Source: Nitrospira japonica
GTDB lineage: Bacteria > Nitrospirota > Nitrospiria > Nitrospirales > Nitrospiraceae
DNA: 64,000 nucleotides
Assembly (NCBI RefSeq): GCF_900169565.1
Contig: NZ_LT828648.1
Span: 1,800,876 to 1,864,875, forward strand
Direction: 5' to 3'
Both the position numbers and the translations under genes were made by a program. The notes beneath the pieces were generated by a model, which saw only the letters and a program-made list of their open reading frames with translations, was not told the origin of the DNA and ran no database searches. Shown here piece after piece: positions 1 to 64,000 of the stretch (positions within the stretch are counted from its first letter, which is position 1; every line of letters begins with the position of its first letter).

Positions 1-1
1 T

Positions 2-100
2 GTAGAGAAACTCACCGATTTGCAGAGGCACTTTCCACCGAAAGTCAACCAGAATGTGCTGCAATTGACCGTGCAGGCCTCAATTTCTCCTACGGATTAA
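2..100 (+). CDS. C-terminal end of an unidentified protein (cut by left edge)
   Basis: An open frame enters from the left edge and stops with TAA at 98-100, giving about 32 residues that end in QASISPTD. The composition (LTDLQRHFPP, VLQLTVQA) is protein-like but too short to place in a family. It points the same way as the DUF4062 gene 52 bases downstream and could be the previous gene of the same cluster. It may equally be chance reading. Confidence 0.3.
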   Translation, partial: VEKLTDLQRHFPPKVNQNVLQLTVQASISPTD

Positions 101-152
101 CATATTCTCGATCTGTCTTATTAAGCGTGGCTTTAGGCACGGACTATAACGA

Positions 153-998
153 ATGTCGTATACAGCCAATGTTATAAAGGTGATGATCGCTTCGCCGGTG
201 GATGTGCCCCAAGAACGAAGGATAGTACGCGAACTAATTCACGAGTGGAATGCAATACACTCAGAAGATCGAGGAATCGTCCTAATGCCGGTCTGTTGGG
301 AAACTCATTCATCGCCCGAGATGGGCGACAGACCGCAAGCGATAGTTAATCGACAAGTCTTGAGCGATTCGGATCTGCTTATCGCGGTCTTTTGGACCCG
401 TCTTGGAAGCCCTACTGGTGAAGCTCAAAGCGGAACTGTCGAAGAGATCGAAGAACATCGACGAGCAGGCAAACCCGCGATGATCTATTTCTCTTCCGCA
501 CCTGTCCTTCCCGACAGCGTGGATAGTGGGCAATACCAAGCACTTAAGACCTTCAAAGACTCATGCAGAAAGCGTGGACTCATAGAAGAGTACGAAAACT
601 TATCACAATTCAGAGAGAAGTTAGTTCGTCAGCTGGCGCAGACGATAATTCGCAATTTCACGGCAGATGAGGTCAATTTAGCCGATCTGCCGGTGATCCG
701 TCCTGATCCGATCCCTTCCATTTCCAGCGCAGCACGAGAACTATTGCTTGAAGCAACCCAAGATACTAATGGCGTGATCATGCGGCTCCAAACTCACGGG
801 GGAACAAGTGTGGTCACTCATGGTCGGAACTTTGTTAGTAGCAGCGATGCCCGCGAAACGGCTCGCTGGAGAAGCGCTGTCGATGAGTTATATAGGCAGG
901 ATATGATTGAGGACAGGACCGGTAAGGGAGAGGTCTTCTTTGTCACCGACCAAGGTTACATCATTGCCGATCGCCTTCGGGACCAGAGTCCTGCATAA
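153..998 (+). CDS. DUF4062 domain protein
   Basis: A 281-residue soluble protein with no signal peptide. Residues 8-120 match the DUF4062 pattern: a first strand with IASPVDVPQERR, then a central CWETHSSPEMG, a run SDSDLLIAVFWTRLGSPTG and EEIEEHRRAGKPAMIYF. The C-terminal third (about 185-281) looks like a separate helical or winged-helix region ending in VFFVTDQGYIIADRL. DUF4062 domains are Rossmann-like, distantly related to TIR/SLOG folds, and often form the N-terminus of STAND NTPases in bacterial conflict systems. That makes a nucleotide-sensing or effector role an inference. The much larger protein at 14153-19324 begins with a related domain. The start is the first ATG of the frame; no strong ribosome binding site is visible. 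Confidence 0.75.
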   Translation: MSYTANVIKVMIASPVDVPQERRIVRELIHEWNAIHSEDRGIVLMPVCWETHSSPEMGDRPQAIVNRQVLSDSDLLIAVFWTRLGSPTGEAQSGTVEEIEEHRRAGKPAMIYFSSAPVLPDSVDSGQYQALKTFKDSCRKRGLIEEYENLSQFREKLVRQLAQTIIRNFTADEVNLADLPVIRPDPIPSISSAARELLLEATQDTNGVIMRLQTHGGTSVVTHGRNFVSSSDARETARWRSAVDELYRQDMIEDRTGKGEVFFVTDQGYIIADRLRDQSPA

Positions 999-1310
999 CC
1001 CCGACTGAGTCTTTCTCTACACGGCATTAACAAACCTAGAAATGGTGTGGCCCATGTATCCTGCAAGGCTGTGCAAAGTCCATCCAATCCCGTTGGGACA
1101 CCAACGCTGCCGAGCTCCACTCACGGCATACACTAGCTAGAGATCCACCGAAACGCACCGTTCGCGCCAGTTTCACTGTCACCTCCGCTGCACATCGCAT
1201 ATATGTGAGCCGTCCCCTTTAAGCCTCATGTTTCCTCCTTCGAAATGTGCGGTAGCTCTCCTCTTTCCGTGAGAGAGCCACCTGCATTTCAAACCAAAGG
1301 AGGAAGCACG
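999..1310. other. Intergenic stretch without recognisable gene
   Basis: 312 bases between the DUF4062 gene and the small gene at 1311. I see no convincing reading frame, RNA gene or repeat. The last 20 bases hold the AAAGGAGG ribosome binding site of the next gene. Confidence 0.5.
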
Positions 1311-1559
1311 ATGGCGTCTAAGAAACAACAGTTCAAACAGCCGGCCAACACGCTGCGATTTGGCAACATCAAGGCGACAATTTGGGAAAATGGCAGTGAG
1401 AACGGTCCGTTCTTCGCAACAACCTTCTCTCGTCCGTACAAAGATCAATCGGGTGCGTGGCGCAATGGGGCTTCATTCGGTCTCAACGATCTAGAAGCCT
1501 TGCGCACCGTCGCACGCCAGGCTCAGGAGTGGATCGCCACTCACGCATTGAGGCGGTAA
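1311..1559 (+). CDS. Small conserved protein common on mobile elements
   Basis: An 82-residue protein beginning MASKKQQFKQ. The ATG at 1311 is chosen over an upstream in-frame start because AAAGGAGG sits at the ideal distance (1296-1303). The body reads RFGNIKATIWENGSENG, then a stretch around FATTFSRPYKDQSG and a helical end EALRTVARQAQEWI. I know this pattern from uncharacterised proteins on plasmids and integrated elements in many phyla; no function has been established to my knowledge. It may fold as a small beta-sheet plus helix. A strong hairpin follows the stop codon, so the gene is probably transcribed alone. Confidence 0.75.
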   Translation: MASKKQQFKQPANTLRFGNIKATIWENGSENGPFFATTFSRPYKDQSGAWRNGASFGLNDLEALRTVARQAQEWIATHALRR

Positions 1560-1569
1560 GCCCCTGAGG

Positions 1570-1599
1570 GGGAAGCTTCCGGCTCTCCGGAGGCTTCCC
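1570..1599 (+). terminator. Strong hairpin after the small gene
   Basis: A 13-bp stem (GGGAAGCTTCCGG, 1570-1582, with CCGGAGGCTTCCC, 1587-1599; one G-U pair) around a CTCT loop starts 10 bases after the stop codon. There is no T-run behind it, so it is either an imperfect terminator or a 3'-end stabilising hairpin. Confidence 0.5.
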
Positions 1600-1775
1600 T
1601 CTCAAGCGAGGGTACCTGGAGAATCAATACGTGTATTTGCGCCTTAGGAATTGACCCTATCCTGACACTCTTTTATGCTTCAGCGAAAAATCCAAGACGC
1701 TCATGGTCTTTCCTTCAGGTAACTGAGTTAGTACTGAGAGCACCTGATACTCATGCCTTGAGAGAGGAGAATCCG

Positions 1776-2897
1776 ATGCGACTCGCCACCTTTAATGTCG
1801 AAAATCTCTTCGACCGACCGAAGATCATGAATCTGCCCAAGTGGAGCGATGGCGCTCAAGTCCTCAAGGACTATGCCCGACTGAACGAGCTTGTCGCTCA
1901 GGACTCCTACTCCACGGCCGACAAACAAGAACTGATCAACATCATGGGGAAGTATCCGGGGTTGAACTCGCCGCAGAAGAAAGACAGCAAGTACATCCAC
2001 CTTAGGGACATCAGAGGTGATTTCTTTAAGAAACCCAAGAGTAAGCCAGTCGAGATCGTAGCCAATGGACGAGGCGACTGGATTGGCTGGTTCGAATTGA
2101 AGACGGAACACATCAAAGAAGTGGCCACGGAGAATACCGCCCGCATCGTCCATCTGGTGAATGCCGACATTATTGGGATCGTCGAGGCGGAAGATCGCAT
2201 GGGATTGACCGAGTTCAATAGTGCCGCGATCAAGAAGATCGGAGGACAGCCCTATGAGCACGTCATGCTGATCGATGGCAATGATGACCGTGGGATCGAC
2301 GTCGGCATTATGAGCCGCAAAGCCTTTGCCATCGACTCCATGCGCAGTCACGTAGACGACAAGAAGGGTTCATTGTCGATCTTTAGTCGTGATTGTCCCG
2401 AATATCTCTTCACGCTGCCATCCGGTACCCGTTTGCTGGTGCTGATCAATCACTTCAAGAGCAAGGGGTATGGGACAGCAGCCTCGTCCAATACCAAGCG
2501 AGAGGACCAAGCCAAACGAGTCCGAGAAATTTATGATCTTCGCCGGCAGGAGGGTATCGCCCACATCGCCATTATTGGAGACTTCAATGATATTCCCACC
2601 AGCGTGCCGCTAAGTCACCTACTTCAACAGGGATCTGATTTAAAAGATACTAGTCAACATCCCCAGTTCCACGGTGACGGTCGGACCGGCACACATGGGG
2701 ATGGCGCTGCGTCGAGCAAGTTTGACTACATTTTGCTGTCACCCGCGCTGTGGGCTGTGGTTCAACAAGCCGGGGTCGAGCGACGCGGTGTCTGGGGTGG
2801 GAAGAACGGTAAGTTATGGCCGATCTTACCAGAAATGAAATCAGAAAAGGATGCCGCCTCCGACCATGCGGCGCTTTGGGTGGATCTGGCGATCTGA
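1776..2897 (+). CDS. Endonuclease/exonuclease/phosphatase family protein
   Basis: A 373-residue protein with the family's signature blocks in order: MRLATFNVENLFDR at the N-terminus, IIGIVEAEDRMGL near residue 130 (metal-binding Glu), GIDVGIMSRKAF, LINHFKSKG, IIGDFNDIPTS near 265 (GDFND), and SDHAALWVDL at the end (catalytic His). Such Mg-dependent enzymes cut phosphodiester bonds in nucleic acids, phospholipids or cyclic nucleotides; the substrate cannot be told here. There is no signal peptide, so it acts in the cytoplasm. ATG 1776 is preferred over an upstream TTG because GAGAGGAGAA precedes it. The trypsin-like gene follows closely on the same strand, and the pair may be one operon. Confidence 0.85.
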   Translation: MRLATFNVENLFDRPKIMNLPKWSDGAQVLKDYARLNELVAQDSYSTADKQELINIMGKYPGLNSPQKKDSKYIHLRDIRGDFFKKPKSKPVEIVANGRGDWIGWFELKTEHIKEVATENTARIVHLVNADIIGIVEAEDRMGLTEFNSAAIKKIGGQPYEHVMLIDGNDDRGIDVGIMSRKAFAIDSMRSHVDDKKGSLSIFSRDCPEYLFTLPSGTRLLVLINHFKSKGYGTAASSNTKREDQAKRVREIYDLRRQEGIAHIAIIGDFNDIPTSVPLSHLLQQGSDLKDTSQHPQFHGDGRTGTHGDGAASSKFDYILLSPALWAVVQQAGVERRGVWGGKNGKLWPILPEMKSEKDAASDHAALWVDLAI

Positions 2898-3011
2898 TAA
2901 ACCATGAGCCAGGAAATTGGTCAAGAGAAGCTCGAGCGCCACATATTTCAATTTAGTGTTATGCAAACCCGGCAGGAAGCCTGTTCGGCACATTCACTAA
3001 AGGAGCTTTGC

Positions 3012-3857
3012 ATGCGTAGACCACAAGGATTCATGGCGCTCATTCCCCCTTTTTTTCTCGACTGCATAGTCGCTATTGGTCTCTTAGCAAATGACGGTAG
3101 CAAGCATTGGGTGGCCACTGGCTTCATGTATGGAGAGTTTTACGAGAAGGTGTCAGATGAAACACAACGATACCACACCTTTTTAGTGACTAACCGTCAT
3201 GTATTAGCTGGAAAAACGCTCATGTTCGTTAGAGCCAACGTTGAAGGGAAAGAACCAGCAAAAGAATTTAAGTTACCCCTTCAAGATGATAAGGGCAGGC
3301 CAATTTGGTTCTCTCACCCCGACCCTGCTGTCGACATTGCCGTTGTGCCAACTGGCTTCGATGCGATAAGACAGGAACACAAGCTCAGATTGAATTTTTT
3401 TCGTAGTGATGCTCATGTGCTAGATCTCTCGAGCGCGAGCAAACTTGGTGTGTCGGAAGGTGATGGAGTCTATGTCTTAGGTTTCCCTATGGAGCTCGTA
3501 GGAGGAGAACAGAACTATGTAATAGCTCGGCAAGGTATTATTGCGAGAATCAGGGACGCTCTTTCGGGCAGTGCGAAAGAATTCTTGATTGATACCACGA
3601 TTTTCCCAGGCAACAGTGGCGGCCCTGTCATCATCAGGCCAGAGGCCGTAGCAATTCAGGGGACTCAACCATTAGGTTCGGCCAATCTGATCGGGGTGGT
3701 GAAAGGGTACTTACCATATTCTGAGATGGCAATTAGTACCCAAACAAATCAACCACGGATAATATTTCAAGAGAATTCTGGCCTAGCACAGATCATTCCT
3801 ATCGACCTCGTAAACGAGACAATAGCTGCTTACTGGAAAAGCAAGGAGCACCACTAG
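3012..3857 (+). CDS. Trypsin-like serine protease
   Basis: A 281-residue protein with a chymotrypsin-fold catalytic triad: His in VTNRHVLAGK (about residue 62), Asp in DPAVDIAVVP (about 110) and Ser in FPGNSGGPVII (about 202). An oxyanion-loop-like segment VYVLGFPMEL lies between Asp and Ser. The first residues (MRRPQGFMALIPPFFL) are hydrophobic but not a clear signal peptide, so location is uncertain. The start ATG at 3012 follows AAAGGAG; the frame is open from 2904. Trypsin-like domains recur in bacterial immunity modules as effectors or processing enzymes. The setting beside a nuclease in a defence-rich stretch fits that role, as inference. A second trypsin-like domain is found at 8478-11324. 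Confidence 0.8.
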   Translation: MRRPQGFMALIPPFFLDCIVAIGLLANDGSKHWVATGFMYGEFYEKVSDETQRYHTFLVTNRHVLAGKTLMFVRANVEGKEPAKEFKLPLQDDKGRPIWFSHPDPAVDIAVVPTGFDAIRQEHKLRLNFFRSDAHVLDLSSASKLGVSEGDGVYVLGFPMELVGGEQNYVIARQGIIARIRDALSGSAKEFLIDTTIFPGNSGGPVIIRPEAVAIQGTQPLGSANLIGVVKGYLPYSEMAISTQTNQPRIIFQENSGLAQIIPIDLVNETIAAYWKSKEHH

Positions 3858-4028
3858 AGCCTGTCTGTTTAGCTAGGAAGGTTGAAAATTACTGCGTTGT
3901 AAGCAGCGAACTATTGAACCGCGCGTAAGTACGCCGAAGCCAATTAAAATGCTAAGGAACGCAAAGCTAGCAGGCAGGCTGCATATCATTCACGGAAGTG
4001 TCCGTGAAGCCTTAACGGGCTAGATTTC

Positions 4029-4672
4029 ATGAGAATTAAGAACATCGCCATAAAAAACTTTCGTTCCATTAAGGACGCCAATCTTCTATTCCCAGAAAAT
4101 AATTTACTTATTCTGGTAGGGGCTAACAATGCCGGCAAGTCGAACATCGTTAGAACCGTGAACAATATTTTAGGCCCTGAATGGTGGACACACGAGAAAC
4201 TCCAAGCCCGAGATCATTATGGACATGATACGGACAATCAGATATCGATCAAGCTCTCTTTTGACACACAAGACATAATTTCATTCAAATGGCACTACCA
4301 ACAATCGCAGTACAAATTGTTCGGTAACGGAAGTTTTCTGACTAACGAATTGAAGGGACAATTTCCGTGTACCTACCTCGGGGCTGACAGAACTTTTGAC
4401 CGTCAATGTCATTCAACGATTGGACACTGCTGGGAAGAATAAGAAAAACATTCAATCAGCGGTGTGCTTTTCTCGGCGACCAACTCGACCAACAGTTTAG
4501 CCAGATTGTGGCTCTCTTTGATCAAGTACAAGGTTTCAGCAAATTCAAACAAGATTTTGCTCGCTTCTTCCAAGAGATGCAGGCAGAAACTCCTTTGAAA
4601 ATGTCTGTGGTTACCTTGGCCTACACAATTTATACGCTCATATCCGAACTAATCGATTTCGGGTTTGATTAA
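4029..4672 (+). pseudogene. Broken OLD/RecF-type AAA ATPase
   Basis: The frame from 4029 begins with FRSI-type N-terminus (IAIKNFRSIKDANLLF) and Walker A motif VGANNAGKSNIVR, typical of ATP-binding OLD/RecF family proteins. At about 4405 the reading continues in another frame: ADRTFDRQ in frame one joins MSFNDWTLLGRI in the next, so one base has been lost or gained. The second frame stops at 4672 after IYTLISELIDFGFD, far short of the 500-650 residues of intact relatives, so Walker B and any TOPRIM nuclease part are missing. I read it as a dead defence gene. A sequencing error could explain the frameshift but not the missing half. Confidence 0.75.
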
Positions 4673-4785
4673 TAAAAGGTTTTACCGAAAGGCTTTTTCG
4701 AGCCGGAAATTGAAGGACCACAGGTTATGGTATTTGCCTTGTTATGCTCATACTATATATAGAACAAAGCGATTGACACGCGCCG

Positions 4786-5202
4786 ATGAGTCGAGTATTA
4801 CCACACGGCATAATGCGCCGAAGTAGGGCAGTCATCTCCCGTACAATGGCGGCGGTACGATCGAAGAACACTACACCAGAACTTACGCTTAAAAAGGCGC
4901 TTCGTACTCTACAAAGAAAGTTTCGGTCCCATCCTTCAAACATTCCCGGAAGACCAGATTTCGCGTTCCCAAATCAACGAGTAGCAATCTTCGTTGATGG
5001 CGATTTCTGGCATGGTCGCCAGTGGAAACTGCGGGGTCTAGAATCTCTTGATCGACAATTCTCAAGATGCTTGAACAAAGAGTACTGGATTAAAAAGATC
5101 AATCGAAATGTCCAGCGCGACAAGAGTAATACCCGGATGCTTCGACGACTGGTCGGTGAGGGGCGCGGGGCGTCTCGGCTAGGGTTGGCGCAGGTGAGCT
5201 GA
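4786..5202 (+). pseudogene. vsr: Vsr-type mismatch endonuclease with lost C-terminus
   Basis: 138 codons. The middle matches very-short-patch repair endonucleases: MAAVRSKNTTPEL, the catalytic-Asp motif IPGRPDFAFP, VAIFVDGDFWHGR, and YWIKKINRNVQRDK. The family normally ends with a strand like GWxVLxVWE. Here the sequence changes after RMLRR (about 5148) to an unrelated tail and stops exactly at the start of mobC. The C-terminal strand is therefore replaced, most simply because the mobilisation module was joined to it. Vsr nicks T:G mismatches made by cytosine-5 methyltransferases; no such methyltransferase gene lies in the window. Confidence 0.7.
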
Positions 5203-5753
5203 TGGGGAAAACAGCAAAACGGACGACCACGGTGACGGTGGAGCTGGGTGAACTGAAAGCGCCCTGGCAGGCCTGGTGTGACGAGCACAAGGTAACTCCG
5301 AGCCATGCCCTGCGGAACGCCCTTCGGCAGGCCATGGACCGGAGAGCAACGCGGGCTCCTGCGCCTCGGTTGCGCGTCACGCCGAAGCCTGAACGAGCCA
5401 CTGCTCGCATGGAAGTGAACCTCACGCCGTCAGAACTCGCTGCCCTGAAGCGGATGGCCGGTCACGAAGGCTGTGTGCCGACGAAATGTGTGGTGGCGAT
5501 GATCCGCACCAAGTCGACCGGACAGCCGCATCTCGGGCAGCCGGAATTGGAGGGATTGGCCCGGTCGAATCAACAACTGCTTGCCTTGGGCAGGAACTTG
5601 AACCAGATTGCGAAAGTCTTCAATACCTCGCCTCGGCACCAAGTTGCGTTTCGCGTCGAGGTCATCACTGAACTCTCTCGCGTGATCCAGGCCCATACGA
5701 AGAAGGTGTCCGATCTCTTACGCGGGACGGTAGAGCGCTGGCACATCCAATGA
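5202..5753 (+). CDS. mobC: MobC-like mobilisation protein
   Basis: A 183-residue protein. Residues 1-55 look like a ribbon-helix-helix-type region (TVTVELGELKAPWQ, SHALRNALRQAMD). The C-terminal half has the bacterial MobC signature LARSNQQLLALGRNLNQIAK followed by VEVITELSRVIQAHTKKV. MobC-type proteins help a relaxase open DNA at oriT. Its ATG overlaps the stop of the truncated vsr gene, with AGGTGAGCTG before it, and its stop overlaps the next start (ATGA). No relaxase gene survives downstream, so the module cannot mobilise DNA alone. An oriT might lie just upstream, around 5148-5200, but I see no diagnostic hairpin. Confidence 0.75.
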   Translation: MGKTAKRTTTVTVELGELKAPWQAWCDEHKVTPSHALRNALRQAMDRRATRAPAPRLRVTPKPERATARMEVNLTPSELAALKRMAGHEGCVPTKCVVAMIRTKSTGQPHLGQPELEGLARSNQQLLALGRNLNQIAKVFNTSPRHQVAFRVEVITELSRVIQAHTKKVSDLLRGTVERWHIQ

Positions 5754-5899
5754 GTGCGGCACACACGAGTATCGATGGGTGGCTCGATGAGTGGGGGAGG
5801 CGGCGCTTCAATGTCCCAACGGCGAGCCCATCGCGGCAGTCTTCCAGCACCAGGCACCTTCGTCTTGGTTTACCCGTGAAGGCGAGTACCGGCGGATGA
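5750..5899 (+). CDS. Short frame after mobC, possibly a truncated partner gene
   Basis: 49 codons starting with the ATG that overlaps the mobC stop (ATGA), a layout typical of coupled genes. The peptide begins MSAAHTSIDGWLDEWG and ends VKASTGG. It matches no relaxase motif I know. It may be the remaining N-terminus of a gene whose body was lost when the DUF72 fragment was joined on. Confidence 0.35.
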   Translation: MSAAHTSIDGWLDEWGRRRFNVPTASPSRQSSSTRHLRLGLPVKASTGG

Positions 5900-5959
5900 C
5901 TCAGCACGTCACAGGCTCGTGCCATCGCCATATATGTGCGGCAAATGACCTACTGCTGA

Positions 5960-6463
5960 TCCAACACCGACCCGTTCCTCTTCGAGTTTCTACAGCACGG
6001 GATTTCGAGCGGAGAGTTCTGCTCACGACTGGACACCTTTTTTAGCCAACTCCCCAAGGACTTTCGCTATCCAGTCGAAATTCGTAACGCGGGATTGCTC
6101 GGTTCTGACTATCGCAAGGTCTTAGAGCATCAGGGCGTCGCCCATGTCTACAACCATTGGTCCTCTATGCCTTCGTTAGGTGAATAGCATCAACGGATGG
6201 AGAAACATTTCACGGTGCCCTTCACGGTCTTGCGCCTCCTGACACCACTCAAGATGTCCTATGAAGTCGCGAAGAAACGAGCGGAGCCCTACACCAGGAT
6301 TGTGGAAGAGCTGCCAGAGATGCGGCGAGATACCGTGGAGCTGGTGAAGAAAGCGGTGGGAGAAAAGCGCACGGCGTATGTCTTGGTGAATAACCGTAGC
6401 GAGGGGAATGCGCCCTTGACAATTCAAGCCCTCCGGAATGCGCTGCAGGCTGCGGAGACCTGA
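5960..6463 (+). pseudogene. DUF72 (YecE-like) protein remnant
   Basis: One continuous frame from 5960 to 6463 reads as the C-terminal two thirds of a DUF72 protein: FLFEFLQHGIS, LPKDFRYPVEIRNAGLLG, VAHVYNHWSSMPSLGE, then an in-frame TAG at 6185-6187, and on in the same frame with FTVLRLLTPLKMSYE, AEPYTRIVEELPEM, AYVLVNNRSEGNAPLT. The N-terminal third is absent and the amber codon probably replaced CAG. DUF72 proteins are cytosolic TIM-barrel-like proteins of unknown role. The normal genes nearby also end in TAG, so readthrough is unlikely. Confidence 0.75.
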
Positions 6464-7499
6464 GCGCTGCATATTTCTACTTTGGCTTATCCTGCTAGCC
6501 TGAAGTGGCCAGTACCGACTGGCAGGCGCTCCTCACCACTACACGATGGCGTGTAATAGCCGACGTAACGCAGGTGAGTCCTTTCTGAAAGGGGACCGAG
6601 CTTCTGGCATGTTATCCCAAAGTCAGATCCGTTGCCCTACCAAGGGCCGGGGTCAGATCATCGGAGTGATTTGGTGGATCCAGACGTGCGCTCAATGTAA
6701 CATGAGCTTGCGTCCAACGTCATCACTGCCCCAGCGTACCAACCTTGCCCTCGATCTTAAATGCTCCTGTTGAGAGCCCAAACACCGTGAAGGTGTAGCA
6801 AATGAAATGGCGCCAACGGGCACACAACTGCTGTTACAAATCGGTACCCAGGTCCTCAACAAGAAATTGCGCGCTCGGTACCACCACGGGTACCCGGGCG
6901 TGGCGGATGAGTCTGCGTTGCCACTTACCGCGTAGCGCATACTCTTTCTTAATCTCCATGTACCCGCTACACTTTTGATGCTTTCTACTTGACGCTGCAC
7001 ACTTGTCTGCTGTAAATCTTTTCCCGCATTTCGCTTATCGATGAATCATTGCCTTCTGCCGATCCAAGGAGGCTTGATGCATTTGTCAATTACGACATCG
7101 CCCAGGATCGGCGCACTGCCACGACAGCTTGCGCAGTCCTCCCCACCCAATTTCAGAGCACTCTTTAACAGCAGAACGCACATTCAACTGCGGCAAAGAT
7201 CCTGCGGAATTTTCGGCCCGCAAGACTTGGCCAAATACGACTACAACTGTGTCCAAGAAATCGGAAACGGTACAGGTGCTGCGCAGCAAATATGAAAATA
7301 CTCGGGGAGCCGTTTCTATAGATACCGGCTTTTCACAACATAAGCACGTCACTCCTTACGACTTACAGCTGCCCGTATGGCATCCTTCACTAGCATGTAA
7401 GGCCGCTATGGAGCCACTGCATTTTTCCATCGAGTATGGTGCGTGCCCAAATCACATGCAGATGATTACCGAGGCTCTAGAATGGGAGGAGGTCTAAGT
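6464..7499. other. About 1 kb without an intact gene
   Basis: No frame here looks like a complete gene. A short open stretch of about 50 codons on the plus strand, ending with TAG near 6936 (GTQLLLQIGTQVLNKKLRAR, then YPGVADESALPLTA), has protein-like character and may be the tail of a lost gene; I cannot name it. The last bases hold the GGGAGGAGG binding site of the next gene at 7484-7492. Confidence 0.4.
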
Positions 7500-8360
7500 A
7501 TGTATCGCTTAAGTTACTACCCCTGGCTAACACAAAATGTCCCACCGACCGAGATAGACAGGCAGATCCGGGTTTTCGCAAGCACAATTGCTTCAGAATT
7601 GAAATCTAGGAATCACTCCAGTCCCGAGGTCGAAGTGTTACCGCCTCTTGATGTGCCCGAGCAGATTTCACAAATCGCTGAGAATAAGGCGGAGATTGCA
7701 TTGATGAACCCATTGGGATTCATTTTTGCGCGCCGGCGCAATAACAATTTGTCTGCTACAGCCGTTGCATTAAGGATCATTGATGGAAAGGTTGGCGCCG
7801 TATACTTTTCTCAGCTCTACACACATAAGAAGACCGCTATACGCAAGCTAAGTGATGTGGTTGGTAAGTCGATAGGCTACGGTGTGGCATATTCCACCTC
7901 AAACTTTCTCATTCCGGCTTTCATGCTAAAGCAGGCTGGCGTCCATCCACTCTTGTCGTTTAACCGAGTAGAGTTTCTCAAGGGCCATGAAGTGATTTCC
8001 AGAGCTGTCTATGAAGGCAAAGTAGATGTAGGAGCTGGGCACGATGGAGTAATTATTGATCTGGCTAATCAGTCTGGATACGGCGATGCAGGGGATGTGC
8101 TCCTCCAGATCGGCCGTTCTGCTCCGCTACCTAGTGATCCCGTAGTTGTAAACGTGAAGGATGCTACTGAACGGAAGCGCTTACAGGAAGCGCTTGTTGC
8201 AGCCGGGCAAACAGAATTAGGGAAAATAGCTCTTAAGATCTTTTGGGGCAACACTCAAGGCCTAGAGCCGATTGATTCCAAAGCCTATGACGGACTTTCA
8301 GATGCACTTAGTACTCTGAAGCTTGATGAATCTGATTTATTGCGAAAGATCACGTTCTAA
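7500..8360 (+). CDS. PhnD-like periplasmic-binding-fold protein without signal peptide
   Basis: A 286-residue protein of the phosphate/phosphonate substrate-binding (PhnD) fold: MYRLSYYPWLTQNV, KAEIALMNPLGFIFARR, a hinge region VVGKSIGYGVAYSTSNFL, and GKVDVGAGHDGVIIDLA. Normal PhnD proteins are exported for an ABC transporter. This one starts straight at the first strand, has no leader, and no permease or ATPase gene lies near. ATG 7500 is set by GGGAGGAGG upstream. It is followed after 117 bases by a protease-phospholipase D fusion, so it may serve as an intracellular ligand sensor controlling that protein. This is inference from context only. Confidence 0.75.
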   Translation: MYRLSYYPWLTQNVPPTEIDRQIRVFASTIASELKSRNHSSPEVEVLPPLDVPEQISQIAENKAEIALMNPLGFIFARRRNNNLSATAVALRIIDGKVGAVYFSQLYTHKKTAIRKLSDVVGKSIGYGVAYSTSNFLIPAFMLKQAGVHPLLSFNRVEFLKGHEVISRAVYEGKVDVGAGHDGVIIDLANQSGYGDAGDVLLQIGRSAPLPSDPVVVNVKDATERKRLQEALVAAGQTELGKIALKIFWGNTQGLEPIDSKAYDGLSDALSTLKLDESDLLRKITF

Positions 8361-8477
8361 CAGATTCTTGGACGTACAACGCTGTGCTTGGACACCCTCC
8401 CCTCCTCGCTGCACTGTGGAAATTTCGGCAAGCATGGTAATGCTGTCTTTTACATACTTGGGGAAGGAGTCACAAGA

Positions 8478-11324
8478 ATGAAGCTCCGATCAATCGCCGC
8501 ACAGCAATGGCTCAATAGGATCAGCAAGCGCGATCCTGAATTATTCAAGGAAATCGAGCCGAAGTTCTCTACGGAGTATATTCGCAAAGCAGAATTTGCA
8601 CCCGACGCACCTTCATCAAGAGCAGCATCTGAACTCGACCAACTCCCGGAATGGTTAATACCCCTTCCGCTAGAGGATGCCACCAAACGGCGAAAACCTG
8701 ACGAGACCGATATTGCAGATCGAAGAGAGGAAGCAGTCGTTCGAGCTGATACTCGACCCGTTTTTCTCATTAGAGATAATCAGTTTGTCAGAGAAACCGA
8801 CGGTGGCCCAATGAGGATAAGCTGGGCCAGGCGGATAGAAGCCTTGGCAACAATCAGCCAGCGAATTCAGGCCGTGGGCCGAATCGAATTCGCAAATCAT
8901 CCAAGTCGAGAATGGGGTGGAACAGGCTGGCTTGTTCGAGACCGAATTGTAGCTACCAATCGGCATGTTGCAAAATTGTTTGCTCGTGCCGATGGTGTTC
9001 AGTTTATTTTCCGTCCAGGCCTCAATCCGCTTGAGCCTCTAGGAGTTACAGTCGATTTCCTGGAGGAATTCAATAGTGCAAGAAGCCTTTACGCCAAGGT
9101 CCAGAAAGTCCTCTACATTTCACCAGACTCCGGGGCAGATCTGGCGTTATTGCTACTTGCTCATTGGGGCTCGACCGCACCACCTACCCCAATTCCACTA
9201 TCATCGAGCCTTCCTGCAGAGGATGATTTTGTCGCCACCATCGGATACCCTGCCGAGTCAAGCGATCCGAGGGAACGCGAGCTAGTTCGGAACATTTTTG
9301 GAAATGTATTTAACAAGAAACGACTCGCGCCTGGACAAATCATGGCCCCGGAAGGCCAAGATGTCGTCCACGACTGCTCTACACTAAATGGCAATTCTGG
9401 ATCGGTATTAATCAGCTTGAAATCTGGTGAGGCAGTCGGCCTGCATTACGAGGGATCCTTCATGCGGGCGAACTATGCAGTCCCTGTCGGGGAAATCAAA
9501 AAGGCGCTGGTAGATATTGATACGTCCCCCCCTCAATTTCTTGAGCAATCCCCGCGAGTGCAGGAGGCATTGTCGGCGAGGCAAGTGATTGCGGATGATA
9601 CTACGCTTGTCATTCCCCTAGAAATCCATGTAAGTGTCCGTCTCCCCAAAACATTATCGGCATCAAATGAAGTCAAGGTTCAACCGACTCCCCAATTGAA
9701 CTTGACCGACCCGCTGGTTACTGCCCGTCAACTACTTGGGAAGCGATCGGAAGTACTTCGAATTTATCTTGGCAAGCGGGTGCGAAAGGGGTGGATCACC
9801 GACGAGGATGCCATCATTGTCGAAGTGCGGGAGAAACTTTCGTCGGCTCGACTTCAAGACGCCAATATCCAACCAATTCCGGAAACAATTAGCGGTATGC
9901 CAGTCGACATACAGGTTGCTTCAGTATGGACCCAACTCAAAACACTGGGCATTGACTTTACCGAAAGACTCCTGGAGGCCCCACCAGGAATCAACTATCG
10001 AGAACCTCCCAATTTGTCGCTGAAGACCGTTCATGAGCACATGGAGGCAATATTCCACGTCAGCCCAGATAGCGGCTTTCCACAACTACAAACACTATTT
10101 TCAAAAGTAACGCGCACACTGACAGCAACCATGTATGAATGGGATGCTGAGCATATTTTCGAATCGCTCCGACAAGCCATAGAACCTGCTGGTCGCACTC
10201 TGCTGATGGTCACCCAGCCGCCCAAGAAACGATCCCGTCCTTCTCTTGATATTAATGTTGCTCGCCTAAAGACTATTCTGGGGGATAGACTGAAGCACGC
10301 TTCGGCTGCAGTTTTTGCACCACGTAACTTGTTCGATACCTCTTACCATATCAAAGTAGCAGTAGCAGATCGCGAATCGGTGTGGCTCTCAAGTGGGAAC
10401 TGGAAGGATTCTGGGCAACCCAACATTCACCCTGCAGCCACTGGTGAAACTACCTGGGCACCGCTGCTAGACCATAATCGTGAATGGCATGCATTAATAC
10501 ACAATGCCAATCTTGCAGGACAGTTTGAGGATTATATCCAGTACGATTATGAGCAGTCCAAGGTTGTTCGAGAACCTGAAGCGCCCCCTTTCGAATGGCC
10601 AGACTTGTTTGTACCTTTACCAGATGCGGCCCGTGTTCTAGAAGCCCCGCGAGGGAAACCGAACTACTTCCAACCACTGATCCTCAGTCGCCGAATACGG
10701 ATCACACCTTTGTTGACGCCAGACTATGAAGACTTCATCGACGCAGTGCTCTCCCTTATCCGAGGGGCCGACCGTAGCCTCCTTATTCAAAATCAGTCTT
10801 TCAACTTACTCAAGGAACACAATCGACCCAAGTTCGAGGAGTTTTTTGAGATTCTCATTGCAAAGCAAAAAAGGGGTCTTGATGTTCGCATTATTATACG
10901 AGATGCTTCGGAATTCCCTGGTAATGCAGAAGAGAAGCAAGACAACCTCCTGACTCGATTAGTACGAAGGGGGTTAGGGCTCGACAGGATCAGGCTCCAA
11001 TCAAACTGCCACACGAAAGGAATCATTGTCGATGGGGCCAAAGTTCTCTTGGGCAGCCATAACCTCACTAATGCCGGCACACATACGAATCGTGACGCGA
11101 GTCTGATCGTGGATGATAATGAAGTCGCTCGGTACTTCAGAGATGTGTTCGAATTTGATTGGACCAATCTGGCAGGGTCGCGTATCCCGGAAGCCCCGCC
11201 AGCGATTCGCCTTGCCCCTAAGGGGGAACCTGCTCCTCCGGGTATGATCAGAATCAATGCATCAGAAATTTTCGATAGTGATTTTCCAAATCTCTCATTC
11301 TTCGCAAGAAGGCGAGCAAGCTAG
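8478..11324 (+). CDS. Trypsin-like protease fused to a double phospholipase D domain
   Basis: A 948-residue cytoplasmic protein. After an N-terminal helical part, residues about 140-330 form a trypsin-like domain: His in ATNRHVAKLF, Asp in DSGADLALLLL, Ser in NGNSGSVLI. The middle (about 380-560) is unassigned. The C-terminal 350 residues hold two HxK motifs of the phospholipase D superfamily: YHIKVAVADRESVWLSSGNW near 625 and CHTKGIIVDGAKVLLGSHN near 850. Both end in the S/GxxN signature. PLD proteins of this type can be nucleases or lipases, so the protein joins a protease to a phosphodiesterase. ATG 8478 is preceded by AAGGAG. It probably belongs with the PhnD-like gene upstream as a sensor-effector pair. 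Confidence 0.8.
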   Translation: MKLRSIAAQQWLNRISKRDPELFKEIEPKFSTEYIRKAEFAPDAPSSRAASELDQLPEWLIPLPLEDATKRRKPDETDIADRREEAVVRADTRPVFLIRDNQFVRETDGGPMRISWARRIEALATISQRIQAVGRIEFANHPSREWGGTGWLVRDRIVATNRHVAKLFARADGVQFIFRPGLNPLEPLGVTVDFLEEFNSARSLYAKVQKVLYISPDSGADLALLLLAHWGSTAPPTPIPLSSSLPAEDDFVATIGYPAESSDPRERELVRNIFGNVFNKKRLAPGQIMAPEGQDVVHDCSTLNGNSGSVLISLKSGEAVGLHYEGSFMRANYAVPVGEIKKALVDIDTSPPQFLEQSPRVQEALSARQVIADDTTLVIPLEIHVSVRLPKTLSASNEVKVQPTPQLNLTDPLVTARQLLGKRSEVLRIYLGKRVRKGWITDEDAIIVEVREKLSSARLQDANIQPIPETISGMPVDIQVASVWTQLKTLGIDFTERLLEAPPGINYREPPNLSLKTVHEHMEAIFHVSPDSGFPQLQTLFSKVTRTLTATMYEWDAEHIFESLRQAIEPAGRTLLMVTQPPKKRSRPSLDINVARLKTILGDRLKHASAAVFAPRNLFDTSYHIKVAVADRESVWLSSGNWKDSGQPNIHPAATGETTWAPLLDHNREWHALIHNANLAGQFEDYIQYDYEQSKVVREPEAPPFEWPDLFVPLPDAARVLEAPRGKPNYFQPLILSRRIRITPLLTPDYEDFIDAVLSLIRGADRSLLIQNQSFNLLKEHNRPKFEEFFEILIAKQKRGLDVRIIIRDASEFPGNAEEKQDNLLTRLVRRGLGLDRIRLQSNCHTKGIIVDGAKVLLGSHNLTNAGTHTNRDASLIVDDNEVARYFRDVFEFDWTNLAGSRIPEAPPAIRLAPKGEPAPPGMIRINASEIFDSDFPNLSFFARRRAS

Positions 11325-11411
11325 AGCCAGGAACACCTTTCGCGGGAAACCTTGGCCTGTTATTGTTGTTACTCCGCACCAGGCACAGGTCTCTTTGGAA
11401 TAGGAGATGAT

Positions 11412-11783
11412 ATGGCGAACCCCAAGGTCATATTTGTCGCATTTGCCATTGAGGACGAAAGGCAGAGAGACTTCCTCAAAGGACAGTCCTTGAATACTCA
11501 ATGTCCGTTCGAGTACGTCGATATGTCGGTGAAAGAGGCGTATTCGTCGGAGTGGAAAGAGCGTGTTCGCACCCGCATTCGCCGTTCGGATGGCGTGATC
11601 GCACTGGTCAGTAGGAACTCTTTGAATTCAAGTGGGCAGAAATGGGAGCTTCAGTGCGCACGAGGTGAAACCAAGCCAATTCTTGGTATTTGGGCGTACA
11701 CACATGACAGAACCTATCTGCCGGACCTCGCGACTATCCCATGGACTTGGGAAACTATTGGGAGGTTTATCAATGACATCTAG
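11412..11783 (+). CDS. TIR-like protein (MTH538/ThsB type)
   Basis: A 123-residue stand-alone domain of the TIR-like family to which Thoeris ThsB belongs. Features: first strand KVIFVAFAIEDERQRDFL, EWKERVRTRIRRSDGVIALV (the segment before the alpha-C region), SRNSLNSSGQKWEL with the likely catalytic Glu at residue 79, and GETKPILGIWAY. Such proteins make cyclic ADP-ribose isomers from NAD when phage infection is sensed. The start ATG 11412 follows TAGGAG. The gene overlaps the caspase-like gene by 11 bases (start at 11773), which implies coupled translation. TIR plus caspase is the composition reported for type IV Thoeris systems. Confidence 0.8.
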   Translation: MANPKVIFVAFAIEDERQRDFLKGQSLNTQCPFEYVDMSVKEAYSSEWKERVRTRIRRSDGVIALVSRNSLNSSGQKWELQCARGETKPILGIWAYTHDRTYLPDLATIPWTWETIGRFINDI

Positions 11784-12765
11784 AATCGCAGTGATCGTCG
11801 GCATCGATCTCTACGAGCATTACAAAAGGCTCTATGGATGTGTTAACGATGCGAACTCAGTCAAGAGTGTTTTGGAGCGTCACGATGATGGTTCTCTCAA
11901 TTTTGAGTGCAAGCTTCTGACCGGAAGCAGTCAAACTAATCCGATTACGAAATTCCAACTAAGAGATAGCCTGAGTCAACTATTTATGGCGAACGTTGAT
12001 TATGCTCTATTCTATTTCGCAGGGCATGGTGACATTACCGCAACGGACACTTACCTTCTCACATCTGATTCCAGACGTAGCGACGATGGGATATCTCTCA
12101 CTGAGATACTCCAAATGGCCAACGATGCAGCCAAGAAGATCCGGTCAAGAAACAGAGCGATTGTTTTGGACTGCTGTTATTCGGGGAGTGCCGGAACGCC
12201 ACCCGTAACTGGGGAACTTGCACTCTTGTCGCAAGGGCTTACAATACTTACTGCATCCACTGCAGAGCAGTATTCTACTGAACAGGACGGGAGAGGCCTC
12301 TTCACAAGTCTGTTCGTTGATGCACTAACTGGCAGTGCCGCAAGCATTACCGGCCACATTACTTTCGGCAGCATCTATGCGCACGTCGATCAGTCTCTTG
12401 GGAAGCTAGGACAACGCCCAGTATTTAAGACAAACGTCCATGAGTTCGTTCCCATAAGAACGGTGCGTGCGCCAATAGCGCTTGCTGATCTTAAGAGGAT
12501 AGCGGAGTTTTTCCCGTCCGATGAATATCCATTTCCGTTGAATCCATCATTCGAGCCAGAGGTTAAGGGGCGCGGTCCTGGCATGCCACCACCAGACCCT
12601 CGGAATACTGAGAAGTTTCGAATTCTCCAAGCGTATAACCGAATTAACTTGGTTGTTCCTGTAGATGCCCCGCACATGTGGCATGCAGCGATGGAATACA
12701 AATCATGCAAACTCACCCCACTTGGGATGCACTATCGTCGGCTCGTTCAGAATGGTCGGATATGA
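11773..12765 (+). CDS. Caspase-like protease (peptidase C14), likely Thoeris effector
   Basis: A 330-residue protein. Residues 1-225 are a caspase-fold p20/p10-like domain: SRIAVIVGIDLYEHY, catalytic His in ALFYFAGHGDITAT (about 86) and catalytic Cys in AIVLDCCYSGSAG (about 136), followed by GLTILTASTAEQYS. The last 100 residues (after FVPIRTVRAP) are a separate region with a Pro-rich linker and MWHAAMEYKSCKLTPLG, plausibly the ligand sensor. In type IV Thoeris a TIR-made signal is reported to switch on a caspase-like protease that degrades host proteins and kills the infected cell. The overlap with the TIR gene and GGAGG before the start support a two-gene operon. Confidence 0.82.
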   Translation: MTSRIAVIVGIDLYEHYKRLYGCVNDANSVKSVLERHDDGSLNFECKLLTGSSQTNPITKFQLRDSLSQLFMANVDYALFYFAGHGDITATDTYLLTSDSRRSDDGISLTEILQMANDAAKKIRSRNRAIVLDCCYSGSAGTPPVTGELALLSQGLTILTASTAEQYSTEQDGRGLFTSLFVDALTGSAASITGHITFGSIYAHVDQSLGKLGQRPVFKTNVHEFVPIRTVRAPIALADLKRIAEFFPSDEYPFPLNPSFEPEVKGRGPGMPPPDPRNTEKFRILQAYNRINLVVPVDAPHMWHAAMEYKSCKLTPLGMHYRRLVQNGRI

Positions 12766-12823
12766 TGACTGAATGCCCGCGCTGCTCTACCTTAGCGCGT
12801 AACCGGTCGACTGGCATGTCCAA

Positions 12824-13212
12824 ATGACAATCGGAATTATCTATTCCTACACGCCAGAAGTTCTAGCAGTGGTAAAGAGGATGGACTCATGCTTTGAGGA
12901 TCTTGGACACAAAGTGGAGACGAATTACAAGAATGGCATTAACCCTGAAGCAGGATGGGTTCTACAGGTCTGCGCGATGTTAAAAAAGTGTGATGTCGTA
13001 CTTCGGTGCATCATAATGTCGACGATGTCAAACAGACTCATAGTGGGCAGTGGAGAGGTTTGCGTGAAAAGTTAGCTTTTCTGCGAGCCAACCAGATACC
13101 CAACACAGCCACGATGATTGAGCCATGGGTAAATGCTAACGACGAGGAATTTAGGAGCCTGTGCCTATGGTTTACCCAACTATTCAAAGAAATGCGTGGC
13201 CAGAATCAATAA
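12824..13212 (+). pseudogene. Frameshifted gene downstream of the TIR-caspase pair
   Basis: Two overlapping frames make one plausible protein of about 129 residues. The first (from 12824, MTIGIIYSYTPEVLAVVK, LQVCAMLKKCDVVLR) gives way near 12995-13010 to the second (HHNVDDVKQTHSGQWRGL, KLAFLRANQIPNTATMIEPW, ending KEMRGQNQ). The start looks like a Rossmann or TIR-like first strand with a motif that lists one residue per helix turn, but I cannot name a family. A run of six A (12983-12988) lies just before the switch. It sits 58 bases after the caspase stop and could be a third component, a programmed frameshift or a dead gene. Confidence 0.5.
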
Positions 13213-13377
13213 TGCCACGCCACGGCATGGGAATTCACGTCAACGCTCGGCAAGTGTTCGCTAAGAACAGGAAGGTACATCGCAATGCCTCGATTGCCAC
13301 AGACATGGTCTCGTGGACAACGCCCCATGCGCCGTGACTCGCTTTTCTTCAGTATAGCCAAGTTGTAACGAGAGACG

Positions 13378-14106
13378 ATGAAAGAACTCCGGCAAACTAA
13401 ACTTACTTTTGGTCTTGAACCTGAAGTCGATCTGTATCGTGTTTCGGCGCGTCTTGGGTTTCGGGATTTCCGAAAGACATCTTGTATTGTCCGATCAGTC
13501 ACGGCCAGAGATCATCACACCTGCCAATTTTGTGGTTTCAGGAGCGCTAAGTATCAACAGATTGTACCAGTAAGTGAACCTTTGCGTGATCTCAATAATC
13601 TCGTCACAAGCTGTATATTTTGTGAACAAGTTGCCCACTTAAATCTTGTTCCACAATACCGCTCAGGCGTGCTCATCTGGCTCCCTGAAGTATCACAAAT
13701 TGAGTTGAATCGAGTCATGCCCGCCGTCTATGTTTGCCGAATTACCCAGGGGCTGGGTGCCACTAAGGCTCGTTCAGTCCTAGATCGCCTCGTGGAAACT
13801 CGGGGACACGCCCGAAGGCGCTTCGGAAGCGATGATCCAGAAGAATTGGTAAAATCTCTTCGAACTCGGAAGGAGGGCATGCATGCACAATTGCAACCAC
13901 CGGTGATAGAAGAGGGACTTAGACTCATGCCGTTGGATCGCCGTATCGTCCGTGAGAGCGAGCTAGAATTCAATCAGTTCCCACAAATTCTCGCATTTTG
14001 GCGATCAAAGAATGGGCCGCTTTACGGAGAAAAAGCCTCAACGATTCTAGAGCACTTCATCGAAAGGTTAACAAAACGAGACGGTCCATATCGCGGAAAC
14101 CAATAG
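13378..14106 (+). CDS. IcmJ/DotN-like zinc (HNH-fold) protein
   Basis: A 242-residue protein whose centre has paired zinc knuckles: VTARDHHTCQFCGFRSAKYQ and VTSCIFCEQVAHLNLVPQYR. The spacing CxxC...CxxC, the preceding 'RD..TC.FCGF' and the flanking aromatic residues match IcmJ (DotN) of type IVB secretion systems, an HNH-derived coupling-complex component. The rest (VSQIELNRVMPAVYVCRI, then a C-terminal helical part with EELVKSLRTR and STILEHFIERL) also resembles it. No other Dot/Icm gene is in the window, so this is an orphan, perhaps recruited as a nuclease or adaptor in a conflict system. Its 3' end lies 46 bases from the 3' end of the convergent giant STAND gene. Confidence 0.65.
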   Translation: MKELRQTKLTFGLEPEVDLYRVSARLGFRDFRKTSCIVRSVTARDHHTCQFCGFRSAKYQQIVPVSEPLRDLNNLVTSCIFCEQVAHLNLVPQYRSGVLIWLPEVSQIELNRVMPAVYVCRITQGLGATKARSVLDRLVETRGHARRRFGSDDPEELVKSLRTRKEGMHAQLQPPVIEEGLRLMPLDRRIVRESELEFNQFPQILAFWRSKNGPLYGEKASTILEHFIERLTKRDGPYRGNQ

Positions 14107-14152
14107 ACACAAACCAGCCCCCCCTCTACCAGGGCATTTGCCAGCCAAGCTA

Positions 14153-17100
14153 TCAAGATATTGGGAGTTCGATTTTTTTAGGTAGATTTACAGCTATCGG
14201 ATCGTCATCCAACATATTGACCATCCCTGTTGGATTGATGGAAAAATTAGCAATGAAAAGCGCATTTGAATAAAAGACTACCCCGTCGCATAAGAAGTGA
14301 CCCTTCTCATTGATGCCTTCAAATGTAGCAGGCCGCACAACCCCTTCTAATGCACGTTGGACGTCAGCGTGCCGAGGAATCATTGGGTCTTTGGGATCTT
14401 CGACGATGTAAAACGGGCCCTCTTCACCACGTACAAAGAAATTGAAGAACCGGAGATAATCCAAGGCATTTTTTTGGTTCAGCTTGATTGGCGCTTTTTT
14501 ATTCACCTGGTGAATCGGCGGCGATGTGCCATTCAGCCAATAAAACGCTCGCTGCTCACCTTCCTCAATTAGATAGTAAAGGTAAAGATCAGGTTTCTGC
14601 CAATTGGAATCGGCAACGCGCAGCAAAGAAACTTGATCGTACCAACTCAGCCGGGCTAGCTTAATATCTGTCGTCTCCCGACTGATACAGTAGCTATTGT
14701 CCATTGAAGTAAGCGTCGCGATCAAACGCTCCCTGACCTCTCTGGGAACATCGTTCCATACATAATTCCACACATTGCCGGAAGAAGCAGACAGTACTGA
14801 CGAGTCAGGGCTCAACATCTTACTTCTTGGAGGTGTTGGGAGATATTTTACAACCTCAAAACCTGACGTCTCTAGGGCATCAATGAGCTCCTGGTCAGGA
14901 GCCGGATAGGACCCATTTTCTGCCTCTTTCTTATAAAATTCCACGAAGGTGTCAGCCAGTGATTCTCCGCTAATAGAATCCAATTGCGAGATGGGTGCAC
15001 CAAGTAATAGAAGCGTCTTAACCGCATCAATATGCCCGTACCGCATGGCAAGCAAGATAGGTGCGGGGCGTTCATTTGTCACCGCATCCAGGGGTACATG
15101 ATTCTCGTGGAGATGTCTAATGATCTCGCTGTGTCCACCCTCCGCAGCAAGATGAATAGGCATGATCAAAGGTGTTCTTGCTGGGTACTCAAGGTCTGCC
15201 CCGGCCCTAACTAAACAACGCACAATCTCCAAGTGCCCTTCTTGTATCGCGAGATGGAGTGGCGTGAAACCAAAAGCGTCTAGATGGTCCACTGGATGAT
15301 CTTTTGAAAGAAGAAAATTTACGATAGCAACATTACCAGACAGAACTCCGTAATGTAGTAGCGACGGGATATTCTCCCTAGCACTTAACGGGCTATCAAC
15401 CCTTTGATATAGTTGGCTCACTACATTAAGTGCACCAGCCAAACATGCAAGGGTGATAGGCGTATGGTTGTCTTTTGCTATTAAATCTGGAGTTGCTCCA
15501 TGATCGAGGAGCAACATTACGACATCGAAGTGGGCTCTTGCCGCTGCAAGATGAAGGGGACGGTACCCCTCGGTGTTTTGTGCGTCAATCTTTGCACGAT
15601 TGCGTAGGAGAAATTGTACGACCTCCGTATCACCTTTGTAAGACCAGAAGTGAAGTGGTGACCATTCTTCTTCAATCTTGATTGGATCTTCCGAAATATA
15701 GGACTGTAGATCCGCTCTTTCCGAAGCTAATGCTTGTGCGCCGGCGAAAGCCTTTCGCGCAAGAGCTGCTATCAATGGTGTTTGGCCCTTGCCATTTCTA
15801 TCTCGGACTTCTTTGTTTGCACCATTGGCACAAAGTTGCTTGACGATTTTCACGCCATCATGACGACCGGCAAAATGCAGAGGCGTCTCCCCGGAACCAC
15901 TTGGTAAATTTGGATTAGCTCTTGCTTCTAGTAGGTATGAGACGACTTCATCGTGCCCTGACGCAACGGCAAAGTGCAGTGGTGTCCAGTCAAATTCACT
16001 GATATCGCCACATTTCTTCTTGTCCTGGCGGTAATTAATTCGAGTTTTGGCTTTTTCGGTATCAGACCAACAGCTATTCAAGGCAGGTGCATCGACATTT
16101 ACATGAGACTCGAACAAGCATTTAACCACGTCCATGTGCCCGTTGTGGGCTGCGATATGAAGCGCAGTTGCTTGATTAGGAAGGGATGCATCGAGATCTG
16201 CGCCTATTTCTCGAAGGATGCGAATTACCGCTGGATGGTTCTCCCTCGCTGCATAGTGGACCGCCTTCCAGCCGTCTTTTGTCGATTCATTAGCATCAGC
16301 TCCCAACTCATTGAGAACCTGAATCGCCTCCAGGGCACCGTTCGAAGCCGCGATATGGAGAGGTGTTTGCCCCATGGCATTACGACATACAAGTAATGTC
16401 TTGTCTTTCTCAACGAGAGAATGAACACAGTGCACATGGTTGGAGCTGGCCGCCGTGTGAATAGGCGCAGTCTCATGAGGAGTGTCTGTTCCTCCAAGAT
16501 ACACATCTTTCGTAAGAAGGCGCTTAAGACAATCCAAAGATCCAGAGGCGGCGGCATAATGAATTGGGCGCCAGCCTTCCTTGTCAGGAAAATCTGGATT
16601 CGCCTTGTATTCCAGCAATATGTCCAGGAGATCGGCATTGCCGTAGAAGCACGGCGCGAAAATCGCAGTCCTGTGCTTGGAGTTCTGAACATTTACGCTA
16701 CTGGGATCAGCCTGAAGCATCTCACGTACGATATCGTTGCGGTTGTAATTCGCCGCCAATATCAAATGGTGTGTCTGGCCAATAGAACTCTCGACCAATT
16801 CTCCGGGCCTGCAATGCAGACGAATGAGATTCAGGCAAAATTCTCGAAGCTCTTGGTTCCTTTCCGAAGTATTGGTTACCTTCTCGTCGAACAGTTTGTC
16901 GTACCAGACTGCAAGGATAATTGCAGCGTCCTTCACGAAGAGAGAGTCCGCAATGACCTTAAGTGTAACACTAGCATGTTCCTCACCAGCCTTTTCTGAC
17001 ACCTTCGCTAATACCTTTTGAAGTGCCTTCAGTGTTGCGGCCTGTTCGTGAACTGGACCCTCCGCCTCCAACCATGATTTGGCCGCAGTCCAATGTTCCA

Positions 17101-19324
17101 ACACTGCCTCGTGAACCAGACGAACTCGTTTACCCTCTTCAGGAATTAGAAGCTTATTGTCGATCAGTGATTCTGCTAACACTCTTGGACCAAATTCTGT
17201 AGGAATGGCAGCATCAGGGAAAGAGAACCGATCATCTGCAATGTCTTGTAGAACCACCAAACGCCGCAATAGAGTGCCGACCATGCCATCTTCCCATGAT
17301 AGCCCTATTTTCTTCTTCGCTTTGCCCCATGCGTCCTCAGCCAGTTGCGTGATAGCATCATCAATCCGCAAATAGCCGCGCGAATTATCCTCAGTCACAG
17401 TAAAAAGCTCATCGTGATCCAGTTCCTGACCATGATCCTTATCCTGGTCCAGTAGCCGTATTTTGGGAGATCTTGCCTCTTCGCTGCCTTCTCCGGAGTT
17501 GATGGTAGACCCTTGCGGTTCGCCTCCTTTTACGTCCGAAAACCGGTCTGATATTTGTGAAGCGTATTCTTTCCTCCGCTGCTGTTTTTCCTGTATTAAC
17601 CCTTCTGCATGTTCATAGAGTCGTTTTAGGGTGACGGAAACCAGTGGAAGGGAACTACCAGGTTGGTCCTTTCTTCTTGGGTTGTCTCCATACTGTCGAA
17701 TACTTTCCGCTATAAGTTCTACTGCACGATCGTCGAGTTTAATTCGATTAGTGAGTTTAAAGGAGGTGTGGATAATATTTTTCATCCCTGATTCGGTCGG
17801 AATACCGATATATTGCTTCCAGCCATCAGAAAATAATTCGTTCAAGCCCTTGTGGTGAGCCATGCGCTCTACACGATTACTTCGTAAGGTCATGAACAGA
17901 GAGATGCCGGTAACCCCAAGGGCTAGCTTGATGAAATTAACAACTGCATCCAAGCCTGGACGCAGCCTGGCATCGTCAAGCATGTCGACGAATTCCTCAA
18001 ACTGATCGAACCCAAGGAGAAAGGAGATATTGCTCAGCTCAGGATTGCGCCGATTACAATCTAACAATTGTTCAATGCGCCGTGCACACCACTGAGCTTT
18101 AGCCTCTGGAGGAGGAAAGACATCAAATTGGCTCAGCTCGTCTTCCACGACCTGTGTGGGGAGTGGATCATGGGGGCGACTACACTTCAATTCTGTGGCA
18201 ATGCTCTTCACACAGCGATGGAATACCTTGCGGAGCACCACGTCGGCTAGATCGACGTCCGTCTGTGTCTGATTATCCAGGATGCTGCGCGGCACAATTT
18301 CGTTTGGCCGCATAACGCACGGTATCGATTGCCCTCTATGAGTTTCGCTCACAAGCCGCCCAATAATGCCGGCACGGATAAAGGATGATTTACCGCAACC
18401 ACTTGGCCCAATAATCCAATGGCATCTGACCTTTTCAGGGTGATTCAGTGCCCTGGTGTACGCAACGTGCGCTTCGGTTAGATCTTCTCTTAGCCAGCAA
18501 TAAAGTGAGGAGTCTTGTACGTCATAGTATTCCAGCCCCTTAAAAATGTTGCGACCTTCAGAAGGTGCGTGAAGCCTCAGCTGCGCTACGAGAAATTGCC
18601 GAAGATCAGAGATGAATGAATCGTCGCTTTCTGTGAAATGTACGGTTACGTTTAATCTTGGTGATCTAAGGAATTGCACTAAATTGTACAGCTGCTGAAT
18701 ATGCTCCTTTGTGTCCTGTAGCAATCGGCAGTACGCATCAGATTGGTTGGGAAATTTGTCTCCTAATCTCCCTCGTAAAAATCGGTTACCCCAGCCTCCG
18801 TCCATAGGTGGTAGAATCCCACCGGTATCCGTTGGCCCAATAAAACGGAGATGTAGCGGTGGCTGTCTCTCGGGGCTAAGCCGGTTTGCTGCCACCGTGG
18901 CTAGTAATTCGAATGTGCTGCCTGTCAGCGCAAATCCGCCTTTTTCCGCTTTCTCCGGTTTCCACGGATGGACAAGTCCATAGTCTTTTTCCTCCTTTTT
19001 TAAGGGATCCAGAGGTGCCAGACACTCTATTGTGAAATTCTCTCCTAATGGGGTACCAATCTGTTCTCCAAAAAAGCAGATAACTGCTTTGCATAAGGGA
19101 TCATCAGGCCGATACATTTGCAACTGGGCTGGGATGGCATCGTTACGCTCAGAAGGTCTATCATCTATCTCATAGGCCACGATTTTGTGCGCTTGGGCAT
19201 CGCGTATGTCACTCTGTAGTTCATTGAGAAGATCCACTGCTCTATTTCGCAGACGCTGTACGTCGCGCGGAGACGCAATGAAAACACCAGGTTCCGTCAA
19301 TCGCGGAAAGTTAGGCGCTGCCAT
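14153..19324 (-). CDS. Giant DUF4062-STAND NTPase-ankyrin protein
   Basis: 1723 residues, no signal peptide. Order of parts: residues 10-110, DUF4062/TIR-like (GVFIASPRDVQRLRNRAV, KAVICFFGEQIGTPLG); about 270-720, a STAND-type P-loop NTPase with Walker A IIGPSGCGKSSFIR near 308 and Walker B FLLGFDQFEEFVD near 440, then a winged-helix-like part (LRRLVVLQDIADDRFSF, VRLVHEAVLEHWTAAKSWL); about 840-1470, some 17 ankyrin repeats such as QTPLHIAASNGALEAI and FTPLHLAIQEGHLEIV, with one 28-residue insertion; about 1490-1723, an unassigned C-terminal domain (SSGNVWNYVWNDVPREVRE, GPFYIVEDPKDP). STAND proteins are oligomerising sensors; ankyrin arrays usually bind the trigger, and the N-terminal domain is usually the effector. 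This is an Avs/NLR-like architecture, probably phage defence by inference. The AT content is higher than in the right half of the window. Confidence 0.82.
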   Translation of the reverse strand: MAAPNFPRLTEPGVFIASPRDVQRLRNRAVDLLNELQSDIRDAQAHKIVAYEIDDRPSERNDAIPAQLQMYRPDDPLCKAVICFFGEQIGTPLGENFTIECLAPLDPLKKEEKDYGLVHPWKPEKAEKGGFALTGSTFELLATVAANRLSPERQPPLHLRFIGPTDTGGILPPMDGGWGNRFLRGRLGDKFPNQSDAYCRLLQDTKEHIQQLYNLVQFLRSPRLNVTVHFTESDDSFISDLRQFLVAQLRLHAPSEGRNIFKGLEYYDVQDSSLYCWLREDLTEAHVAYTRALNHPEKVRCHWIIGPSGCGKSSFIRAGIIGRLVSETHRGQSIPCVMRPNEIVPRSILDNQTQTDVDLADVVLRKVFHRCVKSIATELKCSRPHDPLPTQVVEDELSQFDVFPPPEAKAQWCARRIEQLLDCNRRNPELSNISFLLGFDQFEEFVDMLDDARLRPGLDAVVNFIKLALGVTGISLFMTLRSNRVERMAHHKGLNELFSDGWKQYIGIPTESGMKNIIHTSFKLTNRIKLDDRAVELIAESIRQYGDNPRRKDQPGSSLPLVSVTLKRLYEHAEGLIQEKQQRRKEYASQISDRFSDVKGGEPQGSTINSGEGSEEARSPKIRLLDQDKDHGQELDHDELFTVTEDNSRGYLRIDDAITQLAEDAWGKAKKKIGLSWEDGMVGTLLRRLVVLQDIADDRFSFPDAAIPTEFGPRVLAESLIDNKLLIPEEGKRVRLVHEAVLEHWTAAKSWLEAEGPVHEQAATLKALQKVLAKVSEKAGEEHASVTLKVIADSLFVKDAAIILAVWYDKLFDEKVTNTSERNQELREFCLNLIRLHCRPGELVESSIGQTHHLILAANYNRNDIVREMLQADPSSVNVQNSKHRTAIFAPCFYGNADLLDILLEYKANPDFPDKEGWRPIHYAAASGSLDCLKRLLTKDVYLGGTDTPHETAPIHTAASSNHVHCVHSLVEKDKTLLVCRNAMGQTPLHIAASNGALEAIQVLNELGADANESTKDGWKAVHYAARENHPAVIRILREIGADLDASLPNQATALHIAAHNGHMDVVKCLFESHVNVDAPALNSCWSDTEKAKTRINYRQDKKKCGDISEFDWTPLHFAVASGHDEVVSYLLEARANPNLPSGSGETPLHFAGRHDGVKIVKQLCANGANKEVRDRNGKGQTPLIAALARKAFAGAQALASERADLQSYISEDPIKIEEEWSPLHFWSYKGDTEVVQFLLRNRAKIDAQNTEGYRPLHLAAARAHFDVVMLLLDHGATPDLIAKDNHTPITLACLAGALNVVSQLYQRVDSPLSARENIPSLLHYGVLSGNVAIVNFLLSKDHPVDHLDAFGFTPLHLAIQEGHLEIVRCLVRAGADLEYPARTPLIMPIHLAAEGGHSEIIRHLHENHVPLDAVTNERPAPILLAMRYGHIDAVKTLLLLGAPISQLDSISGESLADTFVEFYKKEAENGSYPAPDQELIDALETSGFEVVKYLPTPPRSKMLSPDSSVLSASSGNVWNYVWNDVPREVRERLIATLTSMDNSYCISRETTDIKLARLSWYDQVSLLRVADSNWQKPDLYLYYLIEEGEQRAFYWLNGTSPPIHQVNKKAPIKLNQKNALDYLRFFNFFVRGEEGPFYIVEDPKDPMIPRHADVQRALEGVVRPATFEGINEKGHFLCDGVVFYSNALFIANFSINPTGMVNMLDDDPIAVNLPKKIELPIS

Positions 19325-19572
19325 GTCTCAGACCAATCCGTTGCATGACTGATCGAAAGGAGATTCTCGCTTCAGTCGATAGGTTTTCGTCACCTGATGT
19401 ATCAGTGAAATCACAGGACACCATGCCTTCCGCATGACCCATTTCCAAACGTTCTCGACAAGTCGGAGCCAAGATGGATCTCATAGAGGTGAAAGTTCCC
19501 ACGTCTACCTGTACCCATCGAGACACGTCCCTGGGGGATCTTGCCCTGTTCAGGCTGTCTGTCAGGCCCAGG

Positions 19573-20739
19573 CTAGCTCATCTGTCCTTCATTGCCCAAA
19601 GCTGCTACTAGTCTAGGCACGTCAGCGACATCAACTGCTATCGGTGTTCCTTTGTTAGCCCTCACGGAGCTCGCTTGCGTTGCCATATCTATTCCGCCTC
19701 TAATCCGTGTTCCGCTACCCAGTTGGTCATAATCTGGGTTATTCACGTCTCCTCTGAAAAGATATGTAAAGTCCAGTATATGTTTTGTTGTGCCTATGGG
19801 CCGTTCGACATCCGGCAAGAAATATTCTGAGGGGATTGTGTAATCAGTATGATAGAAGCCGGCATACTCACAATGATTATTGCCTGCCAACAGTTTAGGA
19901 AGTTGAATGGGGCACGTCGGCAATCTCTGCCTCTCCTCTTCGGTAATTGGCAATAAGAAGGTTGCCCTCCCAGATACAGTATCAGAAGCACCGTTAATTG
20001 TTCGCATTGATAGGTCCAATGCCTTGTCGAGGGAATCAACAAGGGACGGATTCCATCCCTCCTCTGCCGAATCAACGAGTTCGAGCAAGTCATTCATGCC
20101 TTTGGCGAGGCGGCCGGACTTTACCATGTGACCAATGGAGTTAATCGAAAAAGCTATGCCGCCCGGTATCCGATGATCGTGCCACCATCTCCCGTCACCG
20201 TGAGCCGCAAAGTAATTGATTCCCGTAGGCCATTTCCAGGTAGTTTTGCTATTCCCCGGTATTTCAAGATACAACTCATCAAAGTAAATCTGGTCCGGTT
20301 CGACCTCTTGTCTCAGATATAGAAAGGCAAGTCTTCTGGCTAAACGCATCATCGTAGCATCTGGCAGTGCACTGGAAAGTCTCGGTGAGACCGCAAAAAT
20401 AATAAACGCGTTCTTCCGGCCGTAGAACCCATCACGTGTCCATCGAGTTCGTGCATCTTGAATAAGAGACAGGACTTCCTCATCCGATTTATAGAGGTCC
20501 TCCTCCAACAACACACAGTACTCAATCAGATCCAACCTGGCAGCAACTCGTCCAAAAAGGCAGGGCTGATAGCGTTCGAGCCACTTACCTAGAATCTTCG
20601 CAATGGCATCCTTCCTGCCCTTAGAGGCTTCATCAAATAGCATTGCTTGGGCTTCTCTAATTTCAGCGCTGAAGTCCTGGCGTTGGCGCCAGCTATCAGG
20701 CTGTACCTGAGCGTAAATCTGTGCGATAGATTCAATCAT
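19573..20739 (-). CDS. Unknown 388-residue protein upstream of the STAND gene
   Basis: I do not recognise the family. The protein starts MIESIAQIYAQVQPDSW (ATG 20739, with AAGGGG upstream; the frame is open to 20886 but the extra residues look non-coding). The N-terminal 150 residues are helical (DASKGRKDAIAKILGKWLER-like charge pattern, LIEYCVLLEEDLYKSDEEVL). The rest is mixed and Gly/Trp/Tyr rich (KWPTGINYFAAHGDGRWW, RIPGGIAFSINSIGHM, RATFLLPITEEER, YTIPSEYFLPDVERPIG). No membrane segment and no catalytic motif is obvious. It is on the same strand as the STAND gene, 248 bases ahead, so the two could be one unit. Confidence 0.6.
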   Translation of the reverse strand: MIESIAQIYAQVQPDSWRQRQDFSAEIREAQAMLFDEASKGRKDAIAKILGKWLERYQPCLFGRVAARLDLIEYCVLLEEDLYKSDEEVLSLIQDARTRWTRDGFYGRKNAFIIFAVSPRLSSALPDATMMRLARRLAFLYLRQEVEPDQIYFDELYLEIPGNSKTTWKWPTGINYFAAHGDGRWWHDHRIPGGIAFSINSIGHMVKSGRLAKGMNDLLELVDSAEEGWNPSLVDSLDKALDLSMRTINGASDTVSGRATFLLPITEEERQRLPTCPIQLPKLLAGNNHCEYAGFYHTDYTIPSEYFLPDVERPIGTTKHILDFTYLFRGDVNNPDYDQLGSGTRIRGGIDMATQASSVRANKGTPIAVDVADVPRLVAALGNEGQMS

Positions 20740-21241
20740 TTGATGCACCCCTTGTCTTGCTAGAGTTGGGTACTGGGACCCGTGTTGAAGGTTCCCATCT
20801 GAGCACCCACAGGTCGCAGTACCGTGGCTCTCTTCACCACGGTACTGATAATCAAGGGTGGCTACCGTCCTGCTCACCCCAGGCACAAGATTGTTGGTGT
20901 TCCAGCTCCGAAAACTTTGCCTAATGAAGACTCGAATGGCCCAAATCTTCCCCGTCGTTATCCATTAAGGACATAGAGTCAAACTCAGCACTTCAACATC
21001 ACGATCACACTGGCCACACGTACTTGCCGCTGCCTACTCCAGCCAAAACCTAACTGTTGGAGTCTATTAGCGTGCATGCGCGGGAGTTCTCATCCATTCC
21101 GACACGGCGCATTATCGGAGTCTCTGGGATATCAGTCAAGGAGCTATCTGTGTGACGACGTAGAAATACCTCGGTACCATTTTGCACTGATAGAACGATG
21201 TCGCATCAAAACAACAGACGGATATTATAGGAACCACTGTC
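20740..21241. other. Non-coding stretch before the transposase remnant
   Basis: About 500 bases without a convincing gene. It separates the unknown protein from a series of gene remnants (IS3 transposase, RadC) and appears to be eroded mobile DNA. Confidence 0.4.
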
Positions 21242-21523
21242 CTACCATTCGAGCTCGTCAGAAATCAGATAACCGAGCGTCTGATGAAGCCGATAACGGT
21301 TATAGAAGACCTAGATACCTTCCGTAATCACATACCGGGCTTCTGCATGATTCTGGAAACACTAATCCGACACCAATTTGTTCTTCAATGAACTGAAGAA
21401 GCTCTCGACAGAGGCATTGTCGTAGCAATTACTCTTCCAACTCATGCTCGATATCACGCCGCGCCGTACTAAGAGCTGTTGATAAAACCACGGAAGATAC
21501 TGGGTGCCTTGATCGCCACGATG
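21242..21523 (-). pseudogene. IS3-family transposase (OrfB) C-terminal remnant
   Basis: Read on the minus strand without a frame change, 94 codons give the DDE-integrase end of an IS3/IS150 type transposase: HRGDQGTQYLPWFYQQLL, GVISSMSWKSNCYDNASVES, FFSSLKNKLVSD, then two in-frame TAG codons, and VFYNRYRLHQTLGYL. The Asp and final Glu block (NCYDNASVESFF) is preserved, but the N-terminal two thirds, OrfA and both inverted ends are not seen. It is a dead fossil of an insertion sequence. Confidence 0.75.
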
Positions 21524-21672
21524 CAAGAGTCTTGATGCGGGCGACTAGTGCTGCCAGGCTATCCACCACAATTTGGCTCCAGCGATCTAAGTCTGACGAG
21601 CACTCAGGACCCGGCCGAGATGTGTCCGTGGAAGAACCATCAACTAGCGATGAGAATATGTGAACCAGAGCC

Positions 21673-21801
21673 TCACAGCGGCCAGCCCTGATCGGCAAAA
21701 CTATAAAGACGGTCGTCACCGAAAATGAGGTGGTCGAGCAGCCTGATGCCTAGTAGGTCTCCACCTTCCCGCAGTCGTGTGGTGAGCGTCCGATCCTCAA
21801 T
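21673..21801 (-). pseudogene. RadC (MPN/JAB domain) C-terminal remnant
   Basis: 43 codons on the minus strand match the end of RadC-family proteins: TTRLREGGDLLGIRLLDHL, IFGDDRLYSFADQGW and a stop. The conserved LxEAGxLLGIxxLDHxIxGDxxxxSF pattern is clear. The zinc-binding HxH part that should precede it is missing. RadC-like genes are common cargo of mobile elements, so this is probably a leftover from an earlier insertion. Confidence 0.65.
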
Positions 21802-21982
21802 TGAAATCAAAGGGGAGTTTTTGGGAGGCGGCAAGCGTGGCTCTCAAGAGGTAGGGCATACGTTTAGTGTCCTCTTTCCGGAGTACCGTATGACATGATC
21901 AACCGCGCCTGACAATCTGAAGCATATGGGAGGTCGTGAGGACTGCCCTCAAAGAGGGCAAAGAGAGTGGTGCGGAGCGTGC

Positions 21983-22315
21983 TTACAAGAACTCGACGTG
22001 TCCTTCCATCTCGTCAGCCTTGAGGATCTGGTGGAGTAACATCAAGCCATGAATGGTCTCTCCAATCGACGTACCTTGTGGGGCGTACACGATGCCGCAA
22101 TGAGTATGCCCAGCGGCATGGAGACGGAGGAAATCGCTATCTTGCGTAAAAATCACCCGCCGTTCAGCACGGGCTTGTTGCATATGCGCGGTATCGGGTG
22201 CGCTGAGGAGTCCTGCTTCACCCACTGTCTTGATATCAACGCCTCGTTCGCGTAAGCCTTGTACAACGGCTCTGGGAACGTGTTCGTCGAGATAGAACCT
22301 AATTTTTCCCGGCAT
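21983..22315 (-). CDS. DUF5615 PIN-like toxin
   Basis: A 110-residue protein of the DUF5615 family (PIN-like, Mut7-C related): IRFYLDEHVPRAVVQGLRE with the first acidic residues, GLLSAPDTAHMQQARAERR, VIFTQDSDFLRLHAAGHTH (TxDxDF motif of the PIN fold) and GIVYAPQG. These proteins are predicted RNases that pair with DUF433 antitoxins. Its ATG lies inside the end of the DUF433 gene (17-base overlap), the usual coupled layout. Confidence 0.82.
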   Translation of the reverse strand: MPGKIRFYLDEHVPRAVVQGLRERGVDIKTVGEAGLLSAPDTAHMQQARAERRVIFTQDSDFLRLHAAGHTHCGIVYAPQGTSIGETIHGLMLLHQILKADEMEGHVEFL

Positions 22316-22610
22316 TCAGCTTGTGCTTGAGCTTGGAGGGCGTGGCTTGGCGTAAGGACTCGGCAAAGGCCTGGCCGTCAGCCATGTCTTTGTCGATATC
22401 GGCGCGATGATCAAAATAGTATGCGAGGGCGGCATGGACATCGGCCAGCGTCAGACCGTAGTCGCTGGCAATTTCATCGACACTTTTCCCCAACCGTTCA
22501 TGCCATATGACAATATCGCGCACGGTAATACGATGGCCTGCAATACGGGGTTTCCCCCCGGCAATATCAAGGCTCGTTTCAATGTGTTGATCTAATGTCT
22601 TTGTGGTCAT
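22299..22610 (-). CDS. DUF433 antitoxin
   Basis: A 103-residue protein with a DUF433 domain: IAGGKPRIAGHRITVRDIVI, then an HTH-like part (KSVDEIASDYGLTLADVHAA) and a helical tail ending KHKLNAGKN. DUF433 proteins act as antitoxin and probable autorepressor for DUF5615 toxins, the gene just downstream. The start ATG follows a GGGGGAAG sequence. Confidence 0.82.
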   Translation of the reverse strand: MTTKTLDQHIETSLDIAGGKPRIAGHRITVRDIVIWHERLGKSVDEIASDYGLTLADVHAALAYYFDHRADIDKDMADGQAFAESLRQATPSKLKHKLNAGKN

Positions 22611-22907
22611 GAGGCTTCCCCCAGACTTGCACTATCAACGGGTTCTAATGTAGCAGAGTTGTTTCTGATACACCAGAACCACCGGCGAACTGTTGAATAG
22701 AGTAAAAGGGAGTTTCGGTGATCAGACGCTTGGAGCACGCGCTGAAGGGGTCTTGTAATCAAAATTATGTAGCACTCTGCTCAGAGTCATCTGCTACCGC
22801 GCTGCTACCAGGATAGGACAAACTAGCCCCATCTTCACCCATGTCGGGGGAGTCTTGCGTTGTTGTTTCTCGCGGGGTTAGGTAGTCTGAGGTTGGATCT
22901 GTTACAG

Positions 22908-22952
22908 TTCGTAAACCGCAGGTCGCCCGTTCAATCCGGGTCGCCGGCTCCA
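22908..22952 (+). repeat. Attachment site: 3' half of tRNA-Thr(CGT), integrase side
   Basis: 45 bases identical to 32225-32269. They start in the anticodon loop (TTCGTAA, anticodon CGT), continue through the T-arm (GCCCG, TTCAATC, CGGGT) and end with CGCCGGC plus TCCA, i.e. the 3' end of a tRNA. No 5' tRNA half precedes it, so it is not a working gene; the intact tRNA must lie elsewhere. The integrase stop codon is 4 bases away, as usual for tRNA-targeting elements. Confidence 0.85.
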
Positions 22953-22956
22953 CTTT

Positions 22957-24039
22957 TCAACCGTTTACACAATCCACCATCGCTCCACCTGCCGGCTGTG
23001 CTGAAATTGTGCTAATCAACCGTTGCCGGTCCAGGATCTCCACCCCATCCCGTAGACTCTCAGGGAAATGGTGGGCATACCGTTGGGTCATGCTTGGCGA
23101 CTTATGGCCAAGCAGTCGTTGGACTTTGTACAGGTCCACTCCTGCTTGGACGAGTCGCGTCGCAAAGGTATGCCGCAGATCATGAAAGTGAAGATTCTCG
23201 ATCTTGGCCGCCTTCAGCGCCGCAATAAATGCCCGTCTCAGATTGCTGCCATCGAGACACGTCTGGGCTTCACTGCCGAAGACCAAGCTTTCCCCGGTTT
23301 GGCTGGCATCGCCTCGTGTTTCATACCGCTTCGTGAGAATGTCCTGTACGGTCTGATTAATAGGAATCGTGCGCCGTTCGCCGTTCTTTGATCGAAAGAC
23401 CGTGACGGTCCGCCGCACGAAATCTACACCGTTCCAGTTTAACGCGAGAATTTCTCCCCGGCGCATGCCGGTATGAGCCGCGAAGAGGATTAGCTCTCTC
23501 AGCCATGGAAGGGCTGTCTTGAGCAGTCGCCCTTCTTCCGCCTCCGTTAACCAACGATCACGGGTGTTCTGTTCCCGTTCCATCGATACCCGACACACTG
23601 GGTTATCTCGCGTCCATTCCCACTCACGACAGGCCAAGTTGAAAGCCTTCTTGAGCACGGCCAGTTCTCGGTTGATCGTCGCCGGCATGACACCATCCAC
23701 ATAGCGTTTGTTCTTGAACGCCACGATAGTCTTCGGTGTCACATGATGGAGTTTCGGATTGCCAAAGAAGGCCTTCAAATTGTCCACCATGTTCACGTAC
23801 CGACGATAGTGCATCCGTCTACTCGCATGTTCTCGGAGGTAGCGCTCCATCAGTTGCAAGAACGTCTTGGCCTCTTCCCTCGGTTTGTCAAAATACTTTC
23901 CCTCGACAATTTCAACCTTCACCTTCCCGAGTATGGCTTCAGCAAGGCGCTTGTCTGAAGTCTCGGTCGACCGCCGAATTTGCCGTCCCTCATACGTGAA
24001 AGACATCCACCACACATTGCCACGTTTAACGAGCCCCAT
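22957..24039 (-). CDS. int: Tyrosine recombinase (site-specific integrase)
   Basis: A 360-residue phage/island-type integrase. N-terminal arm-binding part (MGLVKRGNVWWMSFTYEG), SAM-like core-binding domain around ETREHASRRMHYRRY-type sequence near 100, and catalytic domain with Arg in HTGMRRGEILALNW, Lys in the VFRSKNGERRTIPI hairpin, HxxR in HDLRHTFATRLVQAG, His in LLGHKSPSM and Tyr in TQRYAHH. All catalytic residues are present, so the enzyme may be active. The start at 24039 is chosen because AAAGGAG lies 7-8 bases upstream. It overlaps the AlpA-like gene by 14 bases and its end abuts the att copy at 22908-22952. Confidence 0.9.
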   Translation of the reverse strand: MGLVKRGNVWWMSFTYEGRQIRRSTETSDKRLAEAILGKVKVEIVEGKYFDKPREEAKTFLQLMERYLREHASRRMHYRRYVNMVDNLKAFFGNPKLHHVTPKTIVAFKNKRYVDGVMPATINRELAVLKKAFNLACREWEWTRDNPVCRVSMEREQNTRDRWLTEAEEGRLLKTALPWLRELILFAAHTGMRRGEILALNWNGVDFVRRTVTVFRSKNGERRTIPINQTVQDILTKRYETRGDASQTGESLVFGSEAQTCLDGSNLRRAFIAALKAAKIENLHFHDLRHTFATRLVQAGVDLYKVQRLLGHKSPSMTQRYAHHFPESLRDGVEILDRQRLISTISAQPAGGAMVDCVNG

Positions 24040-24337
24040 CGTCATGCTCCTTTCCCTCAGGGCTCGGTGATATGGTTTCCCCGTGGCGGGGAGTATATGC
24101 GGTGCGCTTAGCGTCGGCAATAAGGCGGTCAATGTCCGTGTCAGGGCTAGATATTCTGCATGGAGCAGACGAAAGGGGAGGGGGTTGCAGCGAAGTCAGC
24201 CAGCGGTCGATCTCTTCAGGCTCAAAGCGGATAAGGCCGTAGATCTTACGACAGGGAATTTTCCCTTGTGCAACCCAGGCGTAGAGAGTCGAGACCTTAA
24301 TGTTCAGACGAGCGGACAGGTCTTTGATCGTGAGCAT
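24026..24337 (-). CDS. AlpA/excisionase-like DNA-binding protein
   Basis: A 103-residue protein with an N-terminal MerR/AlpA-type helix-turn-helix: MLTIKDLSARLNIKVSTLYA, WVAQGKIPCRKIYGLIRFEP, EEIDRWL. The tail is Pro/Ser rich. Such proteins direct excision or activate the integrase gene. Its end overlaps the integrase start, so both are translated together. A palindrome lies over its ribosome binding site. The ATG at 24337 is taken since GAGGG precedes it. Confidence 0.8.
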   Translation of the reverse strand: MLTIKDLSARLNIKVSTLYAWVAQGKIPCRKIYGLIRFEPEEIDRWLTSLQPPPLSSAPCRISSPDTDIDRLIADAKRTAYTPRHGETISPSPEGKEHDDGAR

Positions 24338-24342
24338 GGTAT

Positions 24343-24366
24343 CCCTCACACGGTGAACCGTGAGGG
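24343..24366 (-). promoter_or_regulatory. Palindrome over the AlpA ribosome binding site
   Basis: CCCTCAC at 24343-24349 and GTGAGGG at 24360-24366 form an inverted repeat with inner ACGGT/ACCGT arms. It covers the GAGGG ribosome binding site and ends 6 bases before the AlpA-like start. It could be an operator for the protein itself or an RNA hairpin hiding the binding site. No experimental support is visible. Confidence 0.45.
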
Positions 24367-24384
24367 CTACGGATATAGATAGTT

Positions 24385-25542
24385 TTATAAATGATCATCA
24401 GTGCTTCCTTGTGTGTGCCCCGTGTTGTTTGTAGTTGTATGGTTTGTATGTGTTTTTAGAATGTATGGGGCTTTAATTGTTGAAGCTTTTTTAAGGACAC
24501 GTGAATCCGTAACCGCTACGTTATCGCGTAAGCCTCCTTGAGTAATAGGTTGTGGGGAAACCGTTGTGGCGCGCACGAGCCCGCGGTTTCCCCTCGCGAG
24601 CCGGCGGTGTCGATCTTTCCAACGCTCGGTGCTATCAACGATTGTCCGAGTCAGCCAAGCATCACCAGCCTCGGGAGCTGCGCAGGCAACAGCCAGCATG
24701 GGCGCGACCGAATCGCGAATCCATCGTTTCACATCTTCAATCGTCCGAGGGGCATGTTCCAGGACAAAGCGACCCTTGGCAAAGCCTTCCGTGAGTGTGA
24801 ACCACCATGGCAGTAGCGGTGCGCGACATCGCTCAACCGACAAGGCTTCACGCGTCGTGTCTCGAAAATCAATGTATCCGCGAAGGATGGACACCACATA
24901 CTCGATCCAATCGGAGGCAGGAAGTGCTGCGAGTGCCTGCCCGCAAGCGTTCGCGCGTTCTTTGCGGAGTTCGAGCTCCCACCGGACGCCAAATTGTTCG
25001 CAGTCCTCGCGCCCTTTCGAGCGAGCCTCAAGTCGCTTGTCGTACACTCTAAGCATCGTATGGCTTTTTGGACTTCCAAAATAGAGGGTCTGGCCTGTGA
25101 TGGCACCATCCGCCATGGAAGCGCCATAGAGCGCCTGAAACCGGCCTGCCCGTGTCACACACTGCCCACCCTCAACTGCCTGCTTAACGCGTTCAACCTG
25201 GACTGAGGATTCTCGATCGTCGAGGGCACAATCCAATCGAGTTAAATGGCCACCTTCCTCAAAGACCCACCGAAGAACAGCCTGTAATCTTTCGGCTGGC
25301 CAGCTTGATACGATGCCGCCCGAGAGGTCCACATGCACTTCTGCTGGGTCGGACGGTCTTCCTGATCCCATCTTGCCAATACCCCGTGTGTTAGGAGCCA
25401 GAATCCACGACAGAGGATACCCGCGAAACCCGCTATTGGCTCGTGACCATTCACCCTCGACGACAGTCATGACGGTCTGTCTGTTTGATCGAGGGAGCGT
25501 GAATGCGAGCCAGTCGATGGTTAGAGTGAATCCAGAACTCAT
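24385..25542 (-). CDS. Replication initiation factor (Rep_trans type)
   Basis: A 385-residue protein of the rolling-circle replication initiator family related to RepC/NicK (Rep_trans). Seen: DWLAFTLPRSNRQTVMTVV at the start, GVSS-type strand AEVHVDLSGGIVSSW, HLTRLDCALDDRESSV (the family's TRxDxAxDD motif), TLYFGSPKSHTMLRVYDKRL (YFGSxxSxxxxRxYDK) and RWELELRKERA. The last 50 residues are Thr/Asn/His rich and low complexity. It would nick a double-strand origin and let the excised element replicate. The paired GC hairpins at 25580-25654, just upstream of its start, are the obvious target. Confidence 0.85.
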   Translation of the reverse strand: MSSGFTLTIDWLAFTLPRSNRQTVMTVVEGEWSRANSGFRGYPLSWILAPNTRGIGKMGSGRPSDPAEVHVDLSGGIVSSWPAERLQAVLRWVFEEGGHLTRLDCALDDRESSVQVERVKQAVEGGQCVTRAGRFQALYGASMADGAITGQTLYFGSPKSHTMLRVYDKRLEARSKGREDCEQFGVRWELELRKERANACGQALAALPASDWIEYVVSILRGYIDFRDTTREALSVERCRAPLLPWWFTLTEGFAKGRFVLEHAPRTIEDVKRWIRDSVAPMLAVACAAPEAGDAWLTRTIVDSTERWKDRHRRLARGNRGLVRATTVSPQPITQGGLRDNVAVTDSRVLKKASTIKAPYILKTHTNHTTTNNTGHTQGSTDDHL

Positions 25543-25579
25543 GGAATTCCGAGAATCCCTATAGTGACCCTTGTAGTTT

Positions 25580-25654
25580 GCGCCCCCGTGTTACCGGGAC
25601 GGGGGCGCCGGGGACCCGCGCCGTCCGGACTCGCTAGGCCGTCCGGCGCGGGTC
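25580..25654. promoter_or_regulatory. Two GC-rich hairpins, candidate replication origin/nick site
   Basis: Hairpin one: GCGCCCCCGT (25580-25589) and ACGGGGGCGC (25599-25608), a perfect 10-bp stem with loop GTTACCGGG. Hairpin two: GACCCGCGCCG (25613-25623) and CGGCGCGGGTC (25644-25654), a perfect 11-bp stem whose loop carries the direct repeat GCCGTCCGG shared with the arms. They lie 38 bases upstream of the rep start. Rolling-circle origins of Rep_trans elements commonly have such structures beside rep; a double terminator is the alternative. Confidence 0.55.
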
Positions 25655-25806
25655 TTCACGCTCCCGTTTCTCTAAATCGGTGAAGCGCCATCTTAAGAAT
25701 CTGCAGGAGCCCTTGTAGCCAAGTTTTAGCAATAGGTCAATATGTAGTGGTACATAGGAGCGCTGACTACTTCCTGTAGTTGAATGCTCCGACAAGAATT
25801 GGGGGG

Positions 25807-26321
25807 ATGGCTATCGCAAAAGAGAAGAACCCGAACATTCTTCGCAAGAATGTTTCCGGACGGGAATGGCTATCTCTCCAACTTCGTATTGATCCGTACA
25901 GTAATTGGCGTCAACTTGACCGTCTATGTCGATCAGCGTAGAAGATCTGGTCAGGGGAGTCGAAATTTAGAGAGATGGTGCACCGATCTTGTTCCATTCA
26001 AAGATAACCGAGGCGGAACCCCGGCTATCTACTTTTGAGCATGAGAGAAGTTTTTGGACGTCCTATCCCACTGGCGAGAATATCTATTCAATACCTTACA
26101 GTACGCCGCCTTATTTTAGTCATCAATACACCGGCCACCAGCAGTTCTTGGAGTTGTTGGAAGACAGCATCATAGACCGGTTTGAGCGTTTTTGTCTCCA
26201 GTTTGCCTCAGAACCAGATTGCACCAAACCGACCGCCCGTATAGGGAACTCCAAAAGCTATATACCAGGCTTAAGCATGGTATACCCAGCAAGTGAACGC
26301 GACGCTCGGAATTGTCCATAG
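25807..26321 (+). pseudogene. Probable broken gene upstream of the helical-tail protein
   Basis: A frame from ATG 25807 (MAIAKEKNPNILRKNVSG, WLSLQLRIDPYSNWRQLDRL) stops with TAG at about 25939. The reading appears to go on in another frame (VEDLVRGVEI, a second TAG, RDGAPILFHSKITEAEPRL, FERFCLQFASEPD) to 26321. Together they look like one protein of about 165 residues with a frameshift and a stop. I do not recognise it. The alternative is that both frames are chance. Confidence 0.4.
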
Positions 26322-26329
26322 GAGATATT

Positions 26330-27040
26330 GTGCAAGAAGAACTCAAACTACTCACTTCCCAAAGGAACGAAATGTTCCTCATGCTACAAGACAACAAGTT
26401 TTCTCCCTCCGAATTTGAGTGGATACGCTGGGCGTCCGTTACGGGCAACTTTAAGACTGTTCCTGCATTGCGCCATATACCCACTGGGTACTATTTTGTA
26501 GTTGATAGAGCGGAAAACAGGGATGGAGAGTACGGATTCTTTGTTCAGTATTCTCCAGGGAGAGAAACGAAGCTTGAAGGTGACGAAGCCGGAGAGTGGT
26601 CCGTTGTTACACTAAACTTCGCCAGATGGCTCAGCTACATTATGCGGGAGACTGAATTACCCGACCTATGGGAAGGTCTAGTAAAGGACACTCAACTTAT
26701 TCGGGACACTGATCAACAGTCATCCGACAATCTTCCATTTACCAACGAGGAGCTGCCGCGTGTTCGTAATGCCATCGAGGAAATTAAAAGGTACATTCAC
26801 AAAACTCACGAACTTAGCGAAGCACAATGGAAGATGATTGATGCGCGGTTTGATTATCTTGAGCAAAAAGCTGGTGAGTTTGGTCGAAAGGACTGGATGC
26901 ATATAGCTGTTAGCGTGTTGCTCAGCATTGGCGTTGACCATCTGCAAAGTTCCACTAGCACCCGAGATCTATTTCAATTTGCAAGTGAGGTTTTCAAACA
27001 GGCTCTGGGAGCAATTCTTTATTTGGCTGGTCCTCACTAA
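26330..27040 (+). CDS. Uncharacterised protein with helical C-terminal module
   Basis: About 236 residues, not recognised by name. The first half is mixed (FEWIRWASVTGNFKTVPALR, GYYFVVDRAENRDGEYGFFV). The second half is a helical module: FTNEELPRVRNAIEEIKRYI, ELSEAQWKMIDARFDYLEQK, FGRKDWMHIAVSVLLSIGVD, ending with a mildly hydrophobic tail LGAILYLAGPH. I have seen this helical tail pattern attached to many uncharacterised proteins and it may be a membrane-inserting or oligomerising end; that is inference. Start: GTG 26330 after AGGAG (short spacing) or TTG 26312. It is cargo of the integrated element. Confidence 0.6.
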   Translation: MQEELKLLTSQRNEMFLMLQDNKFSPSEFEWIRWASVTGNFKTVPALRHIPTGYYFVVDRAENRDGEYGFFVQYSPGRETKLEGDEAGEWSVVTLNFARWLSYIMRETELPDLWEGLVKDTQLIRDTDQQSSDNLPFTNEELPRVRNAIEEIKRYIHKTHELSEAQWKMIDARFDYLEQKAGEFGRKDWMHIAVSVLLSIGVDHLQSSTSTRDLFQFASEVFKQALGAILYLAGPH

Positions 27041-27322
27041 CAAGTTCACCGAGGTTCACAGATTTCATCTTTCATAACTTCGGAAACCACATAGCCCCCC
27101 CCGGCTTCCGCGTCGTCATCTCCTTGTCATTCACCCAAAACTATTTCATTTGTCCTTTTCTCACTCCTTTCAGCTCCGCTCCTAGGAAGGACGCATTGCT
27201 GGCTTAATGACAGGTAACCCCATGCCCCGCCTAAATACATGTAATATCTACATCTTCTTGAACATACCTTGCTGCACACTTTAGAATCCCACGGTCTAGA
27301 TTAATAAAGTGGAGGGACTACT

Positions 27323-28669
27323 GTGATTGAGCGAATACTAGAGTTACTAAATTCCTTAAGTGAAGACGCTCAGAATGCAATTATCAAGAAGTGCAAGGAA
27401 TTAGGCTTTGATCCCAACAAGGGAGATATCTCACTCGAAGAGTCATTCATAAATTTGAACTCAGCCCGCGCCATACTTAAAGAGTCTATCGCCCAAAGCA
27501 AATTGATCCAGCTCCCTCTTTCCGTACAGAAAAACCTACTCCCTTTGCTAGAAAATATACAAAGGCTCCAGGCAGAAATTATTAATGGCACAGATCAAGT
27601 AGTTAATCTCGTAAATGTAATTGAAGCGTTGCATTTTGCTGTATGGACGTTCGGTCTCCATAAATTGTCAGGAGAAGTTCTTGGCTTAGAAACTAAAATG
27701 AATCAGCTAAAACAACTGGAATTGGATGCGACGAAGCTGAAGGCCGAGTTGCAAGATGGGCTTCGGGTAAAAGAATCCCTTGATAAGATCCAGACGCAAG
27801 CTTCAGATCAAGCGGCATCGCTTCATCGATTACTTGGTGAGTCACATGAAACTCTTAGGAAGATAAATGACAATCTGTCTACATCATCAGAGGCAAATCA
27901 AAAAGTAGGAGCGTTGTTACAGACAATTCAACAGTCCGATGTTGCGTCCTCGCAATTCTCGGCGAATGCCAAGGCCAGCCAATCAGCAGTAGCTGCAATC
28001 GAAAACAAAATTCAAGAGTTCCTCAGTCAAATTGATACCTATCGAGACAAGCTTGTCAAAATGAGCACCGACGCGGAAAACACTGTCGCAGAACATTCAG
28101 CCGAAACGGGACGGCTCATATCGCAACTAAAAGAGCTTGAAGACCTCATTAAACTTCAGATCCAGAAGGCCACAGGGTTTTCTCTCTTCCACTCTTTCCA
28201 AACGAGAAAAGAATCGCTAGTAAAATCGAAGCAATTTTGGATTTATGCAATCGTCGGTCTTATTTGTATTTCCCTCGGTTTCACTGGATGGATAATATCG
28301 ACCGTGCCGGAAACGCTTGACACCGCGTTCTACCTTAAGCTTACGATCTCCATACCGATCATATTTCTAATAACATTTTGCACGCTGCAATACTCTCGTG
28401 AGAGAAGGCTAGAGGAGGAATACGCCTTTAAATCCAATATCTCAATCTCATTGATCCCTTACCAGGAACTAGTTGATAAACTCACCGACAAATCCAAACA
28501 AGCTGAACGTGATCGCTATGCCACTTTCATAATCGAATCGATAGGAAAGGTTTTCTCTTCTCCAACTGACAAGGTATTTGAGGATCGCAGTGCCTCTAAA
28601 TTAAGTATGAAGTCGCTCAAAGAATTCACTGATATCTTCGAGCAAATGCAGAAACTCCTGAAGCCCTAG
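27323..28669 (+). CDS. Coiled-coil protein with two membrane segments
   Basis: A 448-residue protein starting with GTG 27323 after GGAGGGA. Residues 1-110 are helical (MIERILELLNSLSEDAQNAI), 115-295 form long coiled coils (ETKMNQLKQLELDATKLKAE, LRKINDNLSTSSEANQK, ELEDLIKLQIQKATGF). Two membrane helices follow at about 304-326 (FWIYAIVGLICISLGFTGWI) and 338-358 (LTISIPIIFLITFCTLQYS), then a 90-residue cytoplasmic tail. No enzyme motif is visible. The design resembles membrane sensors or pore-forming effectors. The next gene, 68 bases on, is an Mrr-like nuclease, so they may act together. Confidence 0.65.
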   Translation: MIERILELLNSLSEDAQNAIIKKCKELGFDPNKGDISLEESFINLNSARAILKESIAQSKLIQLPLSVQKNLLPLLENIQRLQAEIINGTDQVVNLVNVIEALHFAVWTFGLHKLSGEVLGLETKMNQLKQLELDATKLKAELQDGLRVKESLDKIQTQASDQAASLHRLLGESHETLRKINDNLSTSSEANQKVGALLQTIQQSDVASSQFSANAKASQSAVAAIENKIQEFLSQIDTYRDKLVKMSTDAENTVAEHSAETGRLISQLKELEDLIKLQIQKATGFSLFHSFQTRKESLVKSKQFWIYAIVGLICISLGFTGWIISTVPETLDTAFYLKLTISIPIIFLITFCTLQYSRERRLEEEYAFKSNISISLIPYQELVDKLTDKSKQAERDRYATFIIESIGKVFSSPTDKVFEDRSASKLSMKSLKEFTDIFEQMQKLLKP

Positions 28670-28737
28670 TCCGGAATTGTGGTGATCAAGGTCATCCAGT
28701 CAGGCGACTCTTTTCATTTTGATCTTTCGGAGGCTGA

Positions 28738-29928
28738 ATGGCTGACAGCACGTTGAATGATACCCTTCGACATTTTGAAGCCGCAGAAGCCAATCTTGGC
28801 AAAGCAGAAAAGGTGCTTTGCGATATAGAGTCCGCCATCCCAGAGGGGATCGTGTTTGGTGTGAATCCAGAGTATGAAGCAAATTGCAGAAGTTTCAACG
28901 TGCTGCTTTCAGCATTGCCAAAAATTGACGGTTGGAAGCCCACTATTGCGATCTTGGAGTTAGATGAAATTGCACAAAATCGATTGGACGCACTGGAGTT
29001 AGGGGAGGTTTCATGTATAAACAACGTGGAGCGAGAAATTGGCGCGCCAACTCGGCAGCTCCGTGAGTATCGCTACCGTTTCAATCAGAAGCGTCGTGAA
29101 CTGATTCGAGATGCCTTGATTGAGTTAATTGATGCCATTGATGGAAATTTGAGAAAGCTAGGAAAGTTACTCGATGAAGAATCGCCTCTCAATGAGACGA
29201 TAGCGGATCCGGAATTCGAACAAATCAAGGAGAACGCTGCTCAGATTAGTGCTCTGCTAGGGAGTAGCGTGCCAATGCCTGCCAGATGGTCGGACCTGCA
29301 TCGGCACTTGCACTTTGGCATGCTTGGTGACCTTCAGGATATCATCAAGCATGACTGGCCGAGTGTAAAGGCAGGACTGAGAAAGTCACTGTATGGAGAA
29401 AGGGAGCCGGTTCCTGTCGATGTAGAGGATCTTGGTGCCCTTGTTAGCAAAAAACCTCGTGGTCGAGTCGTAACAAAACTGCTATGGATGCATCTCACAG
29501 ACGAAGACTTCGAGCGTCTTATATTTGCGCTTATTTCCTCAGAACAACAATATGAAAATCCCGAATGGCTAATGAAGACGAATGCTCCTGATAGAGGACG
29601 AGATCTTTCTGTCTATCGCGTCTATTCGGACCCACTAGCCGGGGCTGTGCGACATCGTGTCATCATCCAATGCAAGCACTGGCAATCCAAAAGCGTAGGT
29701 CCCTCTGAAATTGCTACGCTCAAAGAACAAATGAAACTGTGGGAACCCCCCAGAGTGGATGTTCATGTGATTGCGACTTCAGGCCGGTTCTCTTCCGATG
29801 CTGTCTCTATCATCGAGAGGCAGAACCGCTCTGACAGTGCTTTAAGAATTGAAATGTGGCCAGAAAGCCATTTGGAATTGTTACTTGCGAGCCGTCCAGC
29901 AATCATCGCTGAGTTTGGTCTTCGGTAG
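28738..29928 (+). CDS. Mrr-like restriction endonuclease
   Basis: A 396-residue protein. The N-terminal 200 residues are helical (LRHFEAAEANLGKAEKVLCD, LGKLLDEESPLNETI). The C-terminal 150 hold a PD-(D/E)XK nuclease of the Mrr type: LTDEDFERLIFALISSEQQY, APDRGRDLSVYRV with the metal Asp near 287, RVIIQCKHWQSKSVGPSEI with the QxK pair near 312, and DVHVIATSGRFSSDAVSIIE. Such enzymes cut modified or foreign DNA. No methyltransferase partner is near, consistent with type IV-like action or with control by the upstream membrane protein. The ATG follows CGGAGG. A 250-base stretch with an att-like repeat comes after it. Confidence 0.78.
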   Translation: MADSTLNDTLRHFEAAEANLGKAEKVLCDIESAIPEGIVFGVNPEYEANCRSFNVLLSALPKIDGWKPTIAILELDEIAQNRLDALELGEVSCINNVEREIGAPTRQLREYRYRFNQKRRELIRDALIELIDAIDGNLRKLGKLLDEESPLNETIADPEFEQIKENAAQISALLGSSVPMPARWSDLHRHLHFGMLGDLQDIIKHDWPSVKAGLRKSLYGEREPVPVDVEDLGALVSKKPRGRVVTKLLWMHLTDEDFERLIFALISSEQQYENPEWLMKTNAPDRGRDLSVYRVYSDPLAGAVRHRVIIQCKHWQSKSVGPSEIATLKEQMKLWEPPRVDVHVIATSGRFSSDAVSIIERQNRSDSALRIEMWPESHLELLLASRPAIIAEFGLR

Positions 29929-29974
29929 TAAAGCAGAGAGTGAATCTGACAGTACTGTGCTAAAGCATTCGAAT

Positions 29975-30099
29975 CCGATAAGGCATTGTCGTTTCATCGA
30001 AAAGCGGGGAAACCACTTACATCACCGAGCCTTAGCAGTTTCTATCTCCTAAATTTCGTAATCTGCAGGTCGCCCTTTCACGTCGGGTGGTCGGCTCCT
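29975..30099 (+). repeat. Element right end with degenerate att copy
   Basis: 30055-30099 matches the 45-bp tRNA-Thr att core at 36 positions, starting TTCGTAA and ending CGGCTCC. The preceding 80 bases resemble those before the exact copy at 32225 (shared words GCATTGTC, GCGGGGAAACC/ACGGGGAAACC, CATCACCGAGC, TTTAG/CTTAG). It marks the right end of an older integration; the mismatches disturb the T-stem, so it is not a tRNA. Confidence 0.7.
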
Positions 30100-30252
30100 C
30101 TTTTCAGGTATGGAGTCCGTGTTTTGACCGAACTGCGACTTCGCCTCCTAATTGGTGCTAGCTTCCAAGCTTTACGAACGCCAGAAAACTGGTGAGACTA
30201 AAACGCCCGGCTCTTACAGTCTTTCCCTTGCGTGTAATTATCTCTGCAGTAC

Positions 30253-31230
30253 TCACAGTGTGGCTCCTTCCTGCTTGAGCCTCTCCGCTATTGCTGCATG
30301 CTTGTTATGAATTGCGCATCCCAACGCAGAGTTTGAGGGATGGGCTGGTTTGGTAAACCGCTTTGCATTTACATCTGCTCCATTCTGCAAGAGAAGAACC
30401 ACAGTCTCTTCCCGGCCCTCACACGCTGCATGAATCAGTGCTGTCCCGCCAGCATTATCTTTTGCATTAACAATGGCCCCATTGGTGAGGAGAACTTGGA
30501 CAGTTTCTGTGTGACCTTCCATCGCCGCATGTATAAGTGGTGTGAACTGGAACATCCCTCTAGCGTTGACGTCAGCCCCTTTTGCGATGAGAGCATCGAC
30601 CAACTCCTTGTTCCCCTTTCCAGCAGCAACCATGAGAGGGGTTGTTTCCCCTGACCACAGACTATTAGGGTCTGCGCCTTGATCTAACAATCGCCGCGCG
30701 GTTGCTGTATGGCCATTCAGGACGGCATAGAACAATGGCGTCAAGCCTTGTCTAGTTTTCCCGTTGATAGCTCCGCCGTTCTCTAGCAGAACTTGCACAA
30801 TCTCATCATGACCTGCCCAGGCCGCGCTCATTAATGCGGAATGGCCCCAACTGTCCCTTGACTCTACATTTTCACCTTTTTCGAGCATCAACTTGACAGC
30901 CGTGAGATCGCCTTTCTCCGCGGCCACGGGAAGTGCTCCTATAAAGAACTGTTCATACACGGTAAGCGGTAGCAAAACGGTATCAGCGGCAAAGCTAAGT
31001 GGAATATCTAACGGCAGCGGTATGTTCGAAGTGGTTTTTGAGCGGTATTCATATCTAATCCAGTGAATATCAGCGGCCACGCCTCCGTATATTCTTGTCC
31101 TCGGATATACAAGGTCCCCTTCCTGCGATCCACGATCCTGATAAGGGTCAACATTTCTACTGACAATAGTCCCACATCCACCTTGAAGGAGAGTAAGGAC
31201 CAGTATGAATAGCGGCGAGAATCTTCCCAT
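30253..31230 (-). CDS. YceK-like lipoprotein fused to ankyrin repeats
   Basis: 325 residues. The start at 31230 gives a lipoprotein signal, MGRFSPLFILVLTLLQGGC, with Cys at residue 19. Residues 20-95 match YceK/DUF1375-type lipoproteins: GTIVSRN, RTRIYGGVAADIHWI, LPLDIPLSFAADTVLLPLT. About seven ankyrin repeats follow to the end (WGHSALMSAAWAGHDEIVQV, LTPLFYAVLNGHTATARRLL, GGTALIHAACEGREETVVLL). The protein is thus anchored in the envelope with an ankyrin array in the periplasm or at the surface. YceK domains are normally stand-alone proteins of about 75 residues, so the fusion is unusual. The frame is open to 31305, but the longer N-terminus would bury the signal. Confidence 0.75.
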   Translation of the reverse strand: MGRFSPLFILVLTLLQGGCGTIVSRNVDPYQDRGSQEGDLVYPRTRIYGGVAADIHWIRYEYRSKTTSNIPLPLDIPLSFAADTVLLPLTVYEQFFIGALPVAAEKGDLTAVKLMLEKGENVESRDSWGHSALMSAAWAGHDEIVQVLLENGGAINGKTRQGLTPLFYAVLNGHTATARRLLDQGADPNSLWSGETTPLMVAAGKGNKELVDALIAKGADVNARGMFQFTPLIHAAMEGHTETVQVLLTNGAIVNAKDNAGGTALIHAACEGREETVVLLLQNGADVNAKRFTKPAHPSNSALGCAIHNKHAAIAERLKQEGATL

Positions 31231-31447
31231 GCCGGGTGCTCTTGTAGACGCTTTCCCAAGGTAAGGCAATCCGACGTACTGTCCATGCTTACTCATCGGG
31301 TGCATATTATGTTAGCAGGTATTTGTTGCGCGACAAGCGCAGCAGGCGTATGTCCCAAGCGGTCCTCATCAGGCCCAAACTGACCTAAACTGCCCAATTC
31401 CTTTCTCTTCTCATTCGATCTCCCTAACCCCTTTTCCTGGACCATGC

Positions 31448-31639
31448 GTGATTTTATCAGTGGTCGTCACAAATCTAGGCAAAATCTCCCACACCTGGCT
31501 TGTGCAAAGTTCTTCTCATCCGATTTTGGATCAAGTCGTTGTAGATGTTGTGCAAAGCATCGCACCGATCTCGTTCAAGCACCACTCCAACACGCCTACG
31601 AAAACTATCTATGTTCCGATGACTTTCAAAATGAGGTAA
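31448..31639 (+). pseudogene. TonB C-terminal domain remnant
   Basis: 64 codons from GTG 31448 read as the end of a TonB-type energy transducer: ILSVVVTNLGKISHTWLVQS, SSHPILDQVVVDVVQSIAP, TKTIYVPMTFKM and a stop. The order (strand, SSGxPxLDxA, VPxxF) is that of TonB C-terminal domains. The membrane anchor and Pro-rich spacer are absent, so the gene is dead or only a domain fragment. Confidence 0.6.
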
Positions 31640-31714
31640 GCTTTGTCTTGGAGAGTTCTGAAGTAGCCTGCCGGGGAGCCCACACTTCTGACTTTCGGCA
31701 AAAGGAGGTGTTCA

Positions 31715-32011
31715 ATGGATCGCCATCCCCAGGACTTTCTTAATCCCCTTACCTCAGCACAAGCGCATGCAGAACTCTTCAGGGAACACCATCCCGAATA
31801 TGCTGATGCAATGCTGAAATTTCTCCTGGAGCTGGCACGGATCACCAATGACTTGAAGAATGCTCTAGGGTATAAGAAATTTTGTGCAGTGTGTCGCATC
31901 CCTATGGAGTCAAAACTGGACATGAATGGTAAGCGTCAGGGAAACCTTTTATGGCTGGAAGGTTGGTCATGTCCAACGTGTGGAGGCGAACAGGTAAGCT
32001 GCCAAAAGTGA
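31715..32011 (+). CDS. Small zinc-ribbon protein
   Basis: 98 residues, start fixed by AAAAGGAGGTG ahead of ATG 31715. The N-terminal half is helical (LTSAQAHAELFREHHPEYAD, LLELARITNDLKNALG) and the C-terminal half has two CxxC pairs, FCAVCRIPM and SCPTCGGEQ, which should bind one zinc. There is no signal peptide. The family is unknown to me; a nucleic-acid or protein-binding role is possible. Confidence 0.65.
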   Translation: MDRHPQDFLNPLTSAQAHAELFREHHPEYADAMLKFLLELARITNDLKNALGYKKFCAVCRIPMESKLDMNGKRQGNLLWLEGWSCPTCGGEQVSCQK

Positions 32012-32144
32012 ATAGGGCACTTGGGCGCCGTCCCATGCTGATTACAGATGGTGCGCGGCAGGAACAGGAGTTGGCTGTGCTAAATTTGTGCTAGAACTCT
32101 TCGATCTAGATCTTAACCCCCACAATCAGTAGAAGTAGTCGAAT

Positions 32145-32269
32145 CCGTTAACGCATTGTCTATTCACAGAAAAACGGGGAAACCTCTTTCATCACCGAGC
32201 TTTAGCGATTTCTTTCTTCCTAATTTCGTAAACCGCAGGTCGCCCGTTCAATCCGGGTCGCCGGCTCCA
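32145..32269 (+). repeat. Attachment site, distal end (exact copy of tRNA-Thr 3' half)
   Basis: 32225-32269 is identical over 45 bases to the integrase-side copy at 22908-22952. The 80 bases before it are similar to those before 30055. Together the two exact copies bound a 9.3-kb segment with integrase, AlpA-like and Rep genes, the pattern expected for an integrated element. Confidence 0.85.
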
Positions 32270-32325
32270 GTCTTTTCAAACACTTCAACTCCTGCGGATC
32301 CCCGCCAAGGTTGTGCCTGATAGCT

Positions 32326-33339
32326 CTACTGTTTCCTTACTTCATGCATTATCCGCCGAATGGATGCTGAATGTGGCGCTTTCGCTAAAGCAGCTCTCAA
32401 ATCCGGTAAGATCCCTTTGCCCATGAGTCCCAGCGCATAGACGGCACCCTCACGCAAATCCTTATTGGGGCCCTGGAGGTAGTACAAGAGAATCGGTACG
32501 CCTCGCTTATCCCCTGCTATACGGTGGAGCGCATAGGCCGCGTAGATCTGGATGGACGGCTCATCGTTCTCCAACCGTTCACGAAGTACCGGTGCGGCAT
32601 TCGTGCTCATCATGCGCGCAAGATCGAGAATGGCTTCCAATCGTTCCTGGCGATCGCCTTCTCGTAATCGAAGTATCAGCAGTTCTTGGCGGAGCACCAG
32701 TTCTTGGTCGGTCGACATCGTACTCAGTGTACCAATGATGCGTTCAAGCTTGTAGTTCTTCCAGAGTGAACTGGTGTGGAGGTCAAAATGACTTCCCCCC
32801 ACTTTGAGATTGTCCGACGCTTCAGGAAGAATCTGCCCTTTGGTCTTACCTTCACCCCGTGGGTAGGGCTCTGCGCCTGCAGTCTGCCACCCATCATCCG
32901 GCGAATACACATTGTAGATGTATCGTATGTTCTTCATGCTCGGCGAGTAGTCGGTACGGATGGGCGTGCCCAGGAGAATCAGCGTGTGGATCTTTAATCC
33001 GTCATGGCTCGCCAAGAATGCCACGTTTCCTCCGTGGCTGTGGGCTACAATACGGAGCTTTTCGGTAGGGTGTGCCACAACCCATCGTTGCAGCGCCTTT
33101 CCTCCTTCAGTCCGATCTTTATGACTCACGCCGCCGCTCCAACTAAAGAAGTCCGCTCCTTTGTAGACATCGTTGGTGTGCTGATCGAGATAAGCAGGAA
33201 ACTCAGCACCCCATCGCCACCAGTCTTCATCGTTCGCCCAGGTTCCATGGACAATGATGGTCGACGTGGGATCGACTTGTGTCAACCTAGTATGGAAAGT
33301 TCTCTTACGCTTCCTCTTTGCTTTCACAATGCTGCGCAT
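32326..33339 (-). CDS. Alpha/beta hydrolase with C-terminal HEAT-like repeats
   Basis: About 337 residues. The N-terminal 220 form an alpha/beta hydrolase: STIIVHGTWANDEDWWRWG (oxyanion HG), nucleophile Ser in RIVAHSHGGNVAFLAS, ILLGTPIRTDY, and a likely catalytic His in KVGGSHFDLH. The last 110 residues are HEAT-like helical repeats (RLEAILDLARMMSTNAAPVL, IQIYAAYALHRIAG, LREGAVYALGLMGKGILPDL). The very basic start (KAKRKRKRTFHTRL) is not a signal peptide, so it acts in the cytoplasm. The substrate is unknown; esterase or lipase. ATG 33339 is preferred over GTG 33366. It lies 57 bases right of the distal att copy. Confidence 0.75.
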   Translation of the reverse strand: MRSIVKAKRKRKRTFHTRLTQVDPTSTIIVHGTWANDEDWWRWGAEFPAYLDQHTNDVYKGADFFSWSGGVSHKDRTEGGKALQRWVVAHPTEKLRIVAHSHGGNVAFLASHDGLKIHTLILLGTPIRTDYSPSMKNIRYIYNVYSPDDGWQTAGAEPYPRGEGKTKGQILPEASDNLKVGGSHFDLHTSSLWKNYKLERIIGTLSTMSTDQELVLRQELLILRLREGDRQERLEAILDLARMMSTNAAPVLRERLENDEPSIQIYAAYALHRIAGDKRGVPILLYYLQGPNKDLREGAVYALGLMGKGILPDLRAALAKAPHSASIRRIMHEVRKQ

Positions 33340-33547
33340 CTTTTTCTCTCGCGATAATCGTGTCACCCTTCTTCACACCGTTCTGTTTGAAAGCGCCAGC
33401 TATCGCGCCTTACCAGTTGTTGAACCGCACGTCTGATCTCTGCAATCGCGCACAAATCCTCAAGTCGCAGTCCGTCAGGCCAAACTGGAGAGGATAGGGG
33501 GTTCAATCTGCGAGACCCCATCCTCAGCAGTTGTCTATATTTGCCCG

Positions 33548-36304
33548 TTACGGCACAAACGTCCCAACTAGGGCTGCCGGCCGACTGGTTGAGTCAAAAT
33601 AGACACGCAAACCCGTCGCATTGTTGTGACTTCCACCGGGGCCTGAACACTTAGTGGAGTCAGCATTGGTCCCAATGCGGGTACTGATCTTTAGACTTAG
33701 CACATCACTCGTCCCATTAAAGCTTCCACCTAGAAGAGTGGTGATGGCTACAGCGACTTGTTTCGCGAGATTGTCATTGCGGGTCACTCCCGTGACGCAA
33801 CGAGTCTCCCCAGCCGCCACCAGGCTGCTGTTCTTGTACACTTCTGCCTGCACATCAAATTGCGTCCCCTGATCGTCGCTGTTCTTTAGCCCCACCCAAA
33901 TATTGAGGTTGCTGGGTGCCGTAAGTGTTCCACTTGATAGAGAGGGAGAGGCCGTCCATGTGCCAATCTCTTTCCAAGGGTTTCCCTTATTGAAGTTGAT
34001 CCCGACCGAGTCCCTGTATTTCGGGGTTGTCGCACTGGGATTGGCGCCATTTAGGAACAGGGCAATAGGGTTATTGTTCCCGCCACTACCATGGAGATAG
34101 AAATTAGATGTCGGGGAATTGGCATCACTTATCTTGGCAATAAACCCATCCACATTTCCCGCGAAGGTCGGCTGAACAACACCCGGTGTGGTGGGAAAGT
34201 TCGACGAGGCGTAACCTGTCACATAGGCGTTCCCCGAACTGTCTACCGTAATGCCTTGTCCTCCCGAAGAGCTGCTCCCACCCAGAAAGGTTGAATAGAC
34301 TACGGTGGTCCCAGTTGGATCGACCTTGGTGACGTATGCATTGGATCCCCCTGAGGTCTCTTGAATCGCTCCAGGAGTTGTGGGGAAATTACTTGAGGAA
34401 GTCTCTCCCGTTACATATGCATTACTTGATCCATCGACAGCAATTCCATAACCCAGGTCGAAAGAGTTGCCTCCGAGATAAGTGGCATAAATTAGCGACA
34501 TCCCGGTCACATCAATCGCAGCGACAAATGCATCAGCGAGCCCGCCACCGTAGCTTGTTTGATACGCCCCAGCCGTGACAGGGAAGTTGCCTCCTGAACT
34601 TGTCTGACCGATCACATACGCATTGTTGGATCCGTCCAAGGCAATCTTGTACCCAAGATCATTCCCACTCCCGCCCAGAAAGGTTGAATAGATGAGAGAC
34701 GATCCGGTTGGATCAACTTTCGCGATAAAGGCATCCCCTCCTGCAAATGTTCCACCAGGACCACCAAAGGTAGTCTGGACTGCACCTAGCGTCGTAGGGA
34801 AATTGCTCGAGGCGGTATTCCCTGTCACATAGGCATTCCCAGGAGTGTCTAACGCAATCCCCCTCGCGAAGTCGTAGCTATTCCCGCCAAGATAGGTGGA
34901 ATACAAAAGGGAGGTTCCCGTCGCGTTTAACGCTGTGACAAATCCGTCATTCGTGCCACCCCACGTGGTTTGAAGGGCTCCAAGAGTGGTAGGAAAATTG
35001 CCTGAGCCTGTCGTGCCGGCCACATATGCATTGCCCGCCTCGTCAACAGCGATCCCGAGGCCCGCTTCTAAATCATTTCCTCCGAGATACGTTGAATAAA
35101 TCAATGTCGTGCCTGAGGAACCAAGCTTCGCGACAAACGCATCAGGGCCTCCGCCTGAGCTTGCCTGAAACACGCCAGGGGTAATGGGGAAATTAGCGGA
35201 ACTGGTCACACCGGTCACATAGATGTTTCCCGCTACATCGACGGCAAGGCTGTTACCGACATCGTCTGAAGTGCCGCCGAGGAATGTGGAGAACACCCGG
35301 GCCGTGGCTGTTGAATTGAGCTTAACTACAAAGGCATCTGTAGTAGCTCCGCCGTAAGCAGGCTGGACAACACCGGCGGTGGTTGGAAAGTTTGTCGATT
35401 GTACTTCGCCCGTTATATAAGCATTACCTGACACGTCGATGGCTATGCTGTAGCCATAATCGGCATTGCTTCCGCCGATGTAGGTCGCGTAGACGAGTGT
35501 GGGGTCGATAATTAGTGGTCGACTTCTATCATACGCGCCCACCTCAAAGCTTACTTCCTGGTTGTCGGTGAGAATGTAGTGGGCGGAGATTTCCTCTCTT
35601 GCTCCATTCTTATCTTGAAAGGCTCGTGGGCGCTGCAGTTGCAGTGCCTTGCCCGCATGCAATCGCAAATCCCCATGGACGCCAATCTTCAACCGGTCGC
35701 TTCCGCCTACGACAAGTTTGATTGCACGAGGGTCTGCACCAGGCGCCACGACGAAGTCAAATTCGAGTTGTTGCTGGTTACCGTAATAGACGATGTCGAT
35801 GCCTGGATATACTTGCGGCTGCACCACTTTCTCGTACATGCGAATACTAGTTCGCCACATTTCCGGGTTATTGCCGAGCAGATAGTTGACCTGACCAGTC
35901 AATTCGTCTGCACCGTTGAATGGAGTGGGAGCATTTCGTCCAGCCAACGTTAGCCTTAGAACAGTGCTTTCATCAAGTCGTGCAGTTTCCAAACCAGTCG
36001 CATTACGGTGATGCGAGAAACTAGGAGAGGAAGGTCGAAGTGTTAGCACGGTCTCATCGGGAGTCAAGAACACCGTGTATCCCGGACCGCGGGCTAAATA
36101 TTTCACCTGTGAGTCAGTCTGCCCCTGGTTCGCTTCAAAGTTCAGAGGAAGCCGTCCGTAAGCGGATTTCACCTCTACCATTGAGGATGCTGGTCCGTCT
36201 GTAATCTTTGGAGCTGCCGCAATTTCATTCGACAACGTGAAACTCAGAGCAATAGCTAAAAGAATTCCCCTCAGGATTGCAGCCCCGCGACGGTTCCTCT
36301 GCAT
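33548..36304 (-). CDS. Secreted SBBP-repeat beta-propeller protein
   Basis: 918 residues, start at 36304 after AAGGAGGTCGAG. Signal peptide GILLAIALSFTLSNEIAAA. Residues 50-270 match the N-terminal domain usually found before SBBP repeats (LPLNFEANQGQTDSQVKYLA, GPGYTVFLTPDETVLTL). About seven SBBP repeats follow, each with T(Y/F)xGG and xGNAY(V/I)TG (LIYSTYLGGNDLEAGLGIAV, SNAYVTGETSSSNFPTT). The last 170 residues form a beta-rich domain (WTASPSLSSGTLTAPSN, SLVAAGETRCVTGVTRN). SBBP proteins are exported and probably fold as propellers; the function is unknown, perhaps adhesion. Confidence 0.85.
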   Translation of the reverse strand: MQRNRRGAAILRGILLAIALSFTLSNEIAAAPKITDGPASSMVEVKSAYGRLPLNFEANQGQTDSQVKYLARGPGYTVFLTPDETVLTLRPSSPSFSHHRNATGLETARLDESTVLRLTLAGRNAPTPFNGADELTGQVNYLLGNNPEMWRTSIRMYEKVVQPQVYPGIDIVYYGNQQQLEFDFVVAPGADPRAIKLVVGGSDRLKIGVHGDLRLHAGKALQLQRPRAFQDKNGAREEISAHYILTDNQEVSFEVGAYDRSRPLIIDPTLVYATYIGGSNADYGYSIAIDVSGNAYITGEVQSTNFPTTAGVVQPAYGGATTDAFVVKLNSTATARVFSTFLGGTSDDVGNSLAVDVAGNIYVTGVTSSANFPITPGVFQASSGGGPDAFVAKLGSSGTTLIYSTYLGGNDLEAGLGIAVDEAGNAYVAGTTGSGNFPTTLGALQTTWGGTNDGFVTALNATGTSLLYSTYLGGNSYDFARGIALDTPGNAYVTGNTASSNFPTTLGAVQTTFGGPGGTFAGGDAFIAKVDPTGSSLIYSTFLGGSGNDLGYKIALDGSNNAYVIGQTSSGGNFPVTAGAYQTSYGGGLADAFVAAIDVTGMSLIYATYLGGNSFDLGYGIAVDGSSNAYVTGETSSSNFPTTPGAIQETSGGSNAYVTKVDPTGTTVVYSTFLGGSSSSGGQGITVDSSGNAYVTGYASSNFPTTPGVVQPTFAGNVDGFIAKISDANSPTSNFYLHGSGGNNNPIALFLNGANPSATTPKYRDSVGINFNKGNPWKEIGTWTASPSLSSGTLTAPSNLNIWVGLKNSDDQGTQFDVQAEVYKNSSLVAAGETRCVTGVTRNDNLAKQVAVAITTLLGGSFNGTSDVLSLKISTRIGTNADSTKCSGPGGSHNNATGLRVYFDSTSRPAALVGTFVP

Positions 36305-36946
36305 AGCTCGACCTCCTTGTTGTGAATGCATCCCACTGCGCCACTACCCAACTAGCGTGAGAGTTGCGTTGTTATTCAAAAACGACTGTCGTCGAACTGG
36401 ATAAGCTCTAGAGAAGTAGACATGACGTGGGGGAACTTGTCTCGTCGACGAGGAGCAGACCATCATAGCGGAGGCTCTCTTGGAACCAGCTACTGTTGTC
36501 TGTATGTAGGCGCCGCCTTATGACATGCGTTCCTTGATGCGGTCAAGAGATTTCTGAGGCGTACGGTGAAGTTACTTTTTACAGAGAGCGACGAAGTGAA
36601 ACTGGATCTTAGCAAGACGAGTCGAGATCTGTTTTGGGCAAGGGATAGCTCCATTTGATTCAATAAGTTGCCTATTGCATGTATTTTTGAGCACCGACAC
36701 TCGACAGAAAGATTCGAGAACGCGAGGGCTGATAATACATGCTATTTTCTTCGTCGCGTCTTAATCACCGCCCAATCGTTCATCTCTTCGATCGGCTCCA
36801 CTTTTCTAAACTACACGTATTATTTCTTCGAATTCTTCGAGCTTGTGGCCTCAATACTGCTTGACAATCTGACGCATCAACCGTAATGGATCGCGTCATC
36901 TGCTCTCGGTTCGTCCATTCACTCCCCCCTGTCAAAAGGAGGCATC
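36305..36946. other. Intergenic region with a weak att-like trace
   Basis: About 640 bases without a gene. At 36784-36812 the words CGTTCATCT and CGATCGGCTCCACTTTTC resemble the end of the tRNA-Thr att core and the bases that follow it beside the integrase (CGGCTCCACTTTTC). This may be a third, badly eroded insertion end. AAAGGAGGCATC before 36947 is the binding site of the next gene. Confidence 0.4.
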
Positions 36947-37465
36947 ATGCTAAAGCGCTTTCTCGGATCCATGGGAATCATTTTGGCTTGTACCATGCCC
37001 AGTTTCGCGGTCCCACTGGAAAGTTGGGACGACAAGATTCCGAACGGGAGTCAAAGGTTCAAAGTTTTATCAGAGTTCAATGACGAAGCGGTCTTGGACA
37101 AGGAAACTCAGCTGGTTTGGGAACGGGCTCCGTACTCACTTTCCTTTATCTGGAAAGATGCGAGAGGGTCTTGTCCATTCAAGATCATCGGTGGTCGACG
37201 AGGCTGGAGACTTCCGTCGTTTGTTGAGCTCATGAGTTTGGTCGACCCTACCGCCAATGCCAGCCCTCTCCTGCCACCTGGCCACCCATTCTCGAACATT
37301 CACGCGGTGCCAGGTGACTTCTATTGGTCAGCCACCACATCGGCTGATGTAACAACCGACGCATGGGAAGTCTTCTTCGGCCAAGGGACCACAGGCCCCG
37401 GTGACAAGATGCAGATGCATTTTGTTTGGTGTGTCCGTGGCCCCATGAATGCAGATCAGTACTAA
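36947..37465 (+). CDS. Secreted DUF1566 (Lcl C-terminal) domain protein
   Basis: 172 residues with a signal peptide (MLKRFLGSMGIILACTMPSFA) and a DUF1566/Lcl C-terminal domain: EAVLDKETQLVWERAP, GGRRGWRLPSFVELMSLVDP, FYWSATTSADVTTDAWEVFF and MHFVWCVRG. The Cys at SCPF and the Cys of VWCVRG could form a disulfide. The family is C-type-lectin-like and exported; its ligand is unknown. AAAAGGAGG precedes the ATG. Confidence 0.8.
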   Translation: MLKRFLGSMGIILACTMPSFAVPLESWDDKIPNGSQRFKVLSEFNDEAVLDKETQLVWERAPYSLSFIWKDARGSCPFKIIGGRRGWRLPSFVELMSLVDPTANASPLLPPGHPFSNIHAVPGDFYWSATTSADVTTDAWEVFFGQGTTGPGDKMQMHFVWCVRGPMNADQY

Positions 37466-37652
37466 GTTAAAGATAGCCAGCGGGAGGAACTCAACCAGCA
37501 TCCATGACTCGAAGCACTTCACACACATCGAATGGAGTGAAGATTAAAAAGCGTACGTCCCTGTTTAGAGTCTTGGCGAGCGGTCCGGGGGCTCGCAACA
37601 AGATTGAGTCCGACATGATTTCATTCCCGCTTATCTCATAGGTTGTTGGCAG

Positions 37653-38097
37653 GTGGAGGGCCTTCGAGTGAAGACCTCCGATACGGGTGGCTATTTTGCC
37701 ATCATTGGTCCACACAATTGGAGCGTATCAGCAGATGGGCAACAGTTGACATGGAATGGCTATGCACTGACTCGTGTCTCCGGTTCCGGGGTGACATATG
37801 TCGGCGTATGGAGTGGGACGGATGGAGACCCAATGGAGATTGCATTTGGTGATGATGGCACGTATCAATGGCGGTGGGTAAACGAGAATGAGAGCGTATA
37901 CGGACACTACGTGGTATCTGGCAATATATTGACCGCGTATGAAAAGCGCGGAGACATGACGGCCACTGGGAACCGTCTCACCATGGACACCGTCTGGGGG
38001 CGATCATCTGGAAGGCAGCTATTCCCTCAATGCCGATCATTGGCATATTGACTGGGATAGCGGAGATAGAACGGATCTCTATAAGATCGGGTGTTGA
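37653..38097 (+). pseudogene. Gene with frameshift in a G-run
   Basis: From GTG 37653 a frame gives YFAIIGPHNWSVSADGQQLT, a repeat-like beta protein with GDDGTYQWRWVNENESVYGH. After TMDTVWG it leaves the natural reading at a run of five G (37994-38000 region). One base fewer gives GDHLEGSYSLNADHWHIDWD and ends LYKIGC with TGA at 38095-38097, which continues the same Trp/Asp-rich pattern. So either the gene is frameshifted or the run is a sequencing error. The N-terminus may also be missing, since no binding site or leader is seen. Family unknown. Confidence 0.5.
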
Positions 38098-38305
38098 TTC
38101 ATCGCGTTAGTCAAACATCGACAATTTGGCATTAGACAACTCGTCCGGCAGCGCCTCCTCATGTCCTTCACGATTCGTCCCTTCCGTCGCAATTGTGCGC
38201 TGGGTGCGAGGCGAGAAGTATTGAGTGGAGACACTGGTCATGGATGAAGAATCGCGGGTAGCTCTCGACCGCTACGTGGATGGATCGACGGAGGTGATAT
38301 AGACC

Positions 38306-38905
38306 ATGAATCTCTCTCGGGCATCCAATCTGGGCACACTAAGTCTTGCCCTTATTTTGCTAGTGTCAATCGCACGGGCCCCCGTTGCCGCATCCGGTGC
38401 TGAGGAGATGGTCCCACTCCAGCAAGAGGAAGGGAGTTGTCCTGACCTCACAGGGCTCTATGAATATCAGGGCAAAGCCGCGGACGGATTCCCGACGTAC
38501 TATCGGGCACTAAAAACGCCGCTAACCTTGGACAGGCTGCTAGGCACATTCGCATTTGGAAACAAGTATCCTGAACTCATCGGGGGTCAACTGAGTGGCA
38601 TCGGGCGTGGCTTGGAACTCACGATTCTCGGAACCAATGCCTTCACCTATCTCGATTCCGTCGTACGTCCTGAGGATCGAGTCGTGTGTGAAGCTGAGAT
38701 GCTTCGATTAGAACAGCATCGCGAGGTAGGGGGCGATGGGGCCTATAATAAGTTGCACATTATCCGGACGGCCTCGATTGAGAAAGGAGGCGCCCTTCAG
38801 GTGAACGTCACGATACGAGGGAGCGGCCGGTTTCTTTTCTTCTTTTGGTATGAACTGCCCTCCGAGGAGTATCAAGCTGTTTTCTTGCGAAAGGCTGAGA
38901 GCTAG
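38306..38905 (+). CDS. Secreted protein of unknown function
   Basis: 199 residues with a signal peptide (LSLALILLVSIARAPVAASG) and GGAGGTG before ATG 38306. The mature part begins GSCPDLTGLYEYQGKAADG, which recalls small lipocalin-like or copper-resistance-like barrels, and has charged beta strands (GRGLELTILGTNAFTYL, KLHIIRTASIEKGGALQV, FLFFFWYELPSEEYQAVFL). Two Cys could form a disulfide. I do not recognise a family. Confidence 0.65.
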   Translation: MNLSRASNLGTLSLALILLVSIARAPVAASGAEEMVPLQQEEGSCPDLTGLYEYQGKAADGFPTYYRALKTPLTLDRLLGTFAFGNKYPELIGGQLSGIGRGLELTILGTNAFTYLDSVVRPEDRVVCEAEMLRLEQHREVGGDGAYNKLHIIRTASIEKGGALQVNVTIRGSGRFLFFFWYELPSEEYQAVFLRKAES

Positions 38906-39004
38906 GTTAGCTCAATACTGAATGCATTTCAGGGGAATTGGCGAGAGGACGCCGGACGACGGAGCACACACCCGCTACGTCGGCACAACAGTGAAAGACT
39001 CACA

Positions 39005-39655
39005 GTGAGCGGTCTGCTTAGGCTTCTCCTCTCGATTGCACTGCTCTTCACTCCTTCCGTTGCGTGGGCGGACACCGGCAAGGTTATCGCTGTCCTCGAC
39101 GGCGACATCATTGAGGTCATACACGGCCACCAAGTCGAACGGATCCGGCTCAACGGGATTGATAGGCCAGAGAAGGGACAGGACTACGGCCAGCGGGCGA
39201 AGCGGTTTACTCAAGAGCTCGTTGAACAGAAGGAAGTGAGGGTCGAAACCCGTGGCCTCGACAAGTACGGCCGCACGATCGGCGATGTCTTCTTGATGGA
39301 TGGCACCCATGTGAACAGGGAACTTGTAAACGCCGGGCTTGCGTGGCGGTTCTGCCGGCATTCATCGGACAATCAGCTGAAGCAGCTTGAAGAGGAGTCG
39401 CGAGAGGCTAAACGCGGTCTGTGGGTGGATCCAGTCCCCATTCCACCGTGGGTCTATCGCAAGCTTCAGCGCAAACAAGTTCCCGATGTGGCGGACTTCG
39501 ACTGCTCAGGGCTTCCGGTTCCAACAGCTCTGTGGAACAATTGCTGCCAGCCCAGGCGTAGAATTCTGGACGGCGGCTTCAGTATAAACAGCTGTTCCAT
39601 TGAAAATCGGGGAAACCTCTTTTCACCGCGCCTGCTTGCCCCTCCTCGATCATAA
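39005..39655 (+). CDS. Secreted SNase-family thermonuclease with odd C-terminus
   Basis: 216 codons from GTG 39005. Signal peptide LLRLLLSIALLFTPSVAWA, then an SNase (OB-fold) domain: KVIAVLDGDIIEVIHGHQ, ERIRLNGIDRPEKGQDYGQ, VRVETRGLDKYGRTIGDVF, NRELVNAGLAWRF and EEESREAKRGLWVDPVPIPP. Active-site Arg and Asp/Glu positions are kept. After VADFDCSG the tail (LPVPTALWNNCCQPRRRI..) becomes non-SNase, and its codons at 39595-39628 overlap a sequence like the right ends of the integrated element. The 3' end may have been exchanged by an insertion. A second SNase is at 62986-63477. Confidence 0.78.
   Translation: MSGLLRLLLSIALLFTPSVAWADTGKVIAVLDGDIIEVIHGHQVERIRLNGIDRPEKGQDYGQRAKRFTQELVEQKEVRVETRGLDKYGRTIGDVFLMDGTHVNRELVNAGLAWRFCRHSSDNQLKQLEEESREAKRGLWVDPVPIPPWVYRKLQRKQVPDVADFDCSGLPVPTALWNNCCQPRRRILDGGFSINSCSIENRGNLFSPRLLAPPRS
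39595..39628 (+). repeat. Possible fourth trace of element right end
   Basis: The words GAAAATCGGGGAAACCTCTT and TTCACCG resemble AGAAAAACGGGGAAACCTCT and CATCACCG before the att copy at 32225. The similarity ends before any att core, so this is only a fragment and may be chance. Confidence 0.35.
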
Positions 39656-39939
39656 TCCATTCTTGGTTACAAAACCTCGTGTGATTGATATCATGGCTCG
39701 GTAGTGACCGTCACGTAGCGGATTCACAAATGAGCCCCAGAACGAGACTCTAATCGCCATGCCGGATCAAAGACTTCATCGGTATATCTGTAGTCCTTCC
39801 CAATCCGATCCTCCCGTCTGCACGTCATTCAACTCAATCTGACTTGGTTCTCGGTTTCAATGGCTTTGGTTACGGGTGACACCGTGGCAGTGCATTGAGA
39901 GATGGAACCATCGATCGCCCTTACGGCTAGGAGGACATC

Positions 39940-40467
39940 ATGGGATTTCTGACGCAAATGCAGTTTTCGTGGAACAAAGTAACTAAACTGCAAAAGCTGG
40001 AAAAAGCTATTGCTCCACCGCATGAGCCGGTTTCACGAATTGTCGCCGACCTCATGGGCGCGAATGAACGGGATGGATCGACCGAAAAGAAACGTGCACT
40101 GGAGGAGTTCTTGGATCTATGCGACTCGAATAGAGGAGTGCGCAGTGTCATGGAGCACGAACATCTATCGCGAGTCGATCTGAGAGGGATTGCCGTCTAC
40201 TTGATGGCCCGTGGGCTGGGCCAGTGGGTGAAGGGCCATTGCGTGGCGTTGTCGACTATCTCCCACGTTGAACCGCTCCATTACTTTGTTCTGGCGGAGA
40301 GACATGGCGTTGATCGACAGCACATACTCGCCCATCTCCTGCAATATTGGGAGGGAAAGATCTCCTCGAGTGAGTTACAGGAGCATCTGCCGGTCACGTC
40401 CTCGCCTGATGCGACGGCTTCAGAGCCTCCCCATGCTGTACTCCATGTGTGCGAAGAGGTTGCGTGA
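39940..40467 (+). CDS. Uncharacterised cytoplasmic protein
   Basis: 175 residues after an excellent AGGAGGACATC binding site. It begins MGFLTQMQFSWNKVTKLQK and is largely helical (SRIVADLMGANERDG, RALEEFLDLCDSNRGVRSV, GIAVYLMARGLGQWVKGHC, GVDRQHILAHLLQYWEG). No known motif or membrane segment is seen; family unknown. It is close to another well-started small gene on the same strand. Confidence 0.6.
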   Translation: MGFLTQMQFSWNKVTKLQKLEKAIAPPHEPVSRIVADLMGANERDGSTEKKRALEEFLDLCDSNRGVRSVMEHEHLSRVDLRGIAVYLMARGLGQWVKGHCVALSTISHVEPLHYFVLAERHGVDRQHILAHLLQYWEGKISSSELQEHLPVTSSPDATASEPPHAVLHVCEEVA

Positions 40468-40599
40468 TTGTCGTTCCCTCTCTGGCGACGCCTGCACGGG
40501 TTCATCCGACAGCTGCCCGAGAAAGACGTGCCTGCGCGGGTGTAAGATGCGCCGGAGGAGTAACGACTCACTAAACTAGCGCCGAAGGAGAAGAGGCAC

Positions 40600-40944
40600 A
40601 TGAATCTCAAGCGCAAACTCCAACGTCAGATGCTTCAGGCGCTCAAGGATTTTTACCCCGCCCCTAATCCCAACTTCGCGCAGCAATTTGAATCCGATCC
40701 CGACTACATCGGCAACCTGCACTATTTGAACGGACATGGCTTGCTCACGTGGACCGAGTACAGAGAGGGCGGAGCGGCACTGCCACCCCAGCTTCTTGAC
40801 TTCAAGATCACCCTTGCTGGACTCGACTTCCTCGAAGGCGATGGCGGGCTTGGCGCAATTCTGCGCACCGTGACGGTAAAGCTTGAGGCGCATCAGCTAC
40901 GGCAAATTGTGGCAGCGAAGAAAGGCAAGCGGTCCAGCCGATAG
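40600..40944 (+). CDS. Small protein, possible winged helix
   Basis: 114 residues; GAAGGAGAAGAGG precedes the ATG. The pattern KLQRQMLQALKDFYPAPNPN, YIGNLHYLNGHGLLTWTEY, FKITLAGLDFLEGDGG fits a winged helix-turn-helix of the kind where 'ITxxGxdFLe' closes the wing, as in YjcQ-like phage proteins. The last part is basic (AAKKGKRSSR). It could be a DNA-binding regulator; nothing shows its targets. Confidence 0.55.
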   Translation: MNLKRKLQRQMLQALKDFYPAPNPNFAQQFESDPDYIGNLHYLNGHGLLTWTEYREGGAALPPQLLDFKITLAGLDFLEGDGGLGAILRTVTVKLEAHQLRQIVAAKKGKRSSR

Positions 40945-40954
40945 CGTACAGGGC

Positions 40955-41020
40955 ATGAAGCCCACGATTAACTATGTCCCTGCGAGCGCGCGGAGTGCGA
41001 AGGAAGACCGGCCGATTTGA
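40955..41020 (+). pseudogene. Remnant of a metallothionein-like gene
   Basis: 22 codons starting MKPTINY, the same start as the intact small gene at 42230 (MQPTINY), but followed by PASARSAKEDRPI and a stop with no Cys. Like the intact copy it precedes a pseudo-receiver gene, so both belong to a duplicated module of which this copy has decayed. Confidence 0.45.
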
Positions 41021-41087
41021 CTTCGCCCATCTAGGCGCCTACGCTTTTGCTTCTGCCTCGTATAGACGCTAACGGCATGGGGTCTTC

Positions 41088-41517
41088 ATGTCGAATCGCT
41101 ATACCGCGCCGATCTCTATTCTTTTCGTGGATCCTGACATCGAAGGTCGCGCCTACTGGTTGCGCCGGCTCGCGACTTCTTCTCCTGACTACTTTGTCCG
41201 TACGGTCGAAGATGGGCACACGGCGCTCAAGCTGTGCAAATTCCGGAAGTTCGATTGTGTCGTGCTTGAGTTGGTATTGCCCGACATCTCAGGCTTCGAG
41301 GTCCTTATCAATCTTTGCCCCCCCTGGCATCGAAACCCGCGGTCGCGGTGGTCATTTTGACCAAACTCGTCTTTGTGACGTTGCGCCCGCTGGCTACATC
41401 GAACGGTGCGCAAGCCTATCTCACACGTGGGGCGATCAATTGGATCTGGCGATTCGGAAGGCCATGGCTACAGTGGGGCCGAAAGAAAAGCGAACCCAAC
41501 TATTCGACGAAAACTGA
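41088..41517 (+). pseudogene. Pseudo-receiver gene with two frameshifts
   Basis: The first frame reads ISILFVDPDIEGRAYWLRRL, CVVLELVLPDISGFEVLINL; after LCP the natural reading moves to a second frame (KPAVAVVILTKLVFVTLRPL, SNGAQAYLTRG) and then a third (GDQLDLAIRKAMATVGPKEK, ending FDEN). Joined, it is a close paralogue of the intact protein at 42506-42994. The position of the phospho-accepting Asp is Glu (LELVLP). Two frameshifts in a short gene argue for real decay. Confidence 0.75.
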
Positions 41518-41747
41518 GGGGCCATCAATAGAGGTAGGTCGTCACCAGGCGGCGTGGCAATGCTCAACGAGCCATCAGAGTTTGGGCAAGGGCCTAAGGT
41601 GTGCATCCTTGCCGTTATCCTATTGGTAGCTCTGATCGCATCCTACGTGTGGCTCCAAGCGTTCGGTTCGGCCCAAAGAAATCCACCGCGTGGTCCTGTC
41701 GTGCCCATCTCATTGCGCTGATCGGCCACCGCGGTACTCTCAGTACG

Positions 41748-41928
41748 CAGTCTGGAGGATTTCCCAGTGGTACAGCTGTCCAGTCCTGAGTATTATAAAG
41801 TTACTTTAGTTGTTCCGACGAGCACGTTACACCCACGCGCAACGGAAACGGTGCGACGGTGTAGCAAGCACGTTGCAACACTTGGGAAATGGGGAGCTCA
41901 CTTTCGAAAGGAAGTGGGCTCTTTATTC
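41748..41928 (+). repeat. 180-bp intergenic repeat with terminator, copy 1
   Basis: About three quarters identical to 49928-50108. Shared words include TTTCCCAGTGG, TTACTTTAGTTGT, GCAACGGAAACG, GTTGCAACAC and AGCTCACTTTCGAAAG. It ends in a hairpin (AGCTCACTTTC 41895-41905 with GGAAGTGGGCT 41910-41920) and CTTTATT. No reading frame is shared, so it is either a small RNA gene with its terminator or a mobile non-coding repeat. Confidence 0.6.
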
Positions 41929-41968
41929 ATGTCTTGTTGCTGAGATGCCAAGGATTGTCCCCTCCGTG

Positions 41969-42194
41969 ATGGCCGGACGTCAGAAAATGTTGGCCGGAGA
42001 ACTGTACTATCCCATGGACGAGGAGTTGATTCGCGCACGAGAGCGGGCACGCCATCTCTGCCAGACGTTGAATACGAGCTTGGGCTCAATCAATGGGCAG
42101 CAACGGAGTACTCTCATTGGTGACCCGTGATGTTCCCGAGAGCGTGTTCGCAGCCGGCAACCCATGCCGGGTCATCCGTGCGATTACTCAATAA
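41969..42194 (+). pseudogene. Maltose O-acetyltransferase-like gene with internal deletion
   Basis: The start MAGRQKMLAGELYYPMDEEL, IRARERARHLCQTLN is the N-terminus of a Maa/NodL-type hexapeptide acetyltransferase. About 60 bases later, in another frame, VTRDVPESVFAAGNPCRVIR is the C-terminus of the same family. The whole left-handed helix between them (about 110 residues) is lost, so the gene is a relic. Confidence 0.7.
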
Positions 42195-42229
42195 GCGTCA
42201 TCGTTGGTGCCAAGGAGTAAGCAATCGAC

Positions 42230-42397
42230 ATGCAGCCCACCATCAACTACCCCAAGAACTGCGGCCATCAAGCCTGTCGCTGCCTCGCACGGGAACACAG
42301 TTCCTATTGCAGTGAGGCGTGTGAACAGGCCTTGGCTGCGCCCCCGGGAGCTCGGTGCTCCTGCGTGCATACGGAATGCACCGATAGATCTTCATGA
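42230..42397 (+). CDS. Metallothionein-like Cys-rich protein
   Basis: 55 residues with eight Cys: CGHQACRCL, SSYCSEACEQ and CSCVHTEC, in the order and spacing of SmtA/BmtA-type bacterial metallothioneins (CxxxxCxC, YCSxxC, CxCxxxxC). These bind zinc, cadmium or copper in the cytoplasm. AAGGAG lies 12 bases before the ATG, slightly far. A decayed copy of its start is at 40955, and both copies precede a pseudo-receiver gene. Confidence 0.65.
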   Translation: MQPTINYPKNCGHQACRCLAREHSSYCSEACEQALAAPPGARCSCVHTECTDRSS

Positions 42398-42505
42398 CGG
42401 GTCTATTTGACATTGCCAATTTGAAAGTCTAGGCTTTCGCCGAGACTCTAGCCAGCTGCCGACGGCTTGGCCAGACCGCCGACACCTGAGAAAGGCGGTG
42501 AAACC

Positions 42506-42994
42506 ATGTCGGACCTTCAACTGACTCCCATTTCCATTCTATTTGTCGATCCCGACATTGAAGATCGTGCGTATTGGGTGCGCCGTCTCGAACTGGCCTC
42601 GCCGGAGTATGTCATCACGACCGTTGAGGAAGGACGGACGGCCATCGAGATGTGCCGGTCCAGACGGTTTGATTGTGTTGTCTTGGAATTGAAGCTACCC
42701 GATATCTCGGGCTTCGAAGTTCTGACTCATCTCTGCCCAGTGGCGTCGCAACCTGACGTGGCCGTCGTCATTCTGACCAAGCTGCTATTTACGACTCTCT
42801 CTGCCGCCGCCAGGACTAATGGGGCGCAAAGCTACCTCATCAAACCTCAGACCTCTGGTGATCAGTTGGACACTGCCATCCAGAAGGCCGTTGCGAGGGT
42901 GGGGCCGACGAGCAAGCGGCTTCCCACACAAGCTATGCTGAACGATCGCGAGTCTCTGCGGGGAGGCGCTGAGAGTGAGACGATCGATGGGTAG
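42506..42994 (+). CDS. Receiver-like protein with Glu at the phosphorylation site
   Basis: 162 residues, a single CheY-fold domain: ISILFVDPDIEDRAYWVRRL, CVVLELKLPDISGFEVLTHL, VAVVILTKLLFTTLSA, and AQSYLIKPQTSGDQL with the usual Lys. The Asp that is normally phosphorylated (four residues before the Pro of the 'MP' turn) is Glu here, and the acidic pair near strand one is D-P. It should not be phosphorylated in the normal way and may mimic the active form. No output domain. The ATG at 42506 follows AAAGGCGG. Paralogues: 41088, 57266 and 61755. Confidence 0.78.
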   Translation: MSDLQLTPISILFVDPDIEDRAYWVRRLELASPEYVITTVEEGRTAIEMCRSRRFDCVVLELKLPDISGFEVLTHLCPVASQPDVAVVILTKLLFTTLSAAARTNGAQSYLIKPQTSGDQLDTAIQKAVARVGPTSKRLPTQAMLNDRESLRGGAESETIDG

Positions 42995-43179
42995 TCGATA
43001 GCAATCTGACGCGCGGACTTGGGCAAGCCAGACTCCTTCGCCCCGAACATCGTGCGGACTCCGGCCGGAATTTCAGCTGAGGCAGGGCCTGAACAGCAGA
43101 CGAGGGAAGATTTCTGACGAGATGGTGGAATAAGCGACCCGGGTCTACCGAAGAAGTACAAGGAGCGGGCGAAGCGCAA

Positions 43180-43668
43180 GTGGTGTCAAACAGATTAAGG
43201 GATACTCTTCTTGTCGTAGGGGTGCTGATTGGCGTGCTCGTCGCGCCGTGGCTCATTGGTTACGGAAAGGCGCAGAAGACGATTCTTGGAGCGGTGCCTG
43301 ATTACCTGGCAAGGTGTGTCCCAAACTGGAGCGTCATCAGTTGGTATCGGGACCAGGAACTGTTTATTCCTGTGGATGAGTTTGAACGCTATCTCGAGAA
43401 AGGATGCGGAGGAGCTGAACGACTACGCTATCCACCGGGACAATACATTTCCAATAGCCTGGTCGTGTTTCTCCAACACCATCTTGATCGCTGGTACTTC
43501 ATGGGATACCAAACTGGAGAGGATCATGCCCTTAAAGGCATTCTGCCCGCATGGAATCGAGTTGTTAACACTTCGGACATGACCGGAAAAGTCCTTGTCT
43601 CGATCCTGGCTCTCGTGGTGGCTGGCGGTTGCGCACTCGGATTCTACATTTTGAGACGTGTGATATAA
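43180..43668 (+). CDS. Small membrane protein with two terminal helices
   Basis: 162 residues from GTG 43180. A membrane helix at 8-28 (LLVVGVLIGVLVAPWLIGYG), a 95-residue external loop with Tyr and Trp (VPNWSVISWYRDQELFIPVD, LVVFLQHHLDRWYFMGYQTG) and a second helix at about 138-158 (VLVSILALVVAGGCALGFYI). Two Cys in the loop may pair. Family unknown. Confidence 0.5.
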   Translation: MVSNRLRDTLLVVGVLIGVLVAPWLIGYGKAQKTILGAVPDYLARCVPNWSVISWYRDQELFIPVDEFERYLEKGCGGAERLRYPPGQYISNSLVVFLQHHLDRWYFMGYQTGEDHALKGILPAWNRVVNTSDMTGKVLVSILALVVAGGCALGFYILRRVI

Positions 43669-44105
43669 CGCTCGCCTTCAGCCTCATTCCCATCTTAGCT
43701 TTGGCCGCCTCTGCTCTGATTGAGCAGCTTCCGTTCCTAGCCCTCTTGATGGGCCTTCTTATAGGCCTTGCTTCCATCCTTCAAAAACTTGACGGCTTTC
43801 TTGGGACCACCGCGATACCCTTAATCTTGAACTTCTTGTTTCGCTGTTTATTGTAGGAGACAAAAAACTCCTCAACCTGATCGAGAAGATCACGCCAAAC
43901 TCAGAAAATTGCTCATCGTAGTGTCATACGTGTATCAATGGCTGTGACCAATGGACTACTGGCGAAACCCCGAGGTGGCGACGCGAATGTGTTGCCTGCC
44001 CCCAGCTATAAATAAGGGAACTTCCTAGCTTTCTTCACCATCTGCTTGGGACATCCTCAGGTTGTGAAGGAGCCTGACTCATCGAAGCAGCCCGGCATTC
44101 CTACC
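43669..44105. other. Intergenic stretch, no clear gene
   Basis: About 440 bases. A hydrophobic frame (about 43629-43856) overlaps the end of the previous gene and lacks a binding site; I do not accept it as a gene. No RNA gene or repeat is recognised. Confidence 0.4.
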
Positions 44106-44456
44106 ATGATTGGCTGTCCGCTCTGTGCGGGAGCGCTGGCATTTCGTCTGGAAGGTCATGGGCATGTGCAGCTCTGCTGCACCGTCGGGCACACGTTTTC
44201 GCCGTCCGATGCCTATAAAGCGAAGGAGGAGGAACTCGAACGAACGCAATGGTCCGTGATCGTGCTTCTCAAACACCTGCAAATGCTGGCCGCGATCATG
44301 CGAGAGCACGACGACCTCGAACGTGGTATGCGTCCTTCACTAGCTGAGCGGGAGATTCAGATCAAGCAGCACATTCAGAGCTATGAGCGACTGATTCACG
44401 ACACGAAACCGGCTCAATCCCGTCCACCGCATGCTGAGCCACCGGCGGGGGAATGA
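44106..44456 (+). CDS. Zinc-ribbon protein coupled to CheB
   Basis: About 116 residues from ATG 44106 (the frame is open from 44046 and a TTG or GTG start is possible). It begins MIGCPLCAGAL, then LCCTVGHTFSPSDAY and a helical stretch ELERTQWSVIVLLKHLQML. The CPxC...C.vGH.fs pattern equals the zinc-binding tail that many CheB-like proteins carry at their C-terminus. Here it is a separate gene whose stop overlaps the CheB start (ATGA), so it probably works with that protein. Confidence 0.65.
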   Translation: MIGCPLCAGALAFRLEGHGHVQLCCTVGHTFSPSDAYKAKEEELERTQWSVIVLLKHLQMLAAIMREHDDLERGMRPSLAEREIQIKQHIQSYERLIHDTKPAQSRPPHAEPPAGE

Positions 44457-45055
44457 CCGATCAAGCCTCCAGCAGACGCAATGTCATCGTCATCGGCGCC
44501 TCGCTGGGAGGCGTGAATGCCTTGCAGTACCTGTGCGCGAACTTACCCAGTGATCTGCCCGCGACGGTTGGGGTCGTCATTCATCGCAGCCCCTGGTGGG
44601 TGAGTAACATCCCGGCGATCTATGGCCGAACGCCCGGCGGCATTCGTGTACAGGAAGCACAAGCTCATGATGTGCTGAAAGAGGGCGTGGTCTATTTCGC
44701 ACCGGCGGATCACCACATGCAGTTCGGGAAGGGGGTCATTCAGCTCACGCGTGGACCTAAATTGCATTTTACACGGCCGGCGGCCGACGCTCTGTTCATT
44801 TCTGCGGCGAAGACCTTTGGTGATCGAGTCATCGGCGTGGTGCTCACGGGAGGAGGAGCCGATGGGGCGCATGGGTTGATCGCCATCAAGGCGTCCGGCG
44901 GAGTGTCGGTTGTGCAGGACCCGAAAGAAGCCGTTGATCCGAGCATGCCGGTCAATGGGATCCGGATGGACAGCGTGGATCACGTGACGCCCCTCGCGGA
45001 GTTGCCGAAGCTGCTCTGGTGCCTGACGACAGAAGTAGCTGAAAAGCGACTTTAA
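44453..45055 (+). CDS. cheB: CheB-type protein methylesterase domain, stand-alone
   Basis: 200 residues, only the CheB catalytic domain, without a receiver: nucleophile Ser in VIVIGASLGGVNAL, His in GVVIHRSPWW, Asp in VLTGGGADGAHGL, plus GVVYFAPADHHMQF. CheB removes methyl groups from, or deamidates, chemoreceptor glutamates. Lacking a receiver, its activity may be set by partner proteins such as the zinc-ribbon protein encoded just before (4-base overlap). No receptor, CheA or CheW gene is in the window. Confidence 0.82.
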   Translation: MTDQASSRRNVIVIGASLGGVNALQYLCANLPSDLPATVGVVIHRSPWWVSNIPAIYGRTPGGIRVQEAQAHDVLKEGVVYFAPADHHMQFGKGVIQLTRGPKLHFTRPAADALFISAAKTFGDRVIGVVLTGGGADGAHGLIAIKASGGVSVVQDPKEAVDPSMPVNGIRMDSVDHVTPLAELPKLLWCLTTEVAEKRL

Positions 45056-45718
45056 CACTTCAGATTCGACACTTCGGAGGTGTTTTATCAGAAGATACGA
45101 CAGTGCTCTCCACTGGATCCTTCTGAAATGTTGTGGATCGAATTAGATTCAGGTGTCTGTCGGCCTATCACCCTGGATGAGTATATCTATCCAGTTACTC
45201 CTACCCATAGTGGCAGGAGTGATTCGGACATTGGCATTCTCCTTGCTCGATCTCAACAAGTACGTGGCATGATGATGAATACGCGTACGACCAACAGCCC
45301 ACAATCTCCACAGTCCAGGGTGCTCATGCGTGTCTGGAGCTGGCTCGTATATGATGCCGTTGAAGCTGACGCGATGTGCCTGTGCGCCTGCCATTTAGGT
45401 GCAGTCAGGCACAGCACCGCTTGTATCTGCGCTCCGTGCCCGAGTTGTAGGCTCCGGATTCAAGCCGCGAGGATGTCGGAACACCGATGCCAGTGTCGTG
45501 AAGCAGAGAAGGGAGGCCGGCAGAACGCAGTGGAAACGCCCAGAGCCGCATGAATCGGTCTTTCGCGATCCAGACTCCAGCCGGCGTATCGCAGGGCGAC
45601 CCTCGAGACTCATTCCGAGCCAGGATAGATTGAGCCCAACCCGCCTAATTGGACCTGCGCCATTTGGCCGGCGTGATCCCCCAATCAACGATCGATCGGG
45701 TTGACGCTCCTGACTGCA
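45056..45718. other. Region of about 660 bases without a convincing gene
   Basis: A plus-strand frame (45080-45553, GTG start) contains a Cys-rich stretch (CLCACHLGAVRHSTACIC) but its codon pattern is poor and it has no known motif. I leave it unassigned. Confidence 0.4.
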
Positions 45719-47323
45719 ATGAAGCAGCCTAGGATTCTGATAGACTTTGGCCTGAACGAACACAAGCCTTCCCAGTTCGATGTCTGGATGCCCATGCTTC
45801 AGCCTTTCAAAAGAATGTCCCGTTTCACGATCGCGACCATATTGATCCTCATCTGTCTGATCAGCACTCTGGAGTTCGTCGTCCAGGGATTGTCGCTCTT
45901 CCGTCTCGACGAAGCAGGATATGGAGATAGTTACATCCTGTACGACGTGCTCCAGTTTCAGAAAACGGGCAGGATCTATCGCAACCTGGCAGAGCCGCCT
46001 TTTTTGCCGGCGCAGTACAGCCCGCTCGTGTATGCGCTCTATTCACTTCCAGGACGCGTGGCGAGTTGGGACAATCCGTTCGTGGGGCCGCGGCTGCTCG
46101 CAATCGCGACATTCATCGCCTGTATCTGTGTGATGACATCCATCGTCCGTGTTCTCTTTCGTTCACGCCTGGTGTGGGTTTGGGGTCTTCTCCTTCCGTT
46201 TTCAATCGGCCCCATACCCGTCTGGATTCTCATGCTCCGTGGCGACTTTGCCGGACTCGCTCTCAGTCTGCTTGCCGTTCGATTGCTGTTATCCGACCTT
46301 CGCTGGGCGGTTCCGCTTTCCGCGGTCTGTGCAGGCCTGGCAGTACAAGTAAAGTTCACATTCGTCGCTGCAGCTCTCGCAGGCGCCGGATGGCTGCTGG
46401 TTCAAGGACGATGGCGTGAGGTTGTTCGGTTTGTGGGATTCTTTGCGGTCTCATCCCTTGGTCTGTATCTTCTCTACTCTCTTCGTGAGCCGGGAATGAT
46501 GTCGCAAATGCTTGCCCTGTCTCCCGGTATCAGAAACGTTGCTGGAAACGTGGCGATCATGAAAAAGGTCGCCGGCGAACTCGTGATACTGCTCAGTCTG
46601 GTCGGCTTGGCCAGTGTGGAATGGCATGCGTCGGCACGGGAAACGCTCCTGGCTCTCTATCTTGCCACCACGTTCGTGGTGGCCGCTGTGACGGCCGTTC
46701 ATGCGGGTGCGGATATCAACTACTATTGGGAAACGTTTTTCGCTGCCGTCCCGTTTGCTGTGCTCGGAGTGTTGCGACTACTGGAACTGGTGGAACGACA
46801 TGCGGCGCTGGGCCCGGCACTGGCGGTCTTCCTGTTCATTCATTCCCTTGTTCCTGTTGCGATGAGCGCCGAAGAACGCATCCCCACGCTCAAACATGGT
46901 TGGGTGGACGCAGGGAACGATGAAATGCGCAAACTGAGCCACGCTCTCGCAGGCTCGCGCGTGTTCTCATCGTTTCCGCGGCTGGCACTCCTTACCCCGA
47001 ATCCTCCCTTGATGGAACCCTTCCTTCTGTCTTACCTCCATCGCCTCGGAAAAGTGGATCTGAGGATCTTCACGGACCCCCTACTCAGACGGGAATACGA
47101 TGTGGTGATCACCTATGCTTCGGCGGGCTCCTGGCGCAATGTGAAGCAGTTAGACCCGGAATTGCGGAGCGCCATCGAGAGTTCGTACAAGCCGTACTGC
47201 ACGTTCCACCGTGGCCTGTTCCATTTCCCGGATGGTGAAGATCCGTCCACCAGCATCCTGAAGGAGCGTTTGACAGAGATCGGATGCTCGCCGGCTTCCG
47301 ACGAAGCCAAGAAGAACTGGTAG
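45719..47323 (+). CDS. Polytopic membrane glycosyltransferase-like protein
   Basis: About 534 residues. Ten or so membrane helices (ATILILICLISTLEFVVQGL, LLPFSIGPIPVWILMLRGDF, AVPLSAVCAGLAVQVKFTFV, FVGFFAVSSLGLYLLYSL) with an early external acidic loop (LDEAGYGDSYILYDVLQFQK) and the sequence YSPLVYALYSLPGR. This is the GT-C/ArnT-PMT-like layout, in which a polyprenyl-linked sugar is moved to an acceptor on the outer face of the membrane. The C-terminal 150 residues are soluble. A GT2 enzyme and a methyltransferase follow on the same strand, so the three may build a cell-surface glycan. The start is uncertain (ATG 45719 or TTG 45701). Confidence 0.72.
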   Translation: MKQPRILIDFGLNEHKPSQFDVWMPMLQPFKRMSRFTIATILILICLISTLEFVVQGLSLFRLDEAGYGDSYILYDVLQFQKTGRIYRNLAEPPFLPAQYSPLVYALYSLPGRVASWDNPFVGPRLLAIATFIACICVMTSIVRVLFRSRLVWVWGLLLPFSIGPIPVWILMLRGDFAGLALSLLAVRLLLSDLRWAVPLSAVCAGLAVQVKFTFVAAALAGAGWLLVQGRWREVVRFVGFFAVSSLGLYLLYSLREPGMMSQMLALSPGIRNVAGNVAIMKKVAGELVILLSLVGLASVEWHASARETLLALYLATTFVVAAVTAVHAGADINYYWETFFAAVPFAVLGVLRLLELVERHAALGPALAVFLFIHSLVPVAMSAEERIPTLKHGWVDAGNDEMRKLSHALAGSRVFSSFPRLALLTPNPPLMEPFLLSYLHRLGKVDLRIFTDPLLRREYDVVITYASAGSWRNVKQLDPELRSAIESSYKPYCTFHRGLFHFPDGEDPSTSILKERLTEIGCSPASDEAKKNW

Positions 47324-47474
47324 GTCAGCGCTATAGGCATCCCGATACCAAGGTGCTAGAGTGACTGCCACGTCAGACCTGTGGTGGAAGTCTGAACGCA
47401 GCGTCCCGATACGATTGGTTGGCTATTCTCTTCTGTTCAGTGTCGAAACGCAGCTGAGCGCAGAGTGGTGAGCC

Positions 47475-48506
47475 ATGCCAGGAGTCGTCACAGCCCCCTC
47501 TGCAACGCAAGTCAAGAAGCTGCCTCCTCTTTTCTTTCTGGGCAGTCTCCTGATCGTATTCGGCCTCGCGGTGTATTTTTTCGGGATCGCGTTCTCGATG
47601 TTCCGTCTCATCTTCCAGTTGGGAGAACCGTTCCATACGTGGAACATGACCATCCTATGGTATAGCGGTCTTCCCACCACACTGGGCCTTTGTCTCGCAG
47701 GTCTTGATCTGGCACTCCTGCTTCCCGCGAAGCGCAGAGAGTCGCGGCGAAAGGTTCTGGCTCCCGTTCTAGACAGACACGTGGTCGTGGCGTTGACCGC
47801 CTACAATGACGAAACGAGCATAGGGCTTGCGGTGGCGGATTTTGTAAGCCACCCCCTGGTCACGCGCGTGATTGTCGTCGACAACAATAGCCGCGATCGG
47901 ACTTCCGAAGCCGCCGCGGAGGCGGGCGCGCGCATCGTTGTGGAAAAGGAACCGGGATATGGGCGATGCGTCTATAGATGTCTTAAGGAAGCCCTGAGCG
48001 AAGACGGCGAATTGATCGTCCTCTGCGAGGGCGATATGACCTTCCGCGCCGCCGACATTGACAAACTGCTGGCCTACGTCGACCATGCTGATGTCGTGAA
48101 TGGCACGCGTATTGTCGAGCAGCTGCGGGATTACTCCACGCAGTTGTCGACGTTCATGTATTACGGTAATTTCTTTGTGGGAAAGTTGCTGGAACTCAAG
48201 CATCTGGGGCGCGGCACGTTCACGGACATCGGAACAACCTATAAGCTGCTTCGGCGGGACAGTCTTGTGCGTCTGATGCCGCAACTGAATCCGGCCGTCA
48301 ACATGGAATTCAACGCGCACTTTCTCGATACGGCTCTTGGAAGCGGCGAACGGCTCGTCGAATGTCCGATTACGTTTCACCCCAGAGTGGGTGTCAGCAA
48401 AGGCGGCAATGTGAACAACGCGCGTGCGCTGAAAGTCGGGCTCCGGATGATCCTGGGCTTGTGCTTCGGATGGCCGACCTCTCATGACCCAAGAAACATA
48501 CTTTAA
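47475..48506 (+). CDS. GT2-family glycosyltransferase with membrane anchor
   Basis: 343 residues. Two N-terminal membrane helices (LFFLGSLLIVFGLAVYFFGI, STLGLCLAGLDLALLL-like stretch near 75), then a GT-A domain: HVVVALTAYNDETSIGLAV, VIVVDNNSRDRTSEAAAEAG (DNxSxDxT), GYGRCVYRCLKEAL, VLCEGDMTFRAADI (metal site) and RGTFTDIGTTYKLLRRD. This resembles dolichyl/undecaprenyl-phosphate sugar synthases (DPM1-like), which load the lipid carrier used by GT-C enzymes such as the protein upstream. Its end overlaps the next start by 23 bases. Confidence 0.85.
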   Translation: MPGVVTAPSATQVKKLPPLFFLGSLLIVFGLAVYFFGIAFSMFRLIFQLGEPFHTWNMTILWYSGLPTTLGLCLAGLDLALLLPAKRRESRRKVLAPVLDRHVVVALTAYNDETSIGLAVADFVSHPLVTRVIVVDNNSRDRTSEAAAEAGARIVVEKEPGYGRCVYRCLKEALSEDGELIVLCEGDMTFRAADIDKLLAYVDHADVVNGTRIVEQLRDYSTQLSTFMYYGNFFVGKLLELKHLGRGTFTDIGTTYKLLRRDSLVRLMPQLNPAVNMEFNAHFLDTALGSGERLVECPITFHPRVGVSKGGNVNNARALKVGLRMILGLCFGWPTSHDPRNIL

Positions 48507-49122
48507 GACTCGGTTCGCGCAGGATGCCCGACGCGATGTCCTTTGGCAGACGTTGTGTCGCTACTATTTCAATCATCGAATCGACCCTGACGATTGCGTG
48601 CTGGAACTTGGCGCAGGATATGGCTGCTTTATCAACGCCGTCGTCGCCAGGCGGCGAATCGCGGTCGATTCGTGGGATGGTTTCACCGCACATCTGGTAT
48701 CCGGTGTCGAAGGCCACGTCGGTGACGTGACTGATCTCGGATTTCTCAAGCCTGCGTCGGTGAATTTCGTGTTCGCCAGCAACCTCTTCGAGCATGTCAG
48801 CCAGGAGGCCTTCGCGTCGGTACTGCAACAACTGAATACGGCGCTGGCGGACGGCGGAACACTGAATATCCTGCAGCCCAACTACTATTACGCGTACCGG
48901 GAGTACTTCGACGATTACACCCACCGCACCGTGTATACCCACAAGAGCCTATGCGATTTTCTCGAAGCCCATGGCTATACAGTCATGGAATGCCATCCGC
49001 GATTCCTGCCGCTCACGGTACGATCCAGGCTACCCGTCTCGCCGGCATTGATACGACTGTATCTCTCCCTTCCGTGGAAGCCGATGGGGAAGCAGATGTT
49101 CATTCGCGCCATGGTAAAGTGA
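48484..49122 (+). CDS. SAM-dependent methyltransferase (class I)
   Basis: 212 residues. Motif I VLELGAGYGCFINAVVARR, motif around VEGHVGDVTDLGFL, VFASNLFEHVSQEAF (post-II/IV), and LADGGTLNILQPNYYYAYRE. This is the Methyltransf_11/23 type. It is coupled to the GT2 gene by overlap and probably modifies a sugar or lipid intermediate. Confidence 0.85.
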   Translation: MTQETYFKTRFAQDARRDVLWQTLCRYYFNHRIDPDDCVLELGAGYGCFINAVVARRRIAVDSWDGFTAHLVSGVEGHVGDVTDLGFLKPASVNFVFASNLFEHVSQEAFASVLQQLNTALADGGTLNILQPNYYYAYREYFDDYTHRTVYTHKSLCDFLEAHGYTVMECHPRFLPLTVRSRLPVSPALIRLYLSLPWKPMGKQMFIRAMVK

Positions 49123-49553
49123 AAACGCCGGACTCACGGCATCGGCCATGAGAACGGCCCGTCATGAGAGGCGTTGATTGTCGAACAAGTTGCGGTAGCA
49201 CCACGGAGACACCTGCAAGTGACTCCCGCTGTGGCGAACGAATCCAGAGACATATTCAAAGCTTCCGGGGGTTCTCCCAGCTACGCCCGATGCTCGTATC
49301 GCTCATGATGACCCATCCCTAGACAGCAGTATTCCCTAAAAGACTCTCAGGACAATGTACTGGATCGGTCCACACCACGAATCAGGCTGGTAGCCGGCGA
49401 GTGTGTCGTGACGGCAGGCTACACAGTTGCTGGGGACGGAAGAAGAGAGGGGTGTAAAGCGGCTGTGGAAGCTCCTCGAGCGAAAGAGGCCCGCAAGAGC
49501 ATGTTGTCGCCGCGAGAGTGGCGAAGGCGCATTAATTAACCAAGGGAGGATGT
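49123..49553. other. Intergenic region of about 430 bases
   Basis: No supported gene. A minus-strand frame contains SNCVACRHDTLAGY, a CxxC stretch resembling a haem or zinc site, but lacks a start and other support. GGGAGG at the end serves the next gene. Confidence 0.4.
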
Positions 49554-49904
49554 ATGAAACTGAAGAAGACAATCATGGTCACACTTGCAGTAGTGGGCGT
49601 CGGATTGAACACGGGGATGGCAAGCATGGCAGAGGCCGCAGATACTGGAGGAATGTCGCAATCAGACAAGTCCCAGCAGCCGGGCCTCCCCGATCCGGGG
49701 GCGAAACAGCGAACTCCGTCCGCGGATCCGACGGACCGACGCAACACCGATCCCAATATGGGCAGAACACCGACCGGCACGCCAGGAGGGACGGGACCCA
49801 CTGCGCCAGGAAGCGGCAGTGGTATGGGGAGTTCCGGAGGCGGCTCATCCTCCGGTGGAGCGGGCGGCTCGGGAGGAGCGGCAGGAGGCGGTGGCGGTCG
49901 ATAA
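49554..49904 (+). CDS. Small secreted Gly/Pro/Ser-rich protein
   Basis: 116 residues. Signal peptide TIMVTLAVVGVGLNTGMASM then a disordered tail rich in Asp, Pro and Thr (TPSADPTDRRNTDPNMGRTP) ending in almost pure Gly/Ser (SSGGAGGSGGAAGGGGG). GGGAGGATGT precedes the ATG. It may be a low-complexity envelope or matrix protein; nothing indicates a specific function. The 180-bp repeat and terminator follow. Confidence 0.6.
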   Translation: MKLKKTIMVTLAVVGVGLNTGMASMAEAADTGGMSQSDKSQQPGLPDPGAKQRTPSADPTDRRNTDPNMGRTPTGTPGGTGPTAPGSGSGMGSSGGGSSSGGAGGSGGAAGGGGGR

Positions 49905-49927
49905 CGCCTGCCTCCACACGACCGTAT

Positions 49928-50108
49928 CAGGCTGGAGACTTTCCCAGTGGCAAAGCGGGTCGGTCATGACTATCCTGCAATTACTTTAGTTGTGATGACG
50001 AGAACGTTACGAACGTGCAACGGAAACGCTGCGCAAGTGTGACGAATGCGTTGCAACACTAAAGGGAAGAGCTCACTTTCGAAAGAAAGTGGGCTCTTCA
50101 TTTTTCGC
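49928..50108 (+). repeat. 180-bp intergenic repeat with terminator, copy 2
   Basis: Second copy of the repeat at 41748-41928 (for the shared words see there). It begins CAGGCTGGAGACTTTCCCAG and ends with the intrinsic terminator at 50067-50105. Candidate small RNA gene. Confidence 0.6.
50067..50105 (+). terminator. Intrinsic terminator
   Basis: A 14-bp stem (AAGAGCTCACTTTC, 50067-50080, with GAAAGTGGGCTCTT, 50085-50098; one G-U pair), a GAAA tetraloop, then CATTTTT. It is a near-perfect Rho-independent terminator 160 bases after the preceding stop codon, at the end of the repeat copy. Confidence 0.85.
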
Positions 50109-50125
50109 ATAGGAATATAAGCCCG

Positions 50126-50806
50126 ATGGATGGGGACGTCATGCCGTTGCTTCCTCAAGCCGCATATGACCGGTGGTCCGGAGTGTACGATGACGCGGAT
50201 CCCAGCACATCGCTCGATGAACCGTTCCTGCTTGCCATGGTCACGCCGTTTACGGGCTGCCGGATCCTGGATCTTGGGTGTGGAACAGGGCGGTATCTCC
50301 GTCTCGTGAACCAACCGGGAGCTTCGGTTGTGGGGATGGATTTATCGCAAGGCATGCTCGTTCGTGCCATGCAGACCTTGGTCCCCAAAGCCTCGATCGC
50401 ATGGGTCCAAGCGTCGTTCGAACGTTTCCCGTTTGCAGATGGGAGTTTCGACCGAGTTATTTCCGGGTTGATCTTGGATCACGTACACGATCTCCGTTCA
50501 TTTTTTCATCAAATAGCCGCAGTGCTTCGACCAGGCGGTCGCCTCATCTTGTCGGCCGTGCATCCAATGATGCAGCGGTTGACGGGAGCGACAGTGCGGT
50601 TTGTGGTGCAAGGGCAGGAATACCACGTGCAGGGGACTGTACATGAAGTAGAGACAATCGCCGAGTCCGTTCAAGAAGCCGGTCTGGACATCGAGAATCT
50701 CTTGGAGCCTGAGGTGGATCAAGAACTGATCGCCCGCTATCCAGTCTGGCGTGCCAGACTCGGATGTCCGGCACTGATGTTACTGGCGGCTCACAAAACT
50801 GGCTAA
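50126..50806 (+). CDS. SAM-dependent methyltransferase (class I)
   Basis: 226 residues: AAYDRWSGVYDDADPS, motif I ILDLGCGTGRYLRLV, VVGMDLSQGMLVRAM, FPFADGSFDRVISGLILDHV and LRPGGRLILSAVHPMM. This is a Methyltransf_11 (UbiE/MenG-like) small-molecule methyltransferase; the substrate is not known. It converges with the next gene, with which its 3' end overlaps by 27 bases. Confidence 0.85.
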   Translation: MDGDVMPLLPQAAYDRWSGVYDDADPSTSLDEPFLLAMVTPFTGCRILDLGCGTGRYLRLVNQPGASVVGMDLSQGMLVRAMQTLVPKASIAWVQASFERFPFADGSFDRVISGLILDHVHDLRSFFHQIAAVLRPGGRLILSAVHPMMQRLTGATVRFVVQGQEYHVQGTVHEVETIAESVQEAGLDIENLLEPEVDQELIARYPVWRARLGCPALMLLAAHKTG

Positions 50807-51880
50807 CTGTCCCCTCGATTCCTGAGGGGGCATGTTCGTCTGGATCGGCCCGCTCAGCCCGTAATAGAGATCCATCCAGGGATACCATTGACTGGCAGGC
50901 TGGAACGGCTGCGCGGCCAGCAGCCGGCATCCCCATTTCACCATGTGCTCCTCCCAGCGGGCCCATAATTTGGTGTGCCGGTCGGCCAATGGTAGAAGCG
51001 CGTCCCCGTAGACACCGCGCCGGCGAAACCCATGGCGTCCCAAAAGACGATCCAGGGTCCCGACGGAATATCCATGGAGATAGGGAAAGCCGAGGAGATT
51101 GTTCCACGCGAGCGTCGCAATGAGGATATGCCGCCAGAGACCGTTACGCTTCAGGCTCTTCACGGCGTGACGATACAGCAGCCCGTTTGGGACCCGGATG
51201 ACCAATATTCCGTCGGTGCGCAACATCTGTCGCGCGGACTCGAGCGTGATGTCGGGATCGGGCAGCTGATCGAAGGTATTCCAAATGACGACCGCATCCA
51301 CCGATTGTGATGCAATAGGAGCATCCGCAAGAGTGCCACAGTGGACCGGCAGGCCTCGTGCGAGACAGAACTCCGCCACCTGCTTCCCCGGGTCGACGCC
51401 CAAGACGGTCCAGCCGTGCTCTTGCGCCGCAGCCAAAAATCCGCCCACAAAACTGCCCACCTCGATAATCGAAGGCGTTCGTTTGACGGGCAACCATCGG
51501 GCGAGTCTTGACGCTTTGTGCTTTGCCCAACTTCGCTGAGCGTCAAATTCGGCCTGAAGATGCGCCGCACTGTAGTGATCCTTCGCATAGGTCGAAGTAA
51601 TCGTTGTGGCAACGGGTCGAGGATTTCTATAGATGAATCCGCAGGTGCGGCATTGCACGATTTGAGCAGAGTAATCCTGGGTAAACCGAGTCCGATCGGC
51701 GAGTTGATCGGGATGGCTTTCTATTCGTCTGCGACGATGGAAGGCGTTCAAAATTCGGAACTGGAACTGAATATCGGCCGTCGAGGCAAGAACGTCAATC
51801 TGTGCACGGCCACAGATGAGGCACGCCACATCAATGACACGATCCAACCTGGATGAACTCGGAGACGTAAGCGTGATCAT
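50780..51880 (-). CDS. Zinc-ribbon SAM-dependent methyltransferase
   Basis: 366 residues. N-terminal zinc site with CLICGRAQ and CRTCGFIYRNPRP, then a class I methyltransferase: IIEVGSFVGGFLAAAQEHGW (motif I), VLGVDPGKQVAEFCLARGL, VDAVVIWNTFDQLPDPD and TDGILVIRVPNGLLY. The C-terminus is helical. Related proteins act on nucleotide-linked sugars or other surface-glycan precursors. The substrate here is unknown. It converges on the preceding methyltransferase gene. Confidence 0.8.
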   Translation of the reverse strand: MITLTSPSSSRLDRVIDVACLICGRAQIDVLASTADIQFQFRILNAFHRRRRIESHPDQLADRTRFTQDYSAQIVQCRTCGFIYRNPRPVATTITSTYAKDHYSAAHLQAEFDAQRSWAKHKASRLARWLPVKRTPSIIEVGSFVGGFLAAAQEHGWTVLGVDPGKQVAEFCLARGLPVHCGTLADAPIASQSVDAVVIWNTFDQLPDPDITLESARQMLRTDGILVIRVPNGLLYRHAVKSLKRNGLWRHILIATLAWNNLLGFPYLHGYSVGTLDRLLGRHGFRRRGVYGDALLPLADRHTKLWARWEEHMVKWGCRLLAAQPFQPASQWYPWMDLYYGLSGPIQTNMPPQESRGQLASFVSRQ

Positions 51881-51970
51881 GGAGCGGCTTAGACATCGGA
51901 CGCTGGGTTAGATGTGGAAACGACGAGATCCGTATATGGGACCGGCGGCTTTCGATGCCTGTCGGCACGG

Positions 51971-52300
51971 TCATGTCGTACTGGGTGTCAGGCGACGCAA
52001 CCAATTCAATCGCCCGCCTTCTGCCAGCAACCTCGTAATGATCATGGAACGTCCGAAGGCTGGCTTCTTGAGTTCCGGCATCGCCAAGCATTTTGGGCAG
52101 CAAGTATAGGTAAAGCGACAATCGGACAAATTCACCCGATGCGTCGTCATGTAGGTTCTCTGGCTGACCCATTCGCCGGATACACGTCCTGCCTCACTCA
52201 TCAATCCGCACAGGCTGCATACTGGAATCACTTTAGGAGCCGTCGACAGGGGGCCGCACGGATGATGCGATAGATAGTGCGATAGGGGATCGCGCGCCAT
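51971..52300 (-). CDS. Small zinc-binding protein
   Basis: 109 residues. GAGGAGG lies before ATG 52300. The core reads VIPVCSLCGLMSEAGR, EWVSQRTYMTTHRVN, CPKCLAMPELKK: a CxxC and a CxxC separated by about 40 residues. The same pattern (ICxxCKxxRD...yw..vE.Y...h...hg.CPxC) is known as a small C-terminal module after receiver or PAS domains. Here it stands alone. Its role is unknown. Confidence 0.6.
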   Translation of the reverse strand: MARDPLSHYLSHHPCGPLSTAPKVIPVCSLCGLMSEAGRVSGEWVSQRTYMTTHRVNLSDCRFTYTCCPKCLAMPELKKPAFGRSMIITRLLAEGGRLNWLRRLTPSTT

Positions 52301-52593
52301 ATTCCACCTCCTCGACCTGGTACCGCCATCACGACCGTGTGCCTAGATTAGTACGTCCGGTGCTTCCCCTGTACTGGGTAGAGCCCTAATCACATCTTTT
52401 CTAGGTGCCCGCCTAGCTTCCTGCCTTCGCAAAACCTGATAGAGCTTGAACTGGCTGAAAGCTAGACCTCGTCGAGAAGGTCTACAGCGAACCGGATCGA
52501 TCAAGCGGCGATGACGCCTGCGCCGATACTCTGGGCGAAAGCGCCACCGCCAGAGTTGCTTCGAACGTATGTCATGCTCTGGTCACGTGATGT

Positions 52594-52887
52594 TTATTTG
52601 CCTTTATTCTGGCCTTTGTTCGCCCCCTCGAATTGCGGTGCTTTCCCAGGGGGCGTGGCTTGCGGGCCGCTCGGGCCGCCTCCGCCCGCCTTGTCCTCCC
52701 CTTGAGGTCCGCCGGCGCTCGGCTGACCGGTCGCGCTTTTCCCTTTTGACTGCTCATCTGATTTCCCTTGGGATTGGGAGGAAGATTGCCCCTCCTTTTG
52801 CTGTTCCGCACCGACAGGCAGTCCAAATGGAACCATGAGAAGAGCCGTAGACGTGAGTCCCAAGAATAATCGCCGCCAGTTCTTCAT
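52594..52887 (-). CDS. Small secreted low-complexity protein
   Basis: 97 residues from ATG 52887, preceded by GGGAGGTC. A signal peptide (LFLGLTSTALLMVPFGLPVG) is followed by a disordered Gln/Ser/Gly/Lys-rich tail (QSSSQSQGKSDEQSKGKS, ending NKGQNKGK). It resembles the Gly-rich protein at 49554 in kind but not in sequence. Function unknown. Confidence 0.55.
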   Translation of the reverse strand: MKNWRRLFLGLTSTALLMVPFGLPVGAEQQKEGQSSSQSQGKSDEQSKGKSATGQPSAGGPQGEDKAGGGGPSGPQATPPGKAPQFEGANKGQNKGK

Positions 52888-53120
52888 GCTGACCTCCCGT
52901 GGATGAAAGATGAAAGGCAGATCACTGGAAATGCTATTGGCTATTGTTTGCAAGGACAGAACCAATCCAGCCATGCAAAATAGCAAGAGGGATTCCGAGG
53001 GATTCTCACGGGTCTTCGGGGTTTATGATGACAAAGTGTCCTCATGGGACAGATTGTCAGTGTTTTGGGGAGGCTATGACCAGTCTGCGTAAGTTCTCCT
53101 GAGCGCTAGGCTCCAAGCCT

Positions 53121-53462
53121 ATGTGGGAAGACCTTCTCTTTCGGTTTGTCATCGGTGGGACCGTTGTCTCGTTGTTTGCTCTGCTGGGGGACGTCTTTAA
53201 GCCCAAGACATTCGCCGGTATCTTTAGTGCGGCTCCTTCGGTGGCGCTCGGTACGCTCGGCTTGGCCATCATCGAGCATGGAACGGGCTATGCCGCGATT
53301 GAAGCGAAATCCATGGTCATTGGAGCCTTGGCGCTGTTCGTCTATTGCTCTCTCGTGAGCTGGATCATGCTCCGCTACACGTGGCATTCCCTGGTCGTTG
53401 CGACTTCGGCCATCATCGTCTGGCTTGGGGTGGCGTTCGGTCTGCGTGCTCTTATTCTCTAG
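53121..53462 (+). CDS. DUF3147 membrane protein
   Basis: 113 residues with four membrane helices (FVIGGTVVSLFALLGDVF, IFSAAPSVALGTLGLAII, SMVIGALALFVYCSLVSWI, LVVATSAIIVWLGVAFGL). The motif GxxxxxxPSVxL matches DUF3147 proteins. Function unknown. A second, divergent member starts 10 bases further on, so the pair probably form a hetero-oligomer. Confidence 0.75.
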   Translation: MWEDLLFRFVIGGTVVSLFALLGDVFKPKTFAGIFSAAPSVALGTLGLAIIEHGTGYAAIEAKSMVIGALALFVYCSLVSWIMLRYTWHSLVVATSAIIVWLGVAFGLRALIL

Positions 53463-53472
53463 TAGGACGCCA

Positions 53473-53892
53473 ATGATGGTAGGCATCAGCGTATCCGGTC
53501 TCAAGGCAACCAGGCTGCACGAATTGGTTGTGCGATTTGTCCTTGGCGGCGCGATCACCGCCATGACGGGGCTCACCACAATGCGCTGGGGACCCGTCAT
53601 CGGAGGGCTGTTTCTGGCGTTCCCGGCCATTTTCCCCGCCAGCGTGACGCTCGTCGAAGCCCATGCCGTGCGACAAAAGAAAGAGCTGGGCCTGCATGGA
53701 GAACAACGGGGACGCGACGAATCCGGCGCCGATGCGGCGGGGGCGGCAATCGGCAGCCTCGGCCTCATGATATTCGGACTGATCATGTATGAGTATGTGG
53801 ATACCGTGAACTACTGGATCGTGCTGAGCCTGGCAACCGTCGGTTGGTTGACCGTCTCAATTGTGGTGTGGTGGATATGGAAAAGAATGTAG
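53473..53892 (+). CDS. Second DUF3147-like membrane protein
   Basis: 139 residues from ATG 53473. RFVLGGAITAMTGLTTMRWG, GGLFLAFPAIFPASVTLVEA (the FxAxPAIFPA core of the family), a charged loop (KKELGLHGEQRGRDESGADA) and two further helices (GSLGLMIFGLIMYEYV, TVGWLTVSIVVWWIW). It lies directly downstream of the first member and is likely co-transcribed. Confidence 0.75.
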   Translation: MMVGISVSGLKATRLHELVVRFVLGGAITAMTGLTTMRWGPVIGGLFLAFPAIFPASVTLVEAHAVRQKKELGLHGEQRGRDESGADAAGAAIGSLGLMIFGLIMYEYVDTVNYWIVLSLATVGWLTVSIVVWWIWKRM

Positions 53893-53905
53893 CAGAAGGT
53901 ATGCG

Positions 53906-55579
53906 TTAGCGTGACCGACTGATCGCCATCCGTATCGAATCGTACAGTTTGTCGACGGCTGCTTCTTTGGTGATCAGGATGGTGGCCCCGGCACTCATCA
54001 TCGCCTTGGTACTTTCACTTCCTGCATTCACGGACAGACCGATGACGGTCGTTTCAGGAAAGCGCTTCGTAATGTGCTGGGTCGCCTCGACTCCGTTCAT
54101 GACGGGCATGTTGATATCCATGACGACGACTTTCGGGCGAAGTTGTTCGATCATGAGGAGGGCGTCTTTCCCGTTGGCTGCTTCTCCCAGTATTGTGATA
54201 TCGGGATACGTCTCCAACACCGTTCGCAGTCCCTGCCGCATCATGGCATGATCGTCCACGAGCAACACGGAGATAGGTTCTTTATCGGACATCCGCCCTG
54301 TGGTCTCTACGACGGATAGGGCCTCTTCCTCAGGGAATTCATTTTGTTGCTGGCACCCCTTGATCATGAGGACGGACTTCGTCCCATGGTTGGGAGAGGA
54401 GGACACCTCAAACGACCCGCCGGCCGTCCGCATGCGTTCCCTGATGCTGAATAAGCCGAACTGAGACAACGTCTCGGAGGTCGCCACGTCGGTGGGAGTG
54501 AAGCCTTTCCCGCGATCGCTTACTTCGATACGGAGGACGTCCCCCTGATGATCCATCACGACCGCCGCCTCGGTCGCCTCTGAATGCTTTCGCGTATTCA
54601 TCAGAAGTTCGCGCACGCACTGAAACAACAAGATGGACCGAGCTTCGTCCAAGCCCACCGGCTTATCGGGCAGCGAGACGGTGACGTCCAGGCCATACGT
54701 CTTCATCTGTCTGGCAAGCCATACCAGCGCAGCTTCCAATCCATGGTCCCGCAGCACAGGCGGACTCAAGTCGGCGAGCAGCGTGCGGGTATAGGCCAAT
54801 GCATCATTGATGATGAGGTCAACGTCCGTCATGACTGTTGAAACAGGACTGCTCTCAGCGAGGCGTTTGCCCTGCGCGAGCTTGAGCTTCACGATCACGA
54901 GCATTTGTTGAAGATGATCGTGCAAGTCCGTAGCGAGTCGTTTTCTTTCCTCCTCCTGGGCGGAAAATAGCTTGGCAGTCAGCGCTTCGAGCTGCACTTC
55001 ATGACGCCGGGATGTTTCTTCAGCTTTTTTCCGGTCGGTGATGTCCTTGAACGCGATGCGGATTTGCGCAGGCATGCCTGTATCGCTCTCGACGAGGATG
55101 GCTTGCACGCGTGCTGGAAATACGCTGCCGCTCGGTCGTACCAGCCAATACTCCTCGGCGAGATGCTCATGGTGTTGAAGCGCTTTTCGGCAGAGCAAGA
55201 TGAACCGATGGGAATCATGTTCGGCCAGAAATGAATGAAAGCCACGTCTCAGGGCTTGTCCCAGCTCGCTGCCAAGAATCGCCAGACCGGCGGGGTTGAT
55301 GTCGTAGACGGTTCCCTTCTCATCGATGGTCGCAAATCCTATTGGAATCGATTCGTACAGCTCGCGGTATCGATTGCGGCTGTCCTGTATCTCATCGTGG
55401 GCCTTCTGAAGTTCATCGCATTGCATTTCCAGTTCGACTTCACGCACATTGAGCTCTTCGACGAGCTTTTGTATCGCATGGCGCGACAGGTCCGGTACCG
55501 CCTGAAGCACCATACGGTGTAATCGGGCTTTGGCTCTTGTTCTCAGCTCTTCCAAGTAATGAGAAGACTGGTAAGTCAT
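53906..55579 (-). CDS. PAS-histidine kinase (NarX-like) fused to a receiver
   Basis: 557 residues. Helical N-terminus with coiled coil (ELNVREVELEMQCDELQKAH), a PAS domain (about 100-215: GFATIDEKGTVYDINPAGLA), a HisKA_3 helix with the phosphorylated His in RKRLATDLHDHLQQMLV, a HATPase domain (VRELLMNTRKHSEA; VSDRGKGFTP), and a true receiver (VLLVDDHAMMRQG; VVVMDINMPVMNGV with the Asp). It lacks the LuxR-type HTH that such receivers usually carry, so the signal must be passed on to another protein. The start at 55579 (MTYQSS) is uncertain; the frame is open to 55654. Confidence 0.85.
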   Translation of the reverse strand: MTYQSSHYLEELRTRAKARLHRMVLQAVPDLSRHAIQKLVEELNVREVELEMQCDELQKAHDEIQDSRNRYRELYESIPIGFATIDEKGTVYDINPAGLAILGSELGQALRRGFHSFLAEHDSHRFILLCRKALQHHEHLAEEYWLVRPSGSVFPARVQAILVESDTGMPAQIRIAFKDITDRKKAEETSRRHEVQLEALTAKLFSAQEEERKRLATDLHDHLQQMLVIVKLKLAQGKRLAESSPVSTVMTDVDLIINDALAYTRTLLADLSPPVLRDHGLEAALVWLARQMKTYGLDVTVSLPDKPVGLDEARSILLFQCVRELLMNTRKHSEATEAAVVMDHQGDVLRIEVSDRGKGFTPTDVATSETLSQFGLFSIRERMRTAGGSFEVSSSPNHGTKSVLMIKGCQQQNEFPEEEALSVVETTGRMSDKEPISVLLVDDHAMMRQGLRTVLETYPDITILGEAANGKDALLMIEQLRPKVVVMDINMPVMNGVEATQHITKRFPETTVIGLSVNAGSESTKAMMSAGATILITKEAAVDKLYDSIRMAISRSR

Positions 55580-55758
55580 GGCCGCTGGTCCGAACAGTAC
55601 AACGCCTCGTAGAGAAATGCCTACTCGGAAAGCTCCCAGGGCCAATCGCGTCAAATTTGACGCAGCTTCTGTCGGCCAGTCAGCCCTATGTATTTGAATG
55701 TGCGCGACAATTGCGCGGGAAGGCCAATGCGATCAGGTAGGTTCTTCCGTCTCGATCT

Positions 55759-56478
55759 CTACTGAAGGGCGGGCACTTCAACCATATCCGTCCCCCGAAA
55801 ATTGATAAAAAAGAAGACAGTGTACTGATTGTAATAGGCCGAACCTTCGTACCAACGTCCCGGGATGAACCATTGACGCGTGCGGCTGTCGTATATCTGG
55901 AGCCGGTATCGGACATAGGCAATCTGTCTTTGTGCGGCATAGAGGGTCAATGCCGGAGTCGAAAAGGGGATGACCGTGCTTTGAATGGCCGGCATACCGA
56001 AAAAGTTCTGACCTTGGTCCGTTCCGAGCGCCAAGACCATCACTCGGACCCACAGATCGGCGTCGTCCCGTCGATCGACAACGGCATAGCCCAATTCTGC
56101 CAGACGGCCCTCCACGAATCCTCGCATCATGAGCAGTTCGGAGCCAAGTGGACGCATCATGGGAGGGTTGAGTTCCGTGGACTCCGGTCCGCTCGTCGGG
56201 GCGATGTTGCTATTGATCATGGGACTGTTGGAAAGCAGCGTCGGTTCAAGGACCTGGCGCGTGCCGGCGTACCCCATTACTTCGACCGCTGCCTTCGCCG
56301 GCGGAGGAGATAACGCTTCAAAGGCGCTTACGCTTCGCTCCAGTGCGTGGCTCAGAAGAAGCTGCTCCGTTCCGGTTCTCGGCGTTCGAGAGAATTCGCG
56401 GTTCGTGCAACCGGTGCCACTCACGAGCCAGAGAACCATCATGACAAGCAGACGAAGGACAGAATTGGACGACATCAT
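55759..56478 (-). CDS. Lipoprotein with TPRTxTEQLLLS motif
   Basis: 239 residues. GGGAGGAG precedes ATG 56478. Signal peptide with lipobox (LVMMVLWLVSGTGC). The mature part starts TNREFSRTPRTGTEQLLLSH, ALERSVSAFEAL and goes on GFVEGRLAELGYAVVDRRDD, DLWVRVMVLALGTDQG, and a Tyr-rich end. The TPRTxTEQLLLS pattern belongs to a family of uncharacterised outer-membrane lipoproteins (I believe DUF6655). Function unknown. Confidence 0.7.
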   Translation of the reverse strand: MMSSNSVLRLLVMMVLWLVSGTGCTNREFSRTPRTGTEQLLLSHALERSVSAFEALSPPPAKAAVEVMGYAGTRQVLEPTLLSNSPMINSNIAPTSGPESTELNPPMMRPLGSELLMMRGFVEGRLAELGYAVVDRRDDADLWVRVMVLALGTDQGQNFFGMPAIQSTVIPFSTPALTLYAAQRQIAYVRYRLQIYDSRTRQWFIPGRWYEGSAYYNQYTVFFFINFRGTDMVEVPALQ

Positions 56479-56711
56479 GAACACCGTGCTCCTCCCGTGC
56501 CTTGTCTCACTATCAGGCTAGTGGTTCAAGGGGTTCAGGAAGAGCTAGGTTCAACCCTGGCTTCCGCAGGCTGCCATACGCTTGTTCATCTCTGCACCAG
56601 GGATCATCCCACTCTTCGATCTAGTAGCGCAGCCCTACAATACAGTGGTAGCAGACCCGGCAATGCCGGGACGTGAGAGGGTTTTTCACGAAAGCGAGGA
56701 GGGAGAATCTA

Positions 56712-57206
56712 ATGAACCCATATCGATGCCTGGTTGCCTGTGCCTTTGTGCTGTCCAGTGTCGCTACGTCGGTATCGGCACAGGATGCCATCTTGCCCCA
56801 AGGAGATCCCCGCCTGAATCCCGATGAGCGAGCGCAGGAAGCCATCCGCGACAGCAGAATGAAGCAGCAGGGACAGGGACCCAATTATCGTGTTGAAGGT
56901 GAATTGCAGGGAGGGCAACGCCAGGAGACGACAGGTGATCCCAACGGGCTTGCCCGCCAAGATACAGGCCTGTCTGATCCCAGCGTCAATCCCGGGCAGG
57001 CCACGGACATGGAAATGGTGCAAGGGACTGTCAAACAGGCTAATCCAAAAATGATTGTCGTCGAGAATCAGAATGGAAGGACAACGACGTTGTTCGTGGA
57101 TGGGACGACGGCAGGGGATCGGGACGTGCGCCCCGGCGATGTGATCACGGGAAGAATGACAAAGCAAGGGTTAGCCATTGCCATTCATAAGGAGATGCCA
57201 AGGTAA
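56712..57206 (+). CDS. Small secreted protein
   Basis: 164 residues; ATG 56712 follows GAGGAGGGAGAA. Signal peptide CLVACAFVLSSVATSVSAQ. The middle is disordered and Gln/Pro/Gly rich (GQGPNYRVEGELQGGQRQET). The end is a small beta domain (MVQGTVKQANPKMIVVENQN, RDVRPGDVITGRMTKQGL) of the OB-like type that binds cations in other secreted proteins. Function unknown. Confidence 0.65.
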   Translation: MNPYRCLVACAFVLSSVATSVSAQDAILPQGDPRLNPDERAQEAIRDSRMKQQGQGPNYRVEGELQGGQRQETTGDPNGLARQDTGLSDPSVNPGQATDMEMVQGTVKQANPKMIVVENQNGRTTTLFVDGTTAGDRDVRPGDVITGRMTKQGLAIAIHKEMPR

Positions 57207-57265
57207 GCGGTAGATGGGTCGTGGTCGTGACGATCGTCTTGAAGTCCGCAGAACGAGGATGCGAA

Positions 57266-57703
57266 TCACATCAGACTTTGATTGAAATCTCCCTGCTCTT
57301 TTCGGAGAGTGCCTACGGTAGCCATGGCCTTGAGGATCGCTTCCTCAAGGAGGTCGCCGGAGGTGAAGTTCTTTTGCAGACAGGCGCGGGCCCCATTTAC
57401 GAGTGCCGCCTTGAGCAGAGCTTCATTGGCAAGCTGAGTCAGGACCACGACTGGAATCTCCGGGCATCGTGGCCGAGGAACCAATTTCAGCAACACCTCA
57501 AATCCGGACATGTCCGGTAAATTGAGCTCAAGTACCACGCAATCGAACAGCCGTTCCTGGCAGTATTGAAGGCCTGATTGTCCGTCCAACGCTTGGAATA
57601 TTTCGTATTCCGGCGAACTCATCCTGAGACGGTGCGCATAATACTCCCGCTCTCGATGATTGCCGTCGATGAGGAGGATAGATGCCGACCAATCGTTCGC
57701 CAT
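57266..57703 (-). CDS. Pseudo-receiver protein downstream of CheB-CheR
   Basis: 145 residues, one CheY-like fold: SASILLIDGNHREREYYAHR, CVVLELNLPDMSGFEVLLKL, IPVVVLTQLANEALLK, RACLQKNFTSGDL. Glu replaces the phospho-accepting Asp, and the acidic pair of strand one is D-G. It lies 122 bases after the CheB-CheR-PAS gene on the same strand, so it probably interacts with that protein. Confidence 0.78.
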   Translation of the reverse strand: MANDWSASILLIDGNHREREYYAHRLRMSSPEYEIFQALDGQSGLQYCQERLFDCVVLELNLPDMSGFEVLLKLVPRPRCPEIPVVVLTQLANEALLKAALVNGARACLQKNFTSGDLLEEAILKAMATVGTLRKEQGDFNQSLM

Positions 57704-57825
57704 CTAGGACAGGAATAATCGTGCGATGCTATCGCAATTATGGCGATAAATTAGGGAGGTTCCGACTGGGACAATCTCTAGGGGAAAACTTGAGATTGAG
57801 AGAGGAAAGCCTGCCTTTATCGGTC

Positions 57826-60780
57826 TTACCCTTGCCGGCTTTCAGCTGCGATCCACCATCCGTCCCATCCTGCAACTGGAAAGTGCTTGGAAATACTCGA
57901 CCATCGCAGTACTTTCGCCATGCCGTCCTTGCAAGTCACTGAAATATCCCAGTCGCGGGAATCTCCATCGCGGCTTCGACGTTCTGCCAGTACTTTCGCC
58001 CGATACGAAGGATCGGGGAATAACAGGCCATTGGCGTCCGGGCTCTGGGTGATTTCAGCATGTGAATAGCCGGTCACGCGCTCCGCTTCCTGGTTCCAGG
58101 CAATAATCCTGTCGTTCGCATCCCATGCCATCAGCATGACGGGCATCGAGCTGACTATTTTGTGAATCGCGCCGTCACTTTTCAGGAGGGATTGATCCGC
58201 ATGCTTGCTGCTCGTGACGTTGGTAAACGTGACCACGGCGCCGTCAATGACATTTTCCAGTGTCCGATAGGGAGAGACCCGCATCAGATACCACTGACCG
58301 GCCTTGGTCTCAACCTCAATCTCCTTGGGCAATAGCGTTTCGATCACGCCCTTCACGTCATCCGAGAGTACGTCGTATTTCAAATTGGTCGCGATATCCG
58401 TAAGCGGACGACCGATGTCGGTATGGATGAGGTTGATCACCTTGGCCGTTTGGGGAGTGAACCGTTTCACGTTCAGTCCGCTATCCACGAAGATGGTCGC
58501 GATATCGGTGCTGTTCAAAAGATTTCTCATGTCGCTGTTGGACTGCGACAAATCTTCGATCTTCTGCTGAAGCTCGGAGTTCACCGTGACAAGTTCTTCG
58601 TTCAGTGATTGCATTTCTTCCTTCGACGTCGTCAATTCTTCGTTGGTGCTTTGCAGCTCCTCGTTGGTCGATTGCAGTTCTTCGTTGGCCGACTTGAGCT
58701 CTTCCTGCGAGGTTTCCATTTCTTCCACGGTCGTTTGCAACTGTTCTCGGGTATAGCGCAGTTCGCGTTTCAATTCTTCCACAACCTTGCCGGCCTTGTG
58801 GGTCAAGACCGGAGGCATCTTGTCGCGGCCGCTCTTTTGTTCAGTCTGATACTCAAAGGCTATGAGCGCCAATCCTCTGTATCCGGGCTGACCTTTGAGG
58901 GGCCGCACCGTGGCTGTGACCAAACCATATCCGCCGTTCATTTGCACTCGTATGCCGGAGGCAACCATTTCCTTCTGATGGAGGAGGGCCTTCCGGACGA
59001 GTCCGCCCAGTTCCAAGCGCAATCCTTCCCGTGCCATGGCGAACACATTCATGTTGGCTTCCCCGGATGCCGGTTCCAGGAATTTTCCGGTACGCCCATG
59101 AACATAGAGAATATCTCCGCTTTCATTCACCAGCACGGCCGGGGGAGCGAACCGTTCGAGCAACAATTCTCTCGAGACGTCCGGGAGCGGAATGTCGATC
59201 TGAGGATGGGACTTGTGCTGCTTCCGTCCCAGGCCCGGACGGGGAAACAACGAGGAGGGGATTTCCACTTTTGCCGCTTGCGCGGCCGTGGACTCGCGTC
59301 TCTGAAAAATCTTCCATTTGTTGTCCAACGCGAGAAAGAGGTCGCCGAATCCGCCGATCGTTTCCGAAGAGCCGAGGAAGAGGACTCCGCCCGAAGCCAG
59401 AGAATAATGAAAGAGAGGCAGGAGTTTCTTCTGGAGATCAGCGGTAAAGTAAATGAGGAGATTTCGGCAACAGAGCAGATCCAACTTGGTGAAGGGAGGA
59501 TCCATGATCATGTTTTGGGGGGCAAAGACCACCATCTCGCGTATTTGTTTGTTGATGCGGTACCCGCCGTCCTCCCGCGAGAAAAATCGTTGCAACCGCT
59601 CAGGCGCCACATTGGCGTCAATGTCATGTCCGAAGTATCCCTGACGAGCGCGGTCGACGGCGTCTTTGTCGATGTCAGTCGCAAATATTTGGACTTTCAG
59701 GGCGCCATCCAGTTTGAGATGCTCCAGACATTCGCGAATGACGATCGCGACGGAATAGGCCTCTTCTCCAGTCGAACATCCTGGTATCCAGACTCGCACC
59801 GACGAGCCCCGAGACTTGTTCTTCAGGATGACCGGCAACACTTTTTCTCTCAGGGCCACAAATGAATCTGGGTCCCGGAAAAAATTGGTTACGCCGATCA
59901 ACAGCTCCTTGAATAGAAGATCGATCTCTTGCGGGTTCGATTGCAGAAAATGCGCATACTTCCCCAAACTGCTGATCTGATGGACGTTCATCCGACGCTC
60001 GATGCGGCGATAGATCGTATTCTTCTTGTAAAACGAGAAATCATGCTCGGTGTGGGCTCGCAACAGCGCGTAGATCTTTGAAAGTCCGTTCGGCGTCCGG
60101 TCAACGAGAGCCTGGTCCTGGCGAACTCTTGTGCTATGAGTGACGTACGCCATCAGCTTGAGGGGAAGTTCCTGCGGTGGCGCGACGTAATCCACAACCC
60201 CGGTGTCGATGGCGCCTTTGGGCATGCTGTCGTACTTGGCGGTCAGGGGTTCTTGCACCATCACCAGACCCGTGTGCTCTTTCACCGCCTTCACGCCCAG
60301 TTTGCCGTCGCTACCCATGCCGGACATCAGAATGGCCACTGCGCGGCCTTGCTGGTCCTCGGCCAAGTGGCGGAGAAAGAAATCGATCGGATTGCGAGAC
60401 CCGCGCGGAGCCGTGAATTCCGATAGCTGTAGTTTACCGTGCGCGATGAGCATTTCCTTGTTGGGAGGGACGATATAGATGCAATTTCTCCGAACCGTCA
60501 GGCCGTCGGAGGCCTCGAAGACGGGGATCGTTGTCGAGCGTTTGAGGAGCTCAGGCATCATGCCCTTGTGGGTCGGGTCGAGGTGTGGCACCAGGACGAA
60601 TGCGATGCCTGAATTATCGGGCATATGTGAGAAGAATTGCTCGAAGGCTTCAAGCGCTCCAGCGGATCCTCCCATTCCCACAACATATTCCGGGCCACTC
60701 GGTCGTCTGGCCTTTGAATGCTGAACTCCCAAGGGTTTGGGGAATTTTTTCGGGGTTGTGGAGCGTCTGGAGCGTGCCAT
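57826..60780 (-). CDS. CheB-CheR-PAS fusion protein
   Basis: 984 residues. CheB domain (30-215): Ser in [12 protein letters not shown], His in [12 protein letters not shown], Asp in [12 protein letters not shown]. CheR domain (225-490): [17 protein letters not shown] motif [23 protein letters not shown]-type [17 protein letters not shown]-like region (about 520-640), a long coiled coil full of repeated [10 protein letters not shown] (about 655-740), and PAS domains (about 745-860 and 870-984). There is no histidine kinase domain, unlike many relatives that continue with one. It can methylate and demethylate receptor-like targets; the N-terminal gene cheB and the pseudo-receiver gene lie on either side on the same strand. 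Confidence 0.88.
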
Positions 60781-60887
60781 ATCCGCTTCGAGAGTATGAA
60801 GGAAAGAGGATGGAATTGTAGGCGGGTACTTTGACTAATACAAGTCAGTATGAAGCGAAATGTACGGAACTTTTCCCCGGAGGTGAT

Positions 60888-61535
60888 TCATGCGGCGGGT
60901 CTGACCTCTTCTCCGTTTGCCAAGGACCTCAGGACCGGGACCATGTCAGACACGGAGAGAATTTGATCGATGTCATCGTATCTGATGGCATTTTGGGGCA
61001 TGGAGGGCATATAGGATTCATCCGGGTCTTGGGCAAGGCAGATTCCTCCATGGGCCTTGATGCTGATGGATCCTCCCACTCCGTCGTCACCGCATCCGGT
61101 GAGAACGAGTGCAACGACGCGATGGCGGTATTGAGCCGCTGCCGACCGGAATAACGGATCGACGGCAGGCCTGGTGCCGTGTTCCTTGGGGCCGCGATCC
61201 ACGGAAAATCTCCCATTCTCGAAGCACAAATGGTGATCGGCAGGAGCCAGGTAGACGTTTCGAGGCTTCATCAGGGTTCCGTTCTCAGGTTCTATGACGG
61301 GCCACTTCGAGGGGGCGCTCAGTACGCTCGCGAGTTGACCTGGGCTTGCGCCACGATGCAGAACGACCGCGATGACGACGGACATGTCGTCCGGTAGCTC
61401 GCTAAATATCTGCTGCAAGACCATGATCCCACCGGCGGATGCTCCCACGACGATGATGTCTCGCTTTACCCCGTTCTGGTTCACGGTCCGCGGATGGAAG
61501 ACATGCTTCCGTTTTTTGACGAGAGGAAGTGTCAT
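60888..61535 (-). CDS. cheB: CheB-type protein methylesterase domain, stand-alone
   Basis: 215 residues. Ser in IIVVGASAGGIMVLQ, His in VVLHRGASPG, Asp in VLTGCGDDGVGGS and VYLAPADHHLCF. Only the catalytic domain, no receiver. It is first in a likely operon with the CheB-CheR-PAS gene (107-base gap). It resembles the stand-alone CheB at 44453 but has a different N-terminus. Substrate receptors are not in the window. Confidence 0.85.
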   Translation of the reverse strand: MTLPLVKKRKHVFHPRTVNQNGVKRDIIVVGASAGGIMVLQQIFSELPDDMSVVIAVVLHRGASPGQLASVLSAPSKWPVIEPENGTLMKPRNVYLAPADHHLCFENGRFSVDRGPKEHGTRPAVDPLFRSAAAQYRHRVVALVLTGCGDDGVGGSISIKAHGGICLAQDPDESYMPSMPQNAIRYDDIDQILSVSDMVPVLRSLANGEEVRPAA

Positions 61536-61754
61536 GAGATTAAGACTATAGGTTTTACCGGCGGCTAATAGCTGGGAGGATCTCTAGAGGGAATTCACAG
61601 AGGAATCACAATGAGCCTCTAAATACCTGAATAAATTATGTAATCCAGGTGACCGAGAATCTTGACACTCCTCGTCGATGCTTCGATAATACGCCACTGA
61701 GTTTTCGTTATGAAGAACGTTTTCGGTTCCCTCTCCGGAGTTGTGAGCTGACGA

Positions 61755-62189
61755 ATGAGTGAGGGCATCGATTCCTTTCCCCCTTCCACGACTATCCTCC
61801 TGATTGACGGCAACAAGACGGATCGAACGTATTGGGCGACGAGGATCCGGCAGGATGCGCCGGATTATGTCGTCCTCGAAGCAGAGGACGGAGAAACCGG
61901 ACTCTCCTTATGCAATTCACGACGGGTTGATTGCGTGGTGCTCGAACTGGACCTGCCGGACATGTCGGGATTTCAAGTCCTGGTGCAACTGGTTCCCCGG
62001 GTCCGCTATCCCAGGATCGCCGTCATTGTGCTCTCCCGTCTCATTCATACATCTCTCGCCCAATTGGCCAGGACAAATGGCGCACAGGCCTACCTGACGA
62101 AGTCACGGATCAGTGGCGATGATCTCATCGGTGCGATCCGCAAAGCCCTGGCCGTTGTCAGTCCAGGTAGCAAAGACGCTTCTCTGTGA
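61755..62189 (+). CDS. Pseudo-receiver protein, divergent from the cheB operon
   Basis: 144 residues. STTILLIDGNKTDRTYWATR, CVVLELDLPDMSGFQVLVQL, IAVIVLSRLIHTSLAQ, AQAYLTKSRISGDDL. Again Glu sits where the phospho-accepting Asp should be. It is transcribed away from the CheB operon, with about 220 bases between; a shared regulatory region is possible. Confidence 0.78.
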   Translation: MSEGIDSFPPSTTILLIDGNKTDRTYWATRIRQDAPDYVVLEAEDGETGLSLCNSRRVDCVVLELDLPDMSGFQVLVQLVPRVRYPRIAVIVLSRLIHTSLAQLARTNGAQAYLTKSRISGDDLIGAIRKALAVVSPGSKDASL

Positions 62190-62304
62190 GCTTCTCTTCC
62201 TTTTTTCAGACATACGGCGCCCTGTGAGCTGATAGCCGTTTGGACTTCGCCGACCGAATGATTGAATGGATGGCGCCCGGAGTCCTGTTCGCGTAGACTG
62301 GGCC

Positions 62305-62610
62305 ATGTCGTTCATGGCGATGAATCATCCGGGACGGGCCAAGGTGCTGGTCATCATCGCCATCTGGTTCTTTACCGGCGGACTTTCGTTCGCGGATAAT
62401 TTTGATCTGACCGACGACTTACGGAACAGCCTGCCGGATCTTCCCCAGGCCCTGGAGCCTGACCTCGACGAAGTTCGGGAAACCGCCGAACCCGAGTTGG
62501 CGTCTTCGGGCCATTTTTCCCCGCCGCTCTTCGATCCCGCCGCTCGGGGAACCAGGCTTCAGCCGTTCTCCGGCACTTCCCTTCATGAGGCCCGCCCGGC
62601 CTTTGCATGA
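62305..62610 (+). CDS. Small secreted protein, tentative
   Basis: 101 residues from ATG 62305, with a leader (VLVIIAIWFFTGGLSFADN) and an acidic Pro/Leu-rich remainder (DLTDDLRNSLPDLPQALEPD). The binding site is weak, and the end (LQPFSGTSLHEARPAFA) may be non-native. Function unknown. Confidence 0.45.
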   Translation: MSFMAMNHPGRAKVLVIIAIWFFTGGLSFADNFDLTDDLRNSLPDLPQALEPDLDEVRETAEPELASSGHFSPPLFDPAARGTRLQPFSGTSLHEARPAFA

Positions 62611-62985
62611 AATCCTCCGCACGTTTCGTATCTGAGCAATCCCCCGGCACGTAGCATTGTCGATCCCGGGATGGCCCGGCTTCGACGGTCACCCAGGTGT
62701 ACGAAGGCGACAAATGGTTCGATCTGGTCGTCCGGTTCCTTCCGGAGTTCCGCCGTGACATCGATTCGATCGGACAAATTCTCGTGCAAGTGACCGGTGT
62801 GAATGTCCTCTTGCGTCATGTCCGCGAAAGCGGACATCCATCCCTCAAGCAAGGCACGTTGCTGGAGAAGGCCTTGCCCGGATTCCCGCTCCCCGCGGAA
62901 AGGACACCCGTATTTCGCGAATCGTGCGGGGCACGGATGAGAGAAAAGTGTTGGCGGGGTGGACCCATCGGCGCTAGCATGGGGC
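62611..62985. other. Intergenic region with a REP-like palindrome
   Basis: No supported gene in 375 bases. At 62818-62837, ATGTCCGC, GAAA and GCGGACAT form a perfect palindrome followed by CCATCC, the look of a REP-type element. Confidence 0.5.
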
Positions 62986-63477
62986 ATGGTGCGTCATTCC
63001 TTCGCTTTCGCCCTCGTCATCCTCGGCACGTTTGCGGCGCTGTCCGACCTCTCTGCCGCTGAACTCGTCGCCAAGGTCATCAGTATCGAAGAGGGTGACC
63101 GGTTGACGATCCGGCACAGCGGGCGGACGGAGACGATTTACATCAAGGACATCGATTGTCCTCAGCTGACGCAGCCCTACGGCAAACAAGCCAAACGGGT
63201 CACGACGGCCTTCGTCGCCAACCGCGACGTGATCATTCGCGGGCTTGCAGCCGACAAGCAAAAGCGTTTGTCCGCCGAGGTCGTCCTGCATGACGGGCGG
63301 AGTCTCGGGCGCGAGTTGCTCAAGGAAGGGCTGGCTTGGTGGAAACGATCACCTGCGGCCGATCAGCGCCTCGAACTGCTCGAAGAGCTGGCCCGGGCCG
63401 GTGGAAAAGGCCTGTGGTCGGATCCGAAACCGATTCCGCCCTGGGAATGGAAGCAGCAGGCCAAGGTCAGAAGGTAG
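62986..63477 (+). CDS. Secreted SNase-family thermonuclease
   Basis: 163 residues. Signal peptide AFALVILGTFAALSDLSAA, then SNase domain: KVISIEEGDRLTIRHSGRTE, YIKDIDCPQLTQPYGKQAK, DVIIRGLAADKQKRLSAEVV, GRELLKEGLAWWKR and RAGGKGLWSDPKPIPPWEW. The conserved DxDCP and the final GLW-PIPPWE are those of the extracellular nuclease group, but the active-site region 'DKYGR' is changed to DKQKR (the first SNase at 39005 keeps DKYGR). ATG 62986 is preferred over GTG 62959. The 3' end overlaps the convergent sortase gene by 11 bases. Confidence 0.8.
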   Translation: MVRHSFAFALVILGTFAALSDLSAAELVAKVISIEEGDRLTIRHSGRTETIYIKDIDCPQLTQPYGKQAKRVTTAFVANRDVIIRGLAADKQKRLSAEVVLHDGRSLGRELLKEGLAWWKRSPAADQRLELLEELARAGGKGLWSDPKPIPPWEWKQQAKVRR

Positions 63478-64000
63478 TCCGGTCTTCTTCCGCTTCAACG
63501 ATCCACCGCAACGGCCCGCCAGGTATCGGCGTATCGAACGGATAGCAGGTCACCAAGACCAGCGCCTGACGGTCCGCGTCGAGTGCAATCCTGTCCGTTC
63601 GGCTGTCGGCGATCCGGCGTTCTGTGACACGATAGGAGCGGGTCCGGCCGTCGAGCGTGTGAATCGTGAGCGATTCACCAAGCTGGAGCTGCTTCAAGAA
63701 CGCAAAATGCGTATCCCGATGGCCGGTCAGAATCGTGGTACCCGGCGCGCCGGGGAAGGCGCTGGATTCGACATAGCCCGGCCCAAACGCCAACGTGCGG
63801 CCGTACGCCCCATTCAAGACGATCAGGTCTCTGTGTCGTGACGGAACCGTCATCCTCGCAACCGGCCAGGTATCGGCCCAGGGCCAGGGCGGCACCGCTT
63901 CGTTTGCCGCCAGGCTGCGTGACCAGGCTCGCTGCAGCAGAAACTGCGCAAGCCCGGCCTTCGCATAGGTCCAGACCGCTTGTCCGATCTGCCATGATCC
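63467..64000 (-). CDS. Sortase (marine proteobacterial type), cut by right edge
   Basis: The minus-strand frame runs open to the window edge. It reads GQAVWTYAKAGLAQFLLQRA, PPWPWADTWPVARM, GAPGTTILTGHRDTHFAFLK (His), ALVLVTCYPFDTPIPG with the catalytic Cys, and GGPLRWIVEAE. The WPWADTxPVAR motif and the TGHRDxxF/TCYPF pair are those of class-E-like or GN-type sortases in Gram-negative bacteria, which usually sit beside a secreted target with a von Willebrand domain. The N-terminal membrane anchor lies beyond the window. Confidence 0.82.
   Translation of the reverse strand, partial: GSWQIGQAVWTYAKAGLAQFLLQRAWSRSLAANEAVPPWPWADTWPVARMTVPSRHRDLIVLNGAYGRTLAFGPGYVESSAFPGAPGTTILTGHRDTHFAFLKQLQLGESLTIHTLDGRTRSYRVTERRIADSRTDRIALDADRQALVLVTCYPFDTPIPGGPLRWIVEAEEDRTTF

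What the first reader, a model, noticed from the sequence alone, without database searches (positions are those of the whole stretch)
29975..39628. Series of decaying element ends suggests repeated insertion into one tRNA
Besides the two exact att copies, 29975-30099 carries a degenerate core (36 of 45) with a similar 80-bp approach, and weaker traces occur at about 36784-36812 and 39595-39628. This points to at least two, perhaps four, landings with accretion of cargo such as the YceK-ankyrin gene between 30099 and 32225.
Basis: partly seen in the sequence, partly recalled or inferred. Interest (0 to 1): 0.5.

Follow-up and report, generated by a model that had tools for sequence, protein, structure and literature searches.

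The report
Stacked mobile elements behind one tRNA
Behind a single threonine tRNA gene this Nitrospira-family bacterium carries a stack of related mobile elements, some reduced to their end sequences plus a few passenger genes; such stacks are known from other bacteria, and this is a clear, partly fossilised example.

Summary
Confirmed, with corrections. The target is an intact tRNA-Thr(CGT) gene 20.2 kb left of the window; no tRNA lies inside it. Behind it stand a 43-kb island with its own integrase (phage-like head: integrase, Zot, Rep_trans) and then a stack of one further element family. In Nitrospira-family relatives that family reads: tRNA, left-end motif, integrase, small ORF, Rep_trans, cargo, right-end motif (AAAACGGGGAAACC...CACCGAGC, 53-54 nt before the displaced tRNA copy). 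The traces are ends of this family: right ends at 30.0, 32.2 and 39.6 kb, left ends at 22.95 and 32.27 kb, a probable one at 36.79 kb, a decayed one at 30.1 kb. The 39.6-kb trace beats 1000 of 1000 shuffles and lies about 10 nt before DNA shared with a sister species. So at least three landings, probably four, plus the phage-like island. "Decaying series" is only half right: the 30.05-kb core is decayed while the one beyond it at 32.22 kb is exact. Best reading: 22.95-32.27 kb arrived recently as a composite holding an older fossil end. This is tandem (IME/CIME-type) accretion, a known process.

The parts
22907..22952 (+). Core A: displaced 3' part of tRNA-Thr(CGT); right end of the 43-kb island 1 (left of it) joined to element 2 (right of it)
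   Evidence: 44/45 to tRNA core
22953..22970 (+). Left end of element 2 (CTTTTCAACCGTTTACAC)
   Evidence: Left-end PWM from relatives only: 36.5, shuffled max 20.2
22957..24132 (-). Tyrosine recombinase (integrase) of element 2
   Evidence: PF00589 1.2e-38, phrog_1; up to 76-77% identity in relatives at the same tRNA
24026..24349 (-). Small ORF between int and rep, conserved in relatives' elements; excisionase is a guess from position
   Evidence: 24029-24337 matched at 54-61% identity in 10 of 11 relatives' elements, the eleventh (G002) at 32% over 47 residues
24385..25542 (-). Rep_trans rolling-circle replication initiator of element 2
   Evidence: PF02486 2.2e-34; solved relative 4cij_A, 8.6e-14
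26312..28669 (+). Cargo of element 2: 242-aa ORF without match and 448-aa ORF with a sub-threshold LMBR1 match
28738..29928 (+). Cargo of element 2: Mrr-type restriction endonuclease domain protein; no homologue at 1e-15 in the other 174 genomes of the family searched
   Evidence: PF04471 2e-9; PADLOC PDC-M58A 2.2e-9
29963..30053 (+). Right end D (GAAAAGCGGGGAAACCACTTACATCACCGAGC)
   Evidence: Right-end PWM from relatives only: 33.3, shuffled max 22.1
30054..30106 (+). Decayed core D (37/45) with a very weak left-end remnant (CTTTTCA) of unit 3
   Evidence: left-end score reached by 3.2% of random positions
30253..31305 (-). Cargo of unit 3: ankyrin-repeat protein with DUF1375 domain; no int or rep remains in the unit
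   Evidence: PF12796 5.8e-53, PF07119 4.2e-4; no int/rep hit between 30.1 and 39.6 kb
32133..32223 (+). Right end E (GAAAAACGGGGAAACCTCTTTCATCACCGAGC)
   Evidence: PWM 31.5
32224..32270 (+). Exact core E (47 nt shared with the tRNA gene and its next base)
   Evidence: alignment E-T
32271..32290 (+). Left end of unit 4 (TCTTTTCAAACACTTCAACT) directly after core E
   Evidence: Left-end PWM 33.2, shuffled max 20.2
36793..36817 (+). Trace F: end of core plus left end of unit 5 (CGGCTCCACTTTTCTAAACTACAC); probable
   Evidence: 0 of 300 shuffles, maximum over 15 relatives' left ends
39594..39633 (+). Trace G: truncated right end, core lost; overlaps the 3' end of the SNase-domain ORF 39005-39655
39644..40464 (+). 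Start of sequence shared with sister species G005: right border of the stack
   Evidence: 82.8% over 717 bp at 39757-40464; local alignment starts at about 39644

Best explanation
The region is a tandem accretion array at one tRNA-Thr(CGT) gene. Elements with a tyrosine integrase recombine with the 3' part of the tRNA (crossover probably in the anticodon loop, TTCGTAA), restore the gene with their own copy and push the previous copy and everything behind it away. Four units of one integrase / Rep_trans family stand behind a 43-kb island with another integrase: element 2 (22953-30053, integrase and rep intact), unit 3 (30099-32223, ends plus an ankyrin gene), unit 4 (from 32271, left end kept, right end lost) and unit 5 (36800-39633, both ends probable, core lost). 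Units 3-5 have lost integrase and rep and are CIME-like cargo. The span 22953-32270, flanked by two exact cores, probably arrived as one composite with the decayed end D already inside; island 1 came last. Shown: ends, order, intact tRNA, module genes, relatives. Inferred: order of arrival, composite transfer (about 0.55 on its own), crossover point, present mobility.
For: Intact tRNA-Thr(CGT) directly beside island 1's integrase gene. In close relatives (integrase 64-77% identical): tRNA, left end, int, rep, cargo, right end, displaced core; 9 of 9 right junctions read there carry the right-end motif 53-54 nt before the core. In 80 genome-contig loci of the integrase, 23 showed a direct repeat of 18 nt or more, and 18 of these 23 have GGGGAAACC 48-54 nt before the copy; across the loci called, integrases lie beside tRNA-Thr, Arg, Val, Lys, Gly and Ala genes. 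Relatives-only PWMs find right ends D and E and left ends A and E far above shuffles. Traces F and G. Stacks elsewhere: G002 (tRNA, core 45/46, fossil 30/46), G025 (displaced cores 38/46 and 34/46 to the window's core, two right ends), G027 (tRNA, 62 kb, core, 5.9-kb element, core). Composite: with equal age and rate, all 8 changes falling in D and none in E has probability 0.003.
Against: No core at G and no integrase or rep remains between 30.1 and 39.6 kb, so units 3-5 rest on end motifs only. The left end at D is very weak. F depends on gapped alignment, mainly to the G007 left end; the ungapped PWM misses it. G with relatives' ends only is at the 5% level (15 of 300). Displaced cores in G002, G003 and G005 (other or diverged integrases) lack the right-end motif (strict pattern). 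Two relatives (G048, G040) have right ends without a core after them, so ends can be separated from cores by other events. The composite step rests on 8 substitutions and could be mimicked by conversion of E from the tRNA.
Confidence: 0.8

Rival explanations
1. Strictly serial landings (unit 4, then 3, then element 2, then island 1), with core E exact by chance or by conversion from the intact tRNA; no composite ever moved.
For: Serial landing with decay growing with distance is what G002 and G025 show; conversion is not excluded.
Against: E must then be displaced earlier than D yet has 0 changes against 8 in 45 (probability 0.003 even at equal age); the left end behind E is also far better kept than the one behind D (15.1 against 1.4).
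Confidence: 0.3
2. D is a local duplication of element 2's right end (or of E's), not the trace of a separate landing.
For: D and E ends are 81% identical over 136 nt and neighbouring; unit 3 has no integrase or rep.
Against: Similarity stops about 90 nt before the core, much as between distinct elements of relatives; a left-end-like CTTTTCA follows core D; G carries the same end 7.4 kb further.
Confidence: 0.2
3. Traces F and G are chance matches and the array ends at E.
For: F fails with some queries and with an ungapped PWM; G has no core; the relatives-only test of G is marginal (15 of 300).
Against: G: 0 of 1000 shuffles, the motif is otherwise absent from the genome at 2 or fewer mismatches, and it lies at the border of shared DNA. 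F: 0 of 300 with a maximum over 15 queries.
Confidence: 0.06

Closest known systems
Tandem accretion of IMEs/ICEs with CIMEs (reviewed in PMC5704250; passages seen; Pavlovic et al. 2004 known only from reference lists)
   Same: Site-specific arrays at a gene 3' end; decayed units that keep att-type ends but lost integrase and transfer genes; the review says transfer of whole composites cannot be excluded.
   Different: Here a Nitrospira-family lineage, no conjugation helper identified, and transfer not shown.
Dehalococcoides ssrA genomic islands (PMC3146451; passages seen)
   Same: Multiple tandem islands behind one RNA gene, marked by direct repeats with a conserved motif just upstream of each repeat; some units without integration genes, discussed as cis-mobilizable.
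   Different: Serine recombinase, tmRNA target, 6-gene module, 15-bp motif directly beside the repeat; here tyrosine integrase, tRNA-Thr, int-ORF-Rep_trans module, motif 53-54 nt from the core.
Rep_Trans/MobT IMEs (PMC5704250, passages)
   Same: Tyrosine integrase plus Rep_trans-family protein, gene 3'-end target, cargo.
   Different: Relaxase activity, oriT and helper not tested here; those in the passages seen are from streptococci and other Firmicutes.
Inoviruses (PMC6813254; passages seen)
   Same: Island 1 begins with integrase, HTH, RadC, Zot and Rep_trans; prophages with att in tRNA are described.
   Different: Element 2 shows no Zot hit in the scans made; island 1 carries 43 kb, most of the scanned genes not phage-like.

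Membership tests
Tandem accretion array (IME/CIME type) | Several att copies of one target in direct orientation behind the intact gene | tested here: met
Tandem accretion array (IME/CIME type) | Units bounded by element ends | tested here: met
   Right ends D, E, G; left ends A, E, probable F
CIME (units 3-5) | No integrase or transfer genes but both att-type ends kept | tested here: inconclusive
   No int/rep remains; unit 3 has a decayed left core and exact right core; units 4 and 5 lack one end or core
IME (element 2) | Own integrase and relaxase, excision, transfer by a helper | tested here: inconclusive
   Integrase and Rep_trans present; relaxase activity, oriT, excision and helper not testable here
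Inovirus (element 2) | Zot/pI-like ATPase and coat genes | tested here: not met
   No Zot hit among the element 2 proteins scanned; small ORFs not scanned
Inovirus (head of island 1) | Zot/pI-like ATPase with Rep and integrase | tested here: met
   PF05707 5.9e-30 and phrog_197 3.3e-47, PF02486, PF00589; coat protein not sought

The most novel reading that the evidence does not exclude
The int-ORF-Rep_trans elements are satellites of filamentous-phage-like elements such as the head of island 1: same tRNA, related Rep (44% identical), no Zot found; a co-resident phage would replicate or export them, and integrase-less units flanked by the same ends would ride along as composites.
Probability: 0.12. 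Interest if true: 0.6.

Novelty: new member of a known kind. Interest (0 to 1): 0.35.

Why it matters
It shows that faint repeats read by eye were real element ends, gives both end signatures of a widespread Nitrospira-family element, and offers a site where order of arrival and composite mobility of stacked elements can be tested. The general process is already known.

Tried and rejected
A core at 39.6 kb was sought and not found (1519 of 2000 shuffles reach the observed score). Integrase or rep remains in 30.1-39.6 kb were sought with element proteins of 11 relatives and not found. The idea that the DNA right of core E is the native tRNA flank (from G004 and G006 matches) was dropped, because the same motif opens elements beside the integrase in relatives while the flank after the right end in G026, G033 and G032 is different. 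Further right ends in island 1 or in 40-63 kb: none above shuffles; one minus-strand site at window coordinate 73936 (right of the window) scores 16.9, at the level of G (17.1) and inside the shuffled range. Homologues of the Mrr-type cargo in 174 other genomes: none at 1e-15. Paper searches: tandem accretion; tycheposon; Nitrospira with integrase/island/Rep terms; Nitrospira/inovirus terms; cis-mobilizable; no listed title dealt with Nitrospira tRNA islands and one search returned 0 papers; this does not show absence from print.

In the tRNA scan, 46 of the 80 loci were submitted. The PWMs used 5 of 9 right ends and 9 of 15 left ends, near-identical ones left out. An alignment used the G007 left end, chosen after seeing that it was closest; one search corrects for that.

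Full report
What is there. The window is C1:1800876-1864875 of a 4.08-Mb single-contig genome. It holds no tRNA gene. The 45-nt repeat is the 3' part of tRNA-Thr(CGT), whose intact gene lies at C1:1780604-1780679, 20.2 kb left of the window. Copies behind it, all in direct orientation: A at 22907 (44/45), D at 30054 (37/45), E at 32224 (45/45); the next best match in 120 kb is 27/45.

Island 1. Between tRNA and A lie 43 kb headed by an integrase gene that overlaps the tRNA 3' end, an HTH protein, RadC, a Zot-domain protein and Rep_trans, followed by varied cargo such as TonB receptors, a Fur-family regulator and ankyrin/STAND proteins.

Element family. The integrase at 22957-24132 has relatives in 133 of 175 family genomes, the own one included, at 1e-20. 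Several of the closest sit beside tRNA-Thr(CGT). Reading those loci shows one anatomy: tRNA, left-end motif (TTTATCAAGCACTTACA or CTTTTCAAACACTTACA), integrase, a small conserved ORF, Rep_trans, cargo of varying length, right-end motif, displaced core. In these close relatives (integrase 64-77% identical) 9 of 9 right junctions with a core copy carry the right-end motif, 53-54 nt before the core. Displaced cores in G002, G003 and G005, with other or diverged integrases, do not (strict pattern). Two more right ends (G048, G040) are followed by only a few core bases and then other DNA, which fits a crossover in TTCGTAA or later rearrangement. In 80 further loci, 23 gave a direct repeat of 18 nt or more, and 18 of 23 have GGGGAAACC 48-54 nt before the copy.

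The traces. With profiles made from relatives only, D (33.3) and E (31.5) are right ends (shuffled maximum 22.1 in 120 kb), A (36.5) and E (33.2) left ends (shuffled maximum 20.2). Thus E is a junction of two elements. G at 39594-39633 matches the D and E right ends beyond all of 1000 shuffles; its 20-nt motif is found in the genome only at D, E, G and one 3-mismatch site; against relatives' ends alone it is marginal (15 of 300), with 8 of 9 queries landing on it. Homology with sister species G005 starts at about 39644, so G stands at the border of the array; no core remains there. F at 36793-36817 is a core end plus left end, 0 of 300 shuffles over 15 queries, but not seen by an ungapped profile and weak with the window's own cores. 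The left end at D is scarcely recognisable (3.2% of random positions score as well).

Number of landings. Three right ends of this family mean at least three landings; with left ends at E and F belonging to different units, probably four; island 1 adds another.

Order. If every landing occurred at the tRNA, cores farther from it should be older and more decayed. G002 and G025 behave so. Here D is decayed and E, beyond it, exact. Given equal age and rate, all 8 changes in D and none in E has probability 0.003, and E should be older. The simplest account is that 22953-32270 moved as one composite, flanked by the exact cores A and E, with D already a fossil inside. Conversion of E from the tRNA remains possible. 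The review PMC5704250 (passages) describes both routes: landing beside a CIME, and transfer of a whole composite.

Comparison. The nearest published case seen is the Dehalococcoides ssrA islands (PMC3146451, passages): tandem units behind one RNA gene, a motif upstream of each repeat, and integrase-less units. The process here is therefore known; host lineage, element family and end motifs are what is added. A search for Nitrospira with genome, integrase and 'replication initiation factor' returned no paper, which says little about print as a whole.

Noticed in passing
G003:C21:214385-214653 (L016, L021) and G005:C2 about 628558-628820 (L017, L022): In two sister species the tRNA-Thr(CGT) T-arm is GCTGG/CCAGT while a fossil copy about 185 nt behind keeps the GCCCG/CGGGT-type arm of the other genus members: the tRNA 3' half appears to have been swapped by an element that is now almost gone. 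In G003 a GGCTCCAGGTTGC...GCAACCTGGAGCC palindrome follows the tRNA.
   Followed up: partly
window 39757-63067: Host synteny with G003 resumes only near 63.07 kb (1.5 kb behind its tRNA), so about 23 kb right of the stack are also variable in the genus; no element ends were found there.
   Followed up: partly
window 14153-19324: 1723-aa protein with nSTAND1 NTPase and many ankyrin repeats in island 1, a candidate defence protein.
   Followed up: no
window 4029-11324: Island 1 also holds a short ORF like the start of an OLD/GajA-type ATPase (4029-4442), a Vsr-like nuclease (4786-5202) and a 978-aa protein matching NACHT and DrmC models (8388-11324).
   Followed up: no
L155, L177, L178: Relatives of the element 2 integrase (50-53% identical) occur on contigs named Kuenenia, Brocadia and Planctomycetota: either transfer between nitrogen-cycle bacteria or mis-binned contigs.
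   Followed up: no
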